Position numbers and translations under genes: made by a program. 64,000 bases of DNA from contig NZ_JAJEJT010000002.1 in assembly GCF_021390645.1 (NCBI RefSeq), positions 1,240,001-1,304,000 of the forward strand, in the 5' to 3' direction. The number at the start of each line of letters is the position of its first letter. Position 1 is the first letter of the stretch. The notes below the pieces were generated by a model. It was not told the origin of the DNA. It did not search any database and saw only the letters and a list, made by a program, of their open reading frames with translations. Shown one piece after another: positions 1 through 64,000 of the stretch. The DNA is from Paraburkholderia flagellata (lineage in GTDB: Bacteria; Pseudomonadota; Gammaproteobacteria; Burkholderiales; Burkholderiaceae).

Positions 1-1
1 C

Positions 2-502
2 ATACGCGCGCTCATGTCCAGCGCACGAAGCCAGCGCGAGATCATCTTCGACGGCAAGACGGTCACGCTTTTTTCGCCAGCGCAGAAGTACTACTCGAGC
101 GTCGCGTTCGAGGGCACCATCTCCGCATTGATCGACAAACTGCGCGAGAACTACGGTGTGGAATTCCCGCTGGCCGACCTGTTCATCTGGGGAACGCCGG
201 ATGCGCCGGCTGACCAGTTCGAATCCGCCATGTTCGCGGGCCAGGACTATATCGATTCAGACCTCTGCAATCACTATGCATTCCGCCAGAAGGATATTGA
301 CTGGCAGGTCTGGATAAAGGCAGGTGAAAGTCCACTGCCGCGCAAGATCGTGATCACGCGCCGCGACGACGATGCACGCCCGCAGTCCGTTTCGGTCATC
401 GACTGGACGACGCACGCCACCTTCAACGACGCTACGTTCTCGTTCCATCCGCCTGCTGGCGCGAAGAAGATCGAGATCGTTCCGGTCAAGAACAAGGGGT
501 AG
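2..502 (+). CDS. DUF2092 family protein, 5' end outside the window
   Basis: The frame is open from the first bases of the window, so only the C-terminal part of about 166 residues is present. The residues FDGKTVTLFSP near the start and the beta-rich pattern ending in FSFHPPAGAKKI match DUF2092 proteins, predicted periplasmic proteins with a lipoprotein-carrier (LolA)-like fold that are normally about 250 residues. The missing N-terminus would carry the signal peptide. The stop lies 4 bases before the ATG of the next gene, so the two are probably co-transcribed. No enzymatic function is known for the family. An in-frame ATG at 14 is probably internal, because homologous sequence continues upstream of it. 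Confidence 0.75.
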   Translation: MRALMSSARSQREIIFDGKTVTLFSPAQKYYSSVAFEGTISALIDKLRENYGVEFPLADLFIWGTPDAPADQFESAMFAGQDYIDSDLCNHYAFRQKDIDWQVWIKAGESPLPRKIVITRRDDDARPQSVSVIDWTTHATFNDATFSFHPPAGAKKIEIVPVKNKG

Positions 503-506
503 GCCC

Positions 507-1052
507 ATGAAGACCACACTCATGCGAAATCCCGCCCGGCTCCTTCCCGTCGTGCTCGCTGCCTGCGCTGCCCTCACGGTGCCGCCTTCCGCAAACGCCT
601 TTAGGGGCGGCGGTGGTGGTGGCGTGCACCCGGGCGGCGGCGGCGGCATGCATCAAGGCGGTGGCATGCACCAAGGCGGCGGTGGCGGTGCACGCGCCAA
701 TCATCCTCCCGTCAACAACGTGCACGCCGACGCACGTACGCGCAACGTCCGAAACACGAGCGTGAACAACGTCAACGCGAATCGCAATGTCAACGTGAAT
801 CGCAACGTCAATGTGGACGTGCACAACGATTACCATCACGGCGGCTGGGACGACGACTACCACCCGGTCGCCACGGCGGCCGCCGTCACCGCCGCCGTGG
901 GCGTGACGTCCGCAGTGGTCGGCTCCATCGTCCGCTCGGTGCCTCCCAGCTGCGTGCCGGTGAACTATGGCGGCATGGTGTACCAGCAATGCGGCAGCAC
1001 GTGGTACCAGCCGCAGGGGGCGCAGTACGTCGTCGTCAACGCGCCGTATTGA
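507..1052 (+). CDS. Secreted Gly/His/Asn-rich protein
   Basis: The predicted protein has 181 residues. Residues 1 to about 26 form a clear Sec signal peptide ending in ANA. The mature part has a GGGGGG/HQGGGMHQGG stretch, then Asn/Val/Arg repeats (VNVNRNVNVDV), a short Ala/Val hydrophobic stretch near residues 115-135, and a C-terminal part with two cysteines. I chose the ATG at 507 because the signal peptide starts there and the gene follows the DUF2092 gene by 4 bases. Such low-complexity proteins often accompany DUF2092 genes in Burkholderiaceae. The histidine clusters could bind metal, but that is inference. No function is assigned. Confidence 0.7.
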   Translation: MKTTLMRNPARLLPVVLAACAALTVPPSANAFRGGGGGGVHPGGGGGMHQGGGMHQGGGGGARANHPPVNNVHADARTRNVRNTSVNNVNANRNVNVNRNVNVDVHNDYHHGGWDDDYHPVATAAAVTAAVGVTSAVVGSIVRSVPPSCVPVNYGGMVYQQCGSTWYQPQGAQYVVVNAPY

Positions 1053-1167
1053 CGTGCCTCGCCGTTTCCATCAGCGTAACGCGTACACGCGGGATTCTTG
1101 CGCCGCCCCGGGAACATCCGCCCGCGGGCGGTGCCCTCGCGGACATCGCCCATGACTGGAGGACCCC

Positions 1168-1692
1168 ATGACCTCGCTGATGGAAAAGGTAAAGGAAGAG
1201 TTCAAGAAGGTCTTGCCGCCAACGATCTTCTTCTTCGTCATTCTCCACATCGTCGCGCTGATCCGTTCACTGATGGTCAAGGAGACCGGCATCGCGTTGC
1301 CTACCTCGGTGTCGGTGCTGATCTCGTCGCTCATACTCGGCAAGTCCGTGCTGCTCGCGGACATGCTGCCCTTCATCAACCGCTTTCCCGACAAACCGCT
1401 CATCTGGAACGTCTCCTGGAAAACGCTGATGTACGCGCTCGTCGCGCTCGGCATTCATTATCTGGAGCGGCTCTACGACTTCTGGAAAGAAGCCGGCAGT
1501 TTCGCTGCCGCCAACCACGAACTGATCACGCATATCAGCTGGCCGCGCTTCTGGGCGATCCAGATCCTGCTGGTGACGCTGATCTTCAACTACTGCTTGA
1601 TCGCGGAGCTGGCACGGGCACTCGGCAAGAACCGGCTCAAAACGATGTTCCTCGGCCCGCTGCCCACCTCCCACTCTTCTGGCCGTTCATAG
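1168..1692 (+). CDS. Small integral membrane protein, unknown function
   Basis: The predicted protein has 174 residues. After an amphipathic start it has hydrophobic segments near residues 20-35, 45-65, 88-100 and 130-150, so three or four membrane helices are likely, with a basic C-terminal tail. The ATG at 1168 is preceded by a GGAGGA ribosome-binding site. I do not recognise a named family. It lies 115 bases after the Gly-rich gene and ends head-to-head with tpsB on the other strand, with a GC hairpin between them. Confidence 0.7.
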   Translation: MTSLMEKVKEEFKKVLPPTIFFFVILHIVALIRSLMVKETGIALPTSVSVLISSLILGKSVLLADMLPFINRFPDKPLIWNVSWKTLMYALVALGIHYLERLYDFWKEAGSFAAANHELITHISWPRFWAIQILLVTLIFNYCLIAELARALGKNRLKTMFLGPLPTSHSSGRS

Positions 1693-1695
1693 CGA

Positions 1696-1717
1696 CGCCG
1701 CGCCGCTTCGCGCGGCG
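1696..1717. terminator. GC-rich hairpin between convergent genes
   Basis: Arms of eight bases (CGCCGCGC and GCGCGGCG) flank a six-base loop between two converging genes. There is no T-run, so it may be a weak bidirectional terminator or simply a stable 3' end. Confidence 0.4.
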
Positions 1718-1735
1718 CGCTTCACTACCCTGGGT

Positions 1736-3436
1736 CTAGAATGCCTTGCGCAATTGCACCCAGCAGTGCACGGAAGTGTTGGCGTTCGCGCTGAGTATTT
1801 CCGGCGTGCGGCCGAACGGGAAAGCCACACTGCCGCTCAGCAAAAGCTTGTAGGGGCCGTTCCATTGCACGCCAAAGCCGGCGCTGCTCAACTGGCCGGT
1901 GTTGGGTCCGGGAACGAACGGGTTCTTGTACTGCTGCACCCACCCCGTATCGACGAAGACGGAAAATTGCCAGATGCCCGGTATGTTCTGGAACGCGGCG
2001 TCGTGCCGGTATTCGACCGTGGCCAGATAGCCCCGCGAGCCGGACAGCACGCCAACGTCGTAGCCGCGCACGCTATCGGGTCCGCCGAGGTAGAACTGCT
2101 CGGAGGTGTCGAGGTTTTTGCTGGACGTCTGCCCGGAGAAGCCGAAGTACAGCGCATCGCTGTGCGTGAACTGCTGCAGGCGCGACAGCGACAGCGCGAG
2201 CTTGACGTAATGGCCCGCTGTGTCCGCGCCGAGCTGGTCGATGATGTCGGTCTGCAGGTTGTTCGCCGCGAGCACGCCGTAGGTCAACGCGAGGCGCGCA
2301 TTGCTCACGCCCATCGAGTCGAGCTGGTCGCCCGCGAGCGTGCTGGTCACGCTGTTCGTGTGGCGATCGTTCTGGAGTCCGATGATATCGATGTTGTCGT
2401 TCAGCCTGCGGAAGTCATATTCGATCTGCCCGTAGAGGTTGCCCCGCGTATTGCGGATCAACGGCTGCGCCAGCACCACGCCGCCAACGAATGCCGAACC
2501 GTGCGCTTCCAGATCGGAGAGATCGTTGCGCAGATGGTAGTTGAGTCCCGACACCGTGGCCCCGAGCGTCGTGCCCTGGCCGTTGAGCAGGTAGCGGTAG
2601 TCCATGCGGCCGTAGGTCATGCCTGGGCCTGTTGTCAGCGCACTGAAGTCGAGCAGGTCGCCCTGGTTGAACGGGCCGTTGATGTTCAGGCTGCCGCTGC
2701 CGCGCACGCGCCCGCTATAGGGGTCGCCGAAGTTGTCCACGCCAGCGTCGCCGGTCACGCGCTGCTGGGGCGTCACGTCGACGAGCAGATCGGACGTGCC
2801 CACCTGCTGCCCAGGCCGAAGCGTCGAGCTCACCTGCGCGCCCGGAATGTCCTGCATGAGCAGCAGCGTGCGCTCCAGTTCGAACTCGCTGACCGGCTGG
2901 CCCGACTGCAACGCCGCGAGCGTATTGTGCAGCACGCGGTCCGACACCTGGCTCTGGTTGTTCAGCGAGACGGCGCCGTAGCGCGCTTCGGCCACGTCGA
3001 TCCGCACGACACCGTTCTCGATGGTCTGCGCAGGCACATAGGCGGTGGCGAGCGGGTAGCCGTGCTCGTGATACACGTCGCTGATCTGGTCAGCGAGCGC
3101 GTTCAGGTCGCTCAACGTGAGGTTCTTTCCTTCGCTCGGCGCCACTATCGCGTGCAGCATGTCGGTGGGCAGCTCCGTGTTGCCGGTGATCTCGATCTGG
3201 CGCACGGGAAACGTCTTCGTGTTGTCCGCCGGCGCGCCCTTCGGCTGCTGGATCGTGAGGTCGAGGTTCGAGGGCGGCGGCTGAAACGTGGGCTGCGGCG
3301 CCTGCTGGAGCAACTGGCCGCTATTCGGCGGCGTCGGCACCCGCACTTGCCCGTGCGCGGCAAGCGCCGTCGCCGTGAGCGCGACGGCAAGACTGATTCG
3401 TGTTCTGCACAGGCGCTTCGAGCGAATCTCGATCAT
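1736..3436 (-). CDS. TpsB outer-membrane transporter (ShlB/FhaC/HecB family)
   Basis: This is the outer-membrane pore of a two-partner secretion system, which exports the TpsA protein encoded immediately upstream. The 566-residue product has a signal peptide (SLAVALTATALAAHG), a proline-rich linker, a POTRA region around residues 75-150 (VRQIEITGNTELPTDML), and a C-terminal 16-stranded barrel of the ShlB type. The barrel contains YDVGVLSGSRGY, the motif region of the L6 loop, and ends in phenylalanine as outer-membrane barrels do. I set the start at the ATG encoding MIEIRSKR. A longer frame reaches 3502, but its extra 22 residues would precede the signal peptide. It starts 63 bases after the tpsA stop, consistent with one operon. 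Confidence 0.93.
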   Translation of the reverse strand: MIEIRSKRLCRTRISLAVALTATALAAHGQVRVPTPPNSGQLLQQAPQPTFQPPPSNLDLTIQQPKGAPADNTKTFPVRQIEITGNTELPTDMLHAIVAPSEGKNLTLSDLNALADQISDVYHEHGYPLATAYVPAQTIENGVVRIDVAEARYGAVSLNNQSQVSDRVLHNTLAALQSGQPVSEFELERTLLLMQDIPGAQVSSTLRPGQQVGTSDLLVDVTPQQRVTGDAGVDNFGDPYSGRVRGSGSLNINGPFNQGDLLDFSALTTGPGMTYGRMDYRYLLNGQGTTLGATVSGLNYHLRNDLSDLEAHGSAFVGGVVLAQPLIRNTRGNLYGQIEYDFRRLNDNIDIIGLQNDRHTNSVTSTLAGDQLDSMGVSNARLALTYGVLAANNLQTDIIDQLGADTAGHYVKLALSLSRLQQFTHSDALYFGFSGQTSSKNLDTSEQFYLGGPDSVRGYDVGVLSGSRGYLATVEYRHDAAFQNIPGIWQFSVFVDTGWVQQYKNPFVPGPNTGQLSSAGFGVQWNGPYKLLLSGSVAFPFGRTPEILSANANTSVHCWVQLRKAF

Positions 3437-3498
3437 GGTATGAAGGTGCCGTGGGGCGCTTGCGCGCGTGCGTTGTTCTTCTCCTCCACCCGGAGGGC

Positions 3499-6400
3499 TC
3501 AATTCGATGGCAGCCGGACCCCGCCGTTGAGCACGGTGAGCGCGATGCCCGGATGGAAGTCCGCGCGCGCCAGATTGCGCTCATTGGGGTGGTCTTCCTG
3601 CTTCTGGTTGCCCGCATAGCTGCCCTGCGCGCTGTCGGCAGCGGTGCCGTATGGCGTCGTCACGTCGTTCGCCGCGAGCGGCGCCTGGACGCTCGTGAGC
3701 GTGCCCGTAGGCACCGGCGCAACCGGCGCGATGATGTCGGCGGTGAGGCCGGTTGGCTGCACGAGCACGTAGTTGCCCGAGTCGGCGCCGCTGGCAGTCA
3801 TCGCCGTGCCTACCGGCTTGTTGAAGCCGACAGCCGGATTGTTGAAATACCCCACGGAACCGTTGTCGAGCGTCACGCTGTCGCGCCCGAGCACGCCGGA
3901 AAGCGTCGCGCCCGAGAGCGCGTCGAGCACGGTGCCGTCATAGGTCCGGTTGCTCGCGTGCGTGCCCACCACGATGAGCGGCGCGGGCGTGACCGTCACC
4001 CAGTCCACGCCGCCCGCCAGCGTGTAGTTGCCGGCAAGCGCCGCGCCGCTGCCGGTCAGCGTGTAGCCGCCGAGCCCGCCGGGCGCGAATGCGATCTGGT
4101 TGCCGACGTTCTTCGTAGAGAGCGTTCCGCTGCCGGAAAGCGTGAGCGTCTCGCCATTCACGCCCTGGACCACGCCATTCGCGCCGAACAGGCTCGCCGA
4201 TGCGCCGGTGCTCGCGTCGTACACGCGGCTGCCCGTGAGATCGAGCACAACAGGCGTGATGTTGGCCGACGTGGTCGCCACCGGATTGAACGTATAGTTG
4301 CCGGCGTCCGCACCGCTGCCCGCGATGCCCGTCACGAGGATGGGAATGCCGCCGCCGGCATTTGGCGTGACGAAATTCGCCGACTGCGCGCTGAAGCTCA
4401 CGCTGTCGCCGCTCAGGATCCCGTTGCTCGCGAGGCCAACCGAGGCAGTGCGCGTGCCGTCGTAGGTCTTGCTCGTGCCCGTCGCGGTCACGGTGACGGC
4501 GAGCGGCGTGATGGTGACCCAGTCCACGCCGCCTGACAGCGTGTAGTTGCTCGCAAGCGCAGCGCCGTTGGCGCTGAGCGTGTAGCCGGAAAGTCCGCCC
4601 GCTGCAAACGGCTGCTGCTGTCCGGCGTTGCGGCTCGAGAGCGTGCCCGTGCCCGAAAGCGTGAGCGTCTGGCCGGCCACGCCCGTCAGTTGCCCGCCAT
4701 TGCCGAAGAGGCTCGCGCTGGCCTGGTTCGTGCCGTCATAGACGCGGCTGCCGTTGAGATTCAGCACAAACGGAAGAATGTCCGCCGTCGTCAAAGCCGA
4801 AGTGTTGTACGTGTAGTTGCTGAGATCGCTGCCCGTTCCCGTAATGCCCGCCACGTTGACCGGGATGCCGTTGCCCGCGTTCGGTGTGGCGAAGTTCGCG
4901 CTGCCGGCCTTGAAGGTGGCCGAGTCGCCTGCAACGAGGCCGCTCACGGTCAAGCCGTTGAGCACCGCCGTGGTGGTGGCGTCATACGTCTTGTTCTGCG
5001 CGCTGGCCGTGATCGTCAGCGCGCGCGGGGTGATGTCCGCGCTCGTCGTGACGACCCTGCTCCCGAACGTATAGTTGCTGATGTCCGTGCCATTGCCGTA
5101 GAGACCCACGGTGATGGGAATCGCCGTCCCCACGTTAGCCGTGGCGAAATCCGCCGAGTTGTAGCCCACCGACGCGTTGTCGCCCGCCACGAGGCCATTC
5201 ACGGTGAAGCTGCTGAGTTGCGCGGTCGTGGTGCCGTCGTAGACCTTGTTCTCGCCTACGGCCGTGATCGTTACCGGCTTCGGCGTGATGTTGACCCAGT
5301 CGCCAACGCCGTTGCCGAGCGTGTAGTTGCTTCCCAGCGCGCCGTTGTTGCCGGTGAGCGTGTAGCCCGTGATGCCGTTCGCCGCGAACGGCTGCTGCGC
5401 ATTCACGTTCTTGCTCGCGAGCGTACCGGTGCCGGAGAGCGCGAGCGTCTCGCCGTTCACGCCCGTGAGCACGCCGTTATTGCCGAACAGACTCGCGGCA
5501 GCGCCCGTCGTGCCGTCGTACACGCGCGTACCCTGCAGGGTCAGGATGTACGGCAGGATGTCCGCGGCGGCCGTCGCGGTAGCGTTGTACGTGTAGTTGC
5601 CCGCATCCGCGCCGCTCGCCGTGATGCCGCTTACCGTGACCGGAATGCCGCTCCCCGCGTTCGGCGTGGAGAAGTTCGCACTACTGAAGCCAAAATTGAC
5701 GGTGTCGCCCGCCAGCACGCCCGTCGGCGTGATGGTCGCCGTGGCCGCGGTCGTGCCGTTGTAATAGCGGCTTTGTGCCGTCGCGCTGACCGTGACGGCA
5801 AGCGGGTTGATGGTCACCCAGTCGGTGCCGCCCGTGAACGTGTAGTTGCTGGCCAGTGCGGTGCCGTTGCCCGTAAGTGTGAAGCCCGAGAGGCCGTTGG
5901 CCGCGAACGGCACCTGCGAACCCGCGTTCTTCGTGGAGAGCGTGCCCGTGCCGGAGAGCGTGAGCGTTTCGCCGTTCACGCCTGTCAGCGTGCCATTGTT
6001 GCCGAACAGGCTGGCAGCGGCGCCCGTAGTGCCATCGTATGTGCGCGAGCCGGTGAGGTTCAGCACGACGGGCAGAATGTTCGCCGCCGTCAACGCGACG
6101 GCGTTGTATGTGTAGTTCGTTGCGTCCGCGCCGCTCGCGGTGATGCCGTTCACCGTGACGACGATGCCGTTGCCCGCGTTCGGCGTGGCGAAGTTCGCGC
6201 CGCCGAAGCCGAAACTCACGGTGTCGCCCGCCAGCACGCCGTTGCTGCCTATCGTCGCGGTCGCGGCGGTCGTGCCGTCGTAGGTTTTGTTTTGCGCGGT
6301 CGCGCTCACGACGATGGGCCGCGCCGTGATGTCGCCTGTCAAGCCGGTGGGCTGCGTCAGCACGTAGTTGCCGGCATCGGTGCCGCTGATGGTCATCGTC

Positions 6401-9400
6401 GCGGCCGTGACGGGCTTGCTGGTGCCCACGTTCTTGTCCGCGAACGTGCCCGTCGTGTCGTTGCCGAGCGTCACGTTGTCGCCCGCGAACACGCCAGCGA
6501 GCGTTGCGCCGCTCAACGTGGCGTTCGTGGTTGCGTCGTAGACCTTCGTGTTCACCGAGGTGCCGTTGACGGTGAGCGTCGCCCGCGTGATGTTGACCCA
6601 GTCGGTGCCGCCCGCGAACGTGTAGTTGCTGGCGAGCGCGGCGCCGTTGCCCGTGAGCGTGAAGCCCGCAAGGCCGTTCGCGGCGAACGCCTGCTGCGCG
6701 TTCACGTTCTTGCTCGCGAGCGTACCGGTGCCGGTGAGTGTGAGCGTTTCGCCGGCCACCCCGGTCAGCGAGCCATTGCTGCCGAACAGGGTCGCGGCGG
6801 CGTTGGTCGTGGAATCGTACACGCGCGTGCCAGTGAGATTCAGCACATATGGCGTGATATTGGCCGTGGTCGTCGCGGTCGTATTCGTGAACGTGTAATT
6901 GCCGGCGTCGGCGCCGGTTTCGTTGATGCCGAGAACCGTCACCAGCTTGCCCGTGCCAACGTTCTTCGTGTCGAAATCGGCGGATGTATCGCTGAAGGTC
7001 ACCTGGTCGCCCTGCACGATGCCGGGACTGCCGAGCTGCACGGTCGCCGTGGTCGTGCCGTCGTAGACCTTGTTGCTGGCAGTGGCTTGCACCGCGACGC
7101 CAAGCGGCGCGATGTTGGCCGTGAGGCCGCTGGGCTGCACGAGCACGTAGTTGCCCGCGTCGGTGCCCGAGATCGTCATGCTCGTGGTCACCGGCTTGCC
7201 TGTGCCCACGTTCTTGTCGTTGAACTGGCCCTGGGTATCGTTGCCCAGCGCGACGGTATCCGTACCCAGCACGCCGCTGAGTGTGGCGCCCAACAGCTGC
7301 GCAATCGCGTTGCCGTCGTAGACCTTGTTCTGGGCGACCGTGTTGAGCACATTCAGCGTGGCGGGCGTAACGGTGACCCAGTCGTTGCCGCCGACGAGCG
7401 TATAGTTGCTCGCCTTCGCCGTGCCGTTGGCGGTCAGCGTATAGCCGCTCAGGCCGTTCGTCGCGAATGGCTTTTGGTTGCCTACGTTCTTGTCCACCAG
7501 CTGGCCGGTTCCGCTGAGCGTCAGCGTCTCGCCGTTCTGGCCTTGAAGCACGCCGTTCGTGCCGAACAGGGTCGCGGCGGCGTTGGCCGTGGTGTCGTAG
7601 ACCCGCGTGCCCTGCAGGCTCAACACGCGCGGCGTGATGTTGGCCGTAGTGTCCGCGGTGGTGTTGGCGAACGTGTAGTTGGCCGCGTCGGCGCCGCTCG
7701 CCGAAATGCCGGTCACGTGCACGGCAAGGTTGTTGCCCACGTCCGACTGGGAAAAGTTGGCCGCCTGATCGCTGAACGTCACCTGGTCGCCCGCCACCAC
7801 GGCGGCACTGCCCAGATTGACTTGCGCCGTCGTCGTGCCGTCGTACTGCTTGTTGATGCCGGTGGCCGTGATCGTCACGCCCAGCGGCGTGATGCTCGCG
7901 AAAATGCCGGTCGGCTGAATCAGCGTGTAGTTGCTTGCGTCCGTGCCCGAAATCGTCATCTGGGTGGAAACCGGCTTGTTCGTGCCCACGTTTTTGGTGT
8001 CGAACAGGCCCGTCGCGTCGTTGCCGAGCGCAACGTTGTCGCTGCCGATCACACCGCTCAGCAGGGCATTCTGCAAAGTCGCCGTCCGCGTGCCGTCGTA
8101 GACCTTGTCGAGTGCGGTCGTATTGAGCACCGTGAGCAAGGCGGGCGTGATGGTCACCCAGTCCGTGCCGCCCGCGAGCGTGTAATTGCTCGCGAGGCCG
8201 CTGCCATTGCCAAGCGCCAGCGTGCCGAGATTCGAGAACGGCACCTGATTGCCCACGTTCTTGCTGGTCAGCGTGCCGGTGCCGGTGAGTGTCAGCGTCT
8301 CGCCGTTGACGCCGGCGACCACGCCCGCGCTCGAGAACAGATTCGCGTTGGCGTTGGTCGTGGCGTCGTACACGCGCGTGCCAGTGAGGTTGATGATCTT
8401 CGCCGTGATCTCGCCGAGCGTGCCGGTGGCCTGGGTCGGCAGGCTGTAGTTCGACAGGTTCGTGCCCAGCGCCGCCGTATAGTCCGATGGCTCGAGCGTC
8501 GCGCTGATGCCGACGTGCGTGCCCACGTTCGGTGAGAAATACCCGCTGGCCGCAGTCTGCGTGATCGTGGCGCTCTGGTTCCCGACAAAGCCCGTAAGGG
8601 TGAAGTCCGACGCACCGAGCGCCACCGACGTCGTGCCGTCGTACTGCTTGATGGGGTTGCCGGTGATGGTGACCGCAATCGGCGCCGGTGTGATGTCGGC
8701 GAACAGGTTCTGCGGCTGCTGGACGGTGTAGTTGCCCGCCTGCGCGCCACTCAGGGTGAAGCCGCTCGCGGTGACCTGCAGGTTCGTGCCCACATTCGGC
8801 GTGACGAACTGGCCGGCCGCGCTGCCCGAAGACAGGGTGACGTTGTCGCTGCCGAGCACGCCGGAGAGCCTCGCGTTGCTGCTGTTGATCGTGGCGGCGG
8901 TCGTGCTGTCGTACACCTTGTTGTTCGCCACGGCGCCGTTCACGATCAGTTGCGCGGGCGTGATGTTCGCGGCGAGCCCGGCAATCGGTTGAAGCGTGTA
9001 GTTACCGGCTGCGCTGCCCGAAATGCTGAACCCGCTGGCCGTCACGGCGATGTTGTTGCCCACGTTGGACTGGGCGAACGTGCCGGTGGTCGACGTATTG
9101 AGCGTGACATTGCCGGCGTCGGACGGGACCACGCCCGAGAGCGCGGCGCTGCTCACGTCGAGCCTGTCGGCGGTCGTCGTGTCGTAGACCTTGCTGGTCG
9201 CGAAGGCATTGATGATGAAGAGCGGTGCCGGAGTGATGGTTCCCAGGCCCGACGCCGAGGTGGGCAGCAGGTAATTACTGAGCAGCGTGCCGCTGTTGGC
9301 CGTGTAGTTGCTGGGCACGAGCGCCCCGCTCACGGTCCGCGTGCCCGCGTTGGCCTGCGCGTAGTTGAACTGCGTGGTGGGTGTGATGCTTGCGCCCTCG

Positions 9401-12400
9401 CCGCTCACGAAGCCGCCGATCAGGAAGTTGCTGCCGCTCACGCGTGCGATCGTGTCGCCGTTGTAGACCTTGGTCGGGTTGCCGATGATCGTGACGGTTA
9501 GCTGGGCCGGAAGAATCGTGCCCGCCCCATACGCCGTAATCGGGAACGAATAGTTGTTCAGATTCGTGCCCGCACCGGCCGTGAGGTCGGACTGCGCGAG
9601 GTTCGCCGTCACGCCCTGGGGCCCGGCGTTCTTCGACGCGTACTGCCCGGTGATGGTATGCGACACCGTCGCGCTGTCCGTGCCCACGAATCCGCTGAAC
9701 GTGAAATCGCTGGCGGGAATCGTGGCGATCGTGTTGCCGTCGTAGGTTTTCGACGGGTTGTTGGTAATCGACGCCGACAGCTGTCCGTTGATCGGCCGCT
9801 GCACGATCGTACCCATGCCGGTGGCGGTGGCCGGCAATGCGTAGTTGGACAGCAGCGTGTTCGGACCCGCCTGGAAATTGCCCGTCGTGAGCGTCGTGCT
9901 CACGCCCTGGTAGCCGACGTTGGGCGTTGCATAGGCGCCCGTCGCCGGAAACGGACTCAGGGCGATGGACTCGCCGGGTATCGCGCCGAGCACCTGGTAG
10001 TTGCCTGCGCCGAGCGTGGCCGTGGCGGTGCCGTCGTAGACCTTGGTCGGGTTGTTGATGATGTCGACTTCGACCGGCGCGGGCATGATGATGCCGGTCG
10101 CCGAGGTCACCGTGGACGGGAACGTGTAGTTCGACATCGACGTGCCGGTCGCGGGCACGAAATCCGAAGGCCGGAGCGCCGCGCTGATGGCGATGTTGTT
10201 GCCCGCATTGGCCGTGGCGTAGATGGCCGAAGTCTGGCCGATGGTCGCGCTCTGGCCGCCGACGAAGCCGGAGATCGTGTAGTTCGACTGCGTGAGCGTG
10301 GCATTGGCCGAGCCGTCGTAGACCTTGGTCGGGGAGCCGAGGAAGGTGATCGTGAGCGGCGCGGGCGTGATGTTCGCGGTGAGGCCCGTGACTCCCGTCA
10401 CCGAGTAATTGCCGGCCGCCGATCCGCCGAGCGTGAAGCCGTTGGCCGAGACCGCCAGGTCGTTGCCCACGTTCGATTGGCTAAACGTGCCCTTGGCCGC
10501 GCTCGTCGAGAGCGAAACATTACCGGCGTCCGCGGGCACGAGGCCCGTGATCGTGGCGCCCCCGAGGTTGAGCGTGGCTGTCGTGGTGGCGTCGTACACC
10601 TTGTCATTCGCTGTCACGCCCGTGATCGTCACGATCTTCGGCGTGATGTTGGCGGCAAGATAGAGCGGCACTGAGATCTGATAGTCGGCCGCCTTTGCGC
10701 CCGTCAGCGTGAAGCCCGAAGGCACCACGGAAATATTGTTGCCGACGTTGGGCGTCACGAACGCGCCCGTTGCGCCGCTCGTATCGAGCGTGACCTGCCC
10801 GTTGTCCGAACTGATGACGCCAAAGAGCGACGCGCCGCTCACGTTGAGCGTCGCGGCTCGCGTGCCGTCGTAGACCTTGTTGCTGGCGATGAGCCCGCTG
10901 ATCAGCAGCGGCGCGGGCGTAATGGTGCCGGTTCCCACGGCGGCGGTCGGCAGCGTGTAGTTCGCGAGGTTGGTGCCGCTATTCGCGACGAAATTGGTCG
11001 ACGTGAAGCTCGCGTTGACTGCAATGCCCGTGCCCGCGTCGGCGCTTGCATATGCAACGGAGCTGGCCTGGTTGACGCTTGCGCCCTGCCCGGCCACGAA
11101 GCCCGTGAAGCTGTAGTTGCTGGCCGTGAGCGGGGCCGAGGTCGTGCCGTCATACACCTTGGTCGGGTCGTTGACGATGCTGACCGTGAGCGGCGCGGGC
11201 GTGATCGTGCCGATATCGGCCGACGCCGTGCCCCTCGCCTGGTAGCCGTAAGCCGGAATGCCGCTCGACGTATTGATGACGACGCCCGCGAACGTCGTCG
11301 GCGAGTTCACGGTGATGCCGGTGCCCGCATTCGACGTGGCATAGGTGCCCGTAGCGCTGGCGACGACATCGCCGTTGACGAGCCCCGTGGTCTGCAGATT
11401 CGCGTTGGTCAGGTGCGCCGTGGTCGTGCCGTCGTAGACCTTGGTCACGCTGCCCGTGAGACCGGTCAGCGTGATCGTCGGCGCGAGGCTATAGAGAAAG
11501 CCGTTGCCGGAGGCCGCCGGCGTCGTGCCATAGGGCGCGTTGTACTGGATGTACGAAGGCGCGAGACCGCCGGCAGTGTCGAGCCGCGGGTCGGTCGAGT
11601 AGATCTGCCAGGGCGCGGAGGTGCCGGTGCTCACGGCCGAACTGCCCGCGTTGTTCACGAAATTCGCGTTCGTCGCGAGCACCACGCCCGCGCCGCCAAT
11701 CACCGACGCGCCCGAGGCGATCGTCAGGTTGCCCGTGCCCGCCTGCATGGTCACAGCGCCCGCGCCGGTCACGTGTGCGTTCACGAAGATCGCGTTGAGC
11801 GCCTGGAGCGTCAGGCTCGCGGAAGCATTGGTCCAGCTGATGGCCGCGTTGACGTTGATGTCGCCCGCACCGGGCGACTGCACACCGGCACCCGACGTGC
11901 CCGTTGCCGTCGTCTGTTCGACGACGTTCGTGCCGCCGTTCAGCGTGCTCGAAATCTGGCTGGCCGCATTGGCGTCGATGGTCAGGTCAGTCGGGTCGAC
12001 GAGCCATGTACCCGCCCGGCCGAACGGCGCCGCCGCCGTGATGTGCGTGTCGGGCGCAATGTTGAAATGCGCCGCCGACGTTTCGATCGAGCCGCCGTCG
12101 CCGCCATTCGGCGCGCTCGCGTCCAGCGTGCCGCCCACGTTGACCTGCCCCGCTGCCATGCCACCTAGCAGCACGATCTTGCCCTCATGATCCTCCACGG
12201 TCTGCGCGCGCACCTTGCCCGTGTTGTTCACGGCGCTGGCGAGGAGCGCGTCCTTCGCGCCCGCGGTCATGATCACCTGTCCGCCGTCGGCCACCAGCAG
12301 TTGCCGGTTCTCAGCCAGACTATCGAGTGTGCTCGCATCGACCTGGATGTGAACGAGCCGGGAACCGTCGAACGTGAGGGTTGCCGCGCTTCCTCCCGCC

Positions 12401-13068
12401 AGCGCGATCGTGCCGAGCCGTGCGCTGATCACACCCTGATTGGATACGCGATTGCCAAGGAGTGCGACATATCCACCGTCGGCTGCGGTAATCGTGCCCT
12501 GATTGACGACGCTGCCCTGTCCGTTTCCGCTGAACCGCCGGCTATTGCTGCCGAGGCTGCCCGGGTCGACGTCGAGCGTGGAGGCCACAATGCCGCCGAC
12601 GTTCACTCGCGCAGATGGCCCGAACAGCACACCATTGGGGTTGATGAGCCACACCTGGCCGTTGGCGTTGAGATTGCCCATGACGGCGCTCGGCGTGCTG
12701 CCGAGGATGCGGTTGACCGCGAGCGAACTGCTGCCGGGCTGAACGAAGTCGACCGTCTGGCCCGCACCCACGTTGAAGCTGTGCCAGTTCAGCTGCAGCG
12801 TCTGGCTGCTCTGCTGGATCGTGGTCGTCGAGCCCGACTGCTGGATTGTGCCTGTGCCCGAAACGATCTGGCCGCCGCTGGGTCCGCCTGCAGCGTACGC
12901 CACGCCCACCCACACAAAAGGCGCAACCGCAAGAATGATCGCGACAAGGCGCCGGACGCCTTTCCCGGTTCGGCAAGCGCCGCTGCCCGCGCGCCGTCTC
13001 GCGAGTTCCGAAGCTACGACCCATTGCCTGAGAGACCGATTCCAGCACAGCTGGTAGATATGATTCAT
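3499..13068 (-). CDS. TpsA exoprotein: filamentous-haemagglutinin type with about 29 YDG/MBG repeats
   Basis: This giant secreted or surface protein has 3189 residues. It begins with an extended signal peptide (MNHIYQLCWNRSLRQWVVAS), followed by a hydrophobic core and cleavage near AYA at about residue 59. Next comes the TPS secretion domain at about residues 60-330, with the typical VNRILGSTPSAVMGNL and VWLINPNGVLFGPSA motifs. From about 530 to 3110 it consists of about 29 tandem repeats of 75-95 residues, each starting with a variant of KVYDGTTTA and ending near ITPAPLTV. The C-terminus has no toxin domain and no cysteine pair. I chose the ATG at 13066-13068 because it begins the extended signal peptide; an ATG 33 bases upstream is also in frame. 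The role is probably adhesion or biofilm matrix, by family. Confidence 0.93.
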   Translation of the reverse strand: MNHIYQLCWNRSLRQWVVASELARRRAGSGACRTGKGVRRLVAIILAVAPFVWVGVAYAAGGPSGGQIVSGTGTIQQSGSTTTIQQSSQTLQLNWHSFNVGAGQTVDFVQPGSSSLAVNRILGSTPSAVMGNLNANGQVWLINPNGVLFGPSARVNVGGIVASTLDVDPGSLGSNSRRFSGNGQGSVVNQGTITAADGGYVALLGNRVSNQGVISARLGTIALAGGSAATLTFDGSRLVHIQVDASTLDSLAENRQLLVADGGQVIMTAGAKDALLASAVNNTGKVRAQTVEDHEGKIVLLGGMAAGQVNVGGTLDASAPNGGDGGSIETSAAHFNIAPDTHITAAAPFGRAGTWLVDPTDLTIDANAASQISSTLNGGTNVVEQTTATGTSGAGVQSPGAGDINVNAAISWTNASASLTLQALNAIFVNAHVTGAGAVTMQAGTGNLTIASGASVIGGAGVVLATNANFVNNAGSSAVSTGTSAPWQIYSTDPRLDTAGGLAPSYIQYNAPYGTTPAASGNGFLYSLAPTITLTGLTGSVTKVYDGTTTAHLTNANLQTTGLVNGDVVASATGTYATSNAGTGITVNSPTTFAGVVINTSSGIPAYGYQARGTASADIGTITPAPLTVSIVNDPTKVYDGTTSAPLTASNYSFTGFVAGQGASVNQASSVAYASADAGTGIAVNASFTSTNFVANSGTNLANYTLPTAAVGTGTITPAPLLISGLIASNKVYDGTRAATLNVSGASLFGVISSDNGQVTLDTSGATGAFVTPNVGNNISVVPSGFTLTGAKAADYQISVPLYLAANITPKIVTITGVTANDKVYDATTTATLNLGGATITGLVPADAGNVSLSTSAAKGTFSQSNVGNDLAVSANGFTLGGSAAGNYSVTGVTGLTANITPAPLTITFLGSPTKVYDGSANATLTQSNYTISGFVGGQSATIGQTSAIYATANAGNNIAISAALRPSDFVPATGTSMSNYTFPSTVTSATGIIMPAPVEVDIINNPTKVYDGTATATLGAGNYQVLGAIPGESIALSPFPATGAYATPNVGYQGVSTTLTTGNFQAGPNTLLSNYALPATATGMGTIVQRPINGQLSASITNNPSKTYDGNTIATIPASDFTFSGFVGTDSATVSHTITGQYASKNAGPQGVTANLAQSDLTAGAGTNLNNYSFPITAYGAGTILPAQLTVTIIGNPTKVYNGDTIARVSGSNFLIGGFVSGEGASITPTTQFNYAQANAGTRTVSGALVPSNYTANSGTLLSNYLLPTSASGLGTITPAPLFIINAFATSKVYDTTTADRLDVSSAALSGVVPSDAGNVTLNTSTTGTFAQSNVGNNIAVTASGFSISGSAAGNYTLQPIAGLAANITPAQLIVNGAVANNKVYDSTTAATINSSNARLSGVLGSDNVTLSSGSAAGQFVTPNVGTNLQVTASGFTLSGAQAGNYTVQQPQNLFADITPAPIAVTITGNPIKQYDGTTSVALGASDFTLTGFVGNQSATITQTAASGYFSPNVGTHVGISATLEPSDYTAALGTNLSNYSLPTQATGTLGEITAKIINLTGTRVYDATTNANANLFSSAGVVAGVNGETLTLTGTGTLTSKNVGNQVPFSNLGTLALGNGSGLASNYTLAGGTDWVTITPALLTVLNTTALDKVYDGTRTATLQNALLSGVIGSDNVALGNDATGLFDTKNVGTNKPVSTQMTISGTDASNYTLIQPTGIFASITPLGVTITATGINKQYDGTTTAQVNLGSAAVVAGDQVTFSDQAANFSQSDVGNNLAVHVTGISASGADAANYTFANTTADTTANITPRVLSLQGTRVYDTTANAAATLFGTNGVLQGQNGETLTLSGTGQLVDKNVGNQKPFATNGLSGYTLTANGTAKASNYTLVGGNDWVTVTPATLNVLNTVAQNKVYDGNAIAQLLGATLSGVLGTDTVALGNDTQGQFNDKNVGTGKPVTTSMTISGTDAGNYVLVQPSGLTANIAPLGVAVQATASNKVYDGTTTATVQLGSPGIVQGDQVTFSDTSADFDTKNVGTGKLVTVLGINETGADAGNYTFTNTTATTTANITPYVLNLTGTRVYDSTTNAAATLFGSNGSLTGVAGETLTLTGTGTLASKNVNAQQAFAANGLAGFTLTGNGAALASNYTFAGGTDWVNITRATLTVNGTSVNTKVYDATTNATLSGATLAGVFAGDNVTLGNDTTGTFADKNVGTSKPVTAATMTISGTDAGNYVLTQPTGLTGDITARPIVVSATAQNKTYDGTTAATATIGSNGVLAGDTVSFGFGGANFATPNAGNGIVVTVNGITASGADATNYTYNAVALTAANILPVVLNLTGSRTYDGTTGAAASLFGNNGTLTGVNGETLTLSGTGTLSTKNAGSQVPFAANGLSGFTLTGNGTALASNYTFTGGTDWVTINPLAVTVSATAQSRYYNGTTAATATITPTGVLAGDTVNFGFSSANFSTPNAGSGIPVTVSGITASGADAGNYTYNATATAAADILPYILTLQGTRVYDGTTGAAASLFGNNGVLTGVNGETLALSGTGTLASKNVNAQQPFAANGITGYTLTGNNGALGSNYTLGNGVGDWVNITPKPVTITAVGENKVYDGTTTAQLSSFTVNGLVAGDNASVGYNSADFATANVGTAIPITVGLYGNGTDISNYTFGSRVVTTSADITPRALTITASAQNKTYDATTTAVLNGLTVSGLVAGDSATFKAGSANFATPNAGNGIPVNVAGITGTGSDLSNYTYNTSALTTADILPFVLNLNGSRVYDGTNQASASLFGNGGQLTGVAGQTLTLSGTGTLSSRNAGQQQPFAAGGLSGYTLSANGAALASNYTLSGGVDWVTITPLAVTVTATGTSKTYDGTRTASVGLASNGILSGDSVSFSAQSANFVTPNAGGGIPILVTGIAGSGADAGNYTFNPVATTSANITPVVLDLTGSRVYDASTGASASLFGANGVVQGVNGETLTLSGSGTLSTKNVGNQIAFAPGGLGGYTLTGSGAALAGNYTLAGGVDWVTVTPAPLIVVGTHASNRTYDGTVLDALSGATLSGVLGRDSVTLDNGSVGYFNNPAVGFNKPVGTAMTASGADSGNYVLVQPTGLTADIIAPVAPVPTGTLTSVQAPLAANDVTTPYGTAADSAQGSYAGNQKQEDHPNERNLARADFHPGIALTVLNGGVRLPSN
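3735..11475 (-). repeat. Tandem YDG/MBG-type protein repeats in tpsA
   Basis: I count about 29 diverged units by their YDG-like core (KVYDGTTTA, RVYDATTNA, KTYDGTRTA, KQYDGTTSV and similar). Three subtypes can be told apart. Type A reads like VTVSATAQNKTYDGTTAA and has VTFSDQAANF later in the unit. Type B reads like LNLTGSRVYDGTTGAAASLF followed by GETLTLSGTGTL. Type C reads like LTVLNTTALDKVYDGTRTATL. Each folds as a beta-sandwich in related proteins. The DNA is also repetitive, so assembly collapse and recombination are both possible. Confidence 0.85.
6066..8397 (-). repeat. Higher-order B-C-A super-repeat in tpsA, three copies
   Basis: Within the tpsA repeats, type-B units begin at about 8397, 7625, 6845 and 6065. 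The spacing is about 770-780 bases, and each interval holds one B, one C and one A unit in the same order. After 6065 the pattern changes to B-A (about 520 bases) and B-A-A. This indicates expansion by duplication of three-domain blocks rather than of single domains. Confidence 0.7.
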
Positions 13069-13458
13069 GGCATCGCCCATCCTCAGCGTGGGATCAGACA
13101 ACGCAGCAGTAGCGTGCGGGCCAGACGCATGGCGAGGCGCACGCCAACTCGTTACCTCGCTGTGGGAGTCGTGCGACCGGAACCGGTGGCCGGGTTCGAA
13201 TCATTGATCCCAGTAGCTCTTGTGCAAGTTTTGGTAATTCGAAGCAACGCTGCCATAGGGATTAAGGGCAATTCCATTGCCCCTTGGGGCAATTGCTGCT
13301 GACAAGGCCCGAGATGATGCGTTCCGGGATGCCGAATCAAATCGCGGACTCCGTAATTTTTTCCTTTCTGCTTAACCGGATGGGCCCAATGCCGCTCACG
13401 TGCCTTAAAATCATTACGGTCCGACCCCTGACTTCACAACAACGTTTGAGGAGTTGCG
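13069..13458. other. Divergent intergenic region upstream of tpsA, with a palindrome
   Basis: This stretch of 390 bases separates tpsA from the divergent membrane-protein gene and must hold both promoters. It contains the inverted repeat ATTGCCCC-TT-GGGGCAAT at 13276-13293, a possible operator. The sequence around it resembles another intergenic region near 15300. On the minus strand a frame without an evident start ends in NPYGSVASNYQNLHKS before a stop near 13204. I do not call a gene there. Confidence 0.4.
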
Positions 13459-14229
13459 ATGGCACTACTGGTTCACCACCCCGTCTATTTGTTTGTCGTG
13501 TTGATCGTGCTGCTTTGCGTCGCCGCCGCGCTTGGCGCGCTCGTCATGCAACGCTATTTTCCGCTCGCGGAAAATGCACGGGACAACTTCAACGTCATAC
13601 AGGGCGCCACCCTCACTCTGCTCGCGCTGTTGATTGGCTTTACGCTATCCATGGCCGTGAGCCGCTACGACCAGCGCAAAAACTACGAGGAAGAAGAAGC
13701 CAACGCGATCGGCACGCAATATTTGCGCGCGGACCTGCTCGGTGAAGCCGATGCGCCGAAGATCAAGGCGCTGCTTGCGCAGTACCTCGCGTTACGCATT
13801 ACTTACTACAAGACCCGCGACACTCACGACCTCGAAACCATCAATAACGAAACGTCCAGTCTCCAGGGACAGTTGTGGGCCAGCGTGCGCGGCCCCGCCC
13901 TGGCGCGTCCGACGCCGATCTCGGCGCTCGCGGTGGCCGGCATGAACGACGTGCTCAACACGCAGGGCTATACGCAGGCCGCGTGGATCAACCGCATTCC
14001 GCTTTCTGCCTGGGGATTGATGATGGCGATCGCATTCTTCAGCAATCTCATGCAGGGATATGGCTCGCGTGGCAGCTCGGGCCGGCGTGTTTTGCTGTTC
14101 GCACTGCCGATTACCGTCGCGCTGTCGCTGTCGCTGATCGCGGATATCGATAGTCCGCGCGGCGGCCTGATTCGTGTCGTCCCGGTGAACCTGATATCCC
14201 TGCAGCAATCGCTTGGTTCGATGCCCTGA
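13459..14229 (+). CDS. Membrane protein, DUF4239 / bestrophin-like
   Basis: The predicted protein has 256 residues. Two N-terminal hydrophobic helices (about residues 8-30 and 48-65) come before a soluble central part with an acidic YEEEEANAIGTQYLRADLL stretch. Two more helices follow near 178-195 and 210-225. This layout, helix pair then EEANAIG-type motif then helix pair, is that of DUF4239 proteins, which are distantly related to bestrophin channels. A GAGGAG ribosome-binding site lies 5 bases before the ATG. The function is unknown; an anion-channel role would be a guess from the fold family. Confidence 0.75.
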   Translation: MALLVHHPVYLFVVLIVLLCVAAALGALVMQRYFPLAENARDNFNVIQGATLTLLALLIGFTLSMAVSRYDQRKNYEEEEANAIGTQYLRADLLGEADAPKIKALLAQYLALRITYYKTRDTHDLETINNETSSLQGQLWASVRGPALARPTPISALAVAGMNDVLNTQGYTQAAWINRIPLSAWGLMMAIAFFSNLMQGYGSRGSSGRRVLLFALPITVALSLSLIADIDSPRGGLIRVVPVNLISLQQSLGSMP

Positions 14230-14449
14230 GTCTGTTGCAGCGTCACAAGAGACGTAACTTGCGCGCGAGGAGAAAGCGCTCGGGCAACGCGGTTACGCCT
14301 GCCTCGCGCGCCTGCGTCAGAAGCTGTGCCGCAAACCAGGCCGTACGATGAGACATCTGCAATCCTTAAGGCCTCAACGGCTTGAGCGCGGCTGGCGCCT
14401 CCACGCAGCTCCGCGCCGCACCGACGCATTGATGCATGCAAACCGCGAT

Positions 14450-15031
14450 CTATTCAGGAATGTCCCGTACCACTTCAGTCAATTTTCCGGAACTGATCTC
14501 GTAGAAGAAACCATAGAGTTCGACGTGCTTCGGCACGGCCGGGCTCGAACGAAGCAACTTGATGTCATAGTTGAGCGACTCCTCGAAATCCATGATGGCG
14601 AGGCTATCGTGATCAAACAGGGTCGAGATATCGGCGTGGTGATGATCATGAAACTCCTCGACCATCAGCTCCGGCGTCAGGGTCGTCGTACCGCAGAACG
14701 AGTGGTGAACGACAACGACTTTTTTGACATCGAATAGATAATCCATCGCCGCCACGGACGCCAGAGCGAAGACGGCGCGCCCACCCGCATTGGTCGCGGC
14801 AAACAGTGTCCGCGTGGATCCAACCCGGGTGCCATTATCGTCGGTGATGACTTCTCCCGGGTAGACCTCGTCCCCAAAGTAGTCGGCGACGGCCTGTGGG
14901 ATTTCCACCGCCCGAGGGTCAAAGCAGTGGATCACGAGTGTCTTCATCGGGATAGCCTGGTTCGCGCCCTCGAAGGCCTGCATGTCGAACCCGGGAAGAT
15001 TCCTGTACTCGTAATTGCTGAACTTGCCCAT
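14450..15031 (-). CDS. Beta-class carbonic anhydrase
   Basis: The enzyme interconverts CO2 and bicarbonate with a zinc held by two cysteines and a histidine. The 193-residue product has the CxDxR motif as C36-F-D38-P-R40 and the HxxC motif as H110-S-F-C113, the full zinc-binding and catalytic-dyad set of beta enzymes. The start at MGKFSNYEY is preceded by GGAG at the right distance. A start 39 bases upstream is possible but lacks this. The acidic/His-rich EEFHDHHHADIS segment after the second motif is unusual. The gene stands alone, so its role (pH, bicarbonate supply) cannot be read from context. Confidence 0.88.
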   Translation of the reverse strand: MGKFSNYEYRNLPGFDMQAFEGANQAIPMKTLVIHCFDPRAVEIPQAVADYFGDEVYPGEVITDDNGTRVGSTRTLFAATNAGGRAVFALASVAAMDYLFDVKKVVVVHHSFCGTTTLTPELMVEEFHDHHHADISTLFDHDSLAIMDFEESLNYDIKLLRSSPAVPKHVELYGFFYEISSGKLTEVVRDIPE

Positions 15032-15556
15032 TTTCTTGCTCCGTTGGCGATTAACCAGGGTATGGAACATCGCCCCTGAACGTTACGTTCGAATCCATGG
15101 CTTGTCGAAAGCATCCGTTGAAGAAAACCTCTTTCGAAAAGCGGGAACCGCCGACCAGACCGATCAGGCTCCGAGCCGGCAGGTTAAACGGCCTTCGAAC
15201 CTCGAAAGGAGCCGTCCTGCGAACGAAGCGACGCTCGTCCGTGAAGGGTTGTTTGCGGCGGTCGGGATGCATCAGATTCTGGACGCGTTTCGACGCGAAA
15301 ACATCGGGACCCGTGGCAATTCAATTATTCCCTTCGGGCAACCATGCTTCAGCCCTGAGCTTGTCCGCGATGACCGACACAAACCCGTGAAGTCCAACGG
15401 TTGATCCCGAGTGTGCACGCGTAGACCCGAGCGATGATCAAGCAACAGAGAGGGGGTGACACATCAGTTTTGCATGGCGCGGGACGCTTCTTCGAGTGCC
15501 AAGGCACCGGCGTCACGGATTCGCTGCAAGGCGTGCACACGCCGCATACATTGGAG
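15032..15556. other. Intergenic region without a recognisable gene
   Basis: These 525 bases lie between two minus-strand genes. I find no convincing coding sequence. On the minus strand near 15270-15345 the bases TTGCCCGAAGGGAATAATTG and those after them resemble the sequence around 13225-13300, suggesting a dispersed intergenic repeat. Short open frames on both strands have no start signal and no recognisable product. Confidence 0.4.
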
Positions 15557-16198
15557 TCACGTGCTTAAGGGAATCGGAATCGGGACATAAATGTAGCCAC
15601 CTTCCACGTCACCGTACGCATGCGTCTGCCCTTCGATCAGGTATCTCGCGGTCAGCGCGCACAGCGCGGCATCGAAGTCGTCGATCGATTTCAGGTCTGA
15701 AGCATCGACGTTTGCGTCTTCGAGTACTTTCGGTCGTTGCCGGCGCTTCTCCTTCGCGGACGTTCCTTCCTTGCCGCGGAGCGCACAGGTCACGGCATGG
15801 GGAAACGTTTCGAGGCTCACTCGCCCGCCCTGGAAATCGCGAGATGTCAGCAGCGGATAAACGGAGGAAAAGACTTGGTAAATCTGCTCTCCGTTGAACA
15901 TCCACCGGTAGAAGCGACTCGGATTCTCATCTGCCCGCTTTCGAGTCGGCGTGGCAAAGGAAAAGATGCGTTGACGGGCAAGCTCCCTTTCTGCAAGTCG
16001 CCCTGTGCCTTCAACGCCCCATTGGCAAGGAGCGTCTATCCCAACGGCCTGAACGCCGTACTGAAGGCACGCTTGCAGCATCTGCTGCGGAGTTTTCGTA
16101 TCCGGAGGCCGGAAAGCTCGACTGCCTTCCAGAATGACCAGATGGCAGCCCTTCTTGTCACCGCCCACATCAATGCCAGCAACCGTGCATGTGTTCAA
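15557..16198 (-). CDS. DUF429 family protein
   Basis: The predicted protein has 213 residues. The N-terminal AGIDVGGDKKGCHLVIL and central VQAVGIDAPCQWG motifs are the two hallmark strands of DUF429, a ribonuclease-H-like fold with conserved aspartates at the ends of strands 1 and 4. DFDAALCALTARYL near residues 175-190 is the third conserved block (D-x-x-D-A). A nuclease-like or nucleotide-handling activity is expected from the fold, but no substrate is known. It lies about 70 bases downstream of the H-NS gene on the same strand. Confidence 0.8.
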   Translation of the reverse strand: MNTCTVAGIDVGGDKKGCHLVILEGSRAFRPPDTKTPQQMLQACLQYGVQAVGIDAPCQWGVEGTGRLAERELARQRIFSFATPTRKRADENPSRFYRWMFNGEQIYQVFSSVYPLLTSRDFQGGRVSLETFPHAVTCALRGKEGTSAKEKRRQRPKVLEDANVDASDLKSIDDFDAALCALTARYLIEGQTHAYGDVEGGYIYVPIPIPLST

Positions 16199-16269
16199 GC
16201 GGTCCCCGCTACGACTATCGAGCGCTAAACCGGGCTGGAAGGAGGCTTGCGCAGCCCGGTGTGTGTCAC

Positions 16270-17022
16270 TTAGGCTGCGGCGGCCGCGCTCGCAACTTCC
16301 GTAGCCGACTGCGGCGCGGCAACTTCGACAGGCGCCGCCGACTTCACCATGAGCTTCGGCGCACGGACTTTTCGCGCGACAGGTGACTTGGCTACCGCAC
16401 CGTTCTTCTTCGCAGCAGCCTTGCGTGCCGGCGCTGCCGCCTTCGCAGATACTTTCCTGGTTGCCGTGTTCTTTTTAGCAGCAGCCTTCTTCGCTGCCGG
16501 CGCCTTGGCCGGCTTCGCCACGGGTTCGGCCTTTTCAATCAAAAACTTCGACCGGTCCTTCGCGCCAGCGAGCCATGCCGGTGCGGTGCCACGACCGGAC
16601 CACGTCGCGCCGGTTTTCGGGTCACGATATTTCGGCGGCTGCGGTCCACGCACGTAGTTACCTGCCTTAGGCGTTTTCACAGCAGCAACCGATTTCGGCG
16701 CCCCGCCTGCAATCAGGAACTTGCTTCGGTCCTTTGCATTTGCAATCCACGCGGGAGCACGACCATGGCCGGTCCAGGTCGCGCCGGTTTTGGGATCGAG
16801 ATACTTCGCAGCCGACGAGCCCTGCTTCGCCGCAACGGTCGTTCCCGGTTTGCGGCCGCGCCGCTTGCCGACGAATGCTTCAATATCGGCGACAGTCACG
16901 GCATGTTTGTCCATCAAGCCGCGAATCTTTTCGAGCACCACCGTCGACTTCGTCGTCGCCAACGATTCTGCTTGAGCCTGTAGCTTTGCGATTCGTGCCT
17001 GAATTGATTGGAGCGTAGCCAT
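16270..17022 (-). CDS. H-NS family protein with two DNA-binding modules and a histone-H1-like tail
   Basis: This is a nucleoid-associated protein of 250 residues. An N-terminal coiled-coil oligomerisation region (residues 1-60) contains an AT-hook-like KRRGRKPG. Two copies of the H-NS C-terminal DNA-binding fold follow: YLDPKTGATWTGHGRAPAWI and YRDPKTGATWSGRGTAPAWL, each followed by KDRSKFLI. Then comes a long Lys/Ala-rich tail (AKKAAAKKN, ARKAAAKKN) like histone H1. Ordinary H-NS proteins have about 100-135 residues and one such module. I start at MATLQSIQ, because the 12 extra upstream residues are not needed and AAAGGA lies before this ATG. It may silence AT-rich foreign DNA or bridge DNA strongly. 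Confidence 0.9.
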   Translation of the reverse strand: MATLQSIQARIAKLQAQAESLATTKSTVVLEKIRGLMDKHAVTVADIEAFVGKRRGRKPGTTVAAKQGSSAAKYLDPKTGATWTGHGRAPAWIANAKDRSKFLIAGGAPKSVAAVKTPKAGNYVRGPQPPKYRDPKTGATWSGRGTAPAWLAGAKDRSKFLIEKAEPVAKPAKAPAAKKAAAKKNTATRKVSAKAAAPARKAAAKKNGAVAKSPVARKVRAPKLMVKSAAPVEVAAPQSATEVASAAAAA

Positions 17023-17213
17023 TCGTAGTTTTTCCTTTGATAAGATAGTTTTTCCCACTATGCCACATCGGACGACGAATACAACATTTGATGTCGATTT
17101 ACTTTGCGTTCGGCTGTGAGAAACATTACTGTCTATTTCTGACCGGCTCCCAATACGGCGTTCAAATCAGGCTGGTGAGTGAATTGGGTACGACACCCGC
17201 GTCTGGACAATAT

Positions 17214-17432
17214 ATGGAAAGAGAGACATATAAGGGATACGTTTTGTGGGGTCACGCTATCGCGCAGCAGGCGGAGATCCTCACGCCTGAGCGCTATGCC
17301 GGAAGCGGAACCGTGACACGGGACAACAAACTCATCGACGCTTCAGGCGTTCTGGATTTGTTTAATACTGAGGACGCTGCGCAAGAGGCAGGGCTCGCGT
17401 GGGCACGCGCCTGGGTGGATACCAACGGATAG
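17214..17432 (+). CDS. Small conserved-looking protein, unknown function
   Basis: The predicted protein has 72 residues and begins METETYKGY-like (MERETYKGYVLWGHAIAQQ). It has an Ala-rich C-terminal helix ending in AWARAWVDTNG. This pattern (ETYKGY, WGHAI, then a helix containing AxxxGLAWAR) looks like a family of small burkholderial hypothetical proteins. A frame extends upstream to 17088, but its sequence is Cys-rich and unlike the rest. No clear ribosome-binding site is visible. Function unknown. Confidence 0.5.
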   Translation: MERETYKGYVLWGHAIAQQAEILTPERYAGSGTVTRDNKLIDASGVLDLFNTEDAAQEAGLAWARAWVDTNG

Positions 17433-17740
17433 CGCAGCAGCAAACGACTTTGGGAATTTCGCGGTCCATGGAGCAAGTCCGGTTGGACCGGGACTAATCG
17501 TGAATTACTTTCTCGCTCTCTAGTCTTTCTAGCTCGCCTGCGCCGATAGCTGAGCAACAATAAAAGACACACTCCTGACTGGCGTTCTTCGCCCCTCCAA
17601 TTCGCCCATCCTGTTCCTATGCGCTATCCGAAATCGGGTGCGTCCGCGAATTGTTCATAGAAATCCCCCGTCGGCACGACACAACTCCGAACTTTTCCCA
17701 CTGAAAGAAATTAGCGGTGCCGCCGAGAGCATGCGATAGA

Positions 17741-17762
17741 ATACTGTGCAAACATACAGTAT
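17741..17762 (+). promoter_or_regulatory. LexA (SOS) box upstream of dinB
   Basis: The sequence ATACTGTGCAAACATACAGT followed by AT contains CTG-N10-CAG at 17744-17759, with seven-base inverted arms ATACTGT and ACAGTAT. It matches the LexA consensus (TACTGT-N8-ACAGTA) almost perfectly. It lies about 140 bases before the chosen dinB start, so dinB is very likely SOS-induced. The 470 bases between the small gene and dinB hold nothing else I recognise. Confidence 0.8.
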
Positions 17763-17902
17763 CTTGAGTTACGTCAGTACACGGCTTGACGCGTTTCCAA
17801 CCGTCGAGCCTCGACTGGAAAAACAGATGAACATTCGTGCGGGCACTGCGTTCCGGCGCAAACGCTCAAGGCCCCTCCGGGCGATTCCACAATAGTTTTA
17901 AC

Positions 17903-19063
17903 GTGACAAGCCACTGGCCACGCCGCATTGCGCATCTCGACATGGACGCTTTTTACGCGTCCGTCGAACTGCTGCGCTACCCCGAATTGCGCGGCAAACC
18001 CGTCGTGATCGGCGGCGGACGTAATGCGGCGCCAGAAGTCCTGCCCGACGGCACGCGCCGCTTTGCGCGACTCCGCGACTATGTGGGCCGCGGTGTAGTC
18101 ACGACTTCGACCTACGAAGCACGCGCCCTCGGCGTTTTCTCCGCGATGGGGATGATGAAGGCCGCACAACTGGCGCCCGACGCCATTCTCCTGCCTACCG
18201 ACTTTGATTCGTACCGGCGCTATTCGCGCCAATTCAAAGAGGCGGTGCGCACGTTCACGGACCAAATCGAAGACCGTGGCATCGACGAGATTTACATCGA
18301 CCTCACGGACATTGACGGCGACTCGCGCGAACTCGGGAACCGAATCAAGACCGCAGTGCACGAGGCGACCGGCCTCACTTGCTCTATCGCCATCGCACCG
18401 AACAAGCTGCTCGCAAAAATCGGTTCGGAGCTGGACAAGCCGAACGGTCTCACAATACTCGCGATGGACGACCTCGAGTCGCGCATCTGGCCGCTCCCGG
18501 CAAAGAGAGTGAATGGAATCGGCCCGCGTGCAAGCGACCGTCTGGCGAGCATCGGGATTGGAACGGTCGGTGAGTTGGCCTCGGCGGATCTCGGGCTATT
18601 GCAGGAGCACTTCGGGCGTACGTACGCCGCCTGGCTGGCCAGAATCGCGCGAGGCCTCGACGACCGCGCCGTCGTGGTTTCCTCCGAGCCAAAGTCCATG
18701 AGCCGGGAAACGACGTTCGAGCGTGATATGCATGTCGTTCGCGATCGCGCGATCCTGACGCCGGCGCTGACGCGTCTTTGCGAACGGGTCACCGAGGATC
18801 TTCAGCGCAAAGGTTACCGCGGCCGAACGGTAGGCCTGAAAATCAAGTTCGCCGACTTCAAGATCGTCACTCGCGACCTCTCGCTCCCGGAACCGGTGGC
18901 GGATGCAGTGGCTATCCGGCGAGCCGTCGGCGAATGCCTGAAGCGCGTGTCACTGGATCGAAGGATCCGTCTCCTGGGCGTACGCATTGGCTCTCTCGAG
19001 CGCACTACGGGTACGGCGACTGCCCCGGTGCCAACGCAGGGCGAGTTGCCTTTCGATCGCTGA
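17903..19063 (+). CDS. dinB: DNA polymerase IV (Y-family)
   Basis: This translesion polymerase, induced by DNA damage, inserts bases opposite lesions with low fidelity. The N-terminal HLDMDAFYASVE holds the first catalytic aspartate (D13). DEIYID at about residues 128-133 gives the paired Asp/Glu of the palm (a variant of SIDE). Next come a thumb with helix-hairpin-helix (VNGIGPRASDRLASIGIGTV) and a little-finger domain. The C-terminus ends QGELPFDR, a likely beta-clamp-binding motif (QxxLPF). Length is 386 residues from the GTG at 17903, normal for the family. I chose this start because Y-family motif I should lie very near the N-terminus; a GTG at 17837 is the alternative. The SOS box upstream supports the call. 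Confidence 0.92.
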   Translation: MTSHWPRRIAHLDMDAFYASVELLRYPELRGKPVVIGGGRNAAPEVLPDGTRRFARLRDYVGRGVVTTSTYEARALGVFSAMGMMKAAQLAPDAILLPTDFDSYRRYSRQFKEAVRTFTDQIEDRGIDEIYIDLTDIDGDSRELGNRIKTAVHEATGLTCSIAIAPNKLLAKIGSELDKPNGLTILAMDDLESRIWPLPAKRVNGIGPRASDRLASIGIGTVGELASADLGLLQEHFGRTYAAWLARIARGLDDRAVVVSSEPKSMSRETTFERDMHVVRDRAILTPALTRLCERVTEDLQRKGYRGRTVGLKIKFADFKIVTRDLSLPEPVADAVAIRRAVGECLKRVSLDRRIRLLGVRIGSLERTTGTATAPVPTQGELPFDR

Positions 19064-19184
19064 CGTTCGATCGATCCGAAACAGGCCTTTTTCGAAAAAT
19101 TCACTACGGGCAGATTTTCGGTTAGATTCTCAAGGCGTCTATTCCAGAAGACTTTCAGGCACATTTCAGTAAAGACTTCTTCGC

Positions 19185-20204
19185 ATGAGCTCCCGCGCAC
19201 CCACAGTCGACATCATCCGTCCACTTGAACACGGCATTGCCCGCAATCACTTCAGCGTGCTGGGCGAACCGCCAGAACGTCGCTTGCTCGCCTGGCGGGA
19301 TCGGGTGGGTCATATTATTGACGTGGTGCCCTCGCGATCCGACCTGGAGAAGCCCTTTCAGGCTTCAATTGACCGCTTTCAGGTGGGCGACCTTGTATTT
19401 ACGGATTGCCGGTCGGATCTGATGATGCTCGAGCGCTCGCAGGCGCGGATTTCGACAGACCAGGTACGCGATTTCGTCTTTCATGTGTTTCTGAAGGGCG
19501 GTGTCGAGAACGTCTCCGTGCGCGCCTCGCAGCGCGACAGCGGACCCTTGCCCGCCAGTATCCTTGCACTCGATATGAACCAACCTGTTCGAATGCAACG
19601 CCTGGCATGCAGGGTACTCACGTTTTTCGTGCCGGGCGAGTTGGTGCAAAAAGTCTTTCCTGATCCCGAGGCCATCCACGGCCGCATGCTCCACGCTTCG
19701 ATGCCGCTTGTGCCACTGATCATCGACCACGTTGCGACGCTCGGTGGGAGAATCGCAACCATGAGCGCCGCAGAGGCGGACGGCGCAATACGCGCCGCGG
19801 CGGAGTTACTTGTCACAGCATTTGGAAGGCAAGCGGGCCTGAGCGGCGACACTCGCGCGGCAGCCCGGGCGGCGATGTTCGCTCAGGTACGGCGCTATAT
19901 TCAGGCGCATCTGACTGAAAGCAACCTTTCGCCCGAAAACGTGCTCAATGCGCTGGGACTTCCCCGCCCAACCCTATATCGTCTGTTCCAGCACGAAGGC
20001 GGCCTTGGCGCTTATATCCGACACCTGAGGCTACGCCGCGCGGCCGATGAACTGGTGCGGTATTCGCACGTCACGGTGATCGAGATTGCGTACGGACTCG
20101 GCTTCAAAAGCGCCTCTGATTTCACGCGCGCCTTCCGGCGTGCCTACGACATGGCGCCACAGGATTTTCGGGCGCTAGCTAGCAGCAGGCTTCAGTCGCG
20201 GTGA
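19185..20204 (+). CDS. AraC family transcriptional regulator
   Basis: The predicted protein has 339 residues. An N-terminal cupin-like sensing region of the AraC-binding-like type (residues 1-210) precedes two helix-turn-helix motifs near the C-terminus. The first is in NVLNALGLPRPTLYRLFQ and the second in VIEIAYGLGFKSASDFTRAF. The ending RAYDMAPQDFRA is the normal AraC signature. Its 3' end faces the MFS gene at 20229, so its target is not obvious from layout. The MFS plus methylmalonyl-CoA decarboxylase pair is the nearest candidate. Confidence 0.9.
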   Translation: MSSRAPTVDIIRPLEHGIARNHFSVLGEPPERRLLAWRDRVGHIIDVVPSRSDLEKPFQASIDRFQVGDLVFTDCRSDLMMLERSQARISTDQVRDFVFHVFLKGGVENVSVRASQRDSGPLPASILALDMNQPVRMQRLACRVLTFFVPGELVQKVFPDPEAIHGRMLHASMPLVPLIIDHVATLGGRIATMSAAEADGAIRAAAELLVTAFGRQAGLSGDTRAAARAAMFAQVRRYIQAHLTESNLSPENVLNALGLPRPTLYRLFQHEGGLGAYIRHLRLRRAADELVRYSHVTVIEIAYGLGFKSASDFTRAFRRAYDMAPQDFRALASSRLQSR

Positions 20205-20228
20205 CAGGTGTCAATGCGTGCGGCAAGT

Positions 20229-21536
20229 TCATGGTTCGATGCGCCGTTCCTTGAAAAGCATCACCGCGCAGAAGCTTACGCCACACGCGGGCGCGACATA
20301 CCAGGCCGCAGAGAGGGGATCGCCGGTCCATTTGATCAAACCGGTCACGATGAACTGAGCGGTGCTGCCGAACAATGCAACGCTCAACGCATGCGAAACG
20401 GCCATGCCGCTCGCGCGCACCCTCGCGGGCAGTGCTTCGAGCACAAGCAGGGTGACCGCTACGGCGCTGAATGCCATCATGATGCTGAAGAGCGCGACGC
20501 CGCACAGGATTGGCGCTGCGCTCGTCGCACGGGAGAACATCAGAAAGACGGGATAGACCAGCAGCGCTGAGCATCCTGAGGCCACAAGTGCCAACGGCTT
20601 GCGGCGACGCAGTCGGTCCATGAGACGGCCAGCCAGCGGCGGAATGACGACCAGTAGCAGAGCAGACAGCGCGGAAGCCATAAATCCGGTCACGGCGGGC
20701 ATGTGCATCACACGAGTCGCATAGCTCGGCATGAAGTAGACAACCGCGTAAACCGGTATGCTTTGCCCCATTATCATCAGCATCGCCAGCAGGATCGTCG
20801 GCCCGTGTTCGCGACACAGTTCGGTAAGCGGTGTGCCGGCATGTCTGGCGGTGCTGGTGAAAATCGGATCGTCGCGAAGCCGAAGACGAACATAGAGGCC
20901 GACTGGCGCGATCAAGAGACCGATCAGGAACGGGATTCGCCAGCCCCACGATGCAAGCGCTGCCGGCGACACCGTGCTGGTGATTAGCAGCCCCAGGGAT
21001 GCGCCCAGCAACGCGGCCGCCCCCTGGCTCGCGAGCTGCCAGCTGACCAGATAGCCACGGCGCGACTCGGGCCCCGCCTCCAGCACGAATGCAGCGGCAA
21101 CGCCGATGTCGCCGCCAACGGCAAAGCCCTGCAACGACCGGCCGGCAATGATGATGAGCGGCGCAATCACGCCGATGCTGGCAAACGACGGGCACAGAGC
21201 GAGCGTGGCGGTTCCCAGCGCCATCATCCAGCTGGTCCGCGCCATCGCTGCACGGCGTCCCACACGGTCCGCGTAAGCGCCAATGACCATCGCGCCAACA
21301 GGCCTCATGAAAAAGCCGACGCCGAACGTGCCGACCGCCCACAATAGTGACGTCATCGGATCGTTCGCCGGGAAGAAGCGGTCTCCGATCATCACCGCGA
21401 AGAATCCGAATACGGTGAAATCGAACATTTCGAGGCCGGTCACAAGCGATGCTGCGACGATGGTCTTGAGAAGATCACGGGGATGTTTCTGATTGCCGGC
21501 AGGCAGGTCGCACGTCGAAAAGTGAGGCGTGAACAT
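20229..21536 (-). CDS. MFS transporter, metabolite:H+ symporter-like
   Basis: This is a 12-helix inner-membrane transporter of 435 residues. It has the MFS motif ADRVGRRAAM between helices 2 and 3, the helix 4-5 region GRSLQGFAVGGDIGVAAAFVLE, and a repeat of the loop motif as GRLMDRLRRRKPL. The sequence pattern is that of the metabolite:H+ symporter group (proline/betaine, citrate, alpha-ketoglutarate and shikimate carriers). It follows the methylmalonyl-CoA decarboxylase gene by about 100 bases on the same strand, so a carboxylic acid substrate is plausible. The substrate is not determinable from sequence. Confidence 0.85.
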   Translation of the reverse strand: MFTPHFSTCDLPAGNQKHPRDLLKTIVAASLVTGLEMFDFTVFGFFAVMIGDRFFPANDPMTSLLWAVGTFGVGFFMRPVGAMVIGAYADRVGRRAAMARTSWMMALGTATLALCPSFASIGVIAPLIIIAGRSLQGFAVGGDIGVAAAFVLEAGPESRRGYLVSWQLASQGAAALLGASLGLLITSTVSPAALASWGWRIPFLIGLLIAPVGLYVRLRLRDDPIFTSTARHAGTPLTELCREHGPTILLAMLMIMGQSIPVYAVVYFMPSYATRVMHMPAVTGFMASALSALLLVVIPPLAGRLMDRLRRRKPLALVASGCSALLVYPVFLMFSRATSAAPILCGVALFSIMMAFSAVAVTLLVLEALPARVRASGMAVSHALSVALFGSTAQFIVTGLIKWTGDPLSAAWYVAPACGVSFCAVMLFKERRIEP

Positions 21537-21639
21537 TCTTTTTGCAGGATGGTCAGTAGTGGCGCATGCGTTTCACGTTGAAAATGCATTCTTGCTACGA
21601 AACGCATTGCACGATACCACGCGTGCGCCCACACTGGAT

Positions 21640-22443
21640 TCATCGACCGCGAAACTCGGGTGAGCGTTGCTGCGCGAATGCTTCCAGCCCTTCCCTCATA
21701 TCGTCGCCAGCGCACGCTATCCTGCGAAGCTCCGCGATTCTTTCCATCGCTTCGACTGGCACCGGCACGACGTCTTCGAGAATGCGCAATTGCTCTTTGA
21801 CCACAGAAATTGCCAACGGCGCTTTGGTCGCAATACCCTTGGCCATCTCCAGCGCAACGGCCTCGACGTCGGCTGGCTGAACCAGGCGATTGAGCACGCC
21901 GTGGCGCTCGGCTTCATGGGCCTCAAGCGGTCGTGCGCAAAAAAACATCTCCTTCAGGATATGGATCGGCAGGCTGTTGATGAATCGGAGCAGACCGCTC
22001 GTGCTGTAGGGAAGACCGATATTCGCTGGCGTCATGGCAAATCGGACCGTCGTGTCGGCCACGACGAGGTCGCAGCTCATCACCAGGTCGACCGCCCCAC
22101 CCCATACGGAGCCCGACACCATTGCGATCACGACGCCGGGATAGGCTCGCACCTTCCGTAGAACGCGCTCCAGTGGCTTACCCCAGGCGATCGGGTCGTG
22201 GTCCGCCTCGAGTTCACCGAGGTCGTGGCCCGCGCTCCAGACCTTCTCGCCCACCCCACTCGTCAATATCACAACTGGCACGCCATTCGATGCAAGGACC
22301 GTCAGTTGATCCTGCAACGCGCCCAGTAATTCCGCATTCAAGGCATGGTGCCTGGAAGCGTTGCGAAAAACCACCTTTGCAATGCGATCTTCAATGATTT
22401 CAGTAGTGACCTTCACACATTCTTCCGGTGCACTCGCACTCAT
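21640..22443 (-). CDS. Methylmalonyl-CoA decarboxylase-like crotonase (ScpB type)
   Basis: This crotonase-fold enzyme has 267 residues. The blocks KVWSAGHDLGEL, YPGVVIAMVSGSVWGGAVDLVMS, FAMTPANIGLPY and KAPLAISVVKEQLRIL line up with Escherichia coli ScpB, which decarboxylates methylmalonyl-CoA to propionyl-CoA. The closeness of these blocks is why I prefer this to a plain enoyl-CoA hydratase. I start at MSASAPEE because GGAG lies 7 bases before it; the frame runs 60 codons further upstream through sequence that looks non-coding. Upstream of MFS gene 20229 on the same strand. E. coli ScpB works with a mutase and a CoA transferase, neither of which is nearby. Confidence 0.75.
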   Translation of the reverse strand: MSASAPEECVKVTTEIIEDRIAKVVFRNASRHHALNAELLGALQDQLTVLASNGVPVVILTSGVGEKVWSAGHDLGELEADHDPIAWGKPLERVLRKVRAYPGVVIAMVSGSVWGGAVDLVMSCDLVVADTTVRFAMTPANIGLPYSTSGLLRFINSLPIHILKEMFFCARPLEAHEAERHGVLNRLVQPADVEAVALEMAKGIATKAPLAISVVKEQLRILEDVVPVPVEAMERIAELRRIACAGDDMREGLEAFAQQRSPEFRGR

Positions 22444-22659
22444 TTCGTTACTCCACATGTCGCGGCAGACCGCGCTCCACCCCCGGCAGGCGGGGAACTT
22501 GATAAAGGACTCCCGCGCAGGGTAACTCATCGAGCGCCGATTCGCTAAAGCCGGTCTCGCGCGAGCCCCTGGCAACACCGAGCGTGCGTCCTGAATGTGC
22601 GGATGACATCGCGCCGCGCCCACGGCGTGCGAGGCGTGCGCAGTGCCGATGCGATTGCG

Positions 22660-24435
22660 TCAGCTGGCCGGGTCCGATGCCAATGCAATCCGCGCCTTCT
22701 CCTCCGGACTATTCGCCTTGTAATATTTGTCCGCCCACTTGCGGTCAGGTTGCAGCATCAGACGTTGAACGGTTCTATGCTGCTGCTCATCAATGCCAAC
22801 GGCGCGAGCCCGATAGTGCTCGTATAGCCGCATGAACTCGGCGAGGTAAATGGCGGCAATGCGCGTGTCCTTTATTTCGAGCAGGTTCTCGTCGTTGAAA
22901 TGCTCAGAGTTGTTGCTCATATTTGCCGAGCCCGTGTAGACAATCGGATTGTCTCCCTCTGCGTCGATGACAATGAACTTATGGTGGATGATGACCGGTG
23001 CGTAACCCGGCGCGACTTCGCCAGGAAAAAGCTGGAGTTCGGGCTCGAATCCTTCGGGCACGGTCGCCGGGGAGAAGTACGATGCGTCGATCACGTCGCG
23101 GTTTTCCTTGCTTCGATGATAGAGCGCGAGGTTTGCCAGAGCCGTCGTATTCACCACCTCTCCCGCCTTTTGCGCCTCTTGCGCATTCTCAGCGGACTTC
23201 TCACTGATATTGTTAACGAGGCCGAACATCATTCGCCCCTTGTCGCCAGCAGCAAAACAGGCGTCGCGAAGCGGTTCATCTGTCGGCATGAAGAGGCAGA
23301 ACAGAACGGAATGCTGCGCCTTGCCGATCGCTTCCACGATGGAGTCGATCTGGGTACGTCTGGTTTTCGTCTCCGGTGAGAAGCAAACGCGCACGGCAGC
23401 GCTTCCCACAGTCACGGCATCCGACCAGCCATTCGTGAGTTCGGCGGTCTGGCCGATGGACGGATTGCTGGCGATGGCTTTCGTTCTGTCGTCGTACAGT
23501 TTCGCGAGGTCAGCCGAATCAAACAGGTGAAGCACGTTAGCCTGTTCCGTGATGCCTTCCGTTGTGAAATTCGCAGAACCTGCAAGGACGAATGCCGGGT
23601 TGCCTTGTCTATCGCCCCTGTCCGTCACGACGAGCTTGTCGTGCATGATATGAGTCTTGTCACGTGGGCAAAAAGTCACGACGCTGCTCAGTGCATCGAC
23701 CGCGGCTTGATTGGGTGATGGCGCGGAAGGTTTGCCTTTTTCGCGAACCAGGTGCGAATCGTAGACGACGGCAACGCTCCCTTTTCCGTGGGCCGTTCCA
23801 AAATCCTTGAATGCCGGTATCGCCCAAAGCGAGTCAGTCAGGTGATAGACCGCTGCTGCTGCGTGCGACGAATCCAGGAATATTTCCTTGAACACAAGCT
23901 GCATATCATTGGCGAGCCACGTTCGAAGTTGAAGCGCTTCTGCGGGCGGCGGCACGGTATGCGGATTGATTCCCAAGGCCTTGATTTGTCGTGCAAAAGC
24001 CTGTGAACTCACCACCGCACGGTTGAACCACGTACCCACGCCGTCTTCGATATGCGCCGGAAGCGTGACCTCACACGAACCCGCCTCCGCGTTCAGCAGA
24101 TTCAGATTGTCCGGCGTACCGACTACCGGATAGACGGTGTATTTGAACTGCTTGCCTCTGTCGGCTTCCTCGATGCGCGCGTCCCACCACATGAATTTTT
24201 GAATCGGCGCAGTGTTCGAAGGCGCATCAGGCTTTCCGTCCGGCACGGGCCCTTTGAACGTGATTCGATTGGGGAGCCAGTTGCTTGCCTCATCGGATTG
24301 CCCGTCTGGACTCGTGAAACCCGGGGCTCGCTCGACGGCGAAACCCAGGAAGTCGGCGCGTGTCGCACCTTCTGGCCAGTCGAATGCGAGCAAAACCAAC
24401 GTGGGGGAGAGATAACTGCGTATCTTCGTCGACAT
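22660..24435 (-). CDS. Phospholipase D-like protein with two HKD motifs
   Basis: The predicted protein has 591 residues. Two catalytic HxKxxxxD motifs are intact: HDKLVVTD at about residue 265 and HHKFIVID at about residue 483, each followed by a G-SAN motif (AGSANFTTEG and TGSANMSNNS). This is the two-domain architecture of phospholipase D superfamily phosphodiesterases. There is no signal peptide, so it is probably cytoplasmic or exported by another route; substrate (phospholipid or nucleic acid) is unknown. The N-terminal 150 residues form an extra beta-rich, fibronectin-like region. Translation starts 8 bases after AGAGG. A large inverted repeat sits just upstream. It has no obvious functional partner in the neighbourhood. 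Confidence 0.85.
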   Translation of the reverse strand: MSTKIRSYLSPTLVLLAFDWPEGATRADFLGFAVERAPGFTSPDGQSDEASNWLPNRITFKGPVPDGKPDAPSNTAPIQKFMWWDARIEEADRGKQFKYTVYPVVGTPDNLNLLNAEAGSCEVTLPAHIEDGVGTWFNRAVVSSQAFARQIKALGINPHTVPPPAEALQLRTWLANDMQLVFKEIFLDSSHAAAAVYHLTDSLWAIPAFKDFGTAHGKGSVAVVYDSHLVREKGKPSAPSPNQAAVDALSSVVTFCPRDKTHIMHDKLVVTDRGDRQGNPAFVLAGSANFTTEGITEQANVLHLFDSADLAKLYDDRTKAIASNPSIGQTAELTNGWSDAVTVGSAAVRVCFSPETKTRRTQIDSIVEAIGKAQHSVLFCLFMPTDEPLRDACFAAGDKGRMMFGLVNNISEKSAENAQEAQKAGEVVNTTALANLALYHRSKENRDVIDASYFSPATVPEGFEPELQLFPGEVAPGYAPVIIHHKFIVIDAEGDNPIVYTGSANMSNNSEHFNDENLLEIKDTRIAAIYLAEFMRLYEHYRARAVGIDEQQHRTVQRLMLQPDRKWADKYYKANSPEEKARIALASDPAS

Positions 24436-24449
24436 CGTTCACCTCTTCT

Positions 24450-24482
24450 CTGTTGGCCGAAACTTCCAGTTTCGACCAACAG
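24450..24482. repeat. 15-bp inverted repeat just upstream of the phospholipase D-like gene
   Basis: Arms CTGTTGGCCGAAACT and AGTTTCGACCAACAG are complementary at 14 of 15 positions and flank a three-base loop. The repeat ends about 15 bases before the start codon, next to the ribosome-binding site. It lacks a T-run, so it is more likely an mRNA 5' hairpin or a repressor site than a terminator for the GntR gene. Confidence 0.6.
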
Positions 24483-24558
24483 TTTGTTGATACAGTGAAC
24501 GGTGTATGTTGCGTAGATGTCGTTTCGATGACGCGGCCCAGTGCAACGAAAAAAGCAC

Positions 24559-25302
24559 TTACTGCGGCGTGATATCTCTTTGCACCCGATGGATATGCTG
24601 CTCGACGTAGAACGCCGCGGCGTCGGCGTCTCCGCAGACAATGGCTTCGTAAATCAGCCGATGCTCCGCGACGTACAGTCGAATGCGAGCCGGGTCGTAA
24701 ATCCCGTCGTCCTTAAGCCGCTTCCACAGCGACTGGTCCATGGTCGATGCGATCTCTTCCGCAAGTTTCGCGAGCAGCACATCACCCGTCATCACCGCCA
24801 GTTGACGATGAAAAAGCCTGTCGCTGTTGTTCCACAGCGCTCGCTCCTCGGGCGTCGCCACGTCCGTCAACGTCTCCATCTGGTCCAGATAGTGCTCGGC
24901 CAGCCGGTCCCGCTGTTTGCGTGCGGCCGCTCGCCTCGCGATTGCAGGCTCGAGAATCAAGCGCACATCGAGCGTGGCCGACGGGCTGAAGTCCGACGTC
25001 GATCCACCGGTCGCGGTTTCTACGCTCGGCGCCGAGGCAAGAATTTGTTGGGCCGCCGAAGCGATGTAAGAGCCGGAGTTGCGCTTCGTGACAACCAGGC
25101 CTTCGTTTTGCAATTGCCCGATCGCTTCTCGCACGGCAGGCCGACCAACGCCAAAAAGCGTGGCAAGTTCGCGCTCCGACGGCAGCCGGGCATCCGGCAG
25201 AAAGCGGCCGCTTCGGATTTCGGCGCGGATCTTCTCCGACACCTGTTCGTAAATCTGCAGTGGCCGAAAGCGGCCTTCAAGCTCAAAGCGAGCGGATGCC
25301 AT
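24559..25302 (-). CDS. GntR family (FadR/FCD) transcriptional regulator
   Basis: The predicted protein has 247 residues. The N-terminal winged helix (residues 15-80) contains LPSERELATLFGVGRPAVREAIGQLQNEGLV, the standard GntR signature here split by no insertions. The C-terminal FCD domain carries RLILEPAIARRAA and the metal/ligand-binding histidines in DRLFHRQLA and EHRLIYEAI. It is divergent from the binding-protein and hydroxyproline dehydratase genes, so it probably represses them in the absence of substrate. The intervening 394 bases contain inverted copies of GTGGTATA, typical of FadR-group half-sites. Confidence 0.9.
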   Translation of the reverse strand: MASARFELEGRFRPLQIYEQVSEKIRAEIRSGRFLPDARLPSERELATLFGVGRPAVREAIGQLQNEGLVVTKRNSGSYIASAAQQILASAPSVETATGGSTSDFSPSATLDVRLILEPAIARRAAARKQRDRLAEHYLDQMETLTDVATPEERALWNNSDRLFHRQLAVMTGDVLLAKLAEEIASTMDQSLWKRLKDDGIYDPARIRLYVAEHRLIYEAIVCGDADAAAFYVEQHIHRVQRDITPQ

Positions 25303-25338
25303 GGCGGATTCTCAGTGCGCGGCGACGTGGTTCTTAAA

Positions 25339-25429
25339 TATACCACTTTCGCGGAAACCTCCTCCAACGACTCAGGATTAACCATAGAATCGGCGGATAT
25401 TGGCTTGCCATTCAGCCACCAGTGGTATA
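25339..25429. promoter_or_regulatory. Candidate GntR operators (inverted GTGGTATA copies)
   Basis: TATACCAC at 25339-25346 and GTGGTATA at 25422-25429 are exact inverse copies in the divergent region between the GntR gene and the substrate-binding protein gene. TGGTATA is a common half-site of FadR-subfamily repressors. The rest of the 394-base gap shows nothing else I can name. Confidence 0.45.
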
Positions 25430-25696
25430 GATTCGTTCCACACTGATTTCAGGAAATTGGGCGAACCGGAGCCGGAAAACGACCTGGCCAACGGCACCCG
25501 CTTTTTGATATCCGAACCACTTCAGGACAACGAAACTCGTTTTCTTCAGAAGCGTAGGCTATGCAGCGTGGGACCTGGCGGCATGCCGGCTCGCTCGCTA
25601 TGCCCTGCGCCAAACGTCGTTCGTGATGGCGCTGCGCCGTCACAGCGGCCGGTCAAGTTCGCTTTCGCCTGCAAGTCCAACAAATCTGGAGACATC

Positions 25697-26818
25697 ATGC
25701 GCCGCATCGCTACAACCCTGGCCGCCCTGACGGCCGCCGGCTCCTGCCTCATCGCCCATGCTCAAACTGTCGTCACCATCGGCCACTCATCGCCGCTTAC
25801 GGGCCCGCAGGCGCCGAACGGCAAGGACAACGAGAATGGCGCGCGCCTCGCCATCGACGAACTGAACAAGAGCGGCGTGACGGTCGATGGCAAGAAGGTG
25901 ACGTTCAAACTGGATTCGGAAGACGACCAGGCGGACCCGAAGGTCGGGGTGCAGGTCGCTCAAAAGCTTGTCGACAGCGGCGTGGTTGCCGTCATGGGCC
26001 CGTACAACTCCGGCGTGGCGATTCCGGCATCGCGTGTCTATAACGCCGCCGGCGTTCCGATTCTGCCGGTCGCCTCGAACCCCGCGCTGACGAAACAAGG
26101 CTTCAAGACCATCTTCCGGATCGGCGCAAGCGATGAGCAGCTGGGCGGGACGATGGGCCAGTTCGCTGCGAAGACCTTGAAGGCGAAGACCGCAGCGGTC
26201 ATCGACGATCGCACCGCGTATGGGCAAGGTGTGGCGGAGCAGTTCGTGAAAGAGGCGAAAGCCAACGGCATCCAGATTGTCGACCAGGAGTTCACCAACT
26301 CGGCGGCGACTGACTTCCTCGGCATTCTCACCACCATCAAGGCGAAGAATCCGGACGTCATCTTCTTTGGCGGATACGCGGCTCAGGGTGCGCCGATGGC
26401 CAAGCAGATGCGCGCGCGCGGACTGCGTGCGAAGTTGCTGGGTGGCGATGGCATCTGCTCGGCCGATATGGGCAAGGTTGCGGGTGAAGCCGCGTCTATC
26501 GTGTATTGCGCGCAGGGTGGCGTCGCGCTGGACAAGACTGCGGCCGGCCGCGACTTCCTGAAGAAGTACAAGGACACCTACCACACGGATACGCAGGTCT
26601 ATGCCGTCAACTACTACGACGGCGTAAAACTGCTCGCCGATGCGATGGTCAAGGCTGGAACCACCACTGACAAGGCAAAGCTTGTCGCCCAATTGGCGAA
26701 GACCAACTATAAGGGCGTCGCAGGCACTTATTCCTTCGATGCAAACGGCGATCTCTTAGGCGCGCCTACGACCGTCTACATCATCAAGGACGGCCTGCCG
26801 GTGCCGTACGGTCAGTGA
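25697..26818 (+). CDS. Branched-chain-type ABC substrate-binding protein
   Basis: This is a periplasmic binding protein of 373 residues, LivJ/LivK family. The signal peptide MRRIATTLAALTAAG...AHA is followed by the typical start VTIGHSSPLTGPQAPNGKDNENG and by FKLDSEDDQADPKVGVQVAQKLVD. I chose the ATG at 25697 because it begins the signal peptide and follows GGAG. It is 20 bases upstream of the hydroxyproline dehydratase gene, so one operon is likely and the ligand may be trans-3-hydroxy-L-proline or a related imino acid. No permease or ATPase genes are present, so it must use a transporter encoded elsewhere. Confidence 0.9.
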   Translation: MRRIATTLAALTAAGSCLIAHAQTVVTIGHSSPLTGPQAPNGKDNENGARLAIDELNKSGVTVDGKKVTFKLDSEDDQADPKVGVQVAQKLVDSGVVAVMGPYNSGVAIPASRVYNAAGVPILPVASNPALTKQGFKTIFRIGASDEQLGGTMGQFAAKTLKAKTAAVIDDRTAYGQGVAEQFVKEAKANGIQIVDQEFTNSAATDFLGILTTIKAKNPDVIFFGGYAAQGAPMAKQMRARGLRAKLLGGDGICSADMGKVAGEAASIVYCAQGGVALDKTAAGRDFLKKYKDTYHTDTQVYAVNYYDGVKLLADAMVKAGTTTDKAKLVAQLAKTNYKGVAGTYSFDANGDLLGAPTTVYIIKDGLPVPYGQ

Positions 26819-26838
26819 CTCAATAGCGTAAAAACATC

Positions 26839-27846
26839 ATGAAAACGACTCGTACCATTTCGACCGTCGAGGTCCATACCGGCGGCGAAGCCTTCCGTAT
26901 CGTCACGAGCGGATTGCCTCGCCTCCCCGGCGACACGATTGTGAAGCGCCGCGCGTGGCTAAAGGAAAACGCCGACGAAATCCGTACCGCCTTGATGTTC
27001 GAACCGCGTGGTCACGCCGACATGTACGGCGGCTATCTGACCGAACCGGTTAGCACAACTGCCGACTTCGGCATCATCTTCCTTCACAACGAGGGCTATA
27101 GCGACCACTGCGGACACGGCGTTATCGCGCTCGCCACCGCAGCGGTCGAACTTGGCTGGGTTCAACGCCAGGTGCCGGAAACGCGTGTTGGCATCGACGC
27201 GCCCTGTGGCTTCATCGAAGCGTTCGTTCAGTGGGATGGCGAACACGCCGGCAACGTGCGATTCGTGAACGTCCCGTCGTTCATCTGGAAGCGCGACGTA
27301 ACTGTCGAGACGCCGACCTTTGGCACGGTGAAGGGCGATATTGCTTTCGGCGGCGCGTTCTACTTCTATGCCGACGGTCAGCCGCACGGGCTCGCCGTGC
27401 GCGAGTCGTCGGTCGAGGAACTCATTCGGTTCGGCGCCGAGGTAAAGGAAGCCGCGAACAAGGCGTACCCCGTCGAGCATCCCGAGATCCCGGAAATCAA
27501 TCATATTTACGGAACCATCATTGCCAACGCACCGCGACACGAAGGTTCGACGCAAGCCAATTGCTGCGTCTTCGCTGACCGCGAAGTGGACCGCTCACCG
27601 ACCGGCTCCGGCACCGGTGGGCGCGTCGCTCAGTTGTACTTGCGAGGCGAACTTGGCAAAGACGAGACCCTTGTGAATGAGTCCATCATCGGCACTGTTT
27701 TCAAAGGACGCGTGCTCAGCGAGACGACAGTCGGCGACTTCAAGGCAGTGATCCCGGAAGTCGAAGGCAACGCGTTTGTTTGCGGCTTCGCGACCTGGAT
27801 CGTGGACGAACGCGATCCGCTGACTTACGGATTCCTCGTCCGGTAG
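26839..27846 (+). CDS. trans-3-hydroxy-L-proline dehydratase (proline racemase family)
   Basis: The predicted enzyme has 335 residues and the proline racemase fold. The first catalytic position is cysteine (SDHCGHG, C91). The second, cysteine in racemases and 4-hydroxyproline epimerases, is threonine (DRSPTGSGTGG, T255). The Cys/Thr pair is the known signature of trans-3-hydroxy-L-proline dehydratases (EC 4.2.1.77), which release delta-1-pyrroline-2-carboxylate. That product needs an imine reductase to become proline. None is adjacent, but two ornithine-cyclodeaminase-family reductases are encoded at 42866 and 56836. It follows the binding-protein gene by 20 bases and is probably controlled by the divergent GntR protein. 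Confidence 0.87.
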   Translation: MKTTRTISTVEVHTGGEAFRIVTSGLPRLPGDTIVKRRAWLKENADEIRTALMFEPRGHADMYGGYLTEPVSTTADFGIIFLHNEGYSDHCGHGVIALATAAVELGWVQRQVPETRVGIDAPCGFIEAFVQWDGEHAGNVRFVNVPSFIWKRDVTVETPTFGTVKGDIAFGGAFYFYADGQPHGLAVRESSVEELIRFGAEVKEAANKAYPVEHPEIPEINHIYGTIIANAPRHEGSTQANCCVFADREVDRSPTGSGTGGRVAQLYLRGELGKDETLVNESIIGTVFKGRVLSETTVGDFKAVIPEVEGNAFVCGFATWIVDERDPLTYGFLVR

Positions 27847-27981
27847 ACTTTTCGTCCTCGTGGCGCCACTTAACGCACCGTTACGAATCTCGCAACGCCG
27901 TTGCACCTGTGTCCGAGCCCGCCGCCTACACTCCGAACCGTGCTCACCAGAAACGCACGACCCGTGCGGAGGAGTAGGGAA

Positions 27982-28302
27982 ATGAAGAGAACGATTCTCG
28001 GCGTGGTACTGGGCGCGGCCGCACTGGCAGCGTCGAGCGCGGCGTTCGCGCACGTAGATGTGGCCTTGGGGGTCAACCTGCCTGGCGCCGCCTACGTCCC
28101 GGCTCAACCGGTGTACGCCGCGCCGCCGCCTGCTGTATATGCACCTCCCCCGGTCGCGGTAGCCTGGCGCGGCGACGATGACTGGCGCGCGCGTGAGTGG
28201 CGCCATCACGAATGGCGAGAACAACAATGGCGCGAACACGAACGGCGCGAACAACAATGGCGCGAGCGCGAGTGGCGCGACAATGGCCGTTGGGGCTATT
28301 GA
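27982..28302 (+). CDS. Secreted small protein with WRE/WRH repeats
   Basis: The predicted protein has 106 residues. A signal peptide ends in SAAFA near residue 23. A Pro/Ala/Val-rich part (PAQPVYAAPPPAVYAPPPV) is followed by a strongly repetitive Trp/Arg/Glu/His tail: WRAREWRHHEWREQQWREHE and further copies. I chose the ATG at 27982 because GGAG and GGGA precede it and the signal peptide begins there. The tail repeats with periods of three to four residues, giving rows of Trp and Arg on a helix. Unknown function; similar low-complexity periplasmic proteins are common in Burkholderiaceae. Confidence 0.75.
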   Translation: MKRTILGVVLGAAALAASSAAFAHVDVALGVNLPGAAYVPAQPVYAAPPPAVYAPPPVAVAWRGDDDWRAREWRHHEWREQQWREHERREQQWREREWRDNGRWGY

Positions 28303-28340
28303 GCCGGTTGCCAGGCTAAAATCTCCCACGAGTGATTATC

Positions 28341-28487
28341 ATGAACGTCAATAATCGAGTCAGGATGCTTGCCGCGGCAGTTGGCGCCGTTGGCGGCTGT
28401 ATCGTGGGACATCACGTTGCGAAAAAAAATGCGGCGGAACGGGCAGCACAACATGAAGCCGCCCGCTCCCAGAAACTGAATACCTGA
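28341..28487 (+). CDS. Possible 48-residue protein with glycine-zipper-like segment
   Basis: A short frame begins MNVNNRVRMLAAAVGAVGG, continues CIVGHHVAKKN and ends in a charged Ala/Glu/Arg-rich helix. The GAVGGCIVG stretch could be a small glycine-zipper membrane segment. It lies 38 bases after the WRE-repeat gene on the same strand. There is no clear ribosome-binding site, so it is only a candidate. Confidence 0.35.
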   Translation: MNVNNRVRMLAAAVGAVGGCIVGHHVAKKNAAERAAQHEAARSQKLNT

Positions 28488-28610
28488 TGCCCGACCAGGC
28501 CTTTCGCTACAGCCGCCACGGACACCCATCCAAGCTGTGATATCGTGGCGGCACGCGACTTGCGCTATATTCTGCTCAAGAGTTGCACTCAGAGCGAATC
28601 TCAACTAGAA

Positions 28611-28952
28611 ATGGACGAAAGAAAACGCGAAAGCATCGTGGCCTATCTGCGGCGTCGGATGGCCGAATATGGAATTGAACCGGACGATATTGCTGCCTCA
28701 ATTGCTGCGGATGCCGCGCAATTGCGAGCCGCCCGTTACCGGGATGCGGCGGGCCACACGTGGGACGGCAAAGGCGACGCCCCTCGGTGGGTGGTGCAGG
28801 CGACAAGCGCGGGACAGTCGCTCGAGCATTTTGCAGTCCGCGAGATGGCCGAGCAGCAGCCAGCCAAGCCCCCCCATGTGGATTGGCGGCAGGACCCGTT
28901 TGCGGGCAGCCGTCTGGCAACTGTAAGAACAGAGCAAACCGGCGCTGCCTGA
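28611..28952 (+). CDS. Short H-NS family DNA-binding protein
   Basis: The predicted protein has 113 residues. An N-terminal helical part (residues 1-40, ERKRESIVAYLRRRMAEYGI) precedes YRDAAGHTWDGKGDAPRWV, the H-NS C-terminal DNA-binding signature (Y-x-D-x-x-G-x-T-W-x-G-x-G-x-x-P-x-W). A non-typical 45-residue tail follows. Unlike the H-NS protein at 16270 it has one DNA-binding module and no Lys/Ala-rich tail. I start at MDERKRES because the sequence upstream (AARDLRYILLK) looks unrelated to H-NS. It may tune the nucleoid or silence nearby genes. Confidence 0.8.
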   Translation: MDERKRESIVAYLRRRMAEYGIEPDDIAASIAADAAQLRAARYRDAAGHTWDGKGDAPRWVVQATSAGQSLEHFAVREMAEQQPAKPPHVDWRQDPFAGSRLATVRTEQTGAA

Positions 28953-28969
28953 ATAACCTCAATCGAACT

Positions 28970-29614
28970 TCAATCGAACTCGACGGCACTATGATTGCGC
29001 AGTTCATCCAGTCGTCGAATTTGTTCCGGCAGAATTCGGCCTGACGACAAGGCCGGAAGGTCATCGACATCGAAGAACCGGGCGGCGTCGGTTTCGGCTC
29101 CGGATATCTCGCCCGCTCGAACGATCTCCCCAAGGAAAACCAGCTTCCAGATGTGAAACACAGAAGGCGGATGTCCGTGCTTGAGCATATCCCACACTGC
29201 CAGCAGCCGAACGACGTTCACCGTGTACCCGCTTTCTTCGCGAACCTCTTTTGCCGCGTTTTCAGCCGGTGAGACACCTACGTCGGCCCAGCCGCCGGGC
29301 AAAGACCACAAACCATCCACGGCTTCTTGCACGAGCAGGATCTGGCCAGCCTGATTGAAGACGGCGCATCTCACGTCGAGTTTAGGATTTGCGTATCCCG
29401 TCTCGGGAGCAAAGAGCGCGGCGACATCGCCTGCTTGCATGGATGCCATTTCCGCGAGTTGCTGATGCGCGATGCCTGCGATTTCAGCATACCTTTCCTT
29501 GTCGAAGGCGCTGGTCGCGTAGTGCGAACCCGATTGCGCAAGCGCCAATAACCGGCGAGCCTGCGCAAGGCGTGCTTTCAGCAATTCCTGGTCGGGGGGG
29601 ATCATTGCGGTCAT
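28970..29614 (-). CDS. NUDIX hydrolase with N-terminal helical domain
   Basis: The predicted protein has 214 residues. The NUDIX box GWADVGVSPAENAAKEVREE followed by SGY matches G-x5-E-x7-REUxEExGU and gives the magnesium-binding glutamates. The N-terminal 65 residues (LLALAQSGSHYATSAFDKERY) correspond to the NUDIX_4 domain found in hydrolases of nucleoside-diphosphate-linked compounds and in NAD/ADP-ribose-type enzymes. Substrate is not predictable. An internal start (MIPPDQ) is nearby and equally plausible. It ends 17 bases from the stop of the convergent H-NS-like gene. Confidence 0.88.
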   Translation of the reverse strand: MTAMIPPDQELLKARLAQARRLLALAQSGSHYATSAFDKERYAEIAGIAHQQLAEMASMQAGDVAALFAPETGYANPKLDVRCAVFNQAGQILLVQEAVDGLWSLPGGWADVGVSPAENAAKEVREESGYTVNVVRLLAVWDMLKHGHPPSVFHIWKLVFLGEIVRAGEISGAETDAARFFDVDDLPALSSGRILPEQIRRLDELRNHSAVEFD

Positions 29615-29641
29615 AGCGAATTGGAATGAGCAATTGCCGGC

Positions 29642-30367
29642 TTACTTTTGCGCCAGCGCTACCTGATGCGCCTTCACAAAATCGGCCATGCTATTGAAGC
29701 GGAAATCGACGTTCGGCTGCGAGCCGGGATTCATTGTCGCGCCAAAGCCCGGCTTCGCATGCCGGCGGAAGATCCAGCACGACGCCAACCCGCACTCATT
29801 GGCTGGCTGGTGGTCGTGAAAGAGACTTTCTGCAGTGTGAAGGATTTTCGCCTTCTCGATGCCACGGTCACCGAGTTTCTCGAGCATGTACTCGAAGTTT
29901 CTCAACGAGGGTTTATACGAGCCGACGTCTTCCGCCGTGAAAATAGCGTCGAACTCAACCTGCAACTTTGCCTTGCTGTGCGTGAACGTCTCATTGTCGA
30001 CGTTGGAGAGAATCACCAGCTTATAGTGCCGCTTCAGGTACTGCAGCGCCGCTACGGTGTCCTCAAATACCGGCCAGTTCCGCACCGACCGCCCGTATTC
30101 CACGCACTCCTCGTGCGTGAACGGGAGTCCCCACTCCTCGGCCAAGCGCTTGTAGACGATGGGCAGCAGTTCCTGATATCGCCTGGCTGGCGTGTATCGC
30201 TGCTGCGAGGACTCGTGACGCGCGTGGGCTTCCAGAACCTGGTCCCTTGTGAGCGGCGTCCTGGCCCGCTCGAGCAGCGGCTTGAGGCCCTCGAAAATAC
30301 CGCTTTCCCAGTCGATCAGGGTGCCGTAGCAGTCGAAAGTGAGTGTGTCGAAGTCGGTCAATTCCAC
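29642..30367 (-). CDS. Haloacid dehalogenase type II-like hydrolase
   Basis: This HAD-superfamily hydrolase has 241 residues. The nucleophile motif I is [12 protein letters not shown], motif II is VILSNVDN, and motif III/IV is [13 protein letters not shown]. The sequence is the (S)-2-haloacid dehalogenase subgroup, in which an aspartate attacks the halogenated carbon, but many members act on other substrates. I chose the GTG at 30367 because GAGGAG lies 6 bases before it; a GTG 21 bases further upstream overlaps that site. It is 27 bases upstream of the NUDIX gene on the same strand. Confidence 0.85.
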
Positions 30368-30453
30368 GGTTACTCCTCTCCGAAGCACAAGGTGGAGTCG
30401 ACAGTGTATAGGCCGCTTCGAAGCCGTGAATCAAACAATGGCATTCGATTCCG

Positions 30454-31650
30454 TCATGACGGTTGTCCTGGCGCTCCGCGCGCATCGCTGCGACTGGCGG
30501 CACGCTCCGCCCCCCAATACGCGAACACGAGCAGCCCGACCAGCGCCTGCGCGGCAACGACGAACGCCACACACCCGGCCCAGCCCCAGCGATGCCATGC
30601 TGGAATGGGCAACACGGAGCCGAGGCTGCCGCCAAAGTAATAGCAGGAGAGATAGATACCGATCGCCGTAGTCCGGGCCCCGGCGGCGGCGTCGGAAATG
30701 AACGCGTTGGCGCAAGCCTGCTCGACGAATACCGCCGTCGAACCGAGTGCGAGCCCGGCGAGAATCGCGCCAACGCTGCCGGAGAGCGTCAGCAGGCTGC
30801 CCGCAATGGCGAGGCCGACCGCCGCGAGCGCGAGGTCGCGTGGCCCCCGGTGCCTGGCCATACGGCCCGAGATGGGCGTGACGACCACTGCCACGAGGAA
30901 CACGGCGTAAATCGCTCCGATGCCCGCCGTCGAAAAGTTGAACGGCGCGCGTGTGAGCCGCAGACCGACGAAGGTGAACGTCGCGACCTGCGAGGCCAGC
31001 ACACATGCGCCCACGGCGAATGAGGCGAGGACCGGTGCGCGCATCACGAGCTTCCATTGCGTTTTCGTCGCGTAACCGTCATCCGCGCGCACGGCGGCCC
31101 CAGATGCGGGCAGGCTCGCGTAAATCGCTAGACCCGTCGCGAAGCCAAGCAGCGCTACGATGTCGAGCGCGTGACGCCAGCCGAGCATCGACGTGAACAG
31201 GTTCGTGACGAAACGCCCCGCGAAGCCGCCCAGCGTGGTGCCGGCCACGAAGATCGCGCTCAATTCGGTAGCGCGCTCGCGGTGATAGCGTTCGCCGATG
31301 TACGAAATCGACATGGCGAAAATGAATGGCATCAGCACGCCGGCGGCGAAGCGGGCTGCAAGGAACGACGCAAAAACTGCCGCATGCGCGGACCAGACCA
31401 CGGGGAGCGCCGACGCGAGCGCGGCGGCAACAATCACGTTGCGCCTGTCGAAACGCGCCGCCAGGGTGCCGACGAACGGCGCGATAATGGCGACGGCCAG
31501 TGTGGTCGCGCTCACGCCCTGCCCGGCGCGTTCCGCGCTTACATCGAACGCGATGGCGAGTTCGCGCAGAATGCCTTGCGTGGCGTAGAGATTGATGAAG
31601 GCCGCGAAGCCGCACAGGAAGAACGCGGCTCGAATGGAATTGTCTTTCAC
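30454..31650 (-). CDS. MFS transporter, divergent from a LysR gene
   Basis: A 398-residue inner-membrane carrier with 12 predicted helices. It shows the MFS helix 2-3 motif as GTLAARFDRRNVIVAAAL and the second-half copy GRMARHRGPRDLAL. The sequence is close to the YnfM type of drug or arabinose-polymer efflux proteins. It is divergently arranged with the LysR gene at 31746 over 95 bases, the usual layout of an exporter controlled by its own regulator. The substrate is not determinable. Confidence 0.88.
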   Translation of the reverse strand: MKDNSIRAAFFLCGFAAFINLYATQGILRELAIAFDVSAERAGQGVSATTLAVAIIAPFVGTLAARFDRRNVIVAAALASALPVVWSAHAAVFASFLAARFAAGVLMPFIFAMSISYIGERYHRERATELSAIFVAGTTLGGFAGRFVTNLFTSMLGWRHALDIVALLGFATGLAIYASLPASGAAVRADDGYATKTQWKLVMRAPVLASFAVGACVLASQVATFTFVGLRLTRAPFNFSTAGIGAIYAVFLVAVVVTPISGRMARHRGPRDLALAAVGLAIAGSLLTLSGSVGAILAGLALGSTAVFVEQACANAFISDAAAGARTTAIGIYLSCYYFGGSLGSVLPIPAWHRWGWAGCVAFVVAAQALVGLLVFAYWGAERAASRSDARGAPGQPS

Positions 31651-31660
31651 GCTTGACGCC

Positions 31661-31691
31661 CTGTCTGGTCCAACCGACAGTCTGAGGACCG
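31661..31691. promoter_or_regulatory. Interleaved inverted repeats in the MFS/LysR divergent promoter
   Basis: CTGTC-N9... at 31661-31665 pairs with GACAG at 31676-31680, and GGTCC at 31667-31671 pairs with GGACC at 31686-31690. Both lie in the 95-base gap between the MFS and LysR genes, where a LysR-type operator is expected. Confidence 0.4.
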
Positions 31692-31745
31692 GCCAACGCG
31701 TGCGCCAATACCGTTTTCATCGCCATTGATACCGCCAGAACAAGA

Positions 31746-32654
31746 ATGCTCGACCTGCGCCGCCTCCGCTATTTCGTCACCGTCGCCGAAGAACTGCACT
31801 TCGGGCACGCCGCCGTGCGCCTGAACATCGCGCAGCCGCCGCTGACGCGCCATATCGCGGCGCTCGAAGCCGAACTCGGCATTCGCCTTTTCGAGCGTTC
31901 GACACGCGCGGTCAAACTCACACCCGAAGGCGTCTTGTTCCTCGAGCGAGCGCGCAGCGTGCTTCACGCCGCTGCCGAAGCGCAGGCCACCGCGCGCAAG
32001 CTCGCACAGGGCGTGACGGGCCGCATCGCGATCGGCTACACCAGTTCGATTCCGATGTCCGATGCGTTCGCGGAAATCGTGCGCAATGCAGGCCGCGCGC
32101 TGCCCGAGGTCGAGTTGACGTTTCGCGAGGCCGCAACTGCGAGTCAGCATCGGCAGATCGTTGAGGGCGCACTCGATATCGGCTTCGGCTGGTCGGCAGC
32201 AAACGCGCAAGAAGACGGCTTGTGTTCACTCGTGATCGCGCGCGAGCCGCTCGTCGCCGCCGTGCCGAGCGGCAGCGTGCATGCGCACAAGAAGTCGCTC
32301 GACTTCGCCGAGCTTCGCGACGAGACGTTTCTGGTTTTTCCGCCGGGATATGGGTCGGCGCTGACTGCGGCGCTCGATTCGTTGTGCACGCAAGCAGATG
32401 TGGAGCCGCGCATCGGGCCCACCGCTTCGCAGACCGCGACGCTGGTATCGCTCGTCGCAGCCGAGCGCGGTGTCGCCATCGTGCCGGCCTTCACGATGGC
32501 GCTGCAACGCTCAGGCGTGGCCTATGTGCCGTTGAGCGGCGCGCCGGCGCTCGACCAGACTGTCTCGTGGATCGAGCCGTTCGCATCGACATGTGTCGAG
32601 CGCTTCGTCGAACTTGCGCGGTCGGTTGCACAACAGGGAACGCGCGGCGTTTGA
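31746..32654 (+). CDS. LysR family transcriptional regulator
   Basis: The 302-residue product begins MLDLRRLRYFVTVAEELHFG and has the LysR winged helix at residues 1-60 (AAVRLNIAQPPLTRHIAALEAELGIRLFER), then a linker and a periplasmic-binding-protein-like co-inducer domain. It is of the group that regulates aromatic and efflux functions (BenM/CatM-like N-terminus). It probably controls the divergent MFS exporter. Confidence 0.92.
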   Translation: MLDLRRLRYFVTVAEELHFGHAAVRLNIAQPPLTRHIAALEAELGIRLFERSTRAVKLTPEGVLFLERARSVLHAAAEAQATARKLAQGVTGRIAIGYTSSIPMSDAFAEIVRNAGRALPEVELTFREAATASQHRQIVEGALDIGFGWSAANAQEDGLCSLVIAREPLVAAVPSGSVHAHKKSLDFAELRDETFLVFPPGYGSALTAALDSLCTQADVEPRIGPTASQTATLVSLVAAERGVAIVPAFTMALQRSGVAYVPLSGAPALDQTVSWIEPFASTCVERFVELARSVAQQGTRGV

Positions 32655-32666
32655 ATTGCGCGCGCT

Positions 32667-33887
32667 TCAAACAGGCGCCGACGCCACGCTCGCTGTTCGC
32701 GTTGCGTGCGTGCCCCGCTTCAGGCGCGCCACACCTTCGCGGATCTCATCCATGTTCGGCGCGGCGAACGAAAGGCGCAGCGACGCGGTATCCGGATCGT
32801 CAGCGAAGAAAGCCTTGCCCGGAACAAAAATCACCTTGCTCGCAATCGCGTTCGGCAAAAGCGCATCGATCGCCACGCCGGGAATGCGCGCCCACACGAA
32901 CATACCGCCTTCGGGTTGATGAAACGCGATTTCTTCACCGAATTGCGCGCGCAAACCATCGCAAAGCGCTTCGCATTTGCGCTGATACGCCTGCGTGATG
33001 TGCGGAAGGTGCCGTTCGAGCGAACCCGCCTCCAGATAGTGCGCGGCGATCGCCTGGGTCCACGGCGTGCTGCACAGGTCGACGGTCTGCTTGGCAATCA
33101 CGCAGCGCCGCGTGATTTCGGCGGGCGCGATGGTCCAGCCTACGCGCAAGCCAGGCGCGACGACTTTCGAGAGACTCGAAAAGTGCACGATCCAATCGCG
33201 CGCGCCCTGCACTTCGCTTGCCAGCGCCAGCATCGACGGCACCGCGTCGCCGGCGAAGCGCAGATCGCCGTACGGATCGTCCTCGACGATCACGAAGCGG
33301 TATTGAACGGCAAGACGCAAGAGCGCAAGGCGCCGCTCGCGCGTGAGCGTGGCGCCGGTGGGATTCGCGAAGGTCGGCACCGTGTACAGCAGCTTGGGCC
33401 GGACAATCGCGCCCGATGCGAGCCGCGCCGCGAGTCTGTCCACGTCGATACCGTCGCCGTCTACGGGCACCGTCACGACATGCGCCTGCTGGAGCCTTAG
33501 CGCCTGCAGCGTGGCCGGATAGGCGGGCTGCTCCGTCAAGGCCGTGTCGCCCGGAGCGAGCAGCACACGCAACAGGAGGTCGAGGCCTTGCTGCGAGCCG
33601 GTCGTCACGAGCATTTCCTCAGGCGCGCAGGTCACGCCACGGCGCGCCATCAGCGCGAGCAGTTGCGTCTTCAACTCGGGCAAGCCGTCGGTCGGGCCAT
33701 ATTGAAGGCAGCGCGTGGAAGCCTGCCAAGCCTGTGCCGCTGCCGCCTGCAGTCCATCGGCATCGAACAGGTCGCTGGCCGGATAACCGCCAGCGAAGGA
33801 AATCATGCCTGGCTCTCCCAGGTACTTGAAAAGCTCGCGAATGGGCGAACCGGCGGGATGCCGAAAGGGAGCGGTGAAATCGTACAT
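32667..33887 (-). CDS. PLP aminotransferase, probable 2-aminoadipate transaminase
   Basis: This fold-type I aminotransferase of 406 residues is of the LysN / MocR-like group. The start MYDFTAPFRHPAGSPIRELF and GMISFAGGYPASDLFD are typical of 2-aminoadipate and broad-range transaminases. The PLP lysine lies in HFSSLSKVVAPGLRVGW; the aspartate that holds the cofactor nitrogen is in VIVEDDPYGDLRF. I start at MYDFTAP; a longer frame to 33953 lacks homologous sequence. In the pathway proposed here it converts L-2-aminoadipate to 2-oxoadipate, the substrate of the DUF1338 enzyme at 39369. Its promoter region carries one of the two shared 46-base elements. Confidence 0.85.
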   Translation of the reverse strand: MYDFTAPFRHPAGSPIRELFKYLGEPGMISFAGGYPASDLFDADGLQAAAAQAWQASTRCLQYGPTDGLPELKTQLLALMARRGVTCAPEEMLVTTGSQQGLDLLLRVLLAPGDTALTEQPAYPATLQALRLQQAHVVTVPVDGDGIDVDRLAARLASGAIVRPKLLYTVPTFANPTGATLTRERRLALLRLAVQYRFVIVEDDPYGDLRFAGDAVPSMLALASEVQGARDWIVHFSSLSKVVAPGLRVGWTIAPAEITRRCVIAKQTVDLCSTPWTQAIAAHYLEAGSLERHLPHITQAYQRKCEALCDGLRAQFGEEIAFHQPEGGMFVWARIPGVAIDALLPNAIASKVIFVPGKAFFADDPDTASLRLSFAAPNMDEIREGVARLKRGTHATRTASVASAPV

Positions 33888-33959
33888 GGCGTAGATGGGT
33901 CGATGGCGGTTAGGCGCGGCAACGGACAAGCTTCGATTGTGGTCAGCCCTCACGGGCGT

Positions 33960-34005
33960 ATCAAACGAAATCTAATCACGACGTCATGCGGTTTGCTCAT
34001 CAAGC
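33960..34005 (-). promoter_or_regulatory. Shared 46-base element, copy 1 (upstream of the aminotransferase)
   Basis: On the plus strand it begins ATCAAACGAAATCTAATCAC and ends GCTCATCAAGC. It is identical at 42 of 46 positions to 38394-38439, upstream of the binding-protein gene. The copy lies 73 bases upstream of the aminotransferase start codon. Such exact conservation outside genes suggests a common operator or promoter. Confidence 0.75.
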
Positions 34006-34013
34006 ATTCGCGC

Positions 34014-34042
34014 AATAAAAAAGCCCGTGAAATCACGGGCTT
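34014..34042 (-). terminator. Rho-independent terminator of the FAD oxidoreductase gene
   Basis: On the minus strand AAGCCCGTGA pairs with TCACGGGCTT in a tight hairpin followed by TTTTATT. It lies 27 bases after the stop codon of the gene at 34069. A second palindrome, TGACGGCGCGCCGTCA, overlaps that stop at 34056-34071. Confidence 0.8.
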
Positions 34043-34068
34043 CGTTTGCGCAACCTGACGGCGCGCCG

Positions 34069-35241
34069 TCACACGACATTCTTTTCGACGATCGGCCGGT
34101 TTTCCAGCACACGCGACCAGTCGAGCGAAGAAAGATCGAGCGTGGTGTATCTGCCATGCAGAATCAACTCGCTCACGCCGCGCCCGGTTGCCGGCCCCTG
34201 CTGCAAACCGTGCCCGCTAAACCCATTGGCGAACACGCAATTGTCGATGGCCGGGTGATAACCGATGATGGCGTTCTGGTCGAGCACGTTGTACTCGTAG
34301 TAGCCTGACCAGCAGTTCTCCACGCGCAGCGCCTCGAACCCCGGCACGCGATGCGCAAGCGTGGGCCAGATCACGTCGTCGAAGATGGCGTGATCGACTT
34401 CGTCGAGTGGCAGATCGTTGGGATCGTTCTCCGCGCTCGGCGACGTTCCGGTGATATACGTATTGCCCTCCGGGCGGAAATACACGCCCGACGGATCGAT
34501 CAGCAACGGGCAGGCAGTGAGTCGCGCCGGCGATGACACATTGAAAATGCTGCGTCGGCGCGCATAAACCGGAATGTCGATGTCCATCATTTCCGCGAGC
34601 TTGCGCGCCCACGCGCCAGCCGCGTTCACGAGCGTGTCGCACGCATGGCGTTCGCCGTCGCTCGCGATCACGTGCGTGACCTTGCGGCCACTGCGCACGA
34701 CGCCCGCCACATCGGCCGCGACATAGCGCGCACCGAGCGACTGTGCCTTCTTGCGCAGCGCCTGCACGAGCCCGTAGCCGTCGAACCAGCCCTCGCCGCT
34801 GCGGCCATACGCGCCGCTTTCGAGATCCTCGACGTTGAGCCACGGAAACTTCGCTTGCAACGCGTCGCGCGCCATGAGTTCGATGTCCGCGCCGAGGCTC
34901 GTTTGCAGCGCGTGATTCTCGCGCAGCGTCGCGTCGCCCGCTTGCGTGGCGAGGAAAAGATAACCGCCCTCGTGCAGATCGATCGACGGACGGCTGCCAT
35001 TCACTTCGAGCCGCTCGCCAATGCTGCGCAAAAACTCGATGCCGAACAGCGACATCTGGATCGACAACGGCGTGGAAAACTGCTGCCGGATCGACGCGGC
35101 CGAAAGCGCCGACGACGAGCGCGCATAACTCGGGTCGCGCTCGAACACGGTCACGGATACCGTTGGGTCGGCCGCGCGCAGAAAGTAAGCAATAGAACTA
35201 CCGATTACCCCGCCGCCAACGATAACGACTTGAGAACTCAC
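34069..35241 (-). CDS. FAD-dependent oxidoreductase, candidate L-pipecolate oxidase
   Basis: This glycine/D-amino-acid oxidase-family flavoprotein (DAO fold) has 390 residues. The N-terminal VVIVGGGVIGSSIAYFL is the FAD-binding Rossmann motif (GxGxxG), SALSAASIRQQF is the family's second block, and the C-terminus has GFSGHGLQQGPATGRGVSELI. It lies between the aminotransferase and ALDH7 genes on one strand. The pathway proposed here therefore needs it to oxidise L-pipecolate to delta-1-piperideine-6-carboxylate (the AmaA step); sarcosine or D-amino-acid oxidation are alternatives. I chose GTG 35241 because GGAG is 6 bases before it; an ATG at 35277 is possible. Confidence 0.8.
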   Translation of the reverse strand: MSSQVVIVGGGVIGSSIAYFLRAADPTVSVTVFERDPSYARSSSALSAASIRQQFSTPLSIQMSLFGIEFLRSIGERLEVNGSRPSIDLHEGGYLFLATQAGDATLRENHALQTSLGADIELMARDALQAKFPWLNVEDLESGAYGRSGEGWFDGYGLVQALRKKAQSLGARYVAADVAGVVRSGRKVTHVIASDGERHACDTLVNAAGAWARKLAEMMDIDIPVYARRRSIFNVSSPARLTACPLLIDPSGVYFRPEGNTYITGTSPSAENDPNDLPLDEVDHAIFDDVIWPTLAHRVPGFEALRVENCWSGYYEYNVLDQNAIIGYHPAIDNCVFANGFSGHGLQQGPATGRGVSELILHGRYTTLDLSSLDWSRVLENRPIVEKNVV

Positions 35242-35352
35242 GACTGGCTCCAGATTGCGGATAACTGCGGCGCGCATTGATTGGGTTTGCGCGAATCGAT
35301 CGACCGGGTGCGCGATGCCCCCGGCCACGTCCGTCATGTACGCGAAATGCGC

Positions 35353-36852
35353 TTATTCGACGTTGAAATCGATGCCCTGTGCGAGCGGCAGCGACGACGA
35401 ATAGTTGACCGTATTGGTCGCGCGGCGCATATAGGCCTTCCACGCGTCGGAGCCCGACTCGCGGCCGCCGCCCGTTTCCTTTTCACCGCCGAACGCGCCA
35501 CCGATCTCCGCGCCGCTCGGTCCGATGTTCACGTTCGCAATGCCGCAATCGCTGCCGCTGGCCGACGTGAAGCGCTCGCTCTCACGCAGGTCCGTCGTGA
35601 ACACGCACGACGAGAGGCCATGGTGGGCGGCGTTGTTCGCCTCGATGGCGTCGCCGAAGTCGCTGTACTTGAGCACGTAAAGAATCGGCGCGAAGGTTTC
35701 CTTCAGGACAACTTCGGTTTGCGACGGCATCTCGACGATCGCCGGGCGCACGTAGAAGCCCTTTTCGTTGCCCGCCACCGTGTGGCGCTCGCCGCCGAAC
35801 ACCTTGCCGCCTTCGCGCTTGGCCTGCTCGAGCGCCGACTGCATACGCGCGAACGACTGCTCGTCGATGAGCGGGCCCATCAGCGTGCCCTGTTCCAGCG
35901 GATTGCCGATCGCGACCTTGCCGTACAGCGTCTTCAGGCGCTCGACCGCCTTGTCGTACACGCTCTCGTGCACGAAGAGGCGGCGCAGCGACGTGCAGCG
36001 CTGACCCGCTGTGCCGACTGCCGAGAACAGAATGCCACGCAGCGCGAGTTCCAGATCGGCGGTAGCCGAAACGATGCCTGCGTTGTTGCCACCGAGTTCG
36101 AGCAGCGAGCGGCCGAAGCGGCGCGCGACTTCCACGCCCACGGTGCGGCCCATTTCGGTGCTGCCCGTTGCGCTCACGATGTTCGAACGCGGATCGGCGA
36201 CGAGCTTCGCGCCCACTTCGCGGCCGCCGACGACGAGGCTCGTAAGGCCTTCGGGCGCATCGCCGAACTCCTTCAACACGTCCTGCATGATCTTGTTGAC
36301 GGCAACCGCCGTGAGCGGCGTTTTTTCCGAGGGCTTCCACACAACGGCGTTACCGCACACGAGCGCGAGCGCGGCGTTCCACGACCAGACGGCAACCGGG
36401 AAATTGAACGCGGAAATCACGGTGCACACACCCATCGGATGCCACGTCTCCGCCATGCGGTGGCCTGGACGCTCCGAAGCAATGGTCAGACCGTAAAGCT
36501 GACGCGAGAGGCCGACCGCGAAGTCGCAGATGTCGATCATTTCCTGCACTTCGCCCAAGCCCTCCTGGAAAATCTTGCCGGTTTCCAGCGACACGAGGCT
36601 GCCGAGCGCGCGCTTCTGTTCGCGCAGCTTGTTGCCGAGCAGGCGCACGAGTTCGCCGCGGCGCGGCGCGGGCACGTTGCGCCAGGTCTTGAACGCCTCC
36701 TGCGCCTTCGCGAGCACGGCGTCGACGTCCGCCGCCGACTGGCTCGCGACGCGGCCGATCAATTCGCCGTTGATCGGCGAATGCACGGCGATGTCGCCCG
36801 CTTCCGCGAGCTGGGAAATACCGAGATCCGAGAGGATGGTGGAGGCTTTCAT
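35353..36852 (-). CDS. amaB: ALDH7-type aldehyde dehydrogenase (2-aminoadipate-6-semialdehyde dehydrogenase)
   Basis: The 499-residue NAD-dependent enzyme has the active-site glutamate in LLELGGNNAGIV (E252) and the nucleophile in GTAGQRCTSLRRLFVHES (C286). The Asn-Asn of ELGGNN and the RRLFVHES block are specific to the ALDH7 family (human antiquitin, Pseudomonas AmaB). Those enzymes oxidise 2-aminoadipate-6-semialdehyde, the open form of piperideine-6-carboxylate, to L-2-aminoadipate. It lies 111 bases upstream of the putative pipecolate oxidase. Its own promoter region contains palindromes listed separately. The gene symbol is by homology of the family and pathway position. Confidence 0.88.
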   Translation of the reverse strand: MKASTILSDLGISQLAEAGDIAVHSPINGELIGRVASQSAADVDAVLAKAQEAFKTWRNVPAPRRGELVRLLGNKLREQKRALGSLVSLETGKIFQEGLGEVQEMIDICDFAVGLSRQLYGLTIASERPGHRMAETWHPMGVCTVISAFNFPVAVWSWNAALALVCGNAVVWKPSEKTPLTAVAVNKIMQDVLKEFGDAPEGLTSLVVGGREVGAKLVADPRSNIVSATGSTEMGRTVGVEVARRFGRSLLELGGNNAGIVSATADLELALRGILFSAVGTAGQRCTSLRRLFVHESVYDKAVERLKTLYGKVAIGNPLEQGTLMGPLIDEQSFARMQSALEQAKREGGKVFGGERHTVAGNEKGFYVRPAIVEMPSQTEVVLKETFAPILYVLKYSDFGDAIEANNAAHHGLSSCVFTTDLRESERFTSASGSDCGIANVNIGPSGAEIGGAFGGEKETGGGRESGSDAWKAYMRRATNTVNYSSSLPLAQGIDFNVE

Positions 36853-36870
36853 AGGTAGAATCCCTTAAAA

Positions 36871-36884
36871 TTTCCGATACGAAA
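36871..36884. promoter_or_regulatory. TTTCC-like palindrome in the amaB promoter
   Basis: TTTCCGATACGAAA lies about 20 bases upstream of the ALDH start codon. It resembles TTTCCTATAGGAAA at 41502 and TTTCCTATTGGAAA at 37031 and shares CGATACGAA with the promoter of the XRE-cupin regulator (38699-38707). Likely operator for that regulator, by inference. Confidence 0.5.
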
Positions 36885-36932
36885 CATTGCTACTTTAGGA
36901 AACTATACACGCGCATTTTTCTGGCGACAACT

Positions 36933-36953
36933 CGAAAATCCGCGGGATTTTCG
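36933..36953. promoter_or_regulatory. Perfect 9-bp inverted repeat upstream of amaB
   Basis: CGAAAATCC and GGATTTTCG are exact inverse complements separated by GCG. The repeat lies about 80 bases upstream of the ALDH start, in the 249-base gap before the binding-protein gene. Operator or 3'-end hairpin; no T-run follows on either strand. Confidence 0.45.
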
Positions 36954-37030
36954 TCATGCCGCGTGCATCGCATCCACACGGCTTTCCGCCATGAAAATGG
37001 CACGCGGCCGCCCGGCGCGCGCACGATCTA

Positions 37031-37044
37031 TTTCCTATTGGAAA
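37031..37044. promoter_or_regulatory. TTTCCTATTGGAAA palindrome
   Basis: This near-perfect palindrome differs by one base from TTTCCTATAGGAAA at 41502-41515, in the promoter of the D-amino-acid dehydrogenase operon. It lies in the gap between the binding-protein stop and the ALDH start. Confidence 0.55.
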
Positions 37045-37053
37045 CAATGCATT

Positions 37054-37076
37054 GGGCGCCGACAGAAGCGGCGCCC
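37054..37076 (-). terminator. GC hairpin after the binding-protein gene
   Basis: GGGCGCCG and CGGCGCCC form an eight-base stem with a seven-base loop, 26 bases after the stop of the gene at 37102. There is only a weak T-rich stretch beyond, so termination may be inefficient. Confidence 0.5.
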
Positions 37077-37101
37077 TTCAGGCTTGCAACGGCTTTCGAG
37101 G

Positions 37102-38253
37102 TCAGTCCGTGGTCCGCGTCGTGACCGGCACCCACGCCACGTTCTTGACCTGATACAGCGTCGAACTCGGGCTCTTCAGGTCGCCCTGCGCATTGAAGGC
37201 GATCTTGCCCGTAATGCCGTCGTAGTTCGTGGCCTTCAGCGCGGCGTTGAACTGCGCCGGCGTCGCCGAGCCCGCCTTCTCCATCGCGGAGATGGCGACC
37301 CACGCCGCGTCATACGCGAACGGCGCGTAGGCGAGCATATCGATGCCGTACTTCTGCTTGAACTTTGCCTCGAAGCCTTTGCCTTTGGGCAGCGTGCCGA
37401 GCGGCTGGCCGTATTCCCATACCGAAGCGCCATCGGCGGAATCGCCGGCGAGCTTGATGAAGTTCGCGTCCATGACACCGCCGCCCGCGAGGAATTGCGC
37501 CTTCAGGCCAAGCTGGCGCATGCGCTTGACGATCATGGCAGCCTGCGCGTCAAGGCCGCCGAAAAACACGAGATCCGGACTCGTCCGCTTGATGCTCGTG
37601 AGCTGGGCGCTGAAATCCACGGCCTTGTCGTTCGTGAACTCGCGCGCGACGATCGTGCCGCCGGCCGCCTTCACGGCCTTCTCGAACTCGTCGGCTTCGC
37701 CCTGGCCGAAGGCCGTACGGTCGTCGATGATCGCAATGCGCTTCGCCTTCGTCACCGTCGCCGCATAGTTGCCCGCGTTGCCGGCGTTTTGCGAGTCGGT
37801 TGCGATCACGCGGTAGATGGTCGGGAAGCCGCCCTGCGTGATGGCCGGATTGGTCGCCGCCGGCGTAATCATCGGAATGCCCGCCTTCGCGTAGATCTTC
37901 GAGGCCGGCAGCGTCGTGCCCGAATTGAAGTGGCCGATCACAACGGCCACGTTGTCGTCCACGAGTTGCTGGGCGACCTGCACGCCGATGCGCGGATCGC
38001 TCTGGTCATCCTGCGAGTCGATCACGAACTTGACTGGCTTGCCGCCAATGGTGGGATGCGCGGCGTTGGCTTCGTCCACGGCGAGACGCACGCCGTTCTC
38101 GATGTCCTTGCCATACGCTGCGCCGCCGCCCGTGAGCGGGCTGGCCACGCCGATTTTCACGACCATTTCCTGCGCGCTCACCGCGCCGGCAACCAACATC
38201 AACGACGCTGCGATCGCGCAGCTACGACGAGAAGCGAGGAAACGAGGATGCAT
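37102..38253 (-). CDS. Branched-chain-type ABC substrate-binding protein (second)
   Basis: The periplasmic binding protein has 383 residues, with a signal peptide ending in AVSAQ and the LivK-family start VVKIGVASPLTGGGAAYGKDIENGVRLA. It shares FVIDSQDDQSDPRIGVQVAQ with the protein encoded at 25697 and is clearly its relative. I start at MHPRFLASRR because AAGGA lies 7 bases before it and the signal peptide follows. No permease or ATPase gene is in the window. Located within the proposed lysine/pipecolate cluster and sharing a 46-base upstream element with the aminotransferase gene, it probably binds a pathway substrate such as D-lysine or pipecolate. Confidence 0.9.
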   Translation of the reverse strand: MHPRFLASRRSCAIAASLMLVAGAVSAQEMVVKIGVASPLTGGGAAYGKDIENGVRLAVDEANAAHPTIGGKPVKFVIDSQDDQSDPRIGVQVAQQLVDDNVAVVIGHFNSGTTLPASKIYAKAGIPMITPAATNPAITQGGFPTIYRVIATDSQNAGNAGNYAATVTKAKRIAIIDDRTAFGQGEADEFEKAVKAAGGTIVAREFTNDKAVDFSAQLTSIKRTSPDLVFFGGLDAQAAMIVKRMRQLGLKAQFLAGGGVMDANFIKLAGDSADGASVWEYGQPLGTLPKGKGFEAKFKQKYGIDMLAYAPFAYDAAWVAISAMEKAGSATPAQFNAALKATNYDGITGKIAFNAQGDLKSPSSTLYQVKNVAWVPVTTRTTD

Positions 38254-38393
38254 GCGATATTCCTTCGGTATCTGGAGCCGGCACGTGATGCGCCCGAATG
38301 GTCGCACGGACCGTCGGCGCAAAGGATTCGTCCCGCGCCACCCGATGCAGGGCGGCAGGACGTAAGCGGATTGTCGGCAGCGGTTTCGCATGC

Positions 38394-38439
38394 ATCAAAC
38401 GAAATCTAATCACCACGTAATGCGCTTTTCTCATCAAGC
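38394..38439 (-). promoter_or_regulatory. Shared 46-base element, copy 2 (upstream of the binding protein)
   Basis: On the plus strand it begins ATCAAACGAAATCTAATCAC and ends TCTCATCAAGC, 42 of 46 identical to 33960-34005. It lies 141 bases upstream of the binding-protein start. The first 20 bases are identical in both copies. The 481-base gap 38254-38734 holds no gene I can support; besides this element it contains the half-sites listed next. Confidence 0.75.
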
Positions 38440-38677
38440 CCGCACACATGGGGAATACAGCAATGTACGACGCGGCCTTGCAGGCATTGGGAGATACCCG
38501 ATAGCGCCGACATGCCTGCTTGTGCGTGGACGCGCTGCAAGGGCAGATCGTGTGGACGCCTTGCCTTGCGTGGTCTGGGTTTGCGTCAAAAATCATCAAC
38601 TTCTATGTGGCCTGTTTACTTAGTCATGCTATCGATACGCGGCATGACACAGCAAACGCTACACAGTACGCAAATGT

Positions 38678-38708
38678 TATGATCGGAAACATAGAGTACG
38701 ATACGAAC
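38678..38708. promoter_or_regulatory. ATCGGAAA and CGATACGAA half-sites before the XRE-cupin gene
   Basis: TTATGATCGGAAAC at 38678-38691 and CGATACGAA at 38699-38707 each match one half of the TTTCCGATACGAAA site in the amaB promoter. They lie 27-57 bases upstream of the regulator's start codon, which would suit autoregulation. Confidence 0.4.
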
Positions 38709-38734
38709 AATCAGCGAACACCCCGAGTTCCCGA

Positions 38735-39358
38735 ATGGAAACCCCGTCCATCAAGCCCGCCGAGCATGCTTCGGCGGAGTTGGGCAAGCGCGTCAAGGCG
38801 GCCCGGCTGAAGCACGATTACACGCTCGAGGCCGCCAGCCGGGTCTGCGGCGTCTCGCGCTCCACGCTCTCGAAGGTGGAAAACGGCGTCATGTCGCCGA
38901 CATTCGACGTGCTGCAGAAGATCGTTCACGGCCTGAAGATCGATCTCGGCGAACTGTTCGGCTCTGCGCCCAGGCCGCGCGCGAGTGGACGCCGCGCGCT
39001 CACCCGCAAGGGCGGTGGGCAGCAGCATTCGGCGGGCTGCTATCAAATGGAGTTGTTGGCAACGGAACTCGCGCACAAGGCGATGCACCCTTTCCATATT
39101 CGCGTGACGGCGCACTCGCTGGACGAGTTCACGGAATGGGGTCGGCATGAAGGCGAAGAGTTTCTCTTCGTATTGAGCGGCTCGGTGTGCCTATACTCCG
39201 AGCTTTACGCACCGACGCACCTCGAAGCCGGCGACAGCCTCTATTTCGACAGCCGCACGGGTCATGCGGCCGTCTCCACGAGCGAAGAGGATGCGGAAGT
39301 CCTCTGGCTCATCAACGAGCCGCACCCGGACACGCAAGACGGCGCGCCGGGCGTTTGA
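38735..39358 (+). CDS. XRE-cupin transcriptional regulator
   Basis: The 207-residue product has a helix-turn-helix of the XRE type at residues 15-75 (LGKRVKAARLKHDYTLEAAS and SRSTLSKVENG). A C-terminal cupin domain at about 110-195 contains HEGEEFLFVLSGSVCLY and LEAGDSLYFDSRTGHA. XRE-cupin proteins commonly repress amino-acid and polyamine catabolic genes and are released by a ligand or metal in the cupin. It is flanked by the binding-protein gene and the DUF1338 gene, both on the opposite strand, and is the best candidate controller of the cluster through the TTTCC-type palindromes. Confidence 0.9.
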   Translation: METPSIKPAEHASAELGKRVKAARLKHDYTLEAASRVCGVSRSTLSKVENGVMSPTFDVLQKIVHGLKIDLGELFGSAPRPRASGRRALTRKGGGQQHSAGCYQMELLATELAHKAMHPFHIRVTAHSLDEFTEWGRHEGEEFLFVLSGSVCLYSELYAPTHLEAGDSLYFDSRTGHAAVSTSEEDAEVLWLINEPHPDTQDGAPGV

Positions 39359-39368
39359 GACGCTGACT

Positions 39369-40394
39369 TTACGCAGCGTTCGCGGTCATTTTGAAAATAC
39401 CGGTGGCATTGCCCGCGTCGAAGCGCAAATCGGTCTGCCAGCGCCGCGTGACCTGATCGAACGTGCGCTTGCGCGTGATGAACTCGTAGAACGAGCCCGG
39501 CACCTCGCGCGTCACGCGCTGGCCGTCGGCAGCGCGGAACTCGCGCGACACGGTGTCCGCGCGATACGCAGTCTGAAACACGCGGCCCGAGCGCGAGGTC
39601 TCGACGTTGGGTTTCATCGGACGCCCCTTGGCCTTCTCGTCGTCCGAAAGCTGGAATACGTCTTCCACGCGGTCGGTAGCGTGATTGAAGGCGTTGCCTT
39701 CCGTTGCGATCCACGCCATTTCCGCGGATTCCTGCAGCAACGTCTCGTAGTCCGAAATAGATGGCACTTCGTGCTGTCGCGCGAACGCCCCGACGATCAC
39801 GGGCAGCAGTTGCAGCGCCACATCGAGCGGCAGCGAGCCGTCGCGTTCGAGCTCGGAGAGTTGTGCAATGGCCAGCGGCGTGAGCGGATCTCTCGACGCA
39901 CCCACCACGTTCGTCACGGCTTGCTGGAACGCCGCCGAAAAGCGCTCGGGGTGCAACTCGCTCACGAAGAACTGCGCGATCTCGTCGGGCGCGTCTTCGT
40001 GGGCATAAGCGCGTCCCGTCATGCCGAGCTTGTCGAGCGGATAGCGGCCGTTCAGGCGAAAGCCGAGCGGGCGCAGAATGCGTGTGAACGCCGCTTCGCC
40101 GGGCGGAAGCGCGCCGTTGTGCGCCCAGCGCACCGTGCGCAGTGCGCCATGATCGAAGTACACCGCGCCGCCCTGCGCCACCGTATCGTTCGTGTACGTG
40201 CGGCCGTTGGGCGAGCGATCCAGCAGGTCTTCGAAGAGCGCCATGTTCATCGCCTGGGCGAGTTCGGCGCGCGTGACGGCGCCGTTTTCCCAGTCTTCGA
40301 GCATCGAAGGAAAGTTGAGCGTTGCAAAGAGGGTTTCAGTTTTCTCGCGGCCAAGCAGCGCGGACAACAAGCGTTCTACGTTCGAATTGCGCAT
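39369..40394 (-). CDS. hglS: DUF1338 2-oxoadipate dioxygenase/decarboxylase (HglS type)
   Basis: This 341-residue protein is a DUF1338 member. Characterised Pseudomonas putida HglS (PP_5260) is an Fe(II)-dependent enzyme that turns 2-oxoadipate directly into D-2-hydroxyglutarate with O2. The three metal ligands have clear counterparts: H82 in YFDHGALRTVRW, H238 in EGNAFNHATDRVED, and E304 in GSFYEFITRK. R86, four residues after the first histidine, matches the HglS arginine that holds the substrate. I start at MRNSNVERLL; a longer frame to 40436 adds 14 residues. The gene ends 10 bases from the stop of the convergent XRE-cupin gene and is divergent from a LysR gene. Confidence 0.88.
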   Translation of the reverse strand: MRNSNVERLLSALLGREKTETLFATLNFPSMLEDWENGAVTRAELAQAMNMALFEDLLDRSPNGRTYTNDTVAQGGAVYFDHGALRTVRWAHNGALPPGEAAFTRILRPLGFRLNGRYPLDKLGMTGRAYAHEDAPDEIAQFFVSELHPERFSAAFQQAVTNVVGASRDPLTPLAIAQLSELERDGSLPLDVALQLLPVIVGAFARQHEVPSISDYETLLQESAEMAWIATEGNAFNHATDRVEDVFQLSDDEKAKGRPMKPNVETSRSGRVFQTAYRADTVSREFRAADGQRVTREVPGSFYEFITRKRTFDQVTRRWQTDLRFDAGNATGIFKMTANAA

Positions 40395-40549
40395 CACCAA
40401 TCTCACAGGAAACGACCGCCTGACGGCGGTCATCAAACGGGCCTCTGGCCATCGGCGTCGGCCAGCTATACGTGAAACGCATTATTCGAATGGTTGCGCA
40501 CCGCGTAAAGCGAGATTAAATTGTCACTTGATGAGTTTCCGGAATCAAC

Positions 40550-41461
40550 ATGCGTAAGTTCAAGATCCCGAACATGGGCGCGCTCACGGCGTTCGAAGCC
40601 GCAGCGCGGCACGAAAGTTTCACGCACGCCGCCAAAGAGCTGTTCCTGACCGAAAGCGCAGTGTCGCGCCAGATCGCCACGCTCGAATCGAATCTCGGCG
40701 TGCACCTCTTCGTGCGCGCCAAGCAGCGGGTCGTGCTCACGCGCGCCGGCCGTCTCTATGGCACCCAGGTGCGGCGTGCGCTCGAAAATCTGGATCGAGA
40801 CACCCTCTCCATCATTGCGCACGGCAGCGGCGGCGGTTATTTGGAACTCGCCGTGCTGCCGACCTTCGCCTCCGAATGGCTCATTCCGCGCCTCAAGGAC
40901 TTCTACGACCGCACGCCCGACGTGCGCGTGAACATGGGGGTGCGCACCGAGACGTTTTCGTTCGAGGAATCGCATTTCGAAGCCGCCATCCACTACGGCA
41001 AGCCCACCTGGCCCGGCACGTCGTCCGATTTTCTGTTCGGCGAGGAAGTGGTGCCCGTCTGTTCGCCGTCGCTGCTCGCCCGGCCCATCAAGAAGGCGCA
41101 CGAACTGCTCGCCTACCCGCTGCTGCACTCCACCACGCGCCCCGACGCATGGACGCGCTGGTTCTCCGACCTCGGCGTGGAAGACAACGCCACGATGCAC
41201 GGCGTGCGCTACGAACTGCACACGATGCTGATCGCAGCGGCCGCGGCCGGCCTCGGCGTGGCGCTCGTGCCGAAGTTCTTCGTGGAAGGCCAGTGCGAGC
41301 GGTTTGGCGTTGTCATTCCGTTCGAGACGCCTGCCATTGCCGATGGCGGCTACTACTTCGTCTACCCCACCGAACTCAGCCACGGCAAGCCGCTGGAGCT
41401 GTTCCGCGCGTGGCTGCTCGAGCAGGCGACCGCCTATAACGCCGCGCAAGGCCGCGAGTGA
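40550..41461 (+). CDS. LysR family regulator, GcvA-like
   Basis: The 303-residue product begins MRKFKIPNMGALTAFEAAAR with the LysR helix-turn-helix (AAKELFLTESAVSRQIATLE) and GVHLFVRAKQRVVLTRAG, and has a type-2 periplasmic-binding co-inducer domain of the GcvA/AmpR subgroup. It is divergent from the DUF1338 gene across 155 bases. On the minus strand this gap contains ACTCATCAAGTG, which shares CTCATCAAG with the end of the 46-base elements. It may therefore regulate hglS and possibly the aminotransferase and binding-protein genes. Confidence 0.92.
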   Translation: MRKFKIPNMGALTAFEAAARHESFTHAAKELFLTESAVSRQIATLESNLGVHLFVRAKQRVVLTRAGRLYGTQVRRALENLDRDTLSIIAHGSGGGYLELAVLPTFASEWLIPRLKDFYDRTPDVRVNMGVRTETFSFEESHFEAAIHYGKPTWPGTSSDFLFGEEVVPVCSPSLLARPIKKAHELLAYPLLHSTTRPDAWTRWFSDLGVEDNATMHGVRYELHTMLIAAAAAGLGVALVPKFFVEGQCERFGVVIPFETPAIADGGYYFVYPTELSHGKPLELFRAWLLEQATAYNAAQGRE

Positions 41462-41501
41462 TCTGCGGGTCAAGCACACAAGTTACACGATCAGAAAAAA
41501 G

Positions 41502-41515
41502 TTTCCTATAGGAAA
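41502..41515. promoter_or_regulatory. Perfect palindrome TTTCCTATAGGAAA before the D-amino-acid dehydrogenase operon
   Basis: The 14-base palindrome is exact and centred about 55 bases upstream of the start codon at 41564. Its centre TATAGG could overlap a -10 element, as a repressor site often does. Near-copies occur at 37031-37044 and 36871-36884. Confidence 0.6.
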
Positions 41516-41563
41516 TAGTTGGGTTAGCATCGGACGAAATCACTTCTTCGTCACGAGACAGAC

Positions 41564-42805
41564 ATGGAAGACGTCGTCGTCATTGGTGCGGGCATCGTCG
41601 GGGCCTGCGCCGCGCTCAACCTGGCGCAGCGCGGCATGCGCGTGCGGATCGTCGACTGCGCGCCGCCCGGCTCGGGCTGCTCGCTCGGCAATGCCGGGCT
41701 GATTGCGGTCGACCATGTCGCGCCACTGGCGAGCCCCGAGACGATGGCCGGACTGTCCCGCATGCTGCTGCGCCGCGACAGCCCGCTGCGTCTGCACAAA
41801 CGCAGCCTGCCGCGCATGGCGCCGTGGATGCTGGAGTTCGCCGCTCAGGCGCAGCGCCCGCGCTTTCGGCGCAATACGCGCGCGCTCGCGAGTCTCGTGA
41901 CAGGCGCGGCGCAAGCCTGGCGTCGTCTGCTCGATCGGCATATTGCCGCCGAACTCTTTCGCGACATCGGCTCGCTCTACGTGTTTGAACAACCCGTTGC
42001 GCACGCAACGGAACGCGCGCAACTCGATCTGCTCGACCGGCACGGCGTGCGTTACGAGACGCTCTCGGCTGAGCAGGTGCGGCGCGACTATCTTCCGTCG
42101 CTCACGCCGCATATCAGCCACGCGCGTTACTTTCCCGGCATGGCTTCGGTCACGAATCCGCAGCAGGTCGTCGTGCGTATTTTCGAGGCCGCGCTCGCAG
42201 CGGGCGCGAGCTTCACGAGCGCCAGCGTCGACGCGTTGCGCGCCCTGCCCGATGGCCGCATCGGCGTCACGCTGAACGGGCAGACGCAGCCAGCCGCGAA
42301 GGTGCTGATCGCGGCCGGCTCACGTAGCGCCGGTCTCGCGGAGCAACTCGGCGCAAACATTCCGCTGACCAATGAGCGCGGCTATCACGTACAACTCGCC
42401 GCTCCCTCGCAAGACACGCTGCGCGTGCCCGTGAGCTTCGTCGAGCGCGGCTTCACGTGCAATCCGATGGCGCAAGGCATCCGGCTTGCCGGCACCGTCG
42501 AACTCGGCGCGCGCGGCGCACCCGACTGGCGCCGCGCCGATCTGCTCGCCACGCAATTCCAGACGCTGTTTCCCGGCGACCGAGCCCCGCAGGTCGCGAG
42601 CCGCTGGTACGGCGAACGCCCGACGCTGCCCGACTATCTGCCGATGATTGGCGAGATGCCCGGCGCGCGCAATGCCTTCGTCGCGACCGGCCATCAGCAT
42701 CTTGGCCTCACGCTCGGGCCGCTTACCGGCGAACTCGTCGCACAATTGATGGCGCGCGACACGCCCGCCGTCGATCTCGCACCGTTTCGCATCGACCGTT
42801 TTTGA
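41564..42805 (+). CDS. FAD-dependent D-amino-acid dehydrogenase
   Basis: The 413-residue flavoprotein is of the DadA / D-hydroxyproline dehydrogenase type. The Rossmann motif VVVIGAGIVGACAALNL is at the start, CSLGNAGLIAVDHV follows (the S-x-G-NAG block of DadA-like enzymes), and the C-terminal GHQHLGLTLGPLTGELVAQL closes the FAD site. It heads a row of three genes with the imine reductase at 42866 (60-base gap) and asparaginase. Oxidation of a D-amino acid such as D-lysine gives a cyclic imine that the next gene product could reduce. D-hydroxyproline or D-proline are alternative substrates. Confidence 0.88.
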   Translation: MEDVVVIGAGIVGACAALNLAQRGMRVRIVDCAPPGSGCSLGNAGLIAVDHVAPLASPETMAGLSRMLLRRDSPLRLHKRSLPRMAPWMLEFAAQAQRPRFRRNTRALASLVTGAAQAWRRLLDRHIAAELFRDIGSLYVFEQPVAHATERAQLDLLDRHGVRYETLSAEQVRRDYLPSLTPHISHARYFPGMASVTNPQQVVVRIFEAALAAGASFTSASVDALRALPDGRIGVTLNGQTQPAAKVLIAAGSRSAGLAEQLGANIPLTNERGYHVQLAAPSQDTLRVPVSFVERGFTCNPMAQGIRLAGTVELGARGAPDWRRADLLATQFQTLFPGDRAPQVASRWYGERPTLPDYLPMIGEMPGARNAFVATGHQHLGLTLGPLTGELVAQLMARDTPAVDLAPFRIDRF

Positions 42806-42865
42806 GGCCGGGGACGAAACTCACGCAGCCCCACCCACGCATCATTCATCAGGAGAGAACATTCG

Positions 42866-43774
42866 ATGGAGCCCATCGCGATCTACGACGCAGCCGCCAC
42901 GGCGCGCCTGCTCGACTTCGGCGTGCTGCTCGACGCCCTCGCCACGGCCGCGCAGGACCACGACGCCGGCCGCATTCACGCGCCCGTGCGCACGGGCGTG
43001 CCGCTCAAGGGCAACGGCGTCATGCTCTCGATGCCCGCCAGCGCCGACGACATCGCCATCCACAAGCTCGTGAGCGTGTGCCCCGCCAACACGGCGCTCG
43101 GCATGCCGACCATCTTTGGCGCGGTGACGGTGTGCAACGGCGCGACGGGGCAGCCCGAATTCATTCTCGACGGCCCGACCGTGACGGGGCGGCGCACCGC
43201 GGCGCTCTCCATGCTGGGCGTGCGCGTCTTTCACCCGGGCGCGCCGCGTGCGTTTCTGGTGATCGGCACGGGCCAGCAAGCGCGTTTTCATGCCGAGGCA
43301 ATCGGCCAGCTGTATCCGGCGGCGACGCTTTATGTGATGGGCCGGACCGAGGCGTCCGCAGAGGCATTCCGCGCTCACCTCGCGCAGTCAGGCGTGCGCG
43401 CGACGCCCGCGCACGGCGCGGTGCCCGAGGAAGTCGATGTGGTCATCGCCGCGACCACGAGCAAGACGCCCGTCTACGACGCCGCGGCGCGCCGGGACCG
43501 GCTCGTGATCGGCGTTGGCGCCTTCACGCCGGACGCCGCCGAAATCGCGCGGGAGACGGTGCGCGCGAGCCGCGTGTTCGTGGACGATCTGGCAGCCGCG
43601 CGCGAAGAAGCCGGCGACCTGCTGCAAGCCGGCATCGACTGGGCGGACGTGCGCACGATCGGCTCCGCGGTGGCGCACGGCGCGAAGCATGATGGCGCGC
43701 CCGTGCTGTTCAAAACGGTCGGCAGCGGCGCGTGGGATCTCGCGGCGTGCCGCGTGGCGCGCGAAAGGCGTTAG
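42866..43774 (+). CDS. Ornithine cyclodeaminase-family imine reductase (delta-1-piperideine/pyrroline-2-carboxylate reductase)
   Basis: The 302-residue product has the ornithine cyclodeaminase / mu-crystallin fold. The Rossmann motif is FLVIGTGQQARFHAEAI and the substrate-side block HKLVSVCPANTALGMPTI. It lacks the classical arginine/ornithine pocket sequence and reads like LhpI/DpkA-type reductases. These use NAD(P)H to reduce delta-1-pyrroline-2-carboxylate or delta-1-piperideine-2-carboxylate to proline or L-pipecolate. The gene directly follows a D-amino-acid dehydrogenase gene, which would supply such an imine. A clear AGGAGA site precedes the ATG. Confidence 0.82.
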   Translation: MEPIAIYDAAATARLLDFGVLLDALATAAQDHDAGRIHAPVRTGVPLKGNGVMLSMPASADDIAIHKLVSVCPANTALGMPTIFGAVTVCNGATGQPEFILDGPTVTGRRTAALSMLGVRVFHPGAPRAFLVIGTGQQARFHAEAIGQLYPAATLYVMGRTEASAEAFRAHLAQSGVRATPAHGAVPEEVDVVIAATTSKTPVYDAAARRDRLVIGVGAFTPDAAEIARETVRASRVFVDDLAAAREEAGDLLQAGIDWADVRTIGSAVAHGAKHDGAPVLFKTVGSGAWDLAACRVARERR

Positions 43775-43854
43775 TCCACCAGCCGCATGCGCGCATTAGA
43801 ATCGCACATCGATCGCGCAGCACGATCCCATCCGAGACCCGAGGCAGACGAACC

Positions 43855-44934
43855 ATGACGACGAGCGCTCCCCAACCCGCCGTAAAAGTCCTGCGCGGCG
43901 GTGTCATCGAAACCACGCATGTCGCCCATATCGCCGTGGTCGACGCTCAGGGCCGCCTGCTCTATGCGTTCGGCAACCCGCATCGCATGACGCTCGTGCG
44001 CTCGGCGGCCAAGCCCGCGCAGGCGCTCGCCGTGGTCGAGACGGGAGCGCTCGAGCGCTTCGGCTTCGACGACGCCGATCTCGCGCTCATGTGCGCCTCT
44101 CACAGCAGCGAGGATCGCCATATCGAGCGTACGCGCGCGATGCTCGCCAAGGTGTCCGCTTCGGAATCGGACCTGCGTTGCGGCGGCCATGCGCCGTTGT
44201 CCGACGCCGTGTACAAGGCGTGGATCAAGCGCGACTTCACGCCGGGCGCGGTGTGCAGCAACTGCTCGGGCAAGCACGCGGGCATGCTTGCGGGCGCGCG
44301 CTCCATCGGCGCGGCGCTGGCCGATTACCATCTGCCTTCGCATCCCTTGCAGCAGCATGTGAAGCGCGTCGTAGCCGAGGTTTGCGATCTTCCCGAGGCG
44401 GGTGTCGAGTGGGGCATCGACGGCTGCAATCTGCCGACGCCGGCTTTCCCGCTCGATCGCCTCGCGCGGCTTTTCGTGAAGCTCGCCGATGCCGAGGATC
44501 AGGCGAATATGGCGGCCGATTCACGTTCACAGGCGCTCGCCCGCATCTACCGCGCGATGGCGTCGTATCCAGAACTCGTGGCGGGCGAAGGCCGCTTCTG
44601 CACAGCGCTCATGCGCGCGTTCGAAGGCGAACTCGTCGGCAAGCTGGGCGCGGCGGGCAGTTACGCGATTGGCGTGCGCGCAAGCGCGGCGACTGCGGCG
44701 CATACGGGCGGCCCGGCATTGGGTATCGCGGTGAAGATCGAAGACGGCGATCTGACCGCGCTCCATGCCACCGTCGTGGAAGTGTTGAGACAACTAGGAA
44801 TCGGCACAACGGAACAGATTGCACAACTAAGCAAATTCGACGCCCCGCGCATCGTCAACACGATGGGCGTCGAGACGGGTTACGTCGCGCCGCAGTTCAC
44901 GCTGGAGCGCTTCGATCACCGGCCCGCCAAATAA
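43855..44934 (+). CDS. Asparaginase (asparaginase II, thermolabile family)
   Basis: The 359-residue product belongs to the asparaginase_II family (PF06089 type), unrelated to the bacterial AnsA/AnsB fold. Conserved blocks are VVDAQGRLLYAFGNPHRMTLVRSAAKPAQAL, of which RSAAKP is the family hallmark, CASHSSEDRHIERTRAML, and CSNCSGKHAGMLA. It would release ammonia and aspartate from asparagine. It begins 80 bases after the imine reductase stop and may share its promoter. Start at MTTSAPQ is chosen because the family block begins within 25 residues; the frame runs further upstream without homologous sequence. Confidence 0.88.
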   Translation: MTTSAPQPAVKVLRGGVIETTHVAHIAVVDAQGRLLYAFGNPHRMTLVRSAAKPAQALAVVETGALERFGFDDADLALMCASHSSEDRHIERTRAMLAKVSASESDLRCGGHAPLSDAVYKAWIKRDFTPGAVCSNCSGKHAGMLAGARSIGAALADYHLPSHPLQQHVKRVVAEVCDLPEAGVEWGIDGCNLPTPAFPLDRLARLFVKLADAEDQANMAADSRSQALARIYRAMASYPELVAGEGRFCTALMRAFEGELVGKLGAAGSYAIGVRASAATAAHTGGPALGIAVKIEDGDLTALHATVVEVLRQLGIGTTEQIAQLSKFDAPRIVNTMGVETGYVAPQFTLERFDHRPAK

Positions 44935-44951
44935 GGCATGGATGAGCCAGA

Positions 44952-44976
44952 CGCGGGCTTGGAAAGAAAGCCCGCG
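44952..44976. terminator. Bidirectional hairpin between asparaginase and debranching-enzyme genes
   Basis: CGCGGGCTT and AAGCCCGCG form a nine-base stem with a seven-base loop between two converging genes. No T-run is present, but position and stem strength suggest a transcription end. Confidence 0.6.
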
Positions 44977-44995
44977 CCTGAACTCATAACAGCGC

Positions 44996-47266
44996 TCACA
45001 GCAGCGCCACCACCTTCACGTCGCTGCGATCGGCCGACGCTACCACCTTGCCGTCCACACGGCGGAACATGAGCGTCACCGTGTTGTTGCCCACGCGCAG
45101 ATCGCCCACTTCGAGCCAGTCGATGCCTTCGGGCAACATGGGCTGCTCGACACGCACTTCGTTGCGCGCCGCGTCGATCGTCACGCCAAGACACGCTTCA
45201 AGCATCATGAACGGCGAACCCGCAGCCCATGCTTGCGGCAGGCAGGCCACCGGATACGCCGTGGGCGGCTCGCCGCGCCGGCGCGGGAATCCGCAGAAGA
45301 GTTCGGGCAAACGCATGTCGAACGTCACCGCAGCCTCGAACAGCGCCTGCAAGAGGCGCACCGCCGCCGCCTTGCGGCCATAGCGCGCAAGGCCGCGCGC
45401 GCACAGTGCGTTGTCGTGCGGCCAGACCGAGCCATTGTGGTACGCCATGGGGTTGAAACGCGCCTGACCCGCCGCGAGCGTACGCACGCCCCAGCCCGTA
45501 TGGAATAGCGCCGATTCGAGCACTTCCGCCACCGCCCGGCCGCGCTCCTCCTCTGGCAGTCCAAACGCAAGCAGATGCCCCGCATTGGAAGCCAGCACGC
45601 GGCACAGTTCGCCGTGACCGTCGAGTGCAATGCCGTAGAACTCCGACTCCGGCATCCAGAACTTCTCTTCCACGCAGCGGCGGATTTTCGCGGCGCGCGC
45701 GGCGTAGCGCGCCGCGTCTTCCACCAGGCCGCGATGCGTGGCAAAGCGCGACATCGTCTCGAACGCCGCGCTCGCGTATGCCTGCACTTCGACGAGTGCG
45801 ATCGGGCCATCGGGGAAACGGCCGTCCGCATGGAACACCGAGTCGTGGCTGTCTTTCCACCCCTGGTTCGCGAGCCCGCCTTCCGATTCGCGCCGGTAGT
45901 CGAGCAGACCGAGTTTGTTGCGGTCGCACACACCTGCGACCCAGGCCGCCGCGCGTTCGAGCGCCGGCCACAACTCGTCGATCAGCGAGACGTCGCCGGT
46001 GCGTTCGACGTACGCGCCCGCCAGCACGACGAAGAGCGGCGTGCTGTCCACGCCGCCGTAGTAGAGCGCGAACGGCACTTCGCCCGTTGCGGCCATCTCG
46101 CTCTTGCGCATCTCGTGCATGATCTTGCCGACCGCCGCGTCGCGGAACGCCGAGTCCTCGCGCGCCTGATGCTCCGCGAGAAAGCGCAGCACGCCACGCG
46201 CGAGCGCGGGCGTGAGCCACAGCGTTTGCAGCGACGTGATGATCGCGTCGCGGCCGAACGGCGTGGAGAACCACGGAATACCCGCATACGGATACGGGCC
46301 GGTCGGCAGGTCGGTGGTCAAGAGGCCCAGATCGGCGATCGAGCGGTTGATCCACGCATTGAAGAGCGGGTTGCTCGAACGCAGGCTCGCCGTCGCGCGG
46401 CGGCGTTCGCGCATCACGATGTGCGAGTCGACCAGTGCGGCGCGCACGGCGGCGCGGCCCACGCGTTGCTCCTTCGAGTTCACGAGGCAATGCGCGGGCT
46501 GAAAAATGCCCGCGCTCTGCGTGCCGGGCGCGGCGCCGGGCAGCGCCTCCACTTCGATCGCGACCGTGAGGTAGATCGACACGCACGCCTGCGCGGGCAG
46601 GTCCACGGTGAAGTCGGCGCGATCGGCGAAGAGCTTGTTCGGCGTGGGCGAGAACTCGATGCGCACGCGCCGCGCGACCTTGTCGAGGCCGATGTACTCG
46701 AGCCGGACCTCGCCGTCCTCGACGCGCGGCGGCACGAGCGTGCCGCGCTTCTCGCGCTTCAGGCCGCGCACCTCGAACATGTCGCGAAAGTCGCTCGCGA
46801 ACGAAATGGAGAGCGGCACGACGGCGTCTTCGGTGCCGTAGTTCGTGAGCTCGATGGCCTCGGTCATCAACGTGCCCGATAGCACGCGCTCGCGCTGCAC
46901 GTGAATCACGCCCTCGGGCGTGGTGGTGCCGCCAAGCGGCGGCAGCGGACGATTGGTGAGGTGGGCCGTGAACACGGCGTTGTCGCTGCTCACGCTGCCC
47001 GAGAGCAGCGAGGGCACGCGCCCGCCAAAGGTGAGGCGTAGCGACGAAAGCACGCGCGTGTCGTTGACGAAGAGGCCGTCGTCGATGCCAGTGATGTCGC
47101 CGAGCGGATCGTTGACGATGAAGGTGCCGCCCGACTTCAGCACATGCTGGTCGGCGCTTGCGACCTCGGGCGTTTCGGGCGCGATGAACGCGATGTCGGT
47201 TTCGTGGACGGGATGGTCCACGCCGCTTGAGCGCGTGACGCCACCGAGTGTTTCAGGATCCTGCAT
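44996..47266 (-). CDS. Glycogen-debranching-type glucosidase (amylo-alpha-1,6-glucosidase)
   Basis: The 756-residue product has an N-terminal glycogen-debranching domain of the GDE_N_bis type (about residues 40-250, FIVNDPLGDITGIDDGLFVNDTRVL) and a C-terminal (alpha/alpha)6 glucosidase domain. The latter carries GIPWFSTPFGRDAIITSLQTLW and GGLANQGWKDSHDSVFHADG. It has been seen with alpha-glucan and trehalose metabolism and in exported-sugar contexts in related bacteria; here it is alone. I start at MQDPETLG, as AGGAGG lies 6 bases before it. A frame continuing to 47602 is non-homologous. Cytoplasmic, no signal peptide. Confidence 0.87.
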   Translation of the reverse strand: MQDPETLGGVTRSSGVDHPVHETDIAFIAPETPEVASADQHVLKSGGTFIVNDPLGDITGIDDGLFVNDTRVLSSLRLTFGGRVPSLLSGSVSSDNAVFTAHLTNRPLPPLGGTTTPEGVIHVQRERVLSGTLMTEAIELTNYGTEDAVVPLSISFASDFRDMFEVRGLKREKRGTLVPPRVEDGEVRLEYIGLDKVARRVRIEFSPTPNKLFADRADFTVDLPAQACVSIYLTVAIEVEALPGAAPGTQSAGIFQPAHCLVNSKEQRVGRAAVRAALVDSHIVMRERRRATASLRSSNPLFNAWINRSIADLGLLTTDLPTGPYPYAGIPWFSTPFGRDAIITSLQTLWLTPALARGVLRFLAEHQAREDSAFRDAAVGKIMHEMRKSEMAATGEVPFALYYGGVDSTPLFVVLAGAYVERTGDVSLIDELWPALERAAAWVAGVCDRNKLGLLDYRRESEGGLANQGWKDSHDSVFHADGRFPDGPIALVEVQAYASAAFETMSRFATHRGLVEDAARYAARAAKIRRCVEEKFWMPESEFYGIALDGHGELCRVLASNAGHLLAFGLPEEERGRAVAEVLESALFHTGWGVRTLAAGQARFNPMAYHNGSVWPHDNALCARGLARYGRKAAAVRLLQALFEAAVTFDMRLPELFCGFPRRRGEPPTAYPVACLPQAWAAGSPFMMLEACLGVTIDAARNEVRVEQPMLPEGIDWLEVGDLRVGNNTVTLMFRRVDGKVVASADRSDVKVVALL

Positions 47267-47424
47267 TGCGTGCCTCCTGGGTCCCATGCAAATGGTTACG
47301 GTACGGTTCGCTTGCGGTTGATTGTAGTGGCTTCGGCGCACGCATTGGCGGCGAATGCGCGAAGAATATGCGAACGATACGCGCGAAATGAGTGGCAAGT
47401 CCCCGCCTGCAAGGAACGTGCGCG

Positions 47425-47467
47425 GAAAAAATTGCGGGCGCCGGCACGACGTAACGTGCGGGCGCCC
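47425..47467 (-). terminator. Terminator of the citrate synthase gene
   Basis: GGGCGCC-G-GCACG and CGTGC-G-GGCGCCC form a 12-pair stem with one G/G mismatch and a six-base loop. On the minus strand it is followed by AATTTTTTCC, giving a rho-independent terminator 47 bases after the stop. Confidence 0.75.
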
Positions 47468-47513
47468 GTGGAGGCAACGCATGGAGCACGCCGCAAGCGG
47501 CGCGCAGCGAGGA

Positions 47514-48815
47514 TCAGCGTTGCGAAATCGGCTTGGCCTCACGCGACGTTTCGCCGATGAACAGCTGACGCGGACGGCCGATCTTCTGCTCGGGGTCAGC
47601 AATCATTTCGTTCCACTGCGCGATCCAGCCCACCGTGCGCGCCATCGCGAAGATGCAGGTGAACATCGAGGTCGGGATGCCCAGCGCGCGCTGCACGATG
47701 CCCGAATAGAAGTCCACGTTCGGGTACAGCTTGCGCGACACGAAGTATTCGTCTTCCAGCGCGATCTTTTCGAGCTGCATGGCAAGCTTGAAGAGCGGAT
47801 CGTCGTGCAGACCGAGTTCGTTCAGCACTTCGTAGCACGTCTCGCGCATGAGCTTCGCACGCGGGTCGTAGTTCTTGTACACGCGGTGGCCGAAACCCAT
47901 CAGCTTCACGCCCGAATTCTTGTCCTTCACCTGCTCGATGAACTTCGGGATGTTATCGACCGAGCCGATTTCTTCGAGCATGTTCAGCGCGGCTTCGTTC
48001 GCACCGCCGTGCGCCGGGCCCCACAGACACGCGATACCGGCCGCGATACACGCGAACGGGTTCGCGCCCGACGAGCCCGCCAGACGCACCGTCGAGGTCG
48101 AAGCGTTCTGCTCGTGATCGGCGTGCAGAATGAGGATGCGGTCGAGCGCGCGTACGAGCACGTCGTTGACCTTGTACTCTTCGCTCGGCGCGGAGAACAT
48201 CATGCGCATGAAGTTCGCGCTGTACGAGAGGTCGTTCTGCGGATACACGAACGGCTGGCCGATCGTGTACTTGTACGCCATGGCGACGAGCGTCGGCAGC
48301 TTCGCGATCATGCGGATCGCCGACACCTCGCGATGCTGCGCGTTGTTGATGTCGAGCGAGTCGTGATAGAACGCGGACAGCGCGCCGACCGCCGCCACCA
48401 GAATCGCCATCGGATGTGCGTCACGGCGGAACCCCCGGAAAAAGAAGTGCATCTGCTCGTGAACCATCGTGTGGTTCGTCACCGAGGCCACGAATTCGTC
48501 CTTCTGCTGCTGCGTGGGCAACTCGCCCTTGAGCAGGAGGTAGCAGCTTTCGAGGAAGTCGGCGTTTTGCGCGAGATTGTCGATCGGGTAGCCGCGGTAC
48601 AGCAATTCGCCCTTGTCGCCGTCGATATAGGTGATCGCCGAGTTGCACGCCGCCGTGGACATGAAGCCCGGGTCATACGTGAACATGCCGGTCTGGCCGT
48701 ACAGCTTGCGGATGTCGATCACGTCCGGGCCGATGGTGCCCTTGTAGACCGGCAACTGAACGCCTTCAGCGTGGCCGGGGATCGTGAGCGTGGCGTGTGT
48801 CTTCGAGTCGATCAT
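47514..48815 (-). CDS. gltA: Citrate synthase
   Basis: This TCA-cycle enzyme condenses acetyl-CoA and oxaloacetate. The 433-residue type II (hexameric, NADH-sensitive) product contains [36 protein letters not shown] and [16 protein letters not shown], with the catalytic histidines in the first two blocks and [16 protein letters not shown] holding the catalytic aspartate. The start [10 protein letters not shown] fits the family length; the frame upstream is non-homologous. Unlike the usual burkholderial arrangement with sdhCDAB-sdhE, this copy stands alone next to unrelated genes, so it may be a second citrate synthase or a relocated one. Confidence 0.96.
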
Positions 48816-49113
48816 TGTGTGTCCTTGAATTGCTGTCACTTCGCAACAGGACGCAGCCGCCGGGCATCCATTCGTCCGGGCCGGCATTGCTGCGACCGCT
48901 TGCCGCATTCTACGGCGCGGTGCAGCCGCGATTGATAGCGCAGCCAGCAACAATCCCTCTTCAAGTGAGCAACATTGCGAACCTTGCGGCTTCCTTAACG
49001 CCGATTCCTGCAACAATATTTTGCTCGTGCAGCGCAACATGTCGCACCCTATCTTTGCGATACTGGTTGACATGCAATGGCTTCCCCTAATTGTCTTTGC
49101 ATGAAGTATTTGG

Positions 49114-49139
49114 CCCGCCTTCTCCGGCGGGTCTTTTTC
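49114..49139 (+). terminator. Rho-independent terminator with no coding gene upstream
   Basis: CCCGCC and GGCGGG form a hairpin followed by TCTTTTTCT on the plus strand, 42 bases before the gene at 49181. The nearest gene upstream, gltA, is on the other strand. The 365-base gap 48816-49180 therefore seems to hold a short plus-strand transcript, either a small RNA or an attenuated leader of the 49181 gene. TTGACA at about 49068 could be its -35 element. Confidence 0.55.
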
Positions 49140-49180
49140 TTGGCCACACGCGCTTAAAGCAAAACGTAAGGAAGCAACAG

Positions 49181-49582
49181 ATGAACATCTCGGTCGACAC
49201 CCTGTTCGCAGAAGACGAACAAGCAGAGGGCGCCGTCGTCACGGCACTCAACCACCAGGACATCGTGGTCGCACTCTCGGCTGCGCTCGCCAACGAACGC
49301 GTTGCCGTGCTGCACATGCTGTATCCGCGCACCGACGCACGCACGCACCGCAGTCTGGATCACCTCGTGGACGCGCTCAAGGGCCACGGCCTGCACCAGG
49401 TCGCCCGCCTCGTTTCGCAGGAAGCGCACTATCTCGTGTTCAAGGATCCCGCGAAGGCATGGAAGGCCTTCCACGAAATCCGCAACGATTCGCTCGCGAT
49501 CGGCGTGCACCTCTACTATGCGGGCCTGGTGGGCGAGGCCGCCGAGCACAAGCTCGACGCACACGCGCACGGCCGCGACTAA
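49181..49582 (+). CDS. Conserved-looking hypothetical protein, 133 residues
   Basis: The product is cytoplasmic, acidic and mainly helical. It begins [14 protein letters not shown] and has [20 protein letters not shown] and [20 protein letters not shown] stretches, ending in a His/Asp-rich tail ([11 protein letters not shown]). AAGGAAG precedes the ATG. It is bracketed by two terminators, so it is probably transcribed on its own. I do not recognise the family. Confidence 0.6.
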
Positions 49583-49625
49583 GCACAAGTCGTTCGGACT
49601 GCGATATTTGTCGCAGCAAAAAAAT

Positions 49626-49654
49626 GGCGGCCGCATTGCGTGGCCGCCGTTTTT
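49626..49654. terminator. Bidirectional rho-independent terminator
   Basis: GGCGGCC and GGCCGCC form a stem with a nine-base loop, followed by GTTTTTG on the plus strand and preceded by seven A residues, which become a T-run on the minus strand. It ends the gene at 49181 and the convergent hydrolase gene. Confidence 0.85.
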
Positions 49655-49667
49655 GTATGGGCGCGAC

Positions 49668-50513
49668 TCAGCGAGCGTGGCCGCTCACGAATCGATCGAT
49701 CAGTTCGTTGAACGCCGCGGGCCGCGCCAGATTCATCCCATGCGATGCGCCCGCCACCGTCGCGCGCCGTGCATCGGGCAGCCAGGCTTCGAGCGCGGCC
49801 ACGACCCGGTGAAACACTTCGGGACTCAGCTCGCCGTCGATCAGCAGCACGGGGCATTGCACTTCGGCGGCTTGCTCGCGCGTGTACGCGGGCAGCGGAT
49901 CCTGAAACTGCGGCCCAAGCGTGTGGGCATTGTCGGTGGCCATGCGGCGAAACGCATGCGTGCTCTTCGCCCAGAAGCCTGGCCGGCTCACCGAATCGAC
50001 GAACAGCTCCAACCCCGCGTCCACCTGCCCCGACTCGATCAGCGCCACCGCGCGGGCGCGCAGCACGTTGACGGTCTCGGGCAGCGTGGCGAGCGTCTGG
50101 CCCGGCTGCTGCACGGGGCCGCCCGGGTCGGCGAGCGTGAGCGTGCGCACGTGCTGCGGATGTCGCAGCGCGAACTGGAACGACACGAGGCCGCCGCGCG
50201 AATGGCCGATCACGTGTGCCGGGCCCGCGCCCAAGGCTTCGACGAATGCGGCCAGTTCGTCCGCGTGCTGCCGCCAGCTAAAGGGCTGATCGCGCGCCGC
50301 ATCCTCGGCGGGCCAGTAGTGCGTGAGACTCAACGAAACACAGCGATACTGCCGCGCGAGGCCGGCTAGCTGCGGCTGCCAGTAGCGGTAGTCGCAAAGC
50401 GAGCCGTGCACGAAGAGAAGGAGTTCGCCCTCGCCCCGTTCGACATAGGGCATGGGCAGGCCGCCGGGCAGTTCGATAAACGTACCGGGGGCCGGAAAAG
50501 CGGCTGGATTCAC
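49668..50513 (-). CDS. Alpha/beta hydrolase
   Basis: The predicted protein has about 281 residues. Standard alpha/beta-hydrolase features are an oxyanion-hole turn LLLFVHGSLCDYRYW, the nucleophile elbow GHSRGGLVSF, an acidic residue after LLIDGELSPE, and a histidine in VAGASHGMNLARP. This gives a complete Ser-Asp-His triad. The family acts on esters, amides or halides and the sequence does not tell which. Start is uncertain: I use the GTG at 50513 (VNPAAFPAPGTF); the frame continues upstream to 50585. Confidence 0.85.
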   Translation of the reverse strand: MNPAAFPAPGTFIELPGGLPMPYVERGEGELLLFVHGSLCDYRYWQPQLAGLARQYRCVSLSLTHYWPAEDAARDQPFSWRQHADELAAFVEALGAGPAHVIGHSRGGLVSFQFALRHPQHVRTLTLADPGGPVQQPGQTLATLPETVNVLRARAVALIESGQVDAGLELFVDSVSRPGFWAKSTHAFRRMATDNAHTLGPQFQDPLPAYTREQAAEVQCPVLLIDGELSPEVFHRVVAALEAWLPDARRATVAGASHGMNLARPAAFNELIDRFVSGHAR

Positions 50514-50682
50514 GGCTGGACGATGTGGAGACAACGGGACAGCGGCGCACTGCGATGGCCCGACAGGCAGTCCATCGCGGCGCACGCCGGCAAAGTGGCG
50601 TATTGTCCCACGCCCGCGCCGCGGACATCTGACACGCCGGCGCCTCCCGAGGCACCGCGTCCTGGTCAGTCGGCTTGCGTCG

Positions 50683-51738
50683 TTATTCGACGAATTCGAA
50701 TGCGTGCTCGCTCATGAGCGAGGCCGCCGCGCCCGCCCCGCGCACCGCGCAGGTGAGCGGCTCGTCGGCCACGCGCACGGTCACGCCGAGTTCGGCGGCA
50801 AGGCATTGATCGAGCCTCACGAGCAGCGAGCCGCCGCCCGTGAGCACGATGCCGCTGTCGGCAATATCGGTGACGAGTTCGGCCGGTGCCGTCTCGATGA
50901 CCTGGCGCACCGCGTTGATCACGAGGCGCAACGGCGCGGCCAGCGCATCCGCCACGTCATGGCTCGTGATCTCGACCGTGCGCGGCAGGCCGTCCTCCAT
51001 GCTGCGCCCGGTCGCGCGCATGCGTTCGATGGGTTCGCCGTAGGCCGCGCAGCCAATCGTCTTTTTCACGAGTTCGGCGGTCTGATCGCCCAGCACGACG
51101 CCATAAAGCGTGCGCACATGATCGACGATCGCGCGGTCGAACTGGTCGCCGCCCACGCGCACCGAACCGCTGCACGCCACGCCGCCCAGCGCGACGATGC
51201 CCACTTCCGTCGTGCCGCCGCCGATATCCACGACCATCGAGCCCGTTGCCGCATGCACCGGCAGTCCCGCACCCAGCGCCGAAGCCAGCGACTCGCCGAT
51301 CAGGTTCACACTCGCGGCTCCCGCCGCGAAGGCGGCCTCGCGGACCGCGCGGCGCTCGACGCGCGTCGCGCCCGCCGGCACGCACACCGTGAACGCGGCA
51401 CGGCGCCCGAGCAGACGGCGCGGCTGCGCCATCGCCACGAAGCGGCGCATCATGTGTTCGGCAGCGGAAAAATTGGCGATCACGCCGTGCGAAAGCGGCC
51501 GCACCGTCTCCAGATTGGCGGGCGTGCGGCCGAGCAGGTCCTTCGCCTCGCGGCCCACCGCGGCCACCGTGGTCTCGTTTGCGCCGGCGCGGCGCTCGAA
51601 GCAGACCACGGAGGGCTGGTTCAGCACGATGCCTTTGTCGGCGGTATAGATCAGCGTGTTGGCCGTACCGAGATCGAGCGCCACGTCCTGGCGGAACAGC
51701 CTCTTGGAAAAAATGGAATGCGGCTTGGCTCGGGCCAT
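50683..51738 (-). CDS. MreB-like rod-shape determining protein, divergent paralogue
   Basis: The 351-residue actin-like protein is of the MreB family. It has the phosphate-1 loop LDLGTANTLIY, SMVVDIGGGTTEVGIVALGG as phosphate-2, GSVRVGGDQFDRAI, and GIVLTGGGSLL as the adenosine motif. Core MreB of Burkholderia differs at many places and is normally followed by mreC and mreD. Here the neighbours are two unrelated hydrolases and no mreCD, mrdA or rodA is present. This is probably a second MreB homologue with a specialised role, for example in polar or accessory wall synthesis. It could be tested against the core mreB elsewhere in the genome. Confidence 0.9.
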   Translation of the reverse strand: MARAKPHSIFSKRLFRQDVALDLGTANTLIYTADKGIVLNQPSVVCFERRAGANETTVAAVGREAKDLLGRTPANLETVRPLSHGVIANFSAAEHMMRRFVAMAQPRRLLGRRAAFTVCVPAGATRVERRAVREAAFAAGAASVNLIGESLASALGAGLPVHAATGSMVVDIGGGTTEVGIVALGGVACSGSVRVGGDQFDRAIVDHVRTLYGVVLGDQTAELVKKTIGCAAYGEPIERMRATGRSMEDGLPRTVEITSHDVADALAAPLRLVINAVRQVIETAPAELVTDIADSGIVLTGGGSLLVRLDQCLAAELGVTVRVADEPLTCAVRGAGAAASLMSEHAFEFVE

Positions 51739-52090
51739 ATTGGTCTGATGTGCGGTTTTTTTGGCGACCCGGCAGACGAAGCGCCGACGGATGGCATTCC
51801 CGATGGCAGCCTCATCCAGGCAGCGCGAACTCGCCGCGCGCCGGGCGGAACGGGCCTACGCGGCCGATAAGGTCGCGGCGACTCCCCGTATTAACGGCCG
51901 CGACCGGCGCGAACTTTAGCCGGTCCAGAAATAACTGCATAGGTTATCCGGAAAATATGGCCGAAATACGACACTGCGGGCTTTTGCGACTGCCCTTTTG
52001 TACCGATTTCGCTTCCGGTTTCCCTTCACCACCGCCCATTTTCGCGGATTAACGGGGTCCGACCTCGCACCCCGTCAGCCATTCGATAAA
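51739..52090. other. Intergenic region, nothing recognised
   Basis: These 352 bases separate the MreB-like gene from the esterase gene, both on the minus strand. They must hold the promoter of the MreB-like gene. I see no coding sequence, repeat or RNA. Confidence 0.4.
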
Positions 52091-52741
52091 TCAGGCGTGT
52101 GCGAGCGCGCGCACCAGTGCGTCGCGCCCGAGCATGACGCCTTGCGGCGTGATCGTGTGGCCCACGCCCGGCAGCGCGAAAGCGGTGACCGCAAATCCCG
52201 CGTCGCTGAACGCGGCGGCGGCGCGCTCCAGTTCGCTTGCCGGAATCACTTCATCGTCCTCTCCGTGCACGAGCGTGAGCACCGTGCGGCTTTTCGCGAC
52301 CACGGGCGTGACGAGCCGGCCCGCATAGGCGACCACGGCCGCCGCGCCCGCCGCCTGCGTGGCCACGTGGTAGAGCGACATGATCGAGCCTTGCGAGAAG
52401 CCAACCAGCGCGAGCGCGTCGTGGCCGAGCCCCCAGTGGGCGAGTTCGGCGTCGAGCCTGCGCTCGAACACCTGCGAGGCGGCCACGACGCGCGCCTCGC
52501 GATTGCTCTCGCTGATGTCGCGCAGGCTGAACCACTGGCGTCCGCCAAAGCCGCCGTCGAACGGTTCGCTGCCGTCGAGCGACGTGAACGCGACGCCCGG
52601 CAGCGCATCGCGCCACACGTCGGCGAGCGGCGTGAGGTCCTGCGCGTTGCTACCGACGCCGTGCAATAGCACGACGACTGCGCGCGCCGCGCCATCGGCC
52701 GGCGCCAGACGCCAGCCCCCTTCAAATGCTTCCCAGCTCAT
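52091..52741 (-). CDS. Phospholipase/carboxylesterase-type hydrolase
   Basis: The 216-residue product is a small cytosolic alpha/beta hydrolase of the phospholipase/carboxylesterase (YpfH-like) family. It has VVVLLHGVGSNAQDLTPLAD, the nucleophile in LVGFSQGSIMSLY, the acid in LVHGEDDEVIPA and the histidine in VGHTITPQG. AGGAGAGG precedes the ATG. Activity on short acyl esters is expected from the family. Confidence 0.87.
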   Translation of the reverse strand: MSWEAFEGGWRLAPADGAARAVVVLLHGVGSNAQDLTPLADVWRDALPGVAFTSLDGSEPFDGGFGGRQWFSLRDISESNREARVVAASQVFERRLDAELAHWGLGHDALALVGFSQGSIMSLYHVATQAAGAAAVVAYAGRLVTPVVAKSRTVLTLVHGEDDEVIPASELERAAAAFSDAGFAVTAFALPGVGHTITPQGVMLGRDALVRALAHA

Positions 52742-53019
52742 GGTTGGACCTCTCCTGTACTAACGCTCGTATTGTGTGTCCAGCGCACGCTTTTTGCGCG
52801 CCGCGCGGCAGGCGCAAGGATACGCTCGCCGCACGCCGCGTGTATGAAAGACTCCATTTCCTGGCGTTGCATAAACCGCGCATAAAGCCGCGCAACCGAA
52901 CGCGAAAGCCATTCGCAAGCACGATCACCCTGCGCCACATGGGGATGCTCCGCGCCTGGCGATGACAAAAGAAGATTGCAGGTATCCTGTGCCGCAAACC
53001 GAACACGCGGAGAACACGC

Positions 53020-54591
53020 TTGAACCAGCCCGCCGCTTCATCGTCGCCGCCCGCGCCGCCGCCGCCTCTCCAGGGAGGCAGTCTGATCCTCGGCACGATC
53101 GCGGTCTCGCTCGCGACCTTCATGAACGTGCTGGACACGTCGATCGCCAACGTCGCCATTCCGACCATCTCCGGCGACATGGGCGTTTCCGTGGACGAAG
53201 GCACCTGGGTCATCACCGTGTTCGCGGCGGCCAACGCCGTTTCCATTCCGCTCACCGGCTGGCTCACGCAGCGTTTTGGCCAGGTGCGCCTGTTCGTCGC
53301 CTCGATCTTCTCGTTCGTGCTGGCTTCGTGGCTGTGCGGCATCGCGCCCACGCTGCCCTTTCTGCTCATCGCGCGCGTGCTGCAGGGCGCCGTGGCCGGC
53401 CCACTCATCCCGCTCTCGCAGGCCATCCTGCTCGGCTCGTGGCCCAAGGACAAGTCGTCCACGGCGCTCGCGTTCTGGGCCATGACGACAACGGTCGGCC
53501 CGATCGCCGGACCAGCGCTCGGCGGCTGGATCACCGACAGCTACAGTTGGTCGTGGATCTTCTACATCAATATCCCCGTGGGCATCTTCGCGGGCTCCAT
53601 CACCTGGTCGATCTACCGCCACCGCGAATCGCCCACGCGCAAGCCGCCCATCGACATCGTCGGCCTCGGGCTCCTGATCGCCTGGGTCGCCTCGCTGCAG
53701 ATCATGCTCGACAAAGGCAAGGACCTCGACTGGTTCAATTCGCCCGTGATCGTCGCGCTTGGCATCACCGCGCTCATCAGCTTCGCGTTCTTTCTCGTGT
53801 GGGAGCTGACCGAAGAGCACCCGATCGTCGATCTGCGGCTCTTCGGACAGCGCAACTTCCTCGGCGGCACGATCGCGATTTCGGTGGCGTATGCGGTGTT
53901 CTTCGGCAATCTCGTGCTGCTACCGCAATGGATGCAGGAGTATCTGAATTACCGCTCCGTCGATGCGGGCCTCGTCACGGCACCGCTTGGGGTGTTCGCC
54001 GTGATCCTCGCTCCCGTGGTGGGGCGCCTCTTGCCGCGCTCGGACGCGCGCATCATCGCGACGATCGCGTTCGTGATGTTCGCGGGCGTGTTCTACATGC
54101 GCTCGAAATACGTGCTCGAAATCGACACCTTCCATCTCGTGCTGCCCACGCTGCTGCAAGGCATCCCCATGGCGCTCTTCTTCGTGCCGCTCACTGCCAT
54201 CATTCTCTCGGGGCAGCCGCCGAGCCGCGTGCCGGCGGCGGCGGGCCTCTCGAACTTCGTGCGCGTGTTCTGCGGCGCGGTGGGCACCTCGATCGCGACG
54301 AACGCCTGGAACAACCGCACGATCCTGCATCACGCGCGGCTCACGGAGCAGGCGTCGATCAACAACCCGACCTTCGTCCAGGCGATCGACCAGACCCAGA
54401 AGGTGCTGAATCTGAGCGAGCCGTCCGCACGCGCGCTGTTCGACTTTCAGCTCAACTCGCAGGCCGCCATGATGGGGCTGAACGACATTTTCTATATCTC
54501 GGCGATCATCTTTCTCGTGATCATTCCGCTCATCTGGATCACGAAATCGACGAAGGGCGGCGCAGGCGGCGGCGCAGCGGGCGCGCACTGA
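53020..54591 (+). CDS. DHA2-family MFS drug exporter (EmrB-like)
   Basis: The 523-residue 14-helix transporter has the DHA2 motif C ATFMNVLDTSIANVAIPTIS in helix 1, WVITVFAAANAVSIPLTGWL in helix 2, and RVLQGAVAGPLIPLSQAILL in helix 4. The start is a TTG, because GGAG lies 8 bases before it and the first helix is at residue 24. EmrB partners with a membrane-fusion protein (EmrA) and an outer-membrane channel; neither is adjacent, so it may act alone or with remote partners. It ends 10 bases from the convergent FAD dehydrogenase stop. Confidence 0.9.
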   Translation: MNQPAASSSPPAPPPPLQGGSLILGTIAVSLATFMNVLDTSIANVAIPTISGDMGVSVDEGTWVITVFAAANAVSIPLTGWLTQRFGQVRLFVASIFSFVLASWLCGIAPTLPFLLIARVLQGAVAGPLIPLSQAILLGSWPKDKSSTALAFWAMTTTVGPIAGPALGGWITDSYSWSWIFYINIPVGIFAGSITWSIYRHRESPTRKPPIDIVGLGLLIAWVASLQIMLDKGKDLDWFNSPVIVALGITALISFAFFLVWELTEEHPIVDLRLFGQRNFLGGTIAISVAYAVFFGNLVLLPQWMQEYLNYRSVDAGLVTAPLGVFAVILAPVVGRLLPRSDARIIATIAFVMFAGVFYMRSKYVLEIDTFHLVLPTLLQGIPMALFFVPLTAIILSGQPPSRVPAAAGLSNFVRVFCGAVGTSIATNAWNNRTILHHARLTEQASINNPTFVQAIDQTQKVLNLSEPSARALFDFQLNSQAAMMGLNDIFYISAIIFLVIIPLIWITKSTKGGAGGGAAGAH

Positions 54592-54601
54592 CCCGCGAGG
54601 T

Positions 54602-55846
54602 TTAGCCAAAGCGCGCGGGCAAATACGGCGCAGGATCGGTAAACGGCGTTTCTCCGACGATCTGCTCGGCAACGAGGCGCGCCGTGACCGGCCCGAGCGT
54701 GAGGCCGTGGTGGTTATGGCCAAACGCGAACCACAGCCCGGCATGGCGCGGCGCGGGCCCGAGCACCGGGCGCATGTCGGGCGTGCAGGGGCGCAAACCC
54801 ATCCACGGCGTGTCGTCGAGCCGCGCACCAAGTCCGAACACGGGGCGCGCCTCGCGCTCCGCCGCGTCGAGCTGCGCATAGTCAGGCGGACGCTCGCGCT
54901 TGGCAAGCTCCACGCCCGTCGTGAGCCGCAAGCCGCGGCGCATCGGCGCAACCACGTAGCCGCCTTCGATATCCACCACCGGACGCACGAGCGGCGCGCG
55001 CGCCTCGCTCGCGTAGTGCATGTGATAGCCGCGCTTGACCATGAGCGGCACGCGGTAACCGAGCGGCCGCGTCACGAGATCCGACCACGGACCGAGCGCC
55101 ACGACGGCAAGCTCGGCGCTCACCGGGCCGTCGGCCGTCTGCACCCGCCAGCCGTTACCCGCCGCTGCCAGCGTACGCGCATCGCCGCGTGCGAACGCCC
55201 CGCCATTGCGCAGGAACAGTTGCGCGTAACCCTTCGTCAACGCGCCCGGATCCGCCACGCTCGCGGGATCGATCCAGTGGATCGCGCCCGCATAGCCTTC
55301 GCCAAGCGAAGGCTCAAGCGCGCGCAAGCCCGGCGCGTCGAACGTTTCGATGTGCAAGGCATGCGCATCCGCCACGCTGCGCGCCGTACGCATTTCCTGC
55401 TCGAAGCCAGCCGGCGAGCGCCACGCTTCGAGCCAGCCGACGGGCCGCACGATGTCGCGCAGCCCCGCACGGGCGACGAACGCGTCGTGCTCGGCCACGC
55501 TGCGCTCGATGAGCGGCAGCATGTCCCGCGCGGCCTGCGCGAGCCGCGCAGGCGACGACTCGCGCCAGAACGATGCGAGCCAGCGCGCGTAAGCGGGCAG
55601 CGAGCGCACGTCATAGCGCAGCACCGTCGAATCGTTGCGCACGAGGCGCAGCAGCGTGCGCCAGTCGCGCGGGAAACCGTAAGGCACCACCGACGACGAC
55701 TCGATCAGCCCGGCGTTGCCGTGGCTCGTTTCCTCGCCGGGCTCACGCCGGTCGACGAGCGTGACCTGCACGCCGCGCGCCTGCAGATGCAGCGCGACGC
55801 TCACGCCCACGATGCCCGCGCCGAGAACGATCGCGCTCCTGGTCAT
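54602..55846 (-). CDS. FAD-dependent D-amino-acid dehydrogenase, DauA-like
   Basis: The 414-residue flavoprotein starts AIVLGAGIVGVSVALHLQARGVQV, carries ETSHGNAGLIESSSVVPYG (the DadA/DauA block), and ends with GHNHHGLTLGPVTARLVAEQI at the FAD site. It lies upstream of a basic-amino-acid-type binding protein on the same region, next to an ornithine-cyclodeaminase-family gene and a DauR-type regulator. In Pseudomonas aeruginosa dauBAR this set converts D-arginine to 2-ketoarginine and then to L-arginine. The likely substrates are D-arginine, D-lysine or related D-amino acids. Confidence 0.87.
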   Translation of the reverse strand: MTRSAIVLGAGIVGVSVALHLQARGVQVTLVDRREPGEETSHGNAGLIESSSVVPYGFPRDWRTLLRLVRNDSTVLRYDVRSLPAYARWLASFWRESSPARLAQAARDMLPLIERSVAEHDAFVARAGLRDIVRPVGWLEAWRSPAGFEQEMRTARSVADAHALHIETFDAPGLRALEPSLGEGYAGAIHWIDPASVADPGALTKGYAQLFLRNGGAFARGDARTLAAAGNGWRVQTADGPVSAELAVVALGPWSDLVTRPLGYRVPLMVKRGYHMHYASEARAPLVRPVVDIEGGYVVAPMRRGLRLTTGVELAKRERPPDYAQLDAAEREARPVFGLGARLDDTPWMGLRPCTPDMRPVLGPAPRHAGLWFAFGHNHHGLTLGPVTARLVAEQIVGETPFTDPAPYLPARFG

Positions 55847-55877
55847 GAATCTGCTCTCGACACGGAAGCCATAACGA

Positions 55878-56675
55878 TCACTTCGCGACGATATCGCGGC
55901 CGAAATACTTCATCGACAGCTTCGTGAGCGTGCCGTCCTGGCGCAGCGAGTCGATGGCCGCGACCACCTTGGCCTTGAGCGCCGCGTCGTCCTTGCGCAT
56001 GCCGAAGCCGGTGCCTTCACCAAGCGTGGCCGGATCCTTGAGCGGCGCGCCAGCAAAATCGAAGCCCTTGCCCTGGGGCTTCGAGAGGAAGCCGTCGGTG
56101 GCGGTCTGCACTTCCTGGACCGCGCCGTCCAGACGCCCGGCGGCGAGGTCCGCGAAAATCTGGTCCTGGTTTTCATACGTGACGACGTTCACGCCTTGCG
56201 CCCCCCAGTGCTTGCGCACGTAGTCTTCCTGCGTCGAGCCCTGCAGCACGCCCACCGACTTGCCCTTCAGGCTCGCGGGCGTGGGCTCGAGGCCCGAACC
56301 GCGCTTCGCGACCATCTGGATCGGCATCACGTAGATGGCGGGCGTAAACGCGATCTGCTGGCGCCGCTTGTCGGTGATGTTCATCGCCGAATTGATGACG
56401 TCGAACTTGCGCGCCTCGAGCGCGGCGATCAGGCCGTCGAAGCTGTTCTCCACCCATACGCACTTCATCTGCAGCTTCTGGCACACGGCATTGCCGATAT
56501 CGATGTCGAAGCCCTGCAGATCGCCCGAGGGCGTCTTGCTCTCGAACGGCGGATAGGACGCCTCCACGCCGAAGCGCAGTGTTTTCGGGTCCTGCGCGTG
56601 CGCCGCGCCCGCCGTCATGCCCGCAAAGCATGCAAGGCTGGCCGCAGCCGCGAAGCGAATGATCTTCCTGTTCAT
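55878..56675 (-). CDS. Polar/basic amino-acid ABC substrate-binding protein (HisJ/ArtJ type)
   Basis: The 265-residue periplasmic binding protein has a signal peptide ending in AAHAQ and the family-3 block LRFGVEASYPPFESKTPSGD, followed by LQGFDIDIGNAVCQKLQM and DGLIAALEARKFDVINSAM. The set is typical of the lysine/arginine/ornithine and histidine type. No permease or ATPase genes are present. I use the ATG at 56675 (MNRKIIRF). It lies 31 bases upstream of the DauA-like gene and would be co-transcribed with it. By context it binds arginine, lysine or their D-forms. Confidence 0.88.
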   Translation of the reverse strand: MNRKIIRFAAAASLACFAGMTAGAAHAQDPKTLRFGVEASYPPFESKTPSGDLQGFDIDIGNAVCQKLQMKCVWVENSFDGLIAALEARKFDVINSAMNITDKRRQQIAFTPAIYVMPIQMVAKRGSGLEPTPASLKGKSVGVLQGSTQEDYVRKHWGAQGVNVVTYENQDQIFADLAAGRLDGAVQEVQTATDGFLSKPQGKGFDFAGAPLKDPATLGEGTGFGMRKDDAALKAKVVAAIDSLRQDGTLTKLSMKYFGRDIVAK

Positions 56676-56767
56676 CGTCGTCACCCAATTCGTAATAAGT
56701 GTCTGTTCGAGCGCTTTGCCCTTTCGTGCGGCGCCCTCTCGCGAGGGCCGCGGCCGCAGGAGGAATA

Positions 56768-56812
56768 TAGACGAAAAATAAAAAGAAAGTCTAGAATGGA
56801 CAAAAATGTCTA
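56768..56812. promoter_or_regulatory. TAGAC/GTCTA repeats in the divergent promoter
   Basis: TAGAC at 56768 is an inverse copy of GTCTA at 56789 and again at 56808, the last two 19 bases apart, and GACA-AAAA-TGTC forms a palindrome at 56799-56810. They lie in an unusually A-rich 160-base gap between the binding protein and the ornithine-cyclodeaminase-family gene. Possible operator for the DauR-like regulator. Confidence 0.4.
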
Positions 56813-56835
56813 CATCGAGAATCCGGAGCCCCAGC

Positions 56836-57813
56836 ATGACCATGACGTCCCAACCCACCGCTGCGCCGCTCGTCGTCGATGCCGCCCAGGTGCGCGCCGC
56901 CCTGCCCAGCCTCGACGTGCGCGGCGAACTCGGCCGCCTGTTCGCCTCGCTGGGCCGCGGCGACGCTGTGCAGCCGCCGCAAACCCTCACGTTGTTCCCG
57001 AAGGACGCTGGCGACTTCATCACCTATCTCGGCGTACTCGCCGAAGCCGGCGTGTTCGGCGCGAAGCTCTCGCCGTACATCGTGGGCGCGAACGGCCAGC
57101 CTCCCGTCATCACCGCCTGGACCGCGCTGATGTCGATGAAGACGGGCCAGCCGCTCATGTGGTGCGACTCGGCGCTGCTCACCACGGAACGCACCGCGGG
57201 CACCACGGCGCTCGCCGTCGACCAGCTCGCGCCGCGCGAGGCGAAGCGCCTGGCCGTGATCGGCTCGGGCGCCGTCGCGCTCGCGCACATCCGCCATGTT
57301 GCGCCGTTGCGCGCCTGGGAAGACATTCGCGTGTACTCGCCGAAGCTCGCCGGCGACGCGAAACGCCAGGCCGAATTGCGCGCGCTCGACCCACGCGCAA
57401 GCGCAACTGAAACAACCGAAGCGTGCGTGCGCGACGCCGACGTGGTGATGCTGTGCACGTCGTCGGGCAAGCCGGTTCTCGCGCTGGACGCCCTCACGAA
57501 GCCCGCGCTCATCACCTCGATCAGCACGAACGTCGCGCAGGCCCACGAGATCGATCCGGCCGCACTGCCCTCACTCGATGTCTACTGCGACTATCGCCGC
57601 ACGACGCCGCAAAGTGCGGGCGAAATGGTGCTGGCCGCACGCGAGCACGGCTGGTCGCCGGAATCGATCGTGGGCGATCTCGCGGAACTTGCCAACGACG
57701 CATGCCCGCGTCCGGCCTACGCGCGCCATGCGTTTTTCCGCTCGATTGGCCTCGGTCTCGAAGACATGGCCATCGCGCACGCGCTGTACGAGCACCTGCG
57801 CAACGTCCGTTGA
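56836..57813 (+). CDS. Ornithine cyclodeaminase-family dehydrogenase, DauB-like
   Basis: The 325-residue product has the ornithine cyclodeaminase / mu-crystallin fold with Rossmann motif RLAVIGSGAVALAHI and the conserved block TERTAGTTALAVDQLAPREA. It differs clearly from the reductase at 42866. With the DauR-type regulator 64 bases downstream and the DauA-like dehydrogenase nearby, a DauB-like role is likely: reductive amination of the 2-keto (or imino) product of D-amino-acid oxidation, giving the L-amino acid. I start at MTMTSQP because CCGGAG lies 8 bases before it; a start 30 bases upstream is possible. Confidence 0.83.
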   Translation: MTMTSQPTAAPLVVDAAQVRAALPSLDVRGELGRLFASLGRGDAVQPPQTLTLFPKDAGDFITYLGVLAEAGVFGAKLSPYIVGANGQPPVITAWTALMSMKTGQPLMWCDSALLTTERTAGTTALAVDQLAPREAKRLAVIGSGAVALAHIRHVAPLRAWEDIRVYSPKLAGDAKRQAELRALDPRASATETTEACVRDADVVMLCTSSGKPVLALDALTKPALITSISTNVAQAHEIDPAALPSLDVYCDYRRTTPQSAGEMVLAAREHGWSPESIVGDLAELANDACPRPAYARHAFFRSIGLGLEDMAIAHALYEHLRNVR

Positions 57814-57876
57814 TGGGCGGCGTCGAGCGATCGCAGTATCATCGACGTCCTTCCTGCCGCAACCGGTCCAAGTCCG

Positions 57877-58554
57877 ATGCCGAAACGAGAAAGCGACACC
57901 ATCCGCGTGAAAAAAAGCGCCAGCCCGAAAGCTTCGCGCGACATGCTGCTCGCGCGCTACGCGCATGTGGCGGACAGCATCACGACGCTGTTCTTCCCGT
58001 TCGCGGAAGTCGTGATTCACGACCTCTCGGACCAGACCGTGGCCTACCTCTCGAACAATCTTTCGAAGCGCGAGGTCGGCGACGACTCGGCACTCGAAGA
58101 CGTCGAGGAAACCACGCGCAACAAGCTGCTCGGCCCTTACGAGAAGGTGAACTGGGACGGCCGGCGCATGCGCTGCGTGAGCACGGCGCTGTTCGACGAT
58201 GAAGGGCGAGCGGCGGGCGTCATGTGCATCAACTTCAACATCGCCGCTTTCCAGGATGTGCAGGCCACACTCGACCTGTTCCTGCGCGGCGTGGGCGTGA
58301 TCGCGCAGCCCGACGAACTCTTCAAGGACGACTGGCAGGAGCGCATCAACACCTTTTTGCACGGCTGGCTGCGCGAGCGGCAGATCGCGCTCAACTCGCT
58401 CACGCGCGAGCACCGGCGTGAACTGGTCGAAGCGCTGTATGCCGAAGGCGCGTTCAAGGGCAAGAGTTCGGCCAACTATGTGGCGAAGGTGCTAGGCATG
58501 GGGCGGGCGACGGTCTACAAGCATCTGCGCGAAATGAAGACGGACGCCGAATAG
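57877..58554 (+). CDS. YheO-like PAS / helix-turn-helix regulator (DauR type)
   Basis: The 225-residue product has an N-terminal YheO-like PAS domain (about residues 25-135: LFFPFAEVVIHDLSDQTVAY and GVMCINFNIAAF) and a C-terminal helix-turn-helix at about 185-222 (GKSSANYVAKVLGMGRATVY). This architecture is that of P. aeruginosa DauR, the D-arginine-responsive repressor of dauBAR. It lies just after the DauB-like gene. The ligand is not predictable from sequence; the family also includes regulators of other pathways. Confidence 0.88.
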   Translation: MPKRESDTIRVKKSASPKASRDMLLARYAHVADSITTLFFPFAEVVIHDLSDQTVAYLSNNLSKREVGDDSALEDVEETTRNKLLGPYEKVNWDGRRMRCVSTALFDDEGRAAGVMCINFNIAAFQDVQATLDLFLRGVGVIAQPDELFKDDWQERINTFLHGWLRERQIALNSLTREHRRELVEALYAEGAFKGKSSANYVAKVLGMGRATVYKHLREMKTDAE

Positions 58555-58641
58555 CGCGCAACGCAGGCGTGGCGCTCGACGCGAGCCGCTACAATCGCGG
58601 GACCGCGGCGGGTGCTCCGCCGCGACTGCCCTGCGCCGCCC

Positions 58642-59568
58642 ATGAATCATACGTTCGATTACACGCCCGTCCTCGACGCCATCCATCGCGACCTGCAGCC
58701 GTATATCGGCACGGGCCGCGTGGCCGACTACATCCCCGAACTCGCCACGGTGCGCGCCGATCACTTCGGCATGGCCATCGTGACCGTGGACGGCCAGGTG
58801 TACCGCACCGGCGACGCCGACGTGCGCTTTTCCATCCAGAGCATTTCGAAGCTGTTCGCGTGCACGCTTGCATTCCAGCTGCTCGGCGACGCGCTCTGGG
58901 AGCGCGTGGGCCGCGAGCCTTCGGGCACGGCGTTCAACTCGCTCGTGCAACTCGAATTCGAGGCGGGCAAGCCGCGCAATCCTTTCATCAACGCGGGCGC
59001 GCTCGTCGTGACCGACGTGCTGTGCCGCCGCTTCGTGCAGGCGGAAACCGCGCTCGTCGATTTCATGCGGCGGCTCTCGGGCGAGCCTGGCATCGGCTAC
59101 GATCTGCGCGTCGCGCAATCGGAACTCGCGCACGCCGAGCGCAATCGCGCGATGGCGCATTTCATCGCGAGCTTCGGCAACCTGGAAATGCCCGCCGATA
59201 CCGTGATCGACGCCTATTGCCGCCAATGCGCGATCTCGATGAGCTGCGTGGAACTGGCGCGCGCGGCGCTTTTCCTGGCGAACGGGGGCGTCTCGCCCGC
59301 GAGCGGCGAGTCCGTGCTCGACGCGAGTTCGGCCAAGCGGCTTTCCGCGCTGATGCTGACCTGCGGCACCTACGACGCGGCGGGCGATTTCGTCTACCGC
59401 GTGGGCTTGCCTGCGAAGAGCGGCGTGGGCGGCGGGATCATCGCGGTGCTGCCCGGCGAATTTGCGGTGTGCGTGTGGTCGCCGGGCCTCGACGCGACGG
59501 GGAACTCGCTGGTCGGTTCGCTGGCGCTGGAGTGGTTGACGACGCGCACCGGGCGCTCGATTTTCTGA
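58642..59568 (+). CDS. glsA: Glutaminase
   Basis: The 308-residue serine-type glutaminase has a beta-lactamase-like fold with catalytic S-x-x-K in FSIQSISKLFA (S67 and K70). RNPFINAGALVVTDVL and the late GLPAKSGVGGGIIAVLPG block are specific for GlsA. It hydrolyses glutamine to glutamate and ammonia. I start at MNHTFDYTP, with family-typical length; the frame upstream is non-homologous. It follows the DauR-like gene by 87 bases. Confidence 0.93.
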   Translation: MNHTFDYTPVLDAIHRDLQPYIGTGRVADYIPELATVRADHFGMAIVTVDGQVYRTGDADVRFSIQSISKLFACTLAFQLLGDALWERVGREPSGTAFNSLVQLEFEAGKPRNPFINAGALVVTDVLCRRFVQAETALVDFMRRLSGEPGIGYDLRVAQSELAHAERNRAMAHFIASFGNLEMPADTVIDAYCRQCAISMSCVELARAALFLANGGVSPASGESVLDASSAKRLSALMLTCGTYDAAGDFVYRVGLPAKSGVGGGIIAVLPGEFAVCVWSPGLDATGNSLVGSLALEWLTTRTGRSIF

Positions 59569-59584
59569 ATCTTCGGTGAACGCC

Positions 59585-60088
59585 ATGCCACTGCGCATCC
59601 GCGAAGAAACGCCTGCCGATCACGCCGCCATTCACGCGCTGACCGAGGCCGCGTTTCGCAATGCGCCGCATACGAGCCACACGGAGCAGTGGATCGTCGA
59701 TGCGTTGCGAAAAGCGGGCGCGCTCGCGATTTCACTGATTGCCGAGGACGAACGTGAGATCGTCGGGCACGTGGCGGTTTCGCCCGTCGCGCTTTCAGAT
59801 GGTTCGACCGGCTGGTTCGGGCTCGGGCCGGTTTCGGTCGCACCTGCGCGTCAAAGGCAGGGGATTGGCTCGATGCTGACGAAACGCGCCCTGGATACGC
59901 TGCGTGCACGCGGCGCGGCGGGCTGCGTGGTGCTCGGGGATCCGGCGTACTACGCACGCTTCGGGTTCGTGCCTGAACCTACGCTCGTGCTGCCCTGCGT
60001 GCCGGCTGAATACTTCCAGGCGATGGCGTTGCGCGGTGACGTGCCCGCCGCGAACGTGCGATATCACACGGCGTTCGAGGCGGGCTGA
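59585..60088 (+). CDS. GNAT family N-acetyltransferase (YhbS-like)
   Basis: The 167-residue acetyltransferase contains the acetyl-CoA-binding pattern GPVSVAPARQRQGIGSMLTKRAL (R/Q-x-x-G-x-G/A). The late GDPAYYARFGFVP block is typical of YhbS-like GNATs. The GTG at 59576 is an alternative start. It begins 16 bases after glsA and may be co-transcribed. Substrate unknown. Confidence 0.85.
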   Translation: MPLRIREETPADHAAIHALTEAAFRNAPHTSHTEQWIVDALRKAGALAISLIAEDEREIVGHVAVSPVALSDGSTGWFGLGPVSVAPARQRQGIGSMLTKRALDTLRARGAAGCVVLGDPAYYARFGFVPEPTLVLPCVPAEYFQAMALRGDVPAANVRYHTAFEAG

Positions 60089-60096
60089 CGCACGCC

Positions 60097-61343
<1,247 letters not shown>

Positions 61344-61402
61344 GAAATCTTGCTGGCCGTAAGTTAAGACGCTACGAGTCGCCGAATAACGCCGTACTCG
61401 TG

Positions 61403-61429
61403 TCTTATCGGCAAGCGTGAAGGGTTCTT
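61403..61429 (-). promoter_or_regulatory. Sigma-28 (FliA) flagellar promoter of the FlxA-like gene
   Basis: On the minus strand TAAAG is followed by 14 bases and then GCCGATAA. The FliA consensus is TAAAGTTT-N11-GCCGATAA, so both blocks and the spacing fit exactly apart from the last three bases of the -35. It lies 60 bases upstream of the start codon. Confidence 0.85.
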
Positions 61430-61487
61430 TAGCCCTCGCATGCGCCGGACATGACGCGGCGCGCGTCAAGCCCGGTAGCCGCAGCGG

Positions 61488-63122
61488 TCACGCAAGCTTC
61501 AACGCCGCAGATCCGACAGCCGCTCGACCTGCCGTCATGGTGGGCGATATGCTCGCCGATCCGACGTCTCCAACCCTGAAGACGGCGACTGCTTCACGAA
61601 GCACCTGCGCCTGTTGGGCCATCGACTGTGCCGCAGCCGATGCTTCTTCGACCAGGGCGGCGTTCTGCTGGGTGACCTCGTCCATCTGGCAGACAGCCTG
61701 GTTGATCTGCTCGATGCCGGTGCTTTGCGCTTCGGATGCAGACGAGATTTCGTTCATGATGTCGGTCACGCTCTTCACCGACTGAACAATTTCGCCGATC
61801 GTGCCACCCGCCTCTTCAACGAGCCGCGAGCCAGCATCGACGCGCGCAACCGATTCGCCAATGAGCTCCTTGATCTCCTTGGCGGCCGTGGCGCTGCGCT
61901 GGGCAAGCGTGCGAACCTCGCCCGCCACTACTGCGAATCCACGTCCCTGATCGCCGGCGCGAGCTGCCTCGACAGCGGCGTTCAGGGCGAGGATGTTCGT
62001 CTGAAAGGCGATACCTTCGATCACGCCTATGATCTCCGCGACTCTGCTCGAGCTGTCCGAAATACCGCGCATGGTCTCGACCACACGACCCACGACCTGG
62101 CCGCCACGTTGCGCTACTCCCGACGCACTGACTGCGAGAGCGGTCGCCCGCTTCGCACTGTCCGCGTTGTGGCGGACCGTGCTGGTCAACTCCTGCATGC
62201 TCGATGCGGTTTCCTCGAGGGACGCAGCCTGTTCTTCTGTGCGCTGCGACAGACTGGAGTTGCCTTGCGCGATTTCGCCCGCGGCAACAGAAATCGACTC
62301 GCTGGACGCCTTGATACCCTGCACGATGGAGGTCAACTGGTCTTTCATGGCCCCCAACGAGAACATCAGGCTCGAACGATCCCCGCGCTTCAACGGAACC
62401 CCGACGCGTAGATTGCCGCCCGCAATCTGGCTGGCGAGCATCGCTGCATCCCGCGGCTCGCCACCAAGCTGTCTCCCCACTCCACGCGCGATGAGCAGCG
62501 CCACACCAAGCGCCACGATTGCGGCCGCGGTGATAAATCCGATCACGAGCACGATGGTCCGCGAGTATGCGTCGCTCGCTGCCTGACCTTCACGTGCAGC
62601 CCCCGCCACATTGATCTCCACGATCGTCTTCATGTCCTTTTCGAGGGCATCGCGCACAGTAGACGACTTGCCCGTCAGCAGGTCCAGCGCTTGCGCCGCC
62701 TTGCCATCTTTGACCAGTGCTCGCATCTGACGATCAATGTCGAGATATTGCTGCATCAGCACCTGGATTTCAGCAAAGGCAGCCCTCTCCTGCGGCTCAG
62801 TGATGAGCTTTTCATAGTCTGCGGCAGCCCCGCGGTAGTCTGCCATGCCGGCATCGATCCGGGCTTCAGCGTCCTGGATCGCCGCCGGATTCTGGCTGCT
62901 GGTCGCGCGGTATTCATTGATTCGTGCCTGGCGCAGCCCGGCCAGCATCTGCTGGCTGCTGCGCACACTTGGCAACCAGTTATCGCGAAACTCAGCAACG
63001 TGGACATTTTCACCGCTCACCTCGAACAGGCAGAAGACACCGAGCCCAACCATCAGAACGATGACAGCAGCAAACCCCGCTACGAGCTGGGTGACCACCT
63101 TCAGACCCTTAAGAGACAGCAT
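61488..63122 (-). CDS. Methyl-accepting chemotaxis protein
   Basis: The 544-residue chemoreceptor has an N-terminal transmembrane helix (residues 8-32), a four-helix-bundle periplasmic sensing domain (about 35-190), a second helix (190-213), HAMP (about 215-270), and a cytoplasmic signalling domain. The signalling tip [20 protein letters not shown] and [20 protein letters not shown] is intact. The ligand is unknown; amino acids are usual for this sensing-domain class. A perfect FliA -35 (TAAAGTTT on the minus strand, 63222-63229) lies about 100 bases upstream, but its -10 partner is poor, so sigma-28 control is possible, not shown. Confidence 0.95.
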
Positions 63123-63684
63123 GACCAGACCCTTTCATTGTCGACTTCGTTATAAGCATCGACTGCGCAGCGATAAAGCGCGGCGCACTTGACTGACGCG
63201 ATGTCTACCTGAGCTAACGTCAAACTTTACAGGTTCTTAAGGTTCGGAATAGCCCTAGATAGATGTATTGTCCACTTTATAGTCGTTGCCACATCGCCAC
63301 TGATTTCACCACCACGTTCGCGGCCTACACGCCAATTTTCCCAACCATTTCGTTCGTTCTGTGCTGAATTTCTGGCGACACACCCGAATCTCCGACCGAT
63401 CCGTTTATTTCGACACCAAGTCACCCGGTTGCATTGATGATTTCGTAGATTTTTTCATGAATAGTTGCCATGTAACTCAATTCGAGATGACTCGCCCGAG
63501 TGGGCGACAGCGAATGGTTACGTCCGCCTGAGGGACAGTCGGGGAAGGTTGCTTTGCACCGGCATCGAGCGGCTGTCCGTTCACGCCGCCCGGCGTGCCT
63601 CCAGATACTGACTCGGCGTCTCCCCGAGCACGCGACGTGTGCCGCCCCGGATGGAGACCACATCCCATTCACATCGGAATTGAT
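63123..63684. other. Intergenic region, mostly non-coding
   Basis: These 562 bases hold the MCP promoter, an AraC remnant (see 63581) and the promoter of the alpha/beta hydrolase at 63685. I find no other gene, repeat or RNA. Confidence 0.45.
63581..63640 (-). pseudogene. C-terminal remnant of an AraC family regulator
   Basis: On the minus strand the codons read RRVLGETPSQYLEARRAA followed by a stop. This is the very C-terminal signature of AraC regulators (F-R-R-x-x-G-x-T-P-S-Q-Y). Upstream the frame does not continue as the rest of an AraC helix-turn-helix. The rest appears deleted or diverged, leaving about 18 recognisable codons. Confidence 0.5.
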
Positions 63685-64000
63685 ATGCCCAGTACGTTTC
63701 ATCGCGCGGGGGATGGCCCTCACCCCGTTCTGGTTCTACACGGCTGGTTCGGTGATGCGCACTCATTCGAACCGATTGAACCCTGGCTGTCTCGCCAGGC
63801 GTTCAGTTACGTGTTCATGGACTATCGCGGCTACGGAGGCATGCGGGAGACGCGCGGCGCGTACACGATCAACGAGATCGCCTCCGATGCGCTGGCGCTG
63901 GCCGACGCTCTCGGATTTCACGCCTTTAGCCTGATCGGTCATTCGATGGGTGGCATGGCGATCGAGCGGATTGCGACACTTACCCCCGATCGGGTACGTG
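63685..64000 (+). CDS. Alpha/beta hydrolase, 3' end beyond the window
   Basis: An open frame begins MPSTFHRAGDGPHPVLVLHG and runs 105 codons to the end of the window. It contains the oxyanion-hole block VLVLHGWFGDAHSF, DYRGYGGMRETRGAYTI, and the nucleophile elbow LIGHSMGGMA. The catalytic acid and histidine would lie downstream of the window. The ATG at 63685 is chosen by homology of the first strand. The substrate cannot be inferred. The AraC remnant just upstream could once have regulated it. Confidence 0.8.
   Translation, partial: MPSTFHRAGDGPHPVLVLHGWFGDAHSFEPIEPWLSRQAFSYVFMDYRGYGGMRETRGAYTINEIASDALALADALGFHAFSLIGHSMGGMAIERIATLTPDRVR

Follow-up and report, generated by a model that had tools for sequence, protein, structure and literature searches.

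The window, a 64,000-nucleotide stretch of the Paraburkholderia flagellata genome, contains a compact gene cluster that is likely to be an L-pipecolate catabolic regulon with, in this lineage, a second input in the form of a D-amino acid, D-lysine being the best candidate. An earlier note on this DNA had proposed that six enzymes encoded within 11 kb catalyze consecutive steps leading to 2-hydroxyglutarate. All six open reading frames were located at the coordinates given below and are free of internal stops, and domain matches confirmed that genes for a binding protein and for XRE-cupin and LysR regulators lie among them. The proposed sequence of steps stood from delta1-piperideine-6-carboxylate (P6C) to 2-hydroxyglutarate. 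It was weaker at the upstream end, where the L-pipecolate step lacks an AmaA-family enzyme and the D-lysine enzyme scores below every curated cut-off.

In the proposed route, a D-amino-acid-dehydrogenase-like enzyme (DAADH, FAD) would oxidize D-lysine to delta1-piperideine-2-carboxylate (P2C), which LhpI would reduce with NAD(P)H to L-pipecolate. A second FAD enzyme (FADox) would convert L-pipecolate to P6C/aminoadipate semialdehyde, and an ALDH7-type dehydrogenase (ALDH) would yield L-2-aminoadipate. An aminotransferase (AT) would then form 2-oxoadipate, from which HglS would produce D-2-hydroxyglutarate using Fe(II) and O2.

A single-copy gene set that recurs in relatives

The genome comprises 9.0 Mb, and its P6C dehydrogenase, PF07063 protein and LhpI are each the only one above cut-off, all within the same 11 kb. 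Since these sole copies co-locate and the same gene set was found again in related genomes, a check that the earlier note had named, the cluster is not due to chance. Linkage was counted in 80 relative loci and, for the D-branch (DAADH and LhpI), also across 150 genomes; because the sampled loci are related, these counts are not independent. Gene content differs from relative to relative. The core is an HglS-ALDH-aminotransferase module, and the D-branch is a minority add-on.

From P6C to 2-hydroxyglutarate

This segment is well supported by an ALDH equivalog, the relatives of AT, conserved HglS residues, single-copy genes and linkage. ALDH, a piperideine-6-carboxylate/aminoadipate-semialdehyde dehydrogenase (35353..36852, minus strand), scored 817 bits on NF050084 (L-piperidine-6-carboxylate dehydrogenase; equivalog cut-off 730), and in a profile search it was the only one of 49 genomic matches above this cut-off. 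AT (32667..33953, minus strand; class I/II, PF00155, 139 bits) reached no cut-off among the NCBIfam models, the best being PdxR-like (232 of 320 bits). The 2-aminoadipate aminotransferase 2egy came fourth among the 15 solved relatives listed (246 bits). We predict that AT is aminoadipate-aminotransferase-like and converts 2-aminoadipate to 2-oxoadipate.

The DUF1338/HglS protein (39369..40436, minus strand) is the only PF07063 match of the genome (77 bits, gathering score 25). It scored just 23 of 600 bits on the Mycobacterium-type HglS model, and 450 bits against 3iuz. The HHE metal triad and the substrate-binding arginine are kept (H96, R100, H252 and E318, counted from the TTG start). These residues were aligned with 3lho (15.8 and 14.4 bits), H252 and E318 also with 6w1k (19.4 bits); the 6w1k segment across H96/R100 scored -1.9. 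The protein thus keeps the residues expected of HglS and is predicted to act as a 2-oxoadipate dioxygenase/decarboxylase.

The pathway had been called complete, which holds as far as 2-hydroxyglutarate; the following enzyme is missing from the cluster. A D-2-hydroxyglutarate-dehydrogenase-like gene is linked to HglS in 46 of the 80 relatives and is absent here. A YdiJ equivalog encoded elsewhere in the genome (C2:1992456-1995527, L115:4457-7528; 1515 bits on NF049975, cut-off 1350) would oxidize D-2-hydroxyglutarate to 2-oxoglutarate. When scored whole, the HglS-linked dehydrogenase-like genes of three relatives reached only 488-513 bits on the same model.

A palindrome shared by two putative operons

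The motif TTTCC-NATN-GGAAA is common to the D-branch operon and the ALDH/FADox/AT operon, the limits of both being putative. Palindromes were located 18 nt before ALDH (TTTCCGATACGAAA, 36871..36884) and further upstream of it (TTTCCTATTGGAAA, 37031..37044), and a perfect one lies 48 nt before DAADH (TTTCCTATAGGAAA, 41502..41515). Genome-wide, the motif has three sites, two of them in this cluster. We took the third (C2:709981), near the 5' end of a porin-like ORF, as a chance occurrence; the only relatives of cluster genes in its vicinity are aminotransferase-domain (MocR-like) and LysR-like ORFs. Among relatives, the palindrome was found upstream of DAADH (11/11), ALDH (21/32) and XRE-cupin genes (8/31), and upstream of none of nine other genes.

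The regulator encoded at 38735..39358 (plus strand) has an XRE HTH and a cupin domain (PF01381, 53 bits; PF07883, 48 bits). According to a published study, XRE-cupin proteins act as local repressors via palindromic sites (PMC7901475). The motif is probably the operator of the XRE-cupin protein. Ten of the 21 loci with an ALDH site have no XRE-cupin gene in the stretch, and the window's own XRE-cupin gene has no palindrome upstream within 2 mismatches. By binding the palindrome, the protein would probably repress both operons, DAADH-LhpI as well as ALDH-FADox-AT, and repression would end once a pathway metabolite occupies its cupin. Pseudomonas PauR and PsdR likewise combine XRE and cupin domains and use palindromic sites, located beside their own gene and metabolic targets (PMC7901475). 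The putative repressor described here scored only 28-36 bits against solved or modelled members.

The hglS gene is probably controlled by the divergent LysR-type gene lysR2 (40550..41461, plus strand; GcvA-like, 268 of 288 bits), which is present in 75 of the 80 loci. A conserved block in the hglS-lysR gap (40505..40535) is a possible LysR site.

The D-branch and its substrate

LhpI (42866..43774, plus strand) is a delta1-pyrroline/piperideine-2-carboxylate reductase with 445 bits on NF045512 (equivalog cut-off 400) and the only one of five genomic matches above that cut-off. DAADH (41564..42805, plus strand; DAO family, PF01266, 194 bits) scored 177 bits on the DadA model NF001933 (subfamily cut-off 383) and 34 bits on the AmaA model NF050086 (cut-off 600). 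Because it falls below all curated cut-offs, we can only infer D-lysine as its substrate, and D-pipecolate or D-proline fit equally as precursors of a cyclic imine.

The D-branch could thus take D-pipecolate (or D-proline) instead of D-lysine: DAADH would oxidize it to the cyclic imine, which LhpI would reduce to the L-form, so that two enzymes together would invert the stereochemistry and supply the L-pipecolate pathway. We regard this reading as a less likely but credible alternative. Most loci have the core without the D-branch (DAADH in 10/80 loci and 6/150 genomes), and the actual growth substrate may therefore be pipecolate. Nor did the window's cluster yield a lysine racemase gene. Plasmid pBVIE01, which bears a related cluster, has a racemase-like gene; we rejected it as a lysine racemase, as it is DadX-like (513 of 600 bits) and adjoins a DadA equivalog. 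Against this reading, D-lysine is the experimentally known substrate of the corresponding Pseudomonas putida enzymes (PMC6034422), and we retain D-lysine as the favored substrate.

A predicted L-pipecolate-oxidizing FAD enzyme outside the AmaA family

FADox (34069..35337, minus strand; DAO family, PF01266, 206 bits) had been assigned as the L-pipecolate oxidase. Its identification as AmaA was rejected (19 bits on NF050086, cut-off 600), and elsewhere in the genome the best match to this model had 188 bits. For the predicted conversion of L-pipecolate to P6C by FADox, all support is indirect: the gene is linked to and co-regulated with ALDH, and AmaA-like genes show a distribution that is partly complementary to it. 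In sampled clusters with AT, an AmaA-like gene was present in 5 of 6 clusters lacking FADox and in none of 27 with it. In L024 and L028, the gene 3' of AT is HAD-like and not an FAD enzyme, and the AmaA-like gene lies across LysR. More distant clusters mostly have neither gene: among the distant FADox-less stretches with HglS (L129, L130, L131, L133, L135 and L136), only L129 has an AmaA-like gene, and some loci contain ALDH, AT and HglS with neither within reach. An ETF beta gene lies 3' of AT in only 6 of 35 AT-bearing loci.

The best solved relative of FADox was 1y56_B (78 bits), and an AlphaFold model from 30 close homologs had a mean pLDDT of 45. The substrate of FADox might instead be a different amine, such as saccharopine or an N-alkyl-lysine, with aminoadipate semialdehyde as the direct product. 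Its family relatives include enzymes oxidizing sarcosine, glycine and dimethylglycine, and relatives at 49-55% occur in unrelated contexts. Such distant relatives lend no support to the pathway and speak against a single substrate shared by all family members. We nevertheless regard another amine as unlikely, since the pipecolate-making LhpI (11/11) and DAADH (10/10) are confined to FADox-bearing loci and their operator is common to ALDH-FADox. L-pipecolate remains the predicted substrate.

LhpI could also mainly serve trans-3-hydroxyproline, as the product of a dehydratase encoded 15 kb away (equivalog at 26839) is also an LhpI substrate. The second LhpI, next to the dehydratase, is only a C-terminal remnant, leaving the cluster LhpI as the sole one above cut-off. 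The position of LhpI 3' of DAADH, under the shared palindrome, makes such a main function improbable; LhpI may have an additional role in hydroxyproline use. That the neighboring catabolic genes have unrelated roles and the pathway is an annotation accident, as the variable gene content of relatives might suggest, is very hard to reconcile with single-copy enzymes in one place, a palindrome common to both operons and modules found repeatedly in relatives.

Comparison with known clusters

The counterparts in P. putida had been described as scattered. By locus tag, the published study (PMC6034422) shows this to be true of the D-branch genes (PP_3591 and PP_3596), which lie apart, but not of amaA, amaB and hglS: the L-pipecolate and DUF1338 genes PP_5257, PP_5258 and PP_5260 are grouped. 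The counterparts are co-expressed (PMC6034422), which suggests one regulon there too. The predicted chemistry of the D-lysine/L-pipecolate/2-aminoadipate pathway is the same, and the reductase, P6C dehydrogenase and DUF1338 protein, compared at family level, belong to the same broad families. The locus described here differs in being compact, with AT and the D-branch inside the cluster, in having an FAD enzyme other than AmaA and a DUF1338 protein of the 3iuz type, and in its shared palindrome and XRE-cupin gene.

A close counterpart is found on pBVIE01 of Burkholderia vietnamiensis G4 (L116), a plasmid typed as conjugative. It shares with the window the relative gene order of LhpI, DAADH, LysR, HglS, XRE, SBP, ALDH, FADox and AT, as well as a palindrome before DAADH. 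Unlike in the window, its ALDH has no upstream site within 2 mismatches. It additionally contains a D-2-hydroxyglutarate-dehydrogenase-like gene 3' of HglS and ETF beta/alpha genes 3' of AT. The Azospirillum LhpI neighborhood that we inspected has no comparable cluster, and in the open-licence literature we found no publication on such a cluster in Burkholderiaceae.

The route from D-lysine/pipecolate to 2-hydroxyglutarate is known; the apparent novelty lies in the replacement of one of its enzymes and in a control site that the cluster's operons share. Pipecolate is a plant immune metabolite. We tentatively propose, as a speculative extension, that Burkholderiaceae living with plants possess a pipecolate island, modular and in part located on plasmids, under one XRE-cupin operator, in which a previously unassigned FAD family replaces AmaA and, in some relatives, passes electrons to an adjacent ETF. 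Where nodule isolates have the island on a plasmid, root bacteria could use it to consume pipecolate, an ecological idea open to testing. If true, a second FAD family would be named for L-pipecolate oxidation, the pipecolate pathway would gain a defined regulator-operator pair, and a function would be suggested for a DUF1338 clade and a family of FAD enzymes that are frequent among Burkholderia and Paraburkholderia.

Accessory genes

The periplasmic binding protein (SBP; 37102..38391, minus strand; PF13458, 221 bits) is an orphan, with no permease or ATPase partner among the cluster ORFs scanned. An asparaginase II-family gene (43855..44934, plus strand; PF06089, 409 bits) follows 3' of lhpI. 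We placed its start at the ATG at 43855, the listed ORF beginning at 43732, and it is present in 9 of the 80 loci.

Cluster organization and enzyme families

The window (C2:1240001-1304000, C2 being contig NZ_JAJEJT010000002.1) belongs to a 9.0-Mb genome in 6 contigs. The ORFs described in the earlier note, those for six enzymes, a binding protein and regulators, were all found and have no internal stops. The minus-strand order is hglS (39369-40436, predicted 2-oxoadipate dioxygenase/decarboxylase), the binding protein gene SBP (37102-38391), ALDH (35353-36852), FADox (34069-35337, FAD enzyme predicted to act on L-pipecolate) and AT (32667-33953, predicted 2-aminoadipate aminotransferase). On the plus strand, an XRE-cupin regulator gene (38735-39358) sits between hglS and SBP, and a separate run comprises lysR2 (40550-41461), DAADH (41564-42805, D-amino-acid-dehydrogenase-like), lhpI (42866-43774) and an asparaginase II-family gene (43855-44934).

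ALDH scored 817 bits on the piperideine-6-carboxylate (P6C) dehydrogenase model (cut-off, 730), and LhpI scored 445 bits on that for pyrroline/piperideine-2-carboxylate reductase (cut-off, 400). Genome-wide, they were the only proteins over these cut-offs (1 of 49 and 1 of 5 matches, respectively), and HglS was the only PF07063 protein (1/1). Since all three share one cluster, their co-location goes beyond chance. AT reached no NCBIfam cut-off (top score PdxR-like, 232 of 320). Among its solved relatives, multi-substrate enzymes from archaea (1x0m, 272 bits) ranked first; others were the 2-aminoadipate aminotransferase 2egy (246 bits, rank 4 of 15) and kynurenine/aminoadipate aminotransferases.

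HglS matched PDB entry 3iuz, named merely a putative glyoxalase superfamily protein, with 450 bits. Alignment with 3lho placed its residues H96, R100, H252 and E318 at the positions expected for the metal triad and the substrate-binding arginine. For 6w1k, an entry named hydroxyglutarate synthase, a 19-bit stretch covered H252 and E318, and the only stretch covering H96 and R100 scored -1.9. For DUF1338 proteins with these residues conserved, the excerpt of PMC7286885 argues for 2-oxoadipate as the substrate. The top HglS matches in the genome collection were from Paraburkholderia (P. hiiakae, 97%; P. nodosa and P. guartelaensis, 96%).

Nearby on the plus strand, a second branched-chain-type binding protein gene (25400-26818) precedes a trans-3-hydroxy-L-proline dehydratase equivalog (26839-27846; 661 bits, cut-off 540). 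A 23-residue stretch at 25539-25607 (plus strand), 83% identical to the C-terminus of another LhpI type, appears to be what is left of a second reductase gene, so that the cluster LhpI would be the sole one over the cut-off.

The compact cluster had been considered notable against scattered P. putida genes. This claim of novelty has to be trimmed. In the excerpt of PMC6034422 the P. putida L-pipecolate and DUF1338 genes carry near-consecutive tags; there they are also expressed more strongly, along with PP_3591 and PP_3596, in the wild type than in a racemase mutant. For P. aeruginosa, a reference title names an amaR-amaAB operon. New in the Paraburkholderia cluster are the different FAD enzyme, the modular spread and a palindrome shared between operons. 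Either D-lysine or D-pipecolate, or both, may enter through DAADH.

Modular spread in relatives

We compared the best 80 of 382 loci by HglS similarity, most with 10 kb on either side, scoring a gene as present if tblastn gave a match of at least 45% identity. LysR2 was present in 75/80, XRE-cupin in 31/80 and SBP in 32/80. Among the enzymes, a D-2-hydroxyglutarate-dehydrogenase-like (D2HGDH) gene was found in 46/80, FADox in 45/80, AT in 33/80, ALDH in 31/80, LhpI in 11/80, DAADH in 10/80 and asparaginase II in 9/80. LhpI and DAADH were confined to loci carrying both FADox and ALDH; the LhpI of L019 is of a different type (51%). The nine closest loci (L001-L008 and L050) all carried XRE-cupin, DAADH and the asparaginase gene and lacked the D2HGDH-like gene; LhpI was present in eight of them, L008 being without it.

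Six more distant FADox-less Burkholderiaceae stretches contained HglS. LysR2, HglS, AT and ALDH occurred together in four (L129, L130, L131 and L135); ALDH was not within reach in L133, nor AT in L136. This core was also found on a Tistrella plasmid. In 150 family genomes, the counts, which hold at E-value limits differing by gene, were 104 for ALDH relatives (1e-160), 61 for HglS (1e-100), 54 for FADox (1e-150) and 6 for DAADH (1e-110). Thus, DAADH and LhpI are a patchy addition and FADox is an optional entry gene. Locus L038, itself without ALDH and FADox, has a 4-hydroxyphenylpyruvate-dioxygenase-like gene (7595-8791; 270 bits, cut-off 277) beside its LysR-HglS-D2HGDH group.

FADox differs from AmaA

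The proposed pathway from D-lysine or L-pipecolate to 2-hydroxyglutarate is largely right, but its FAD enzyme is not AmaA, the P. putida-type L-pipecolate oxidase: on the AmaA model (cut-off, 600 bits) FADox scored 19 bits, and no gene in the genome passed. The top solved relative of FADox was 1y56_B, deposited as sarcosine oxidase; we take it, as a lead only, to be part of L-proline dehydrogenase.

FADox was present in 27 of the 33 AT loci among the best 80 of 382, none of these 27 having an AmaA-like FAD gene. Five of the six AT loci without FADox had one: four times it lies at most 90 nt from lysR2, and once at a distance of about 730 nt. The sixth (L032) is cut by a contig end. This exclusion gave a Fisher p of 2.5e-5 on loci that are related. 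Counting against a swap, the remaining 29 FADox-less loci, also AT-less, had neither gene in reach; only L129 among the six distant stretches had the AmaA-like gene, with a 36% relative on the P. sabiae plasmid pPs24235_1; and the L129 copy itself scored just 185 bits where the AmaA model asks for 600, much as several paralogs in the window's genome do. Therefore, a replacement of the AmaA-like gene by FADox is suggestive, short of proof. In Phaeobacter inhibens, plasmid curing supports a plasmid-borne pipecolate oxidase (excerpt of PMC5653290); the FAD protein taken by position as that oxidase matched FADox at 26% over 205 residues.

A shared palindrome

DAADH is preceded, at a distance of 48 nt, by the perfect palindrome TTTCCTATAGGAAA; ALDH has near-copies of it 18 and 178 nt upstream. 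When up to 2 mismatches were allowed, TTTCCNATANGAAA matched the window 8 times, at 5 places (mean of 100 shuffles, 1.25; none reached 8). The strict TTTCCNATNGGAAA occurred at 3 places genome-wide, 2 of them in the cluster; the reversed control pattern gave 0. Sites with up to 2 mismatches were then counted within 250 nt upstream of genes in 82 loci (the best 80 of 382, pBVIE01 and pSYMBR3459), leaving out rows with <70% coverage or <100 nt upstream. They preceded DAADH (11/11), ALDH (21/32) and XRE-cupin (8/31), and were not detected before FADox (0/44), HglS (0/82), AT (0/34), D2HGDH (0/44), LhpI (0/12), LysR2 (0/77), SBP (0/34), GDE (0/7) or citrate synthase (0/7). In total, the 82 loci contained 50 sites with up to 2 mismatches; three shuffles of their bases gave 1 to 2. 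Sites upstream of ALDH were found in 21/28 FADox-bearing and 0/4 FADox-less loci.

Pseudomonas XRE-cupin proteins are described, in the excerpt of PMC7901475, as local repressors with palindromic sites next to their own genes. In L113, from another genus, FADox adjoins an XRE-cupin gene and such a site lies 36 nt before its matched region. Three results count against XRE-cupin control: an XRE-cupin gene is missing from the stretch in 10 of the 21 loci with an ALDH site, neither pBVIE01 nor pSYMBR3459 has a site before ALDH, and no site within 2 mismatches lies upstream of the XRE-cupin gene in the window itself. The hglS-lysR gap contains a separate block conserved across 75 aligned sequences, and hglS may therefore answer to LysR2.

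Accessory genes and plasmid-borne versions

ETF beta directly follows AT in 6 of 35 AT loci (best 80 of 382 plus the two plasmids), with ETF alpha next in 4 of the 6. It is missing in 28 of the 32 loci having at least 1 kb past AT, and there are no such genes in the window. For the minority of loci with ETF, the arrangement hints that a dehydrogenase passes electrons to it or that it serves the 2-hydroxyglutarate dehydrogenase.

The D2HGDH-like protein is a YdiJ-related FAD/Fe-S protein of ~1000 aa (488-513 bits in three copies scored whole; cut-off, 1350). Among the 82 loci, 48 carry it, and in all but one of these its gene lies at most 175 nt behind HglS (47/48). Its gene was also read with annotation on four plasmids, all conjugative-typed, two of which count among the 48. 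It is missing from the window's cluster; with a YdiJ equivalog (1515 bits) elsewhere in the genome, the genome as a whole seems to encode a complete route to 2-oxoglutarate.

The fullest version seen is on the conjugative-typed plasmid pBVIE01 of B. vietnamiensis G4 (record 50910-71127), with a DadA equivalog, a DadX-like racemase, LhpI, DAADH, LysR, HglS, D2HGDH-like, XRE, SBP, ALDH, FADox, AT, and ETF beta and alpha. Related clusters occur on conjugative-typed plasmids of Mimosa isolates, pSYMBR3459 of P. phenoliruptrix and pPs24235_1 of P. sabiae; the latter cluster lacks FADox and has two other FAD oxidoreductase genes upstream.
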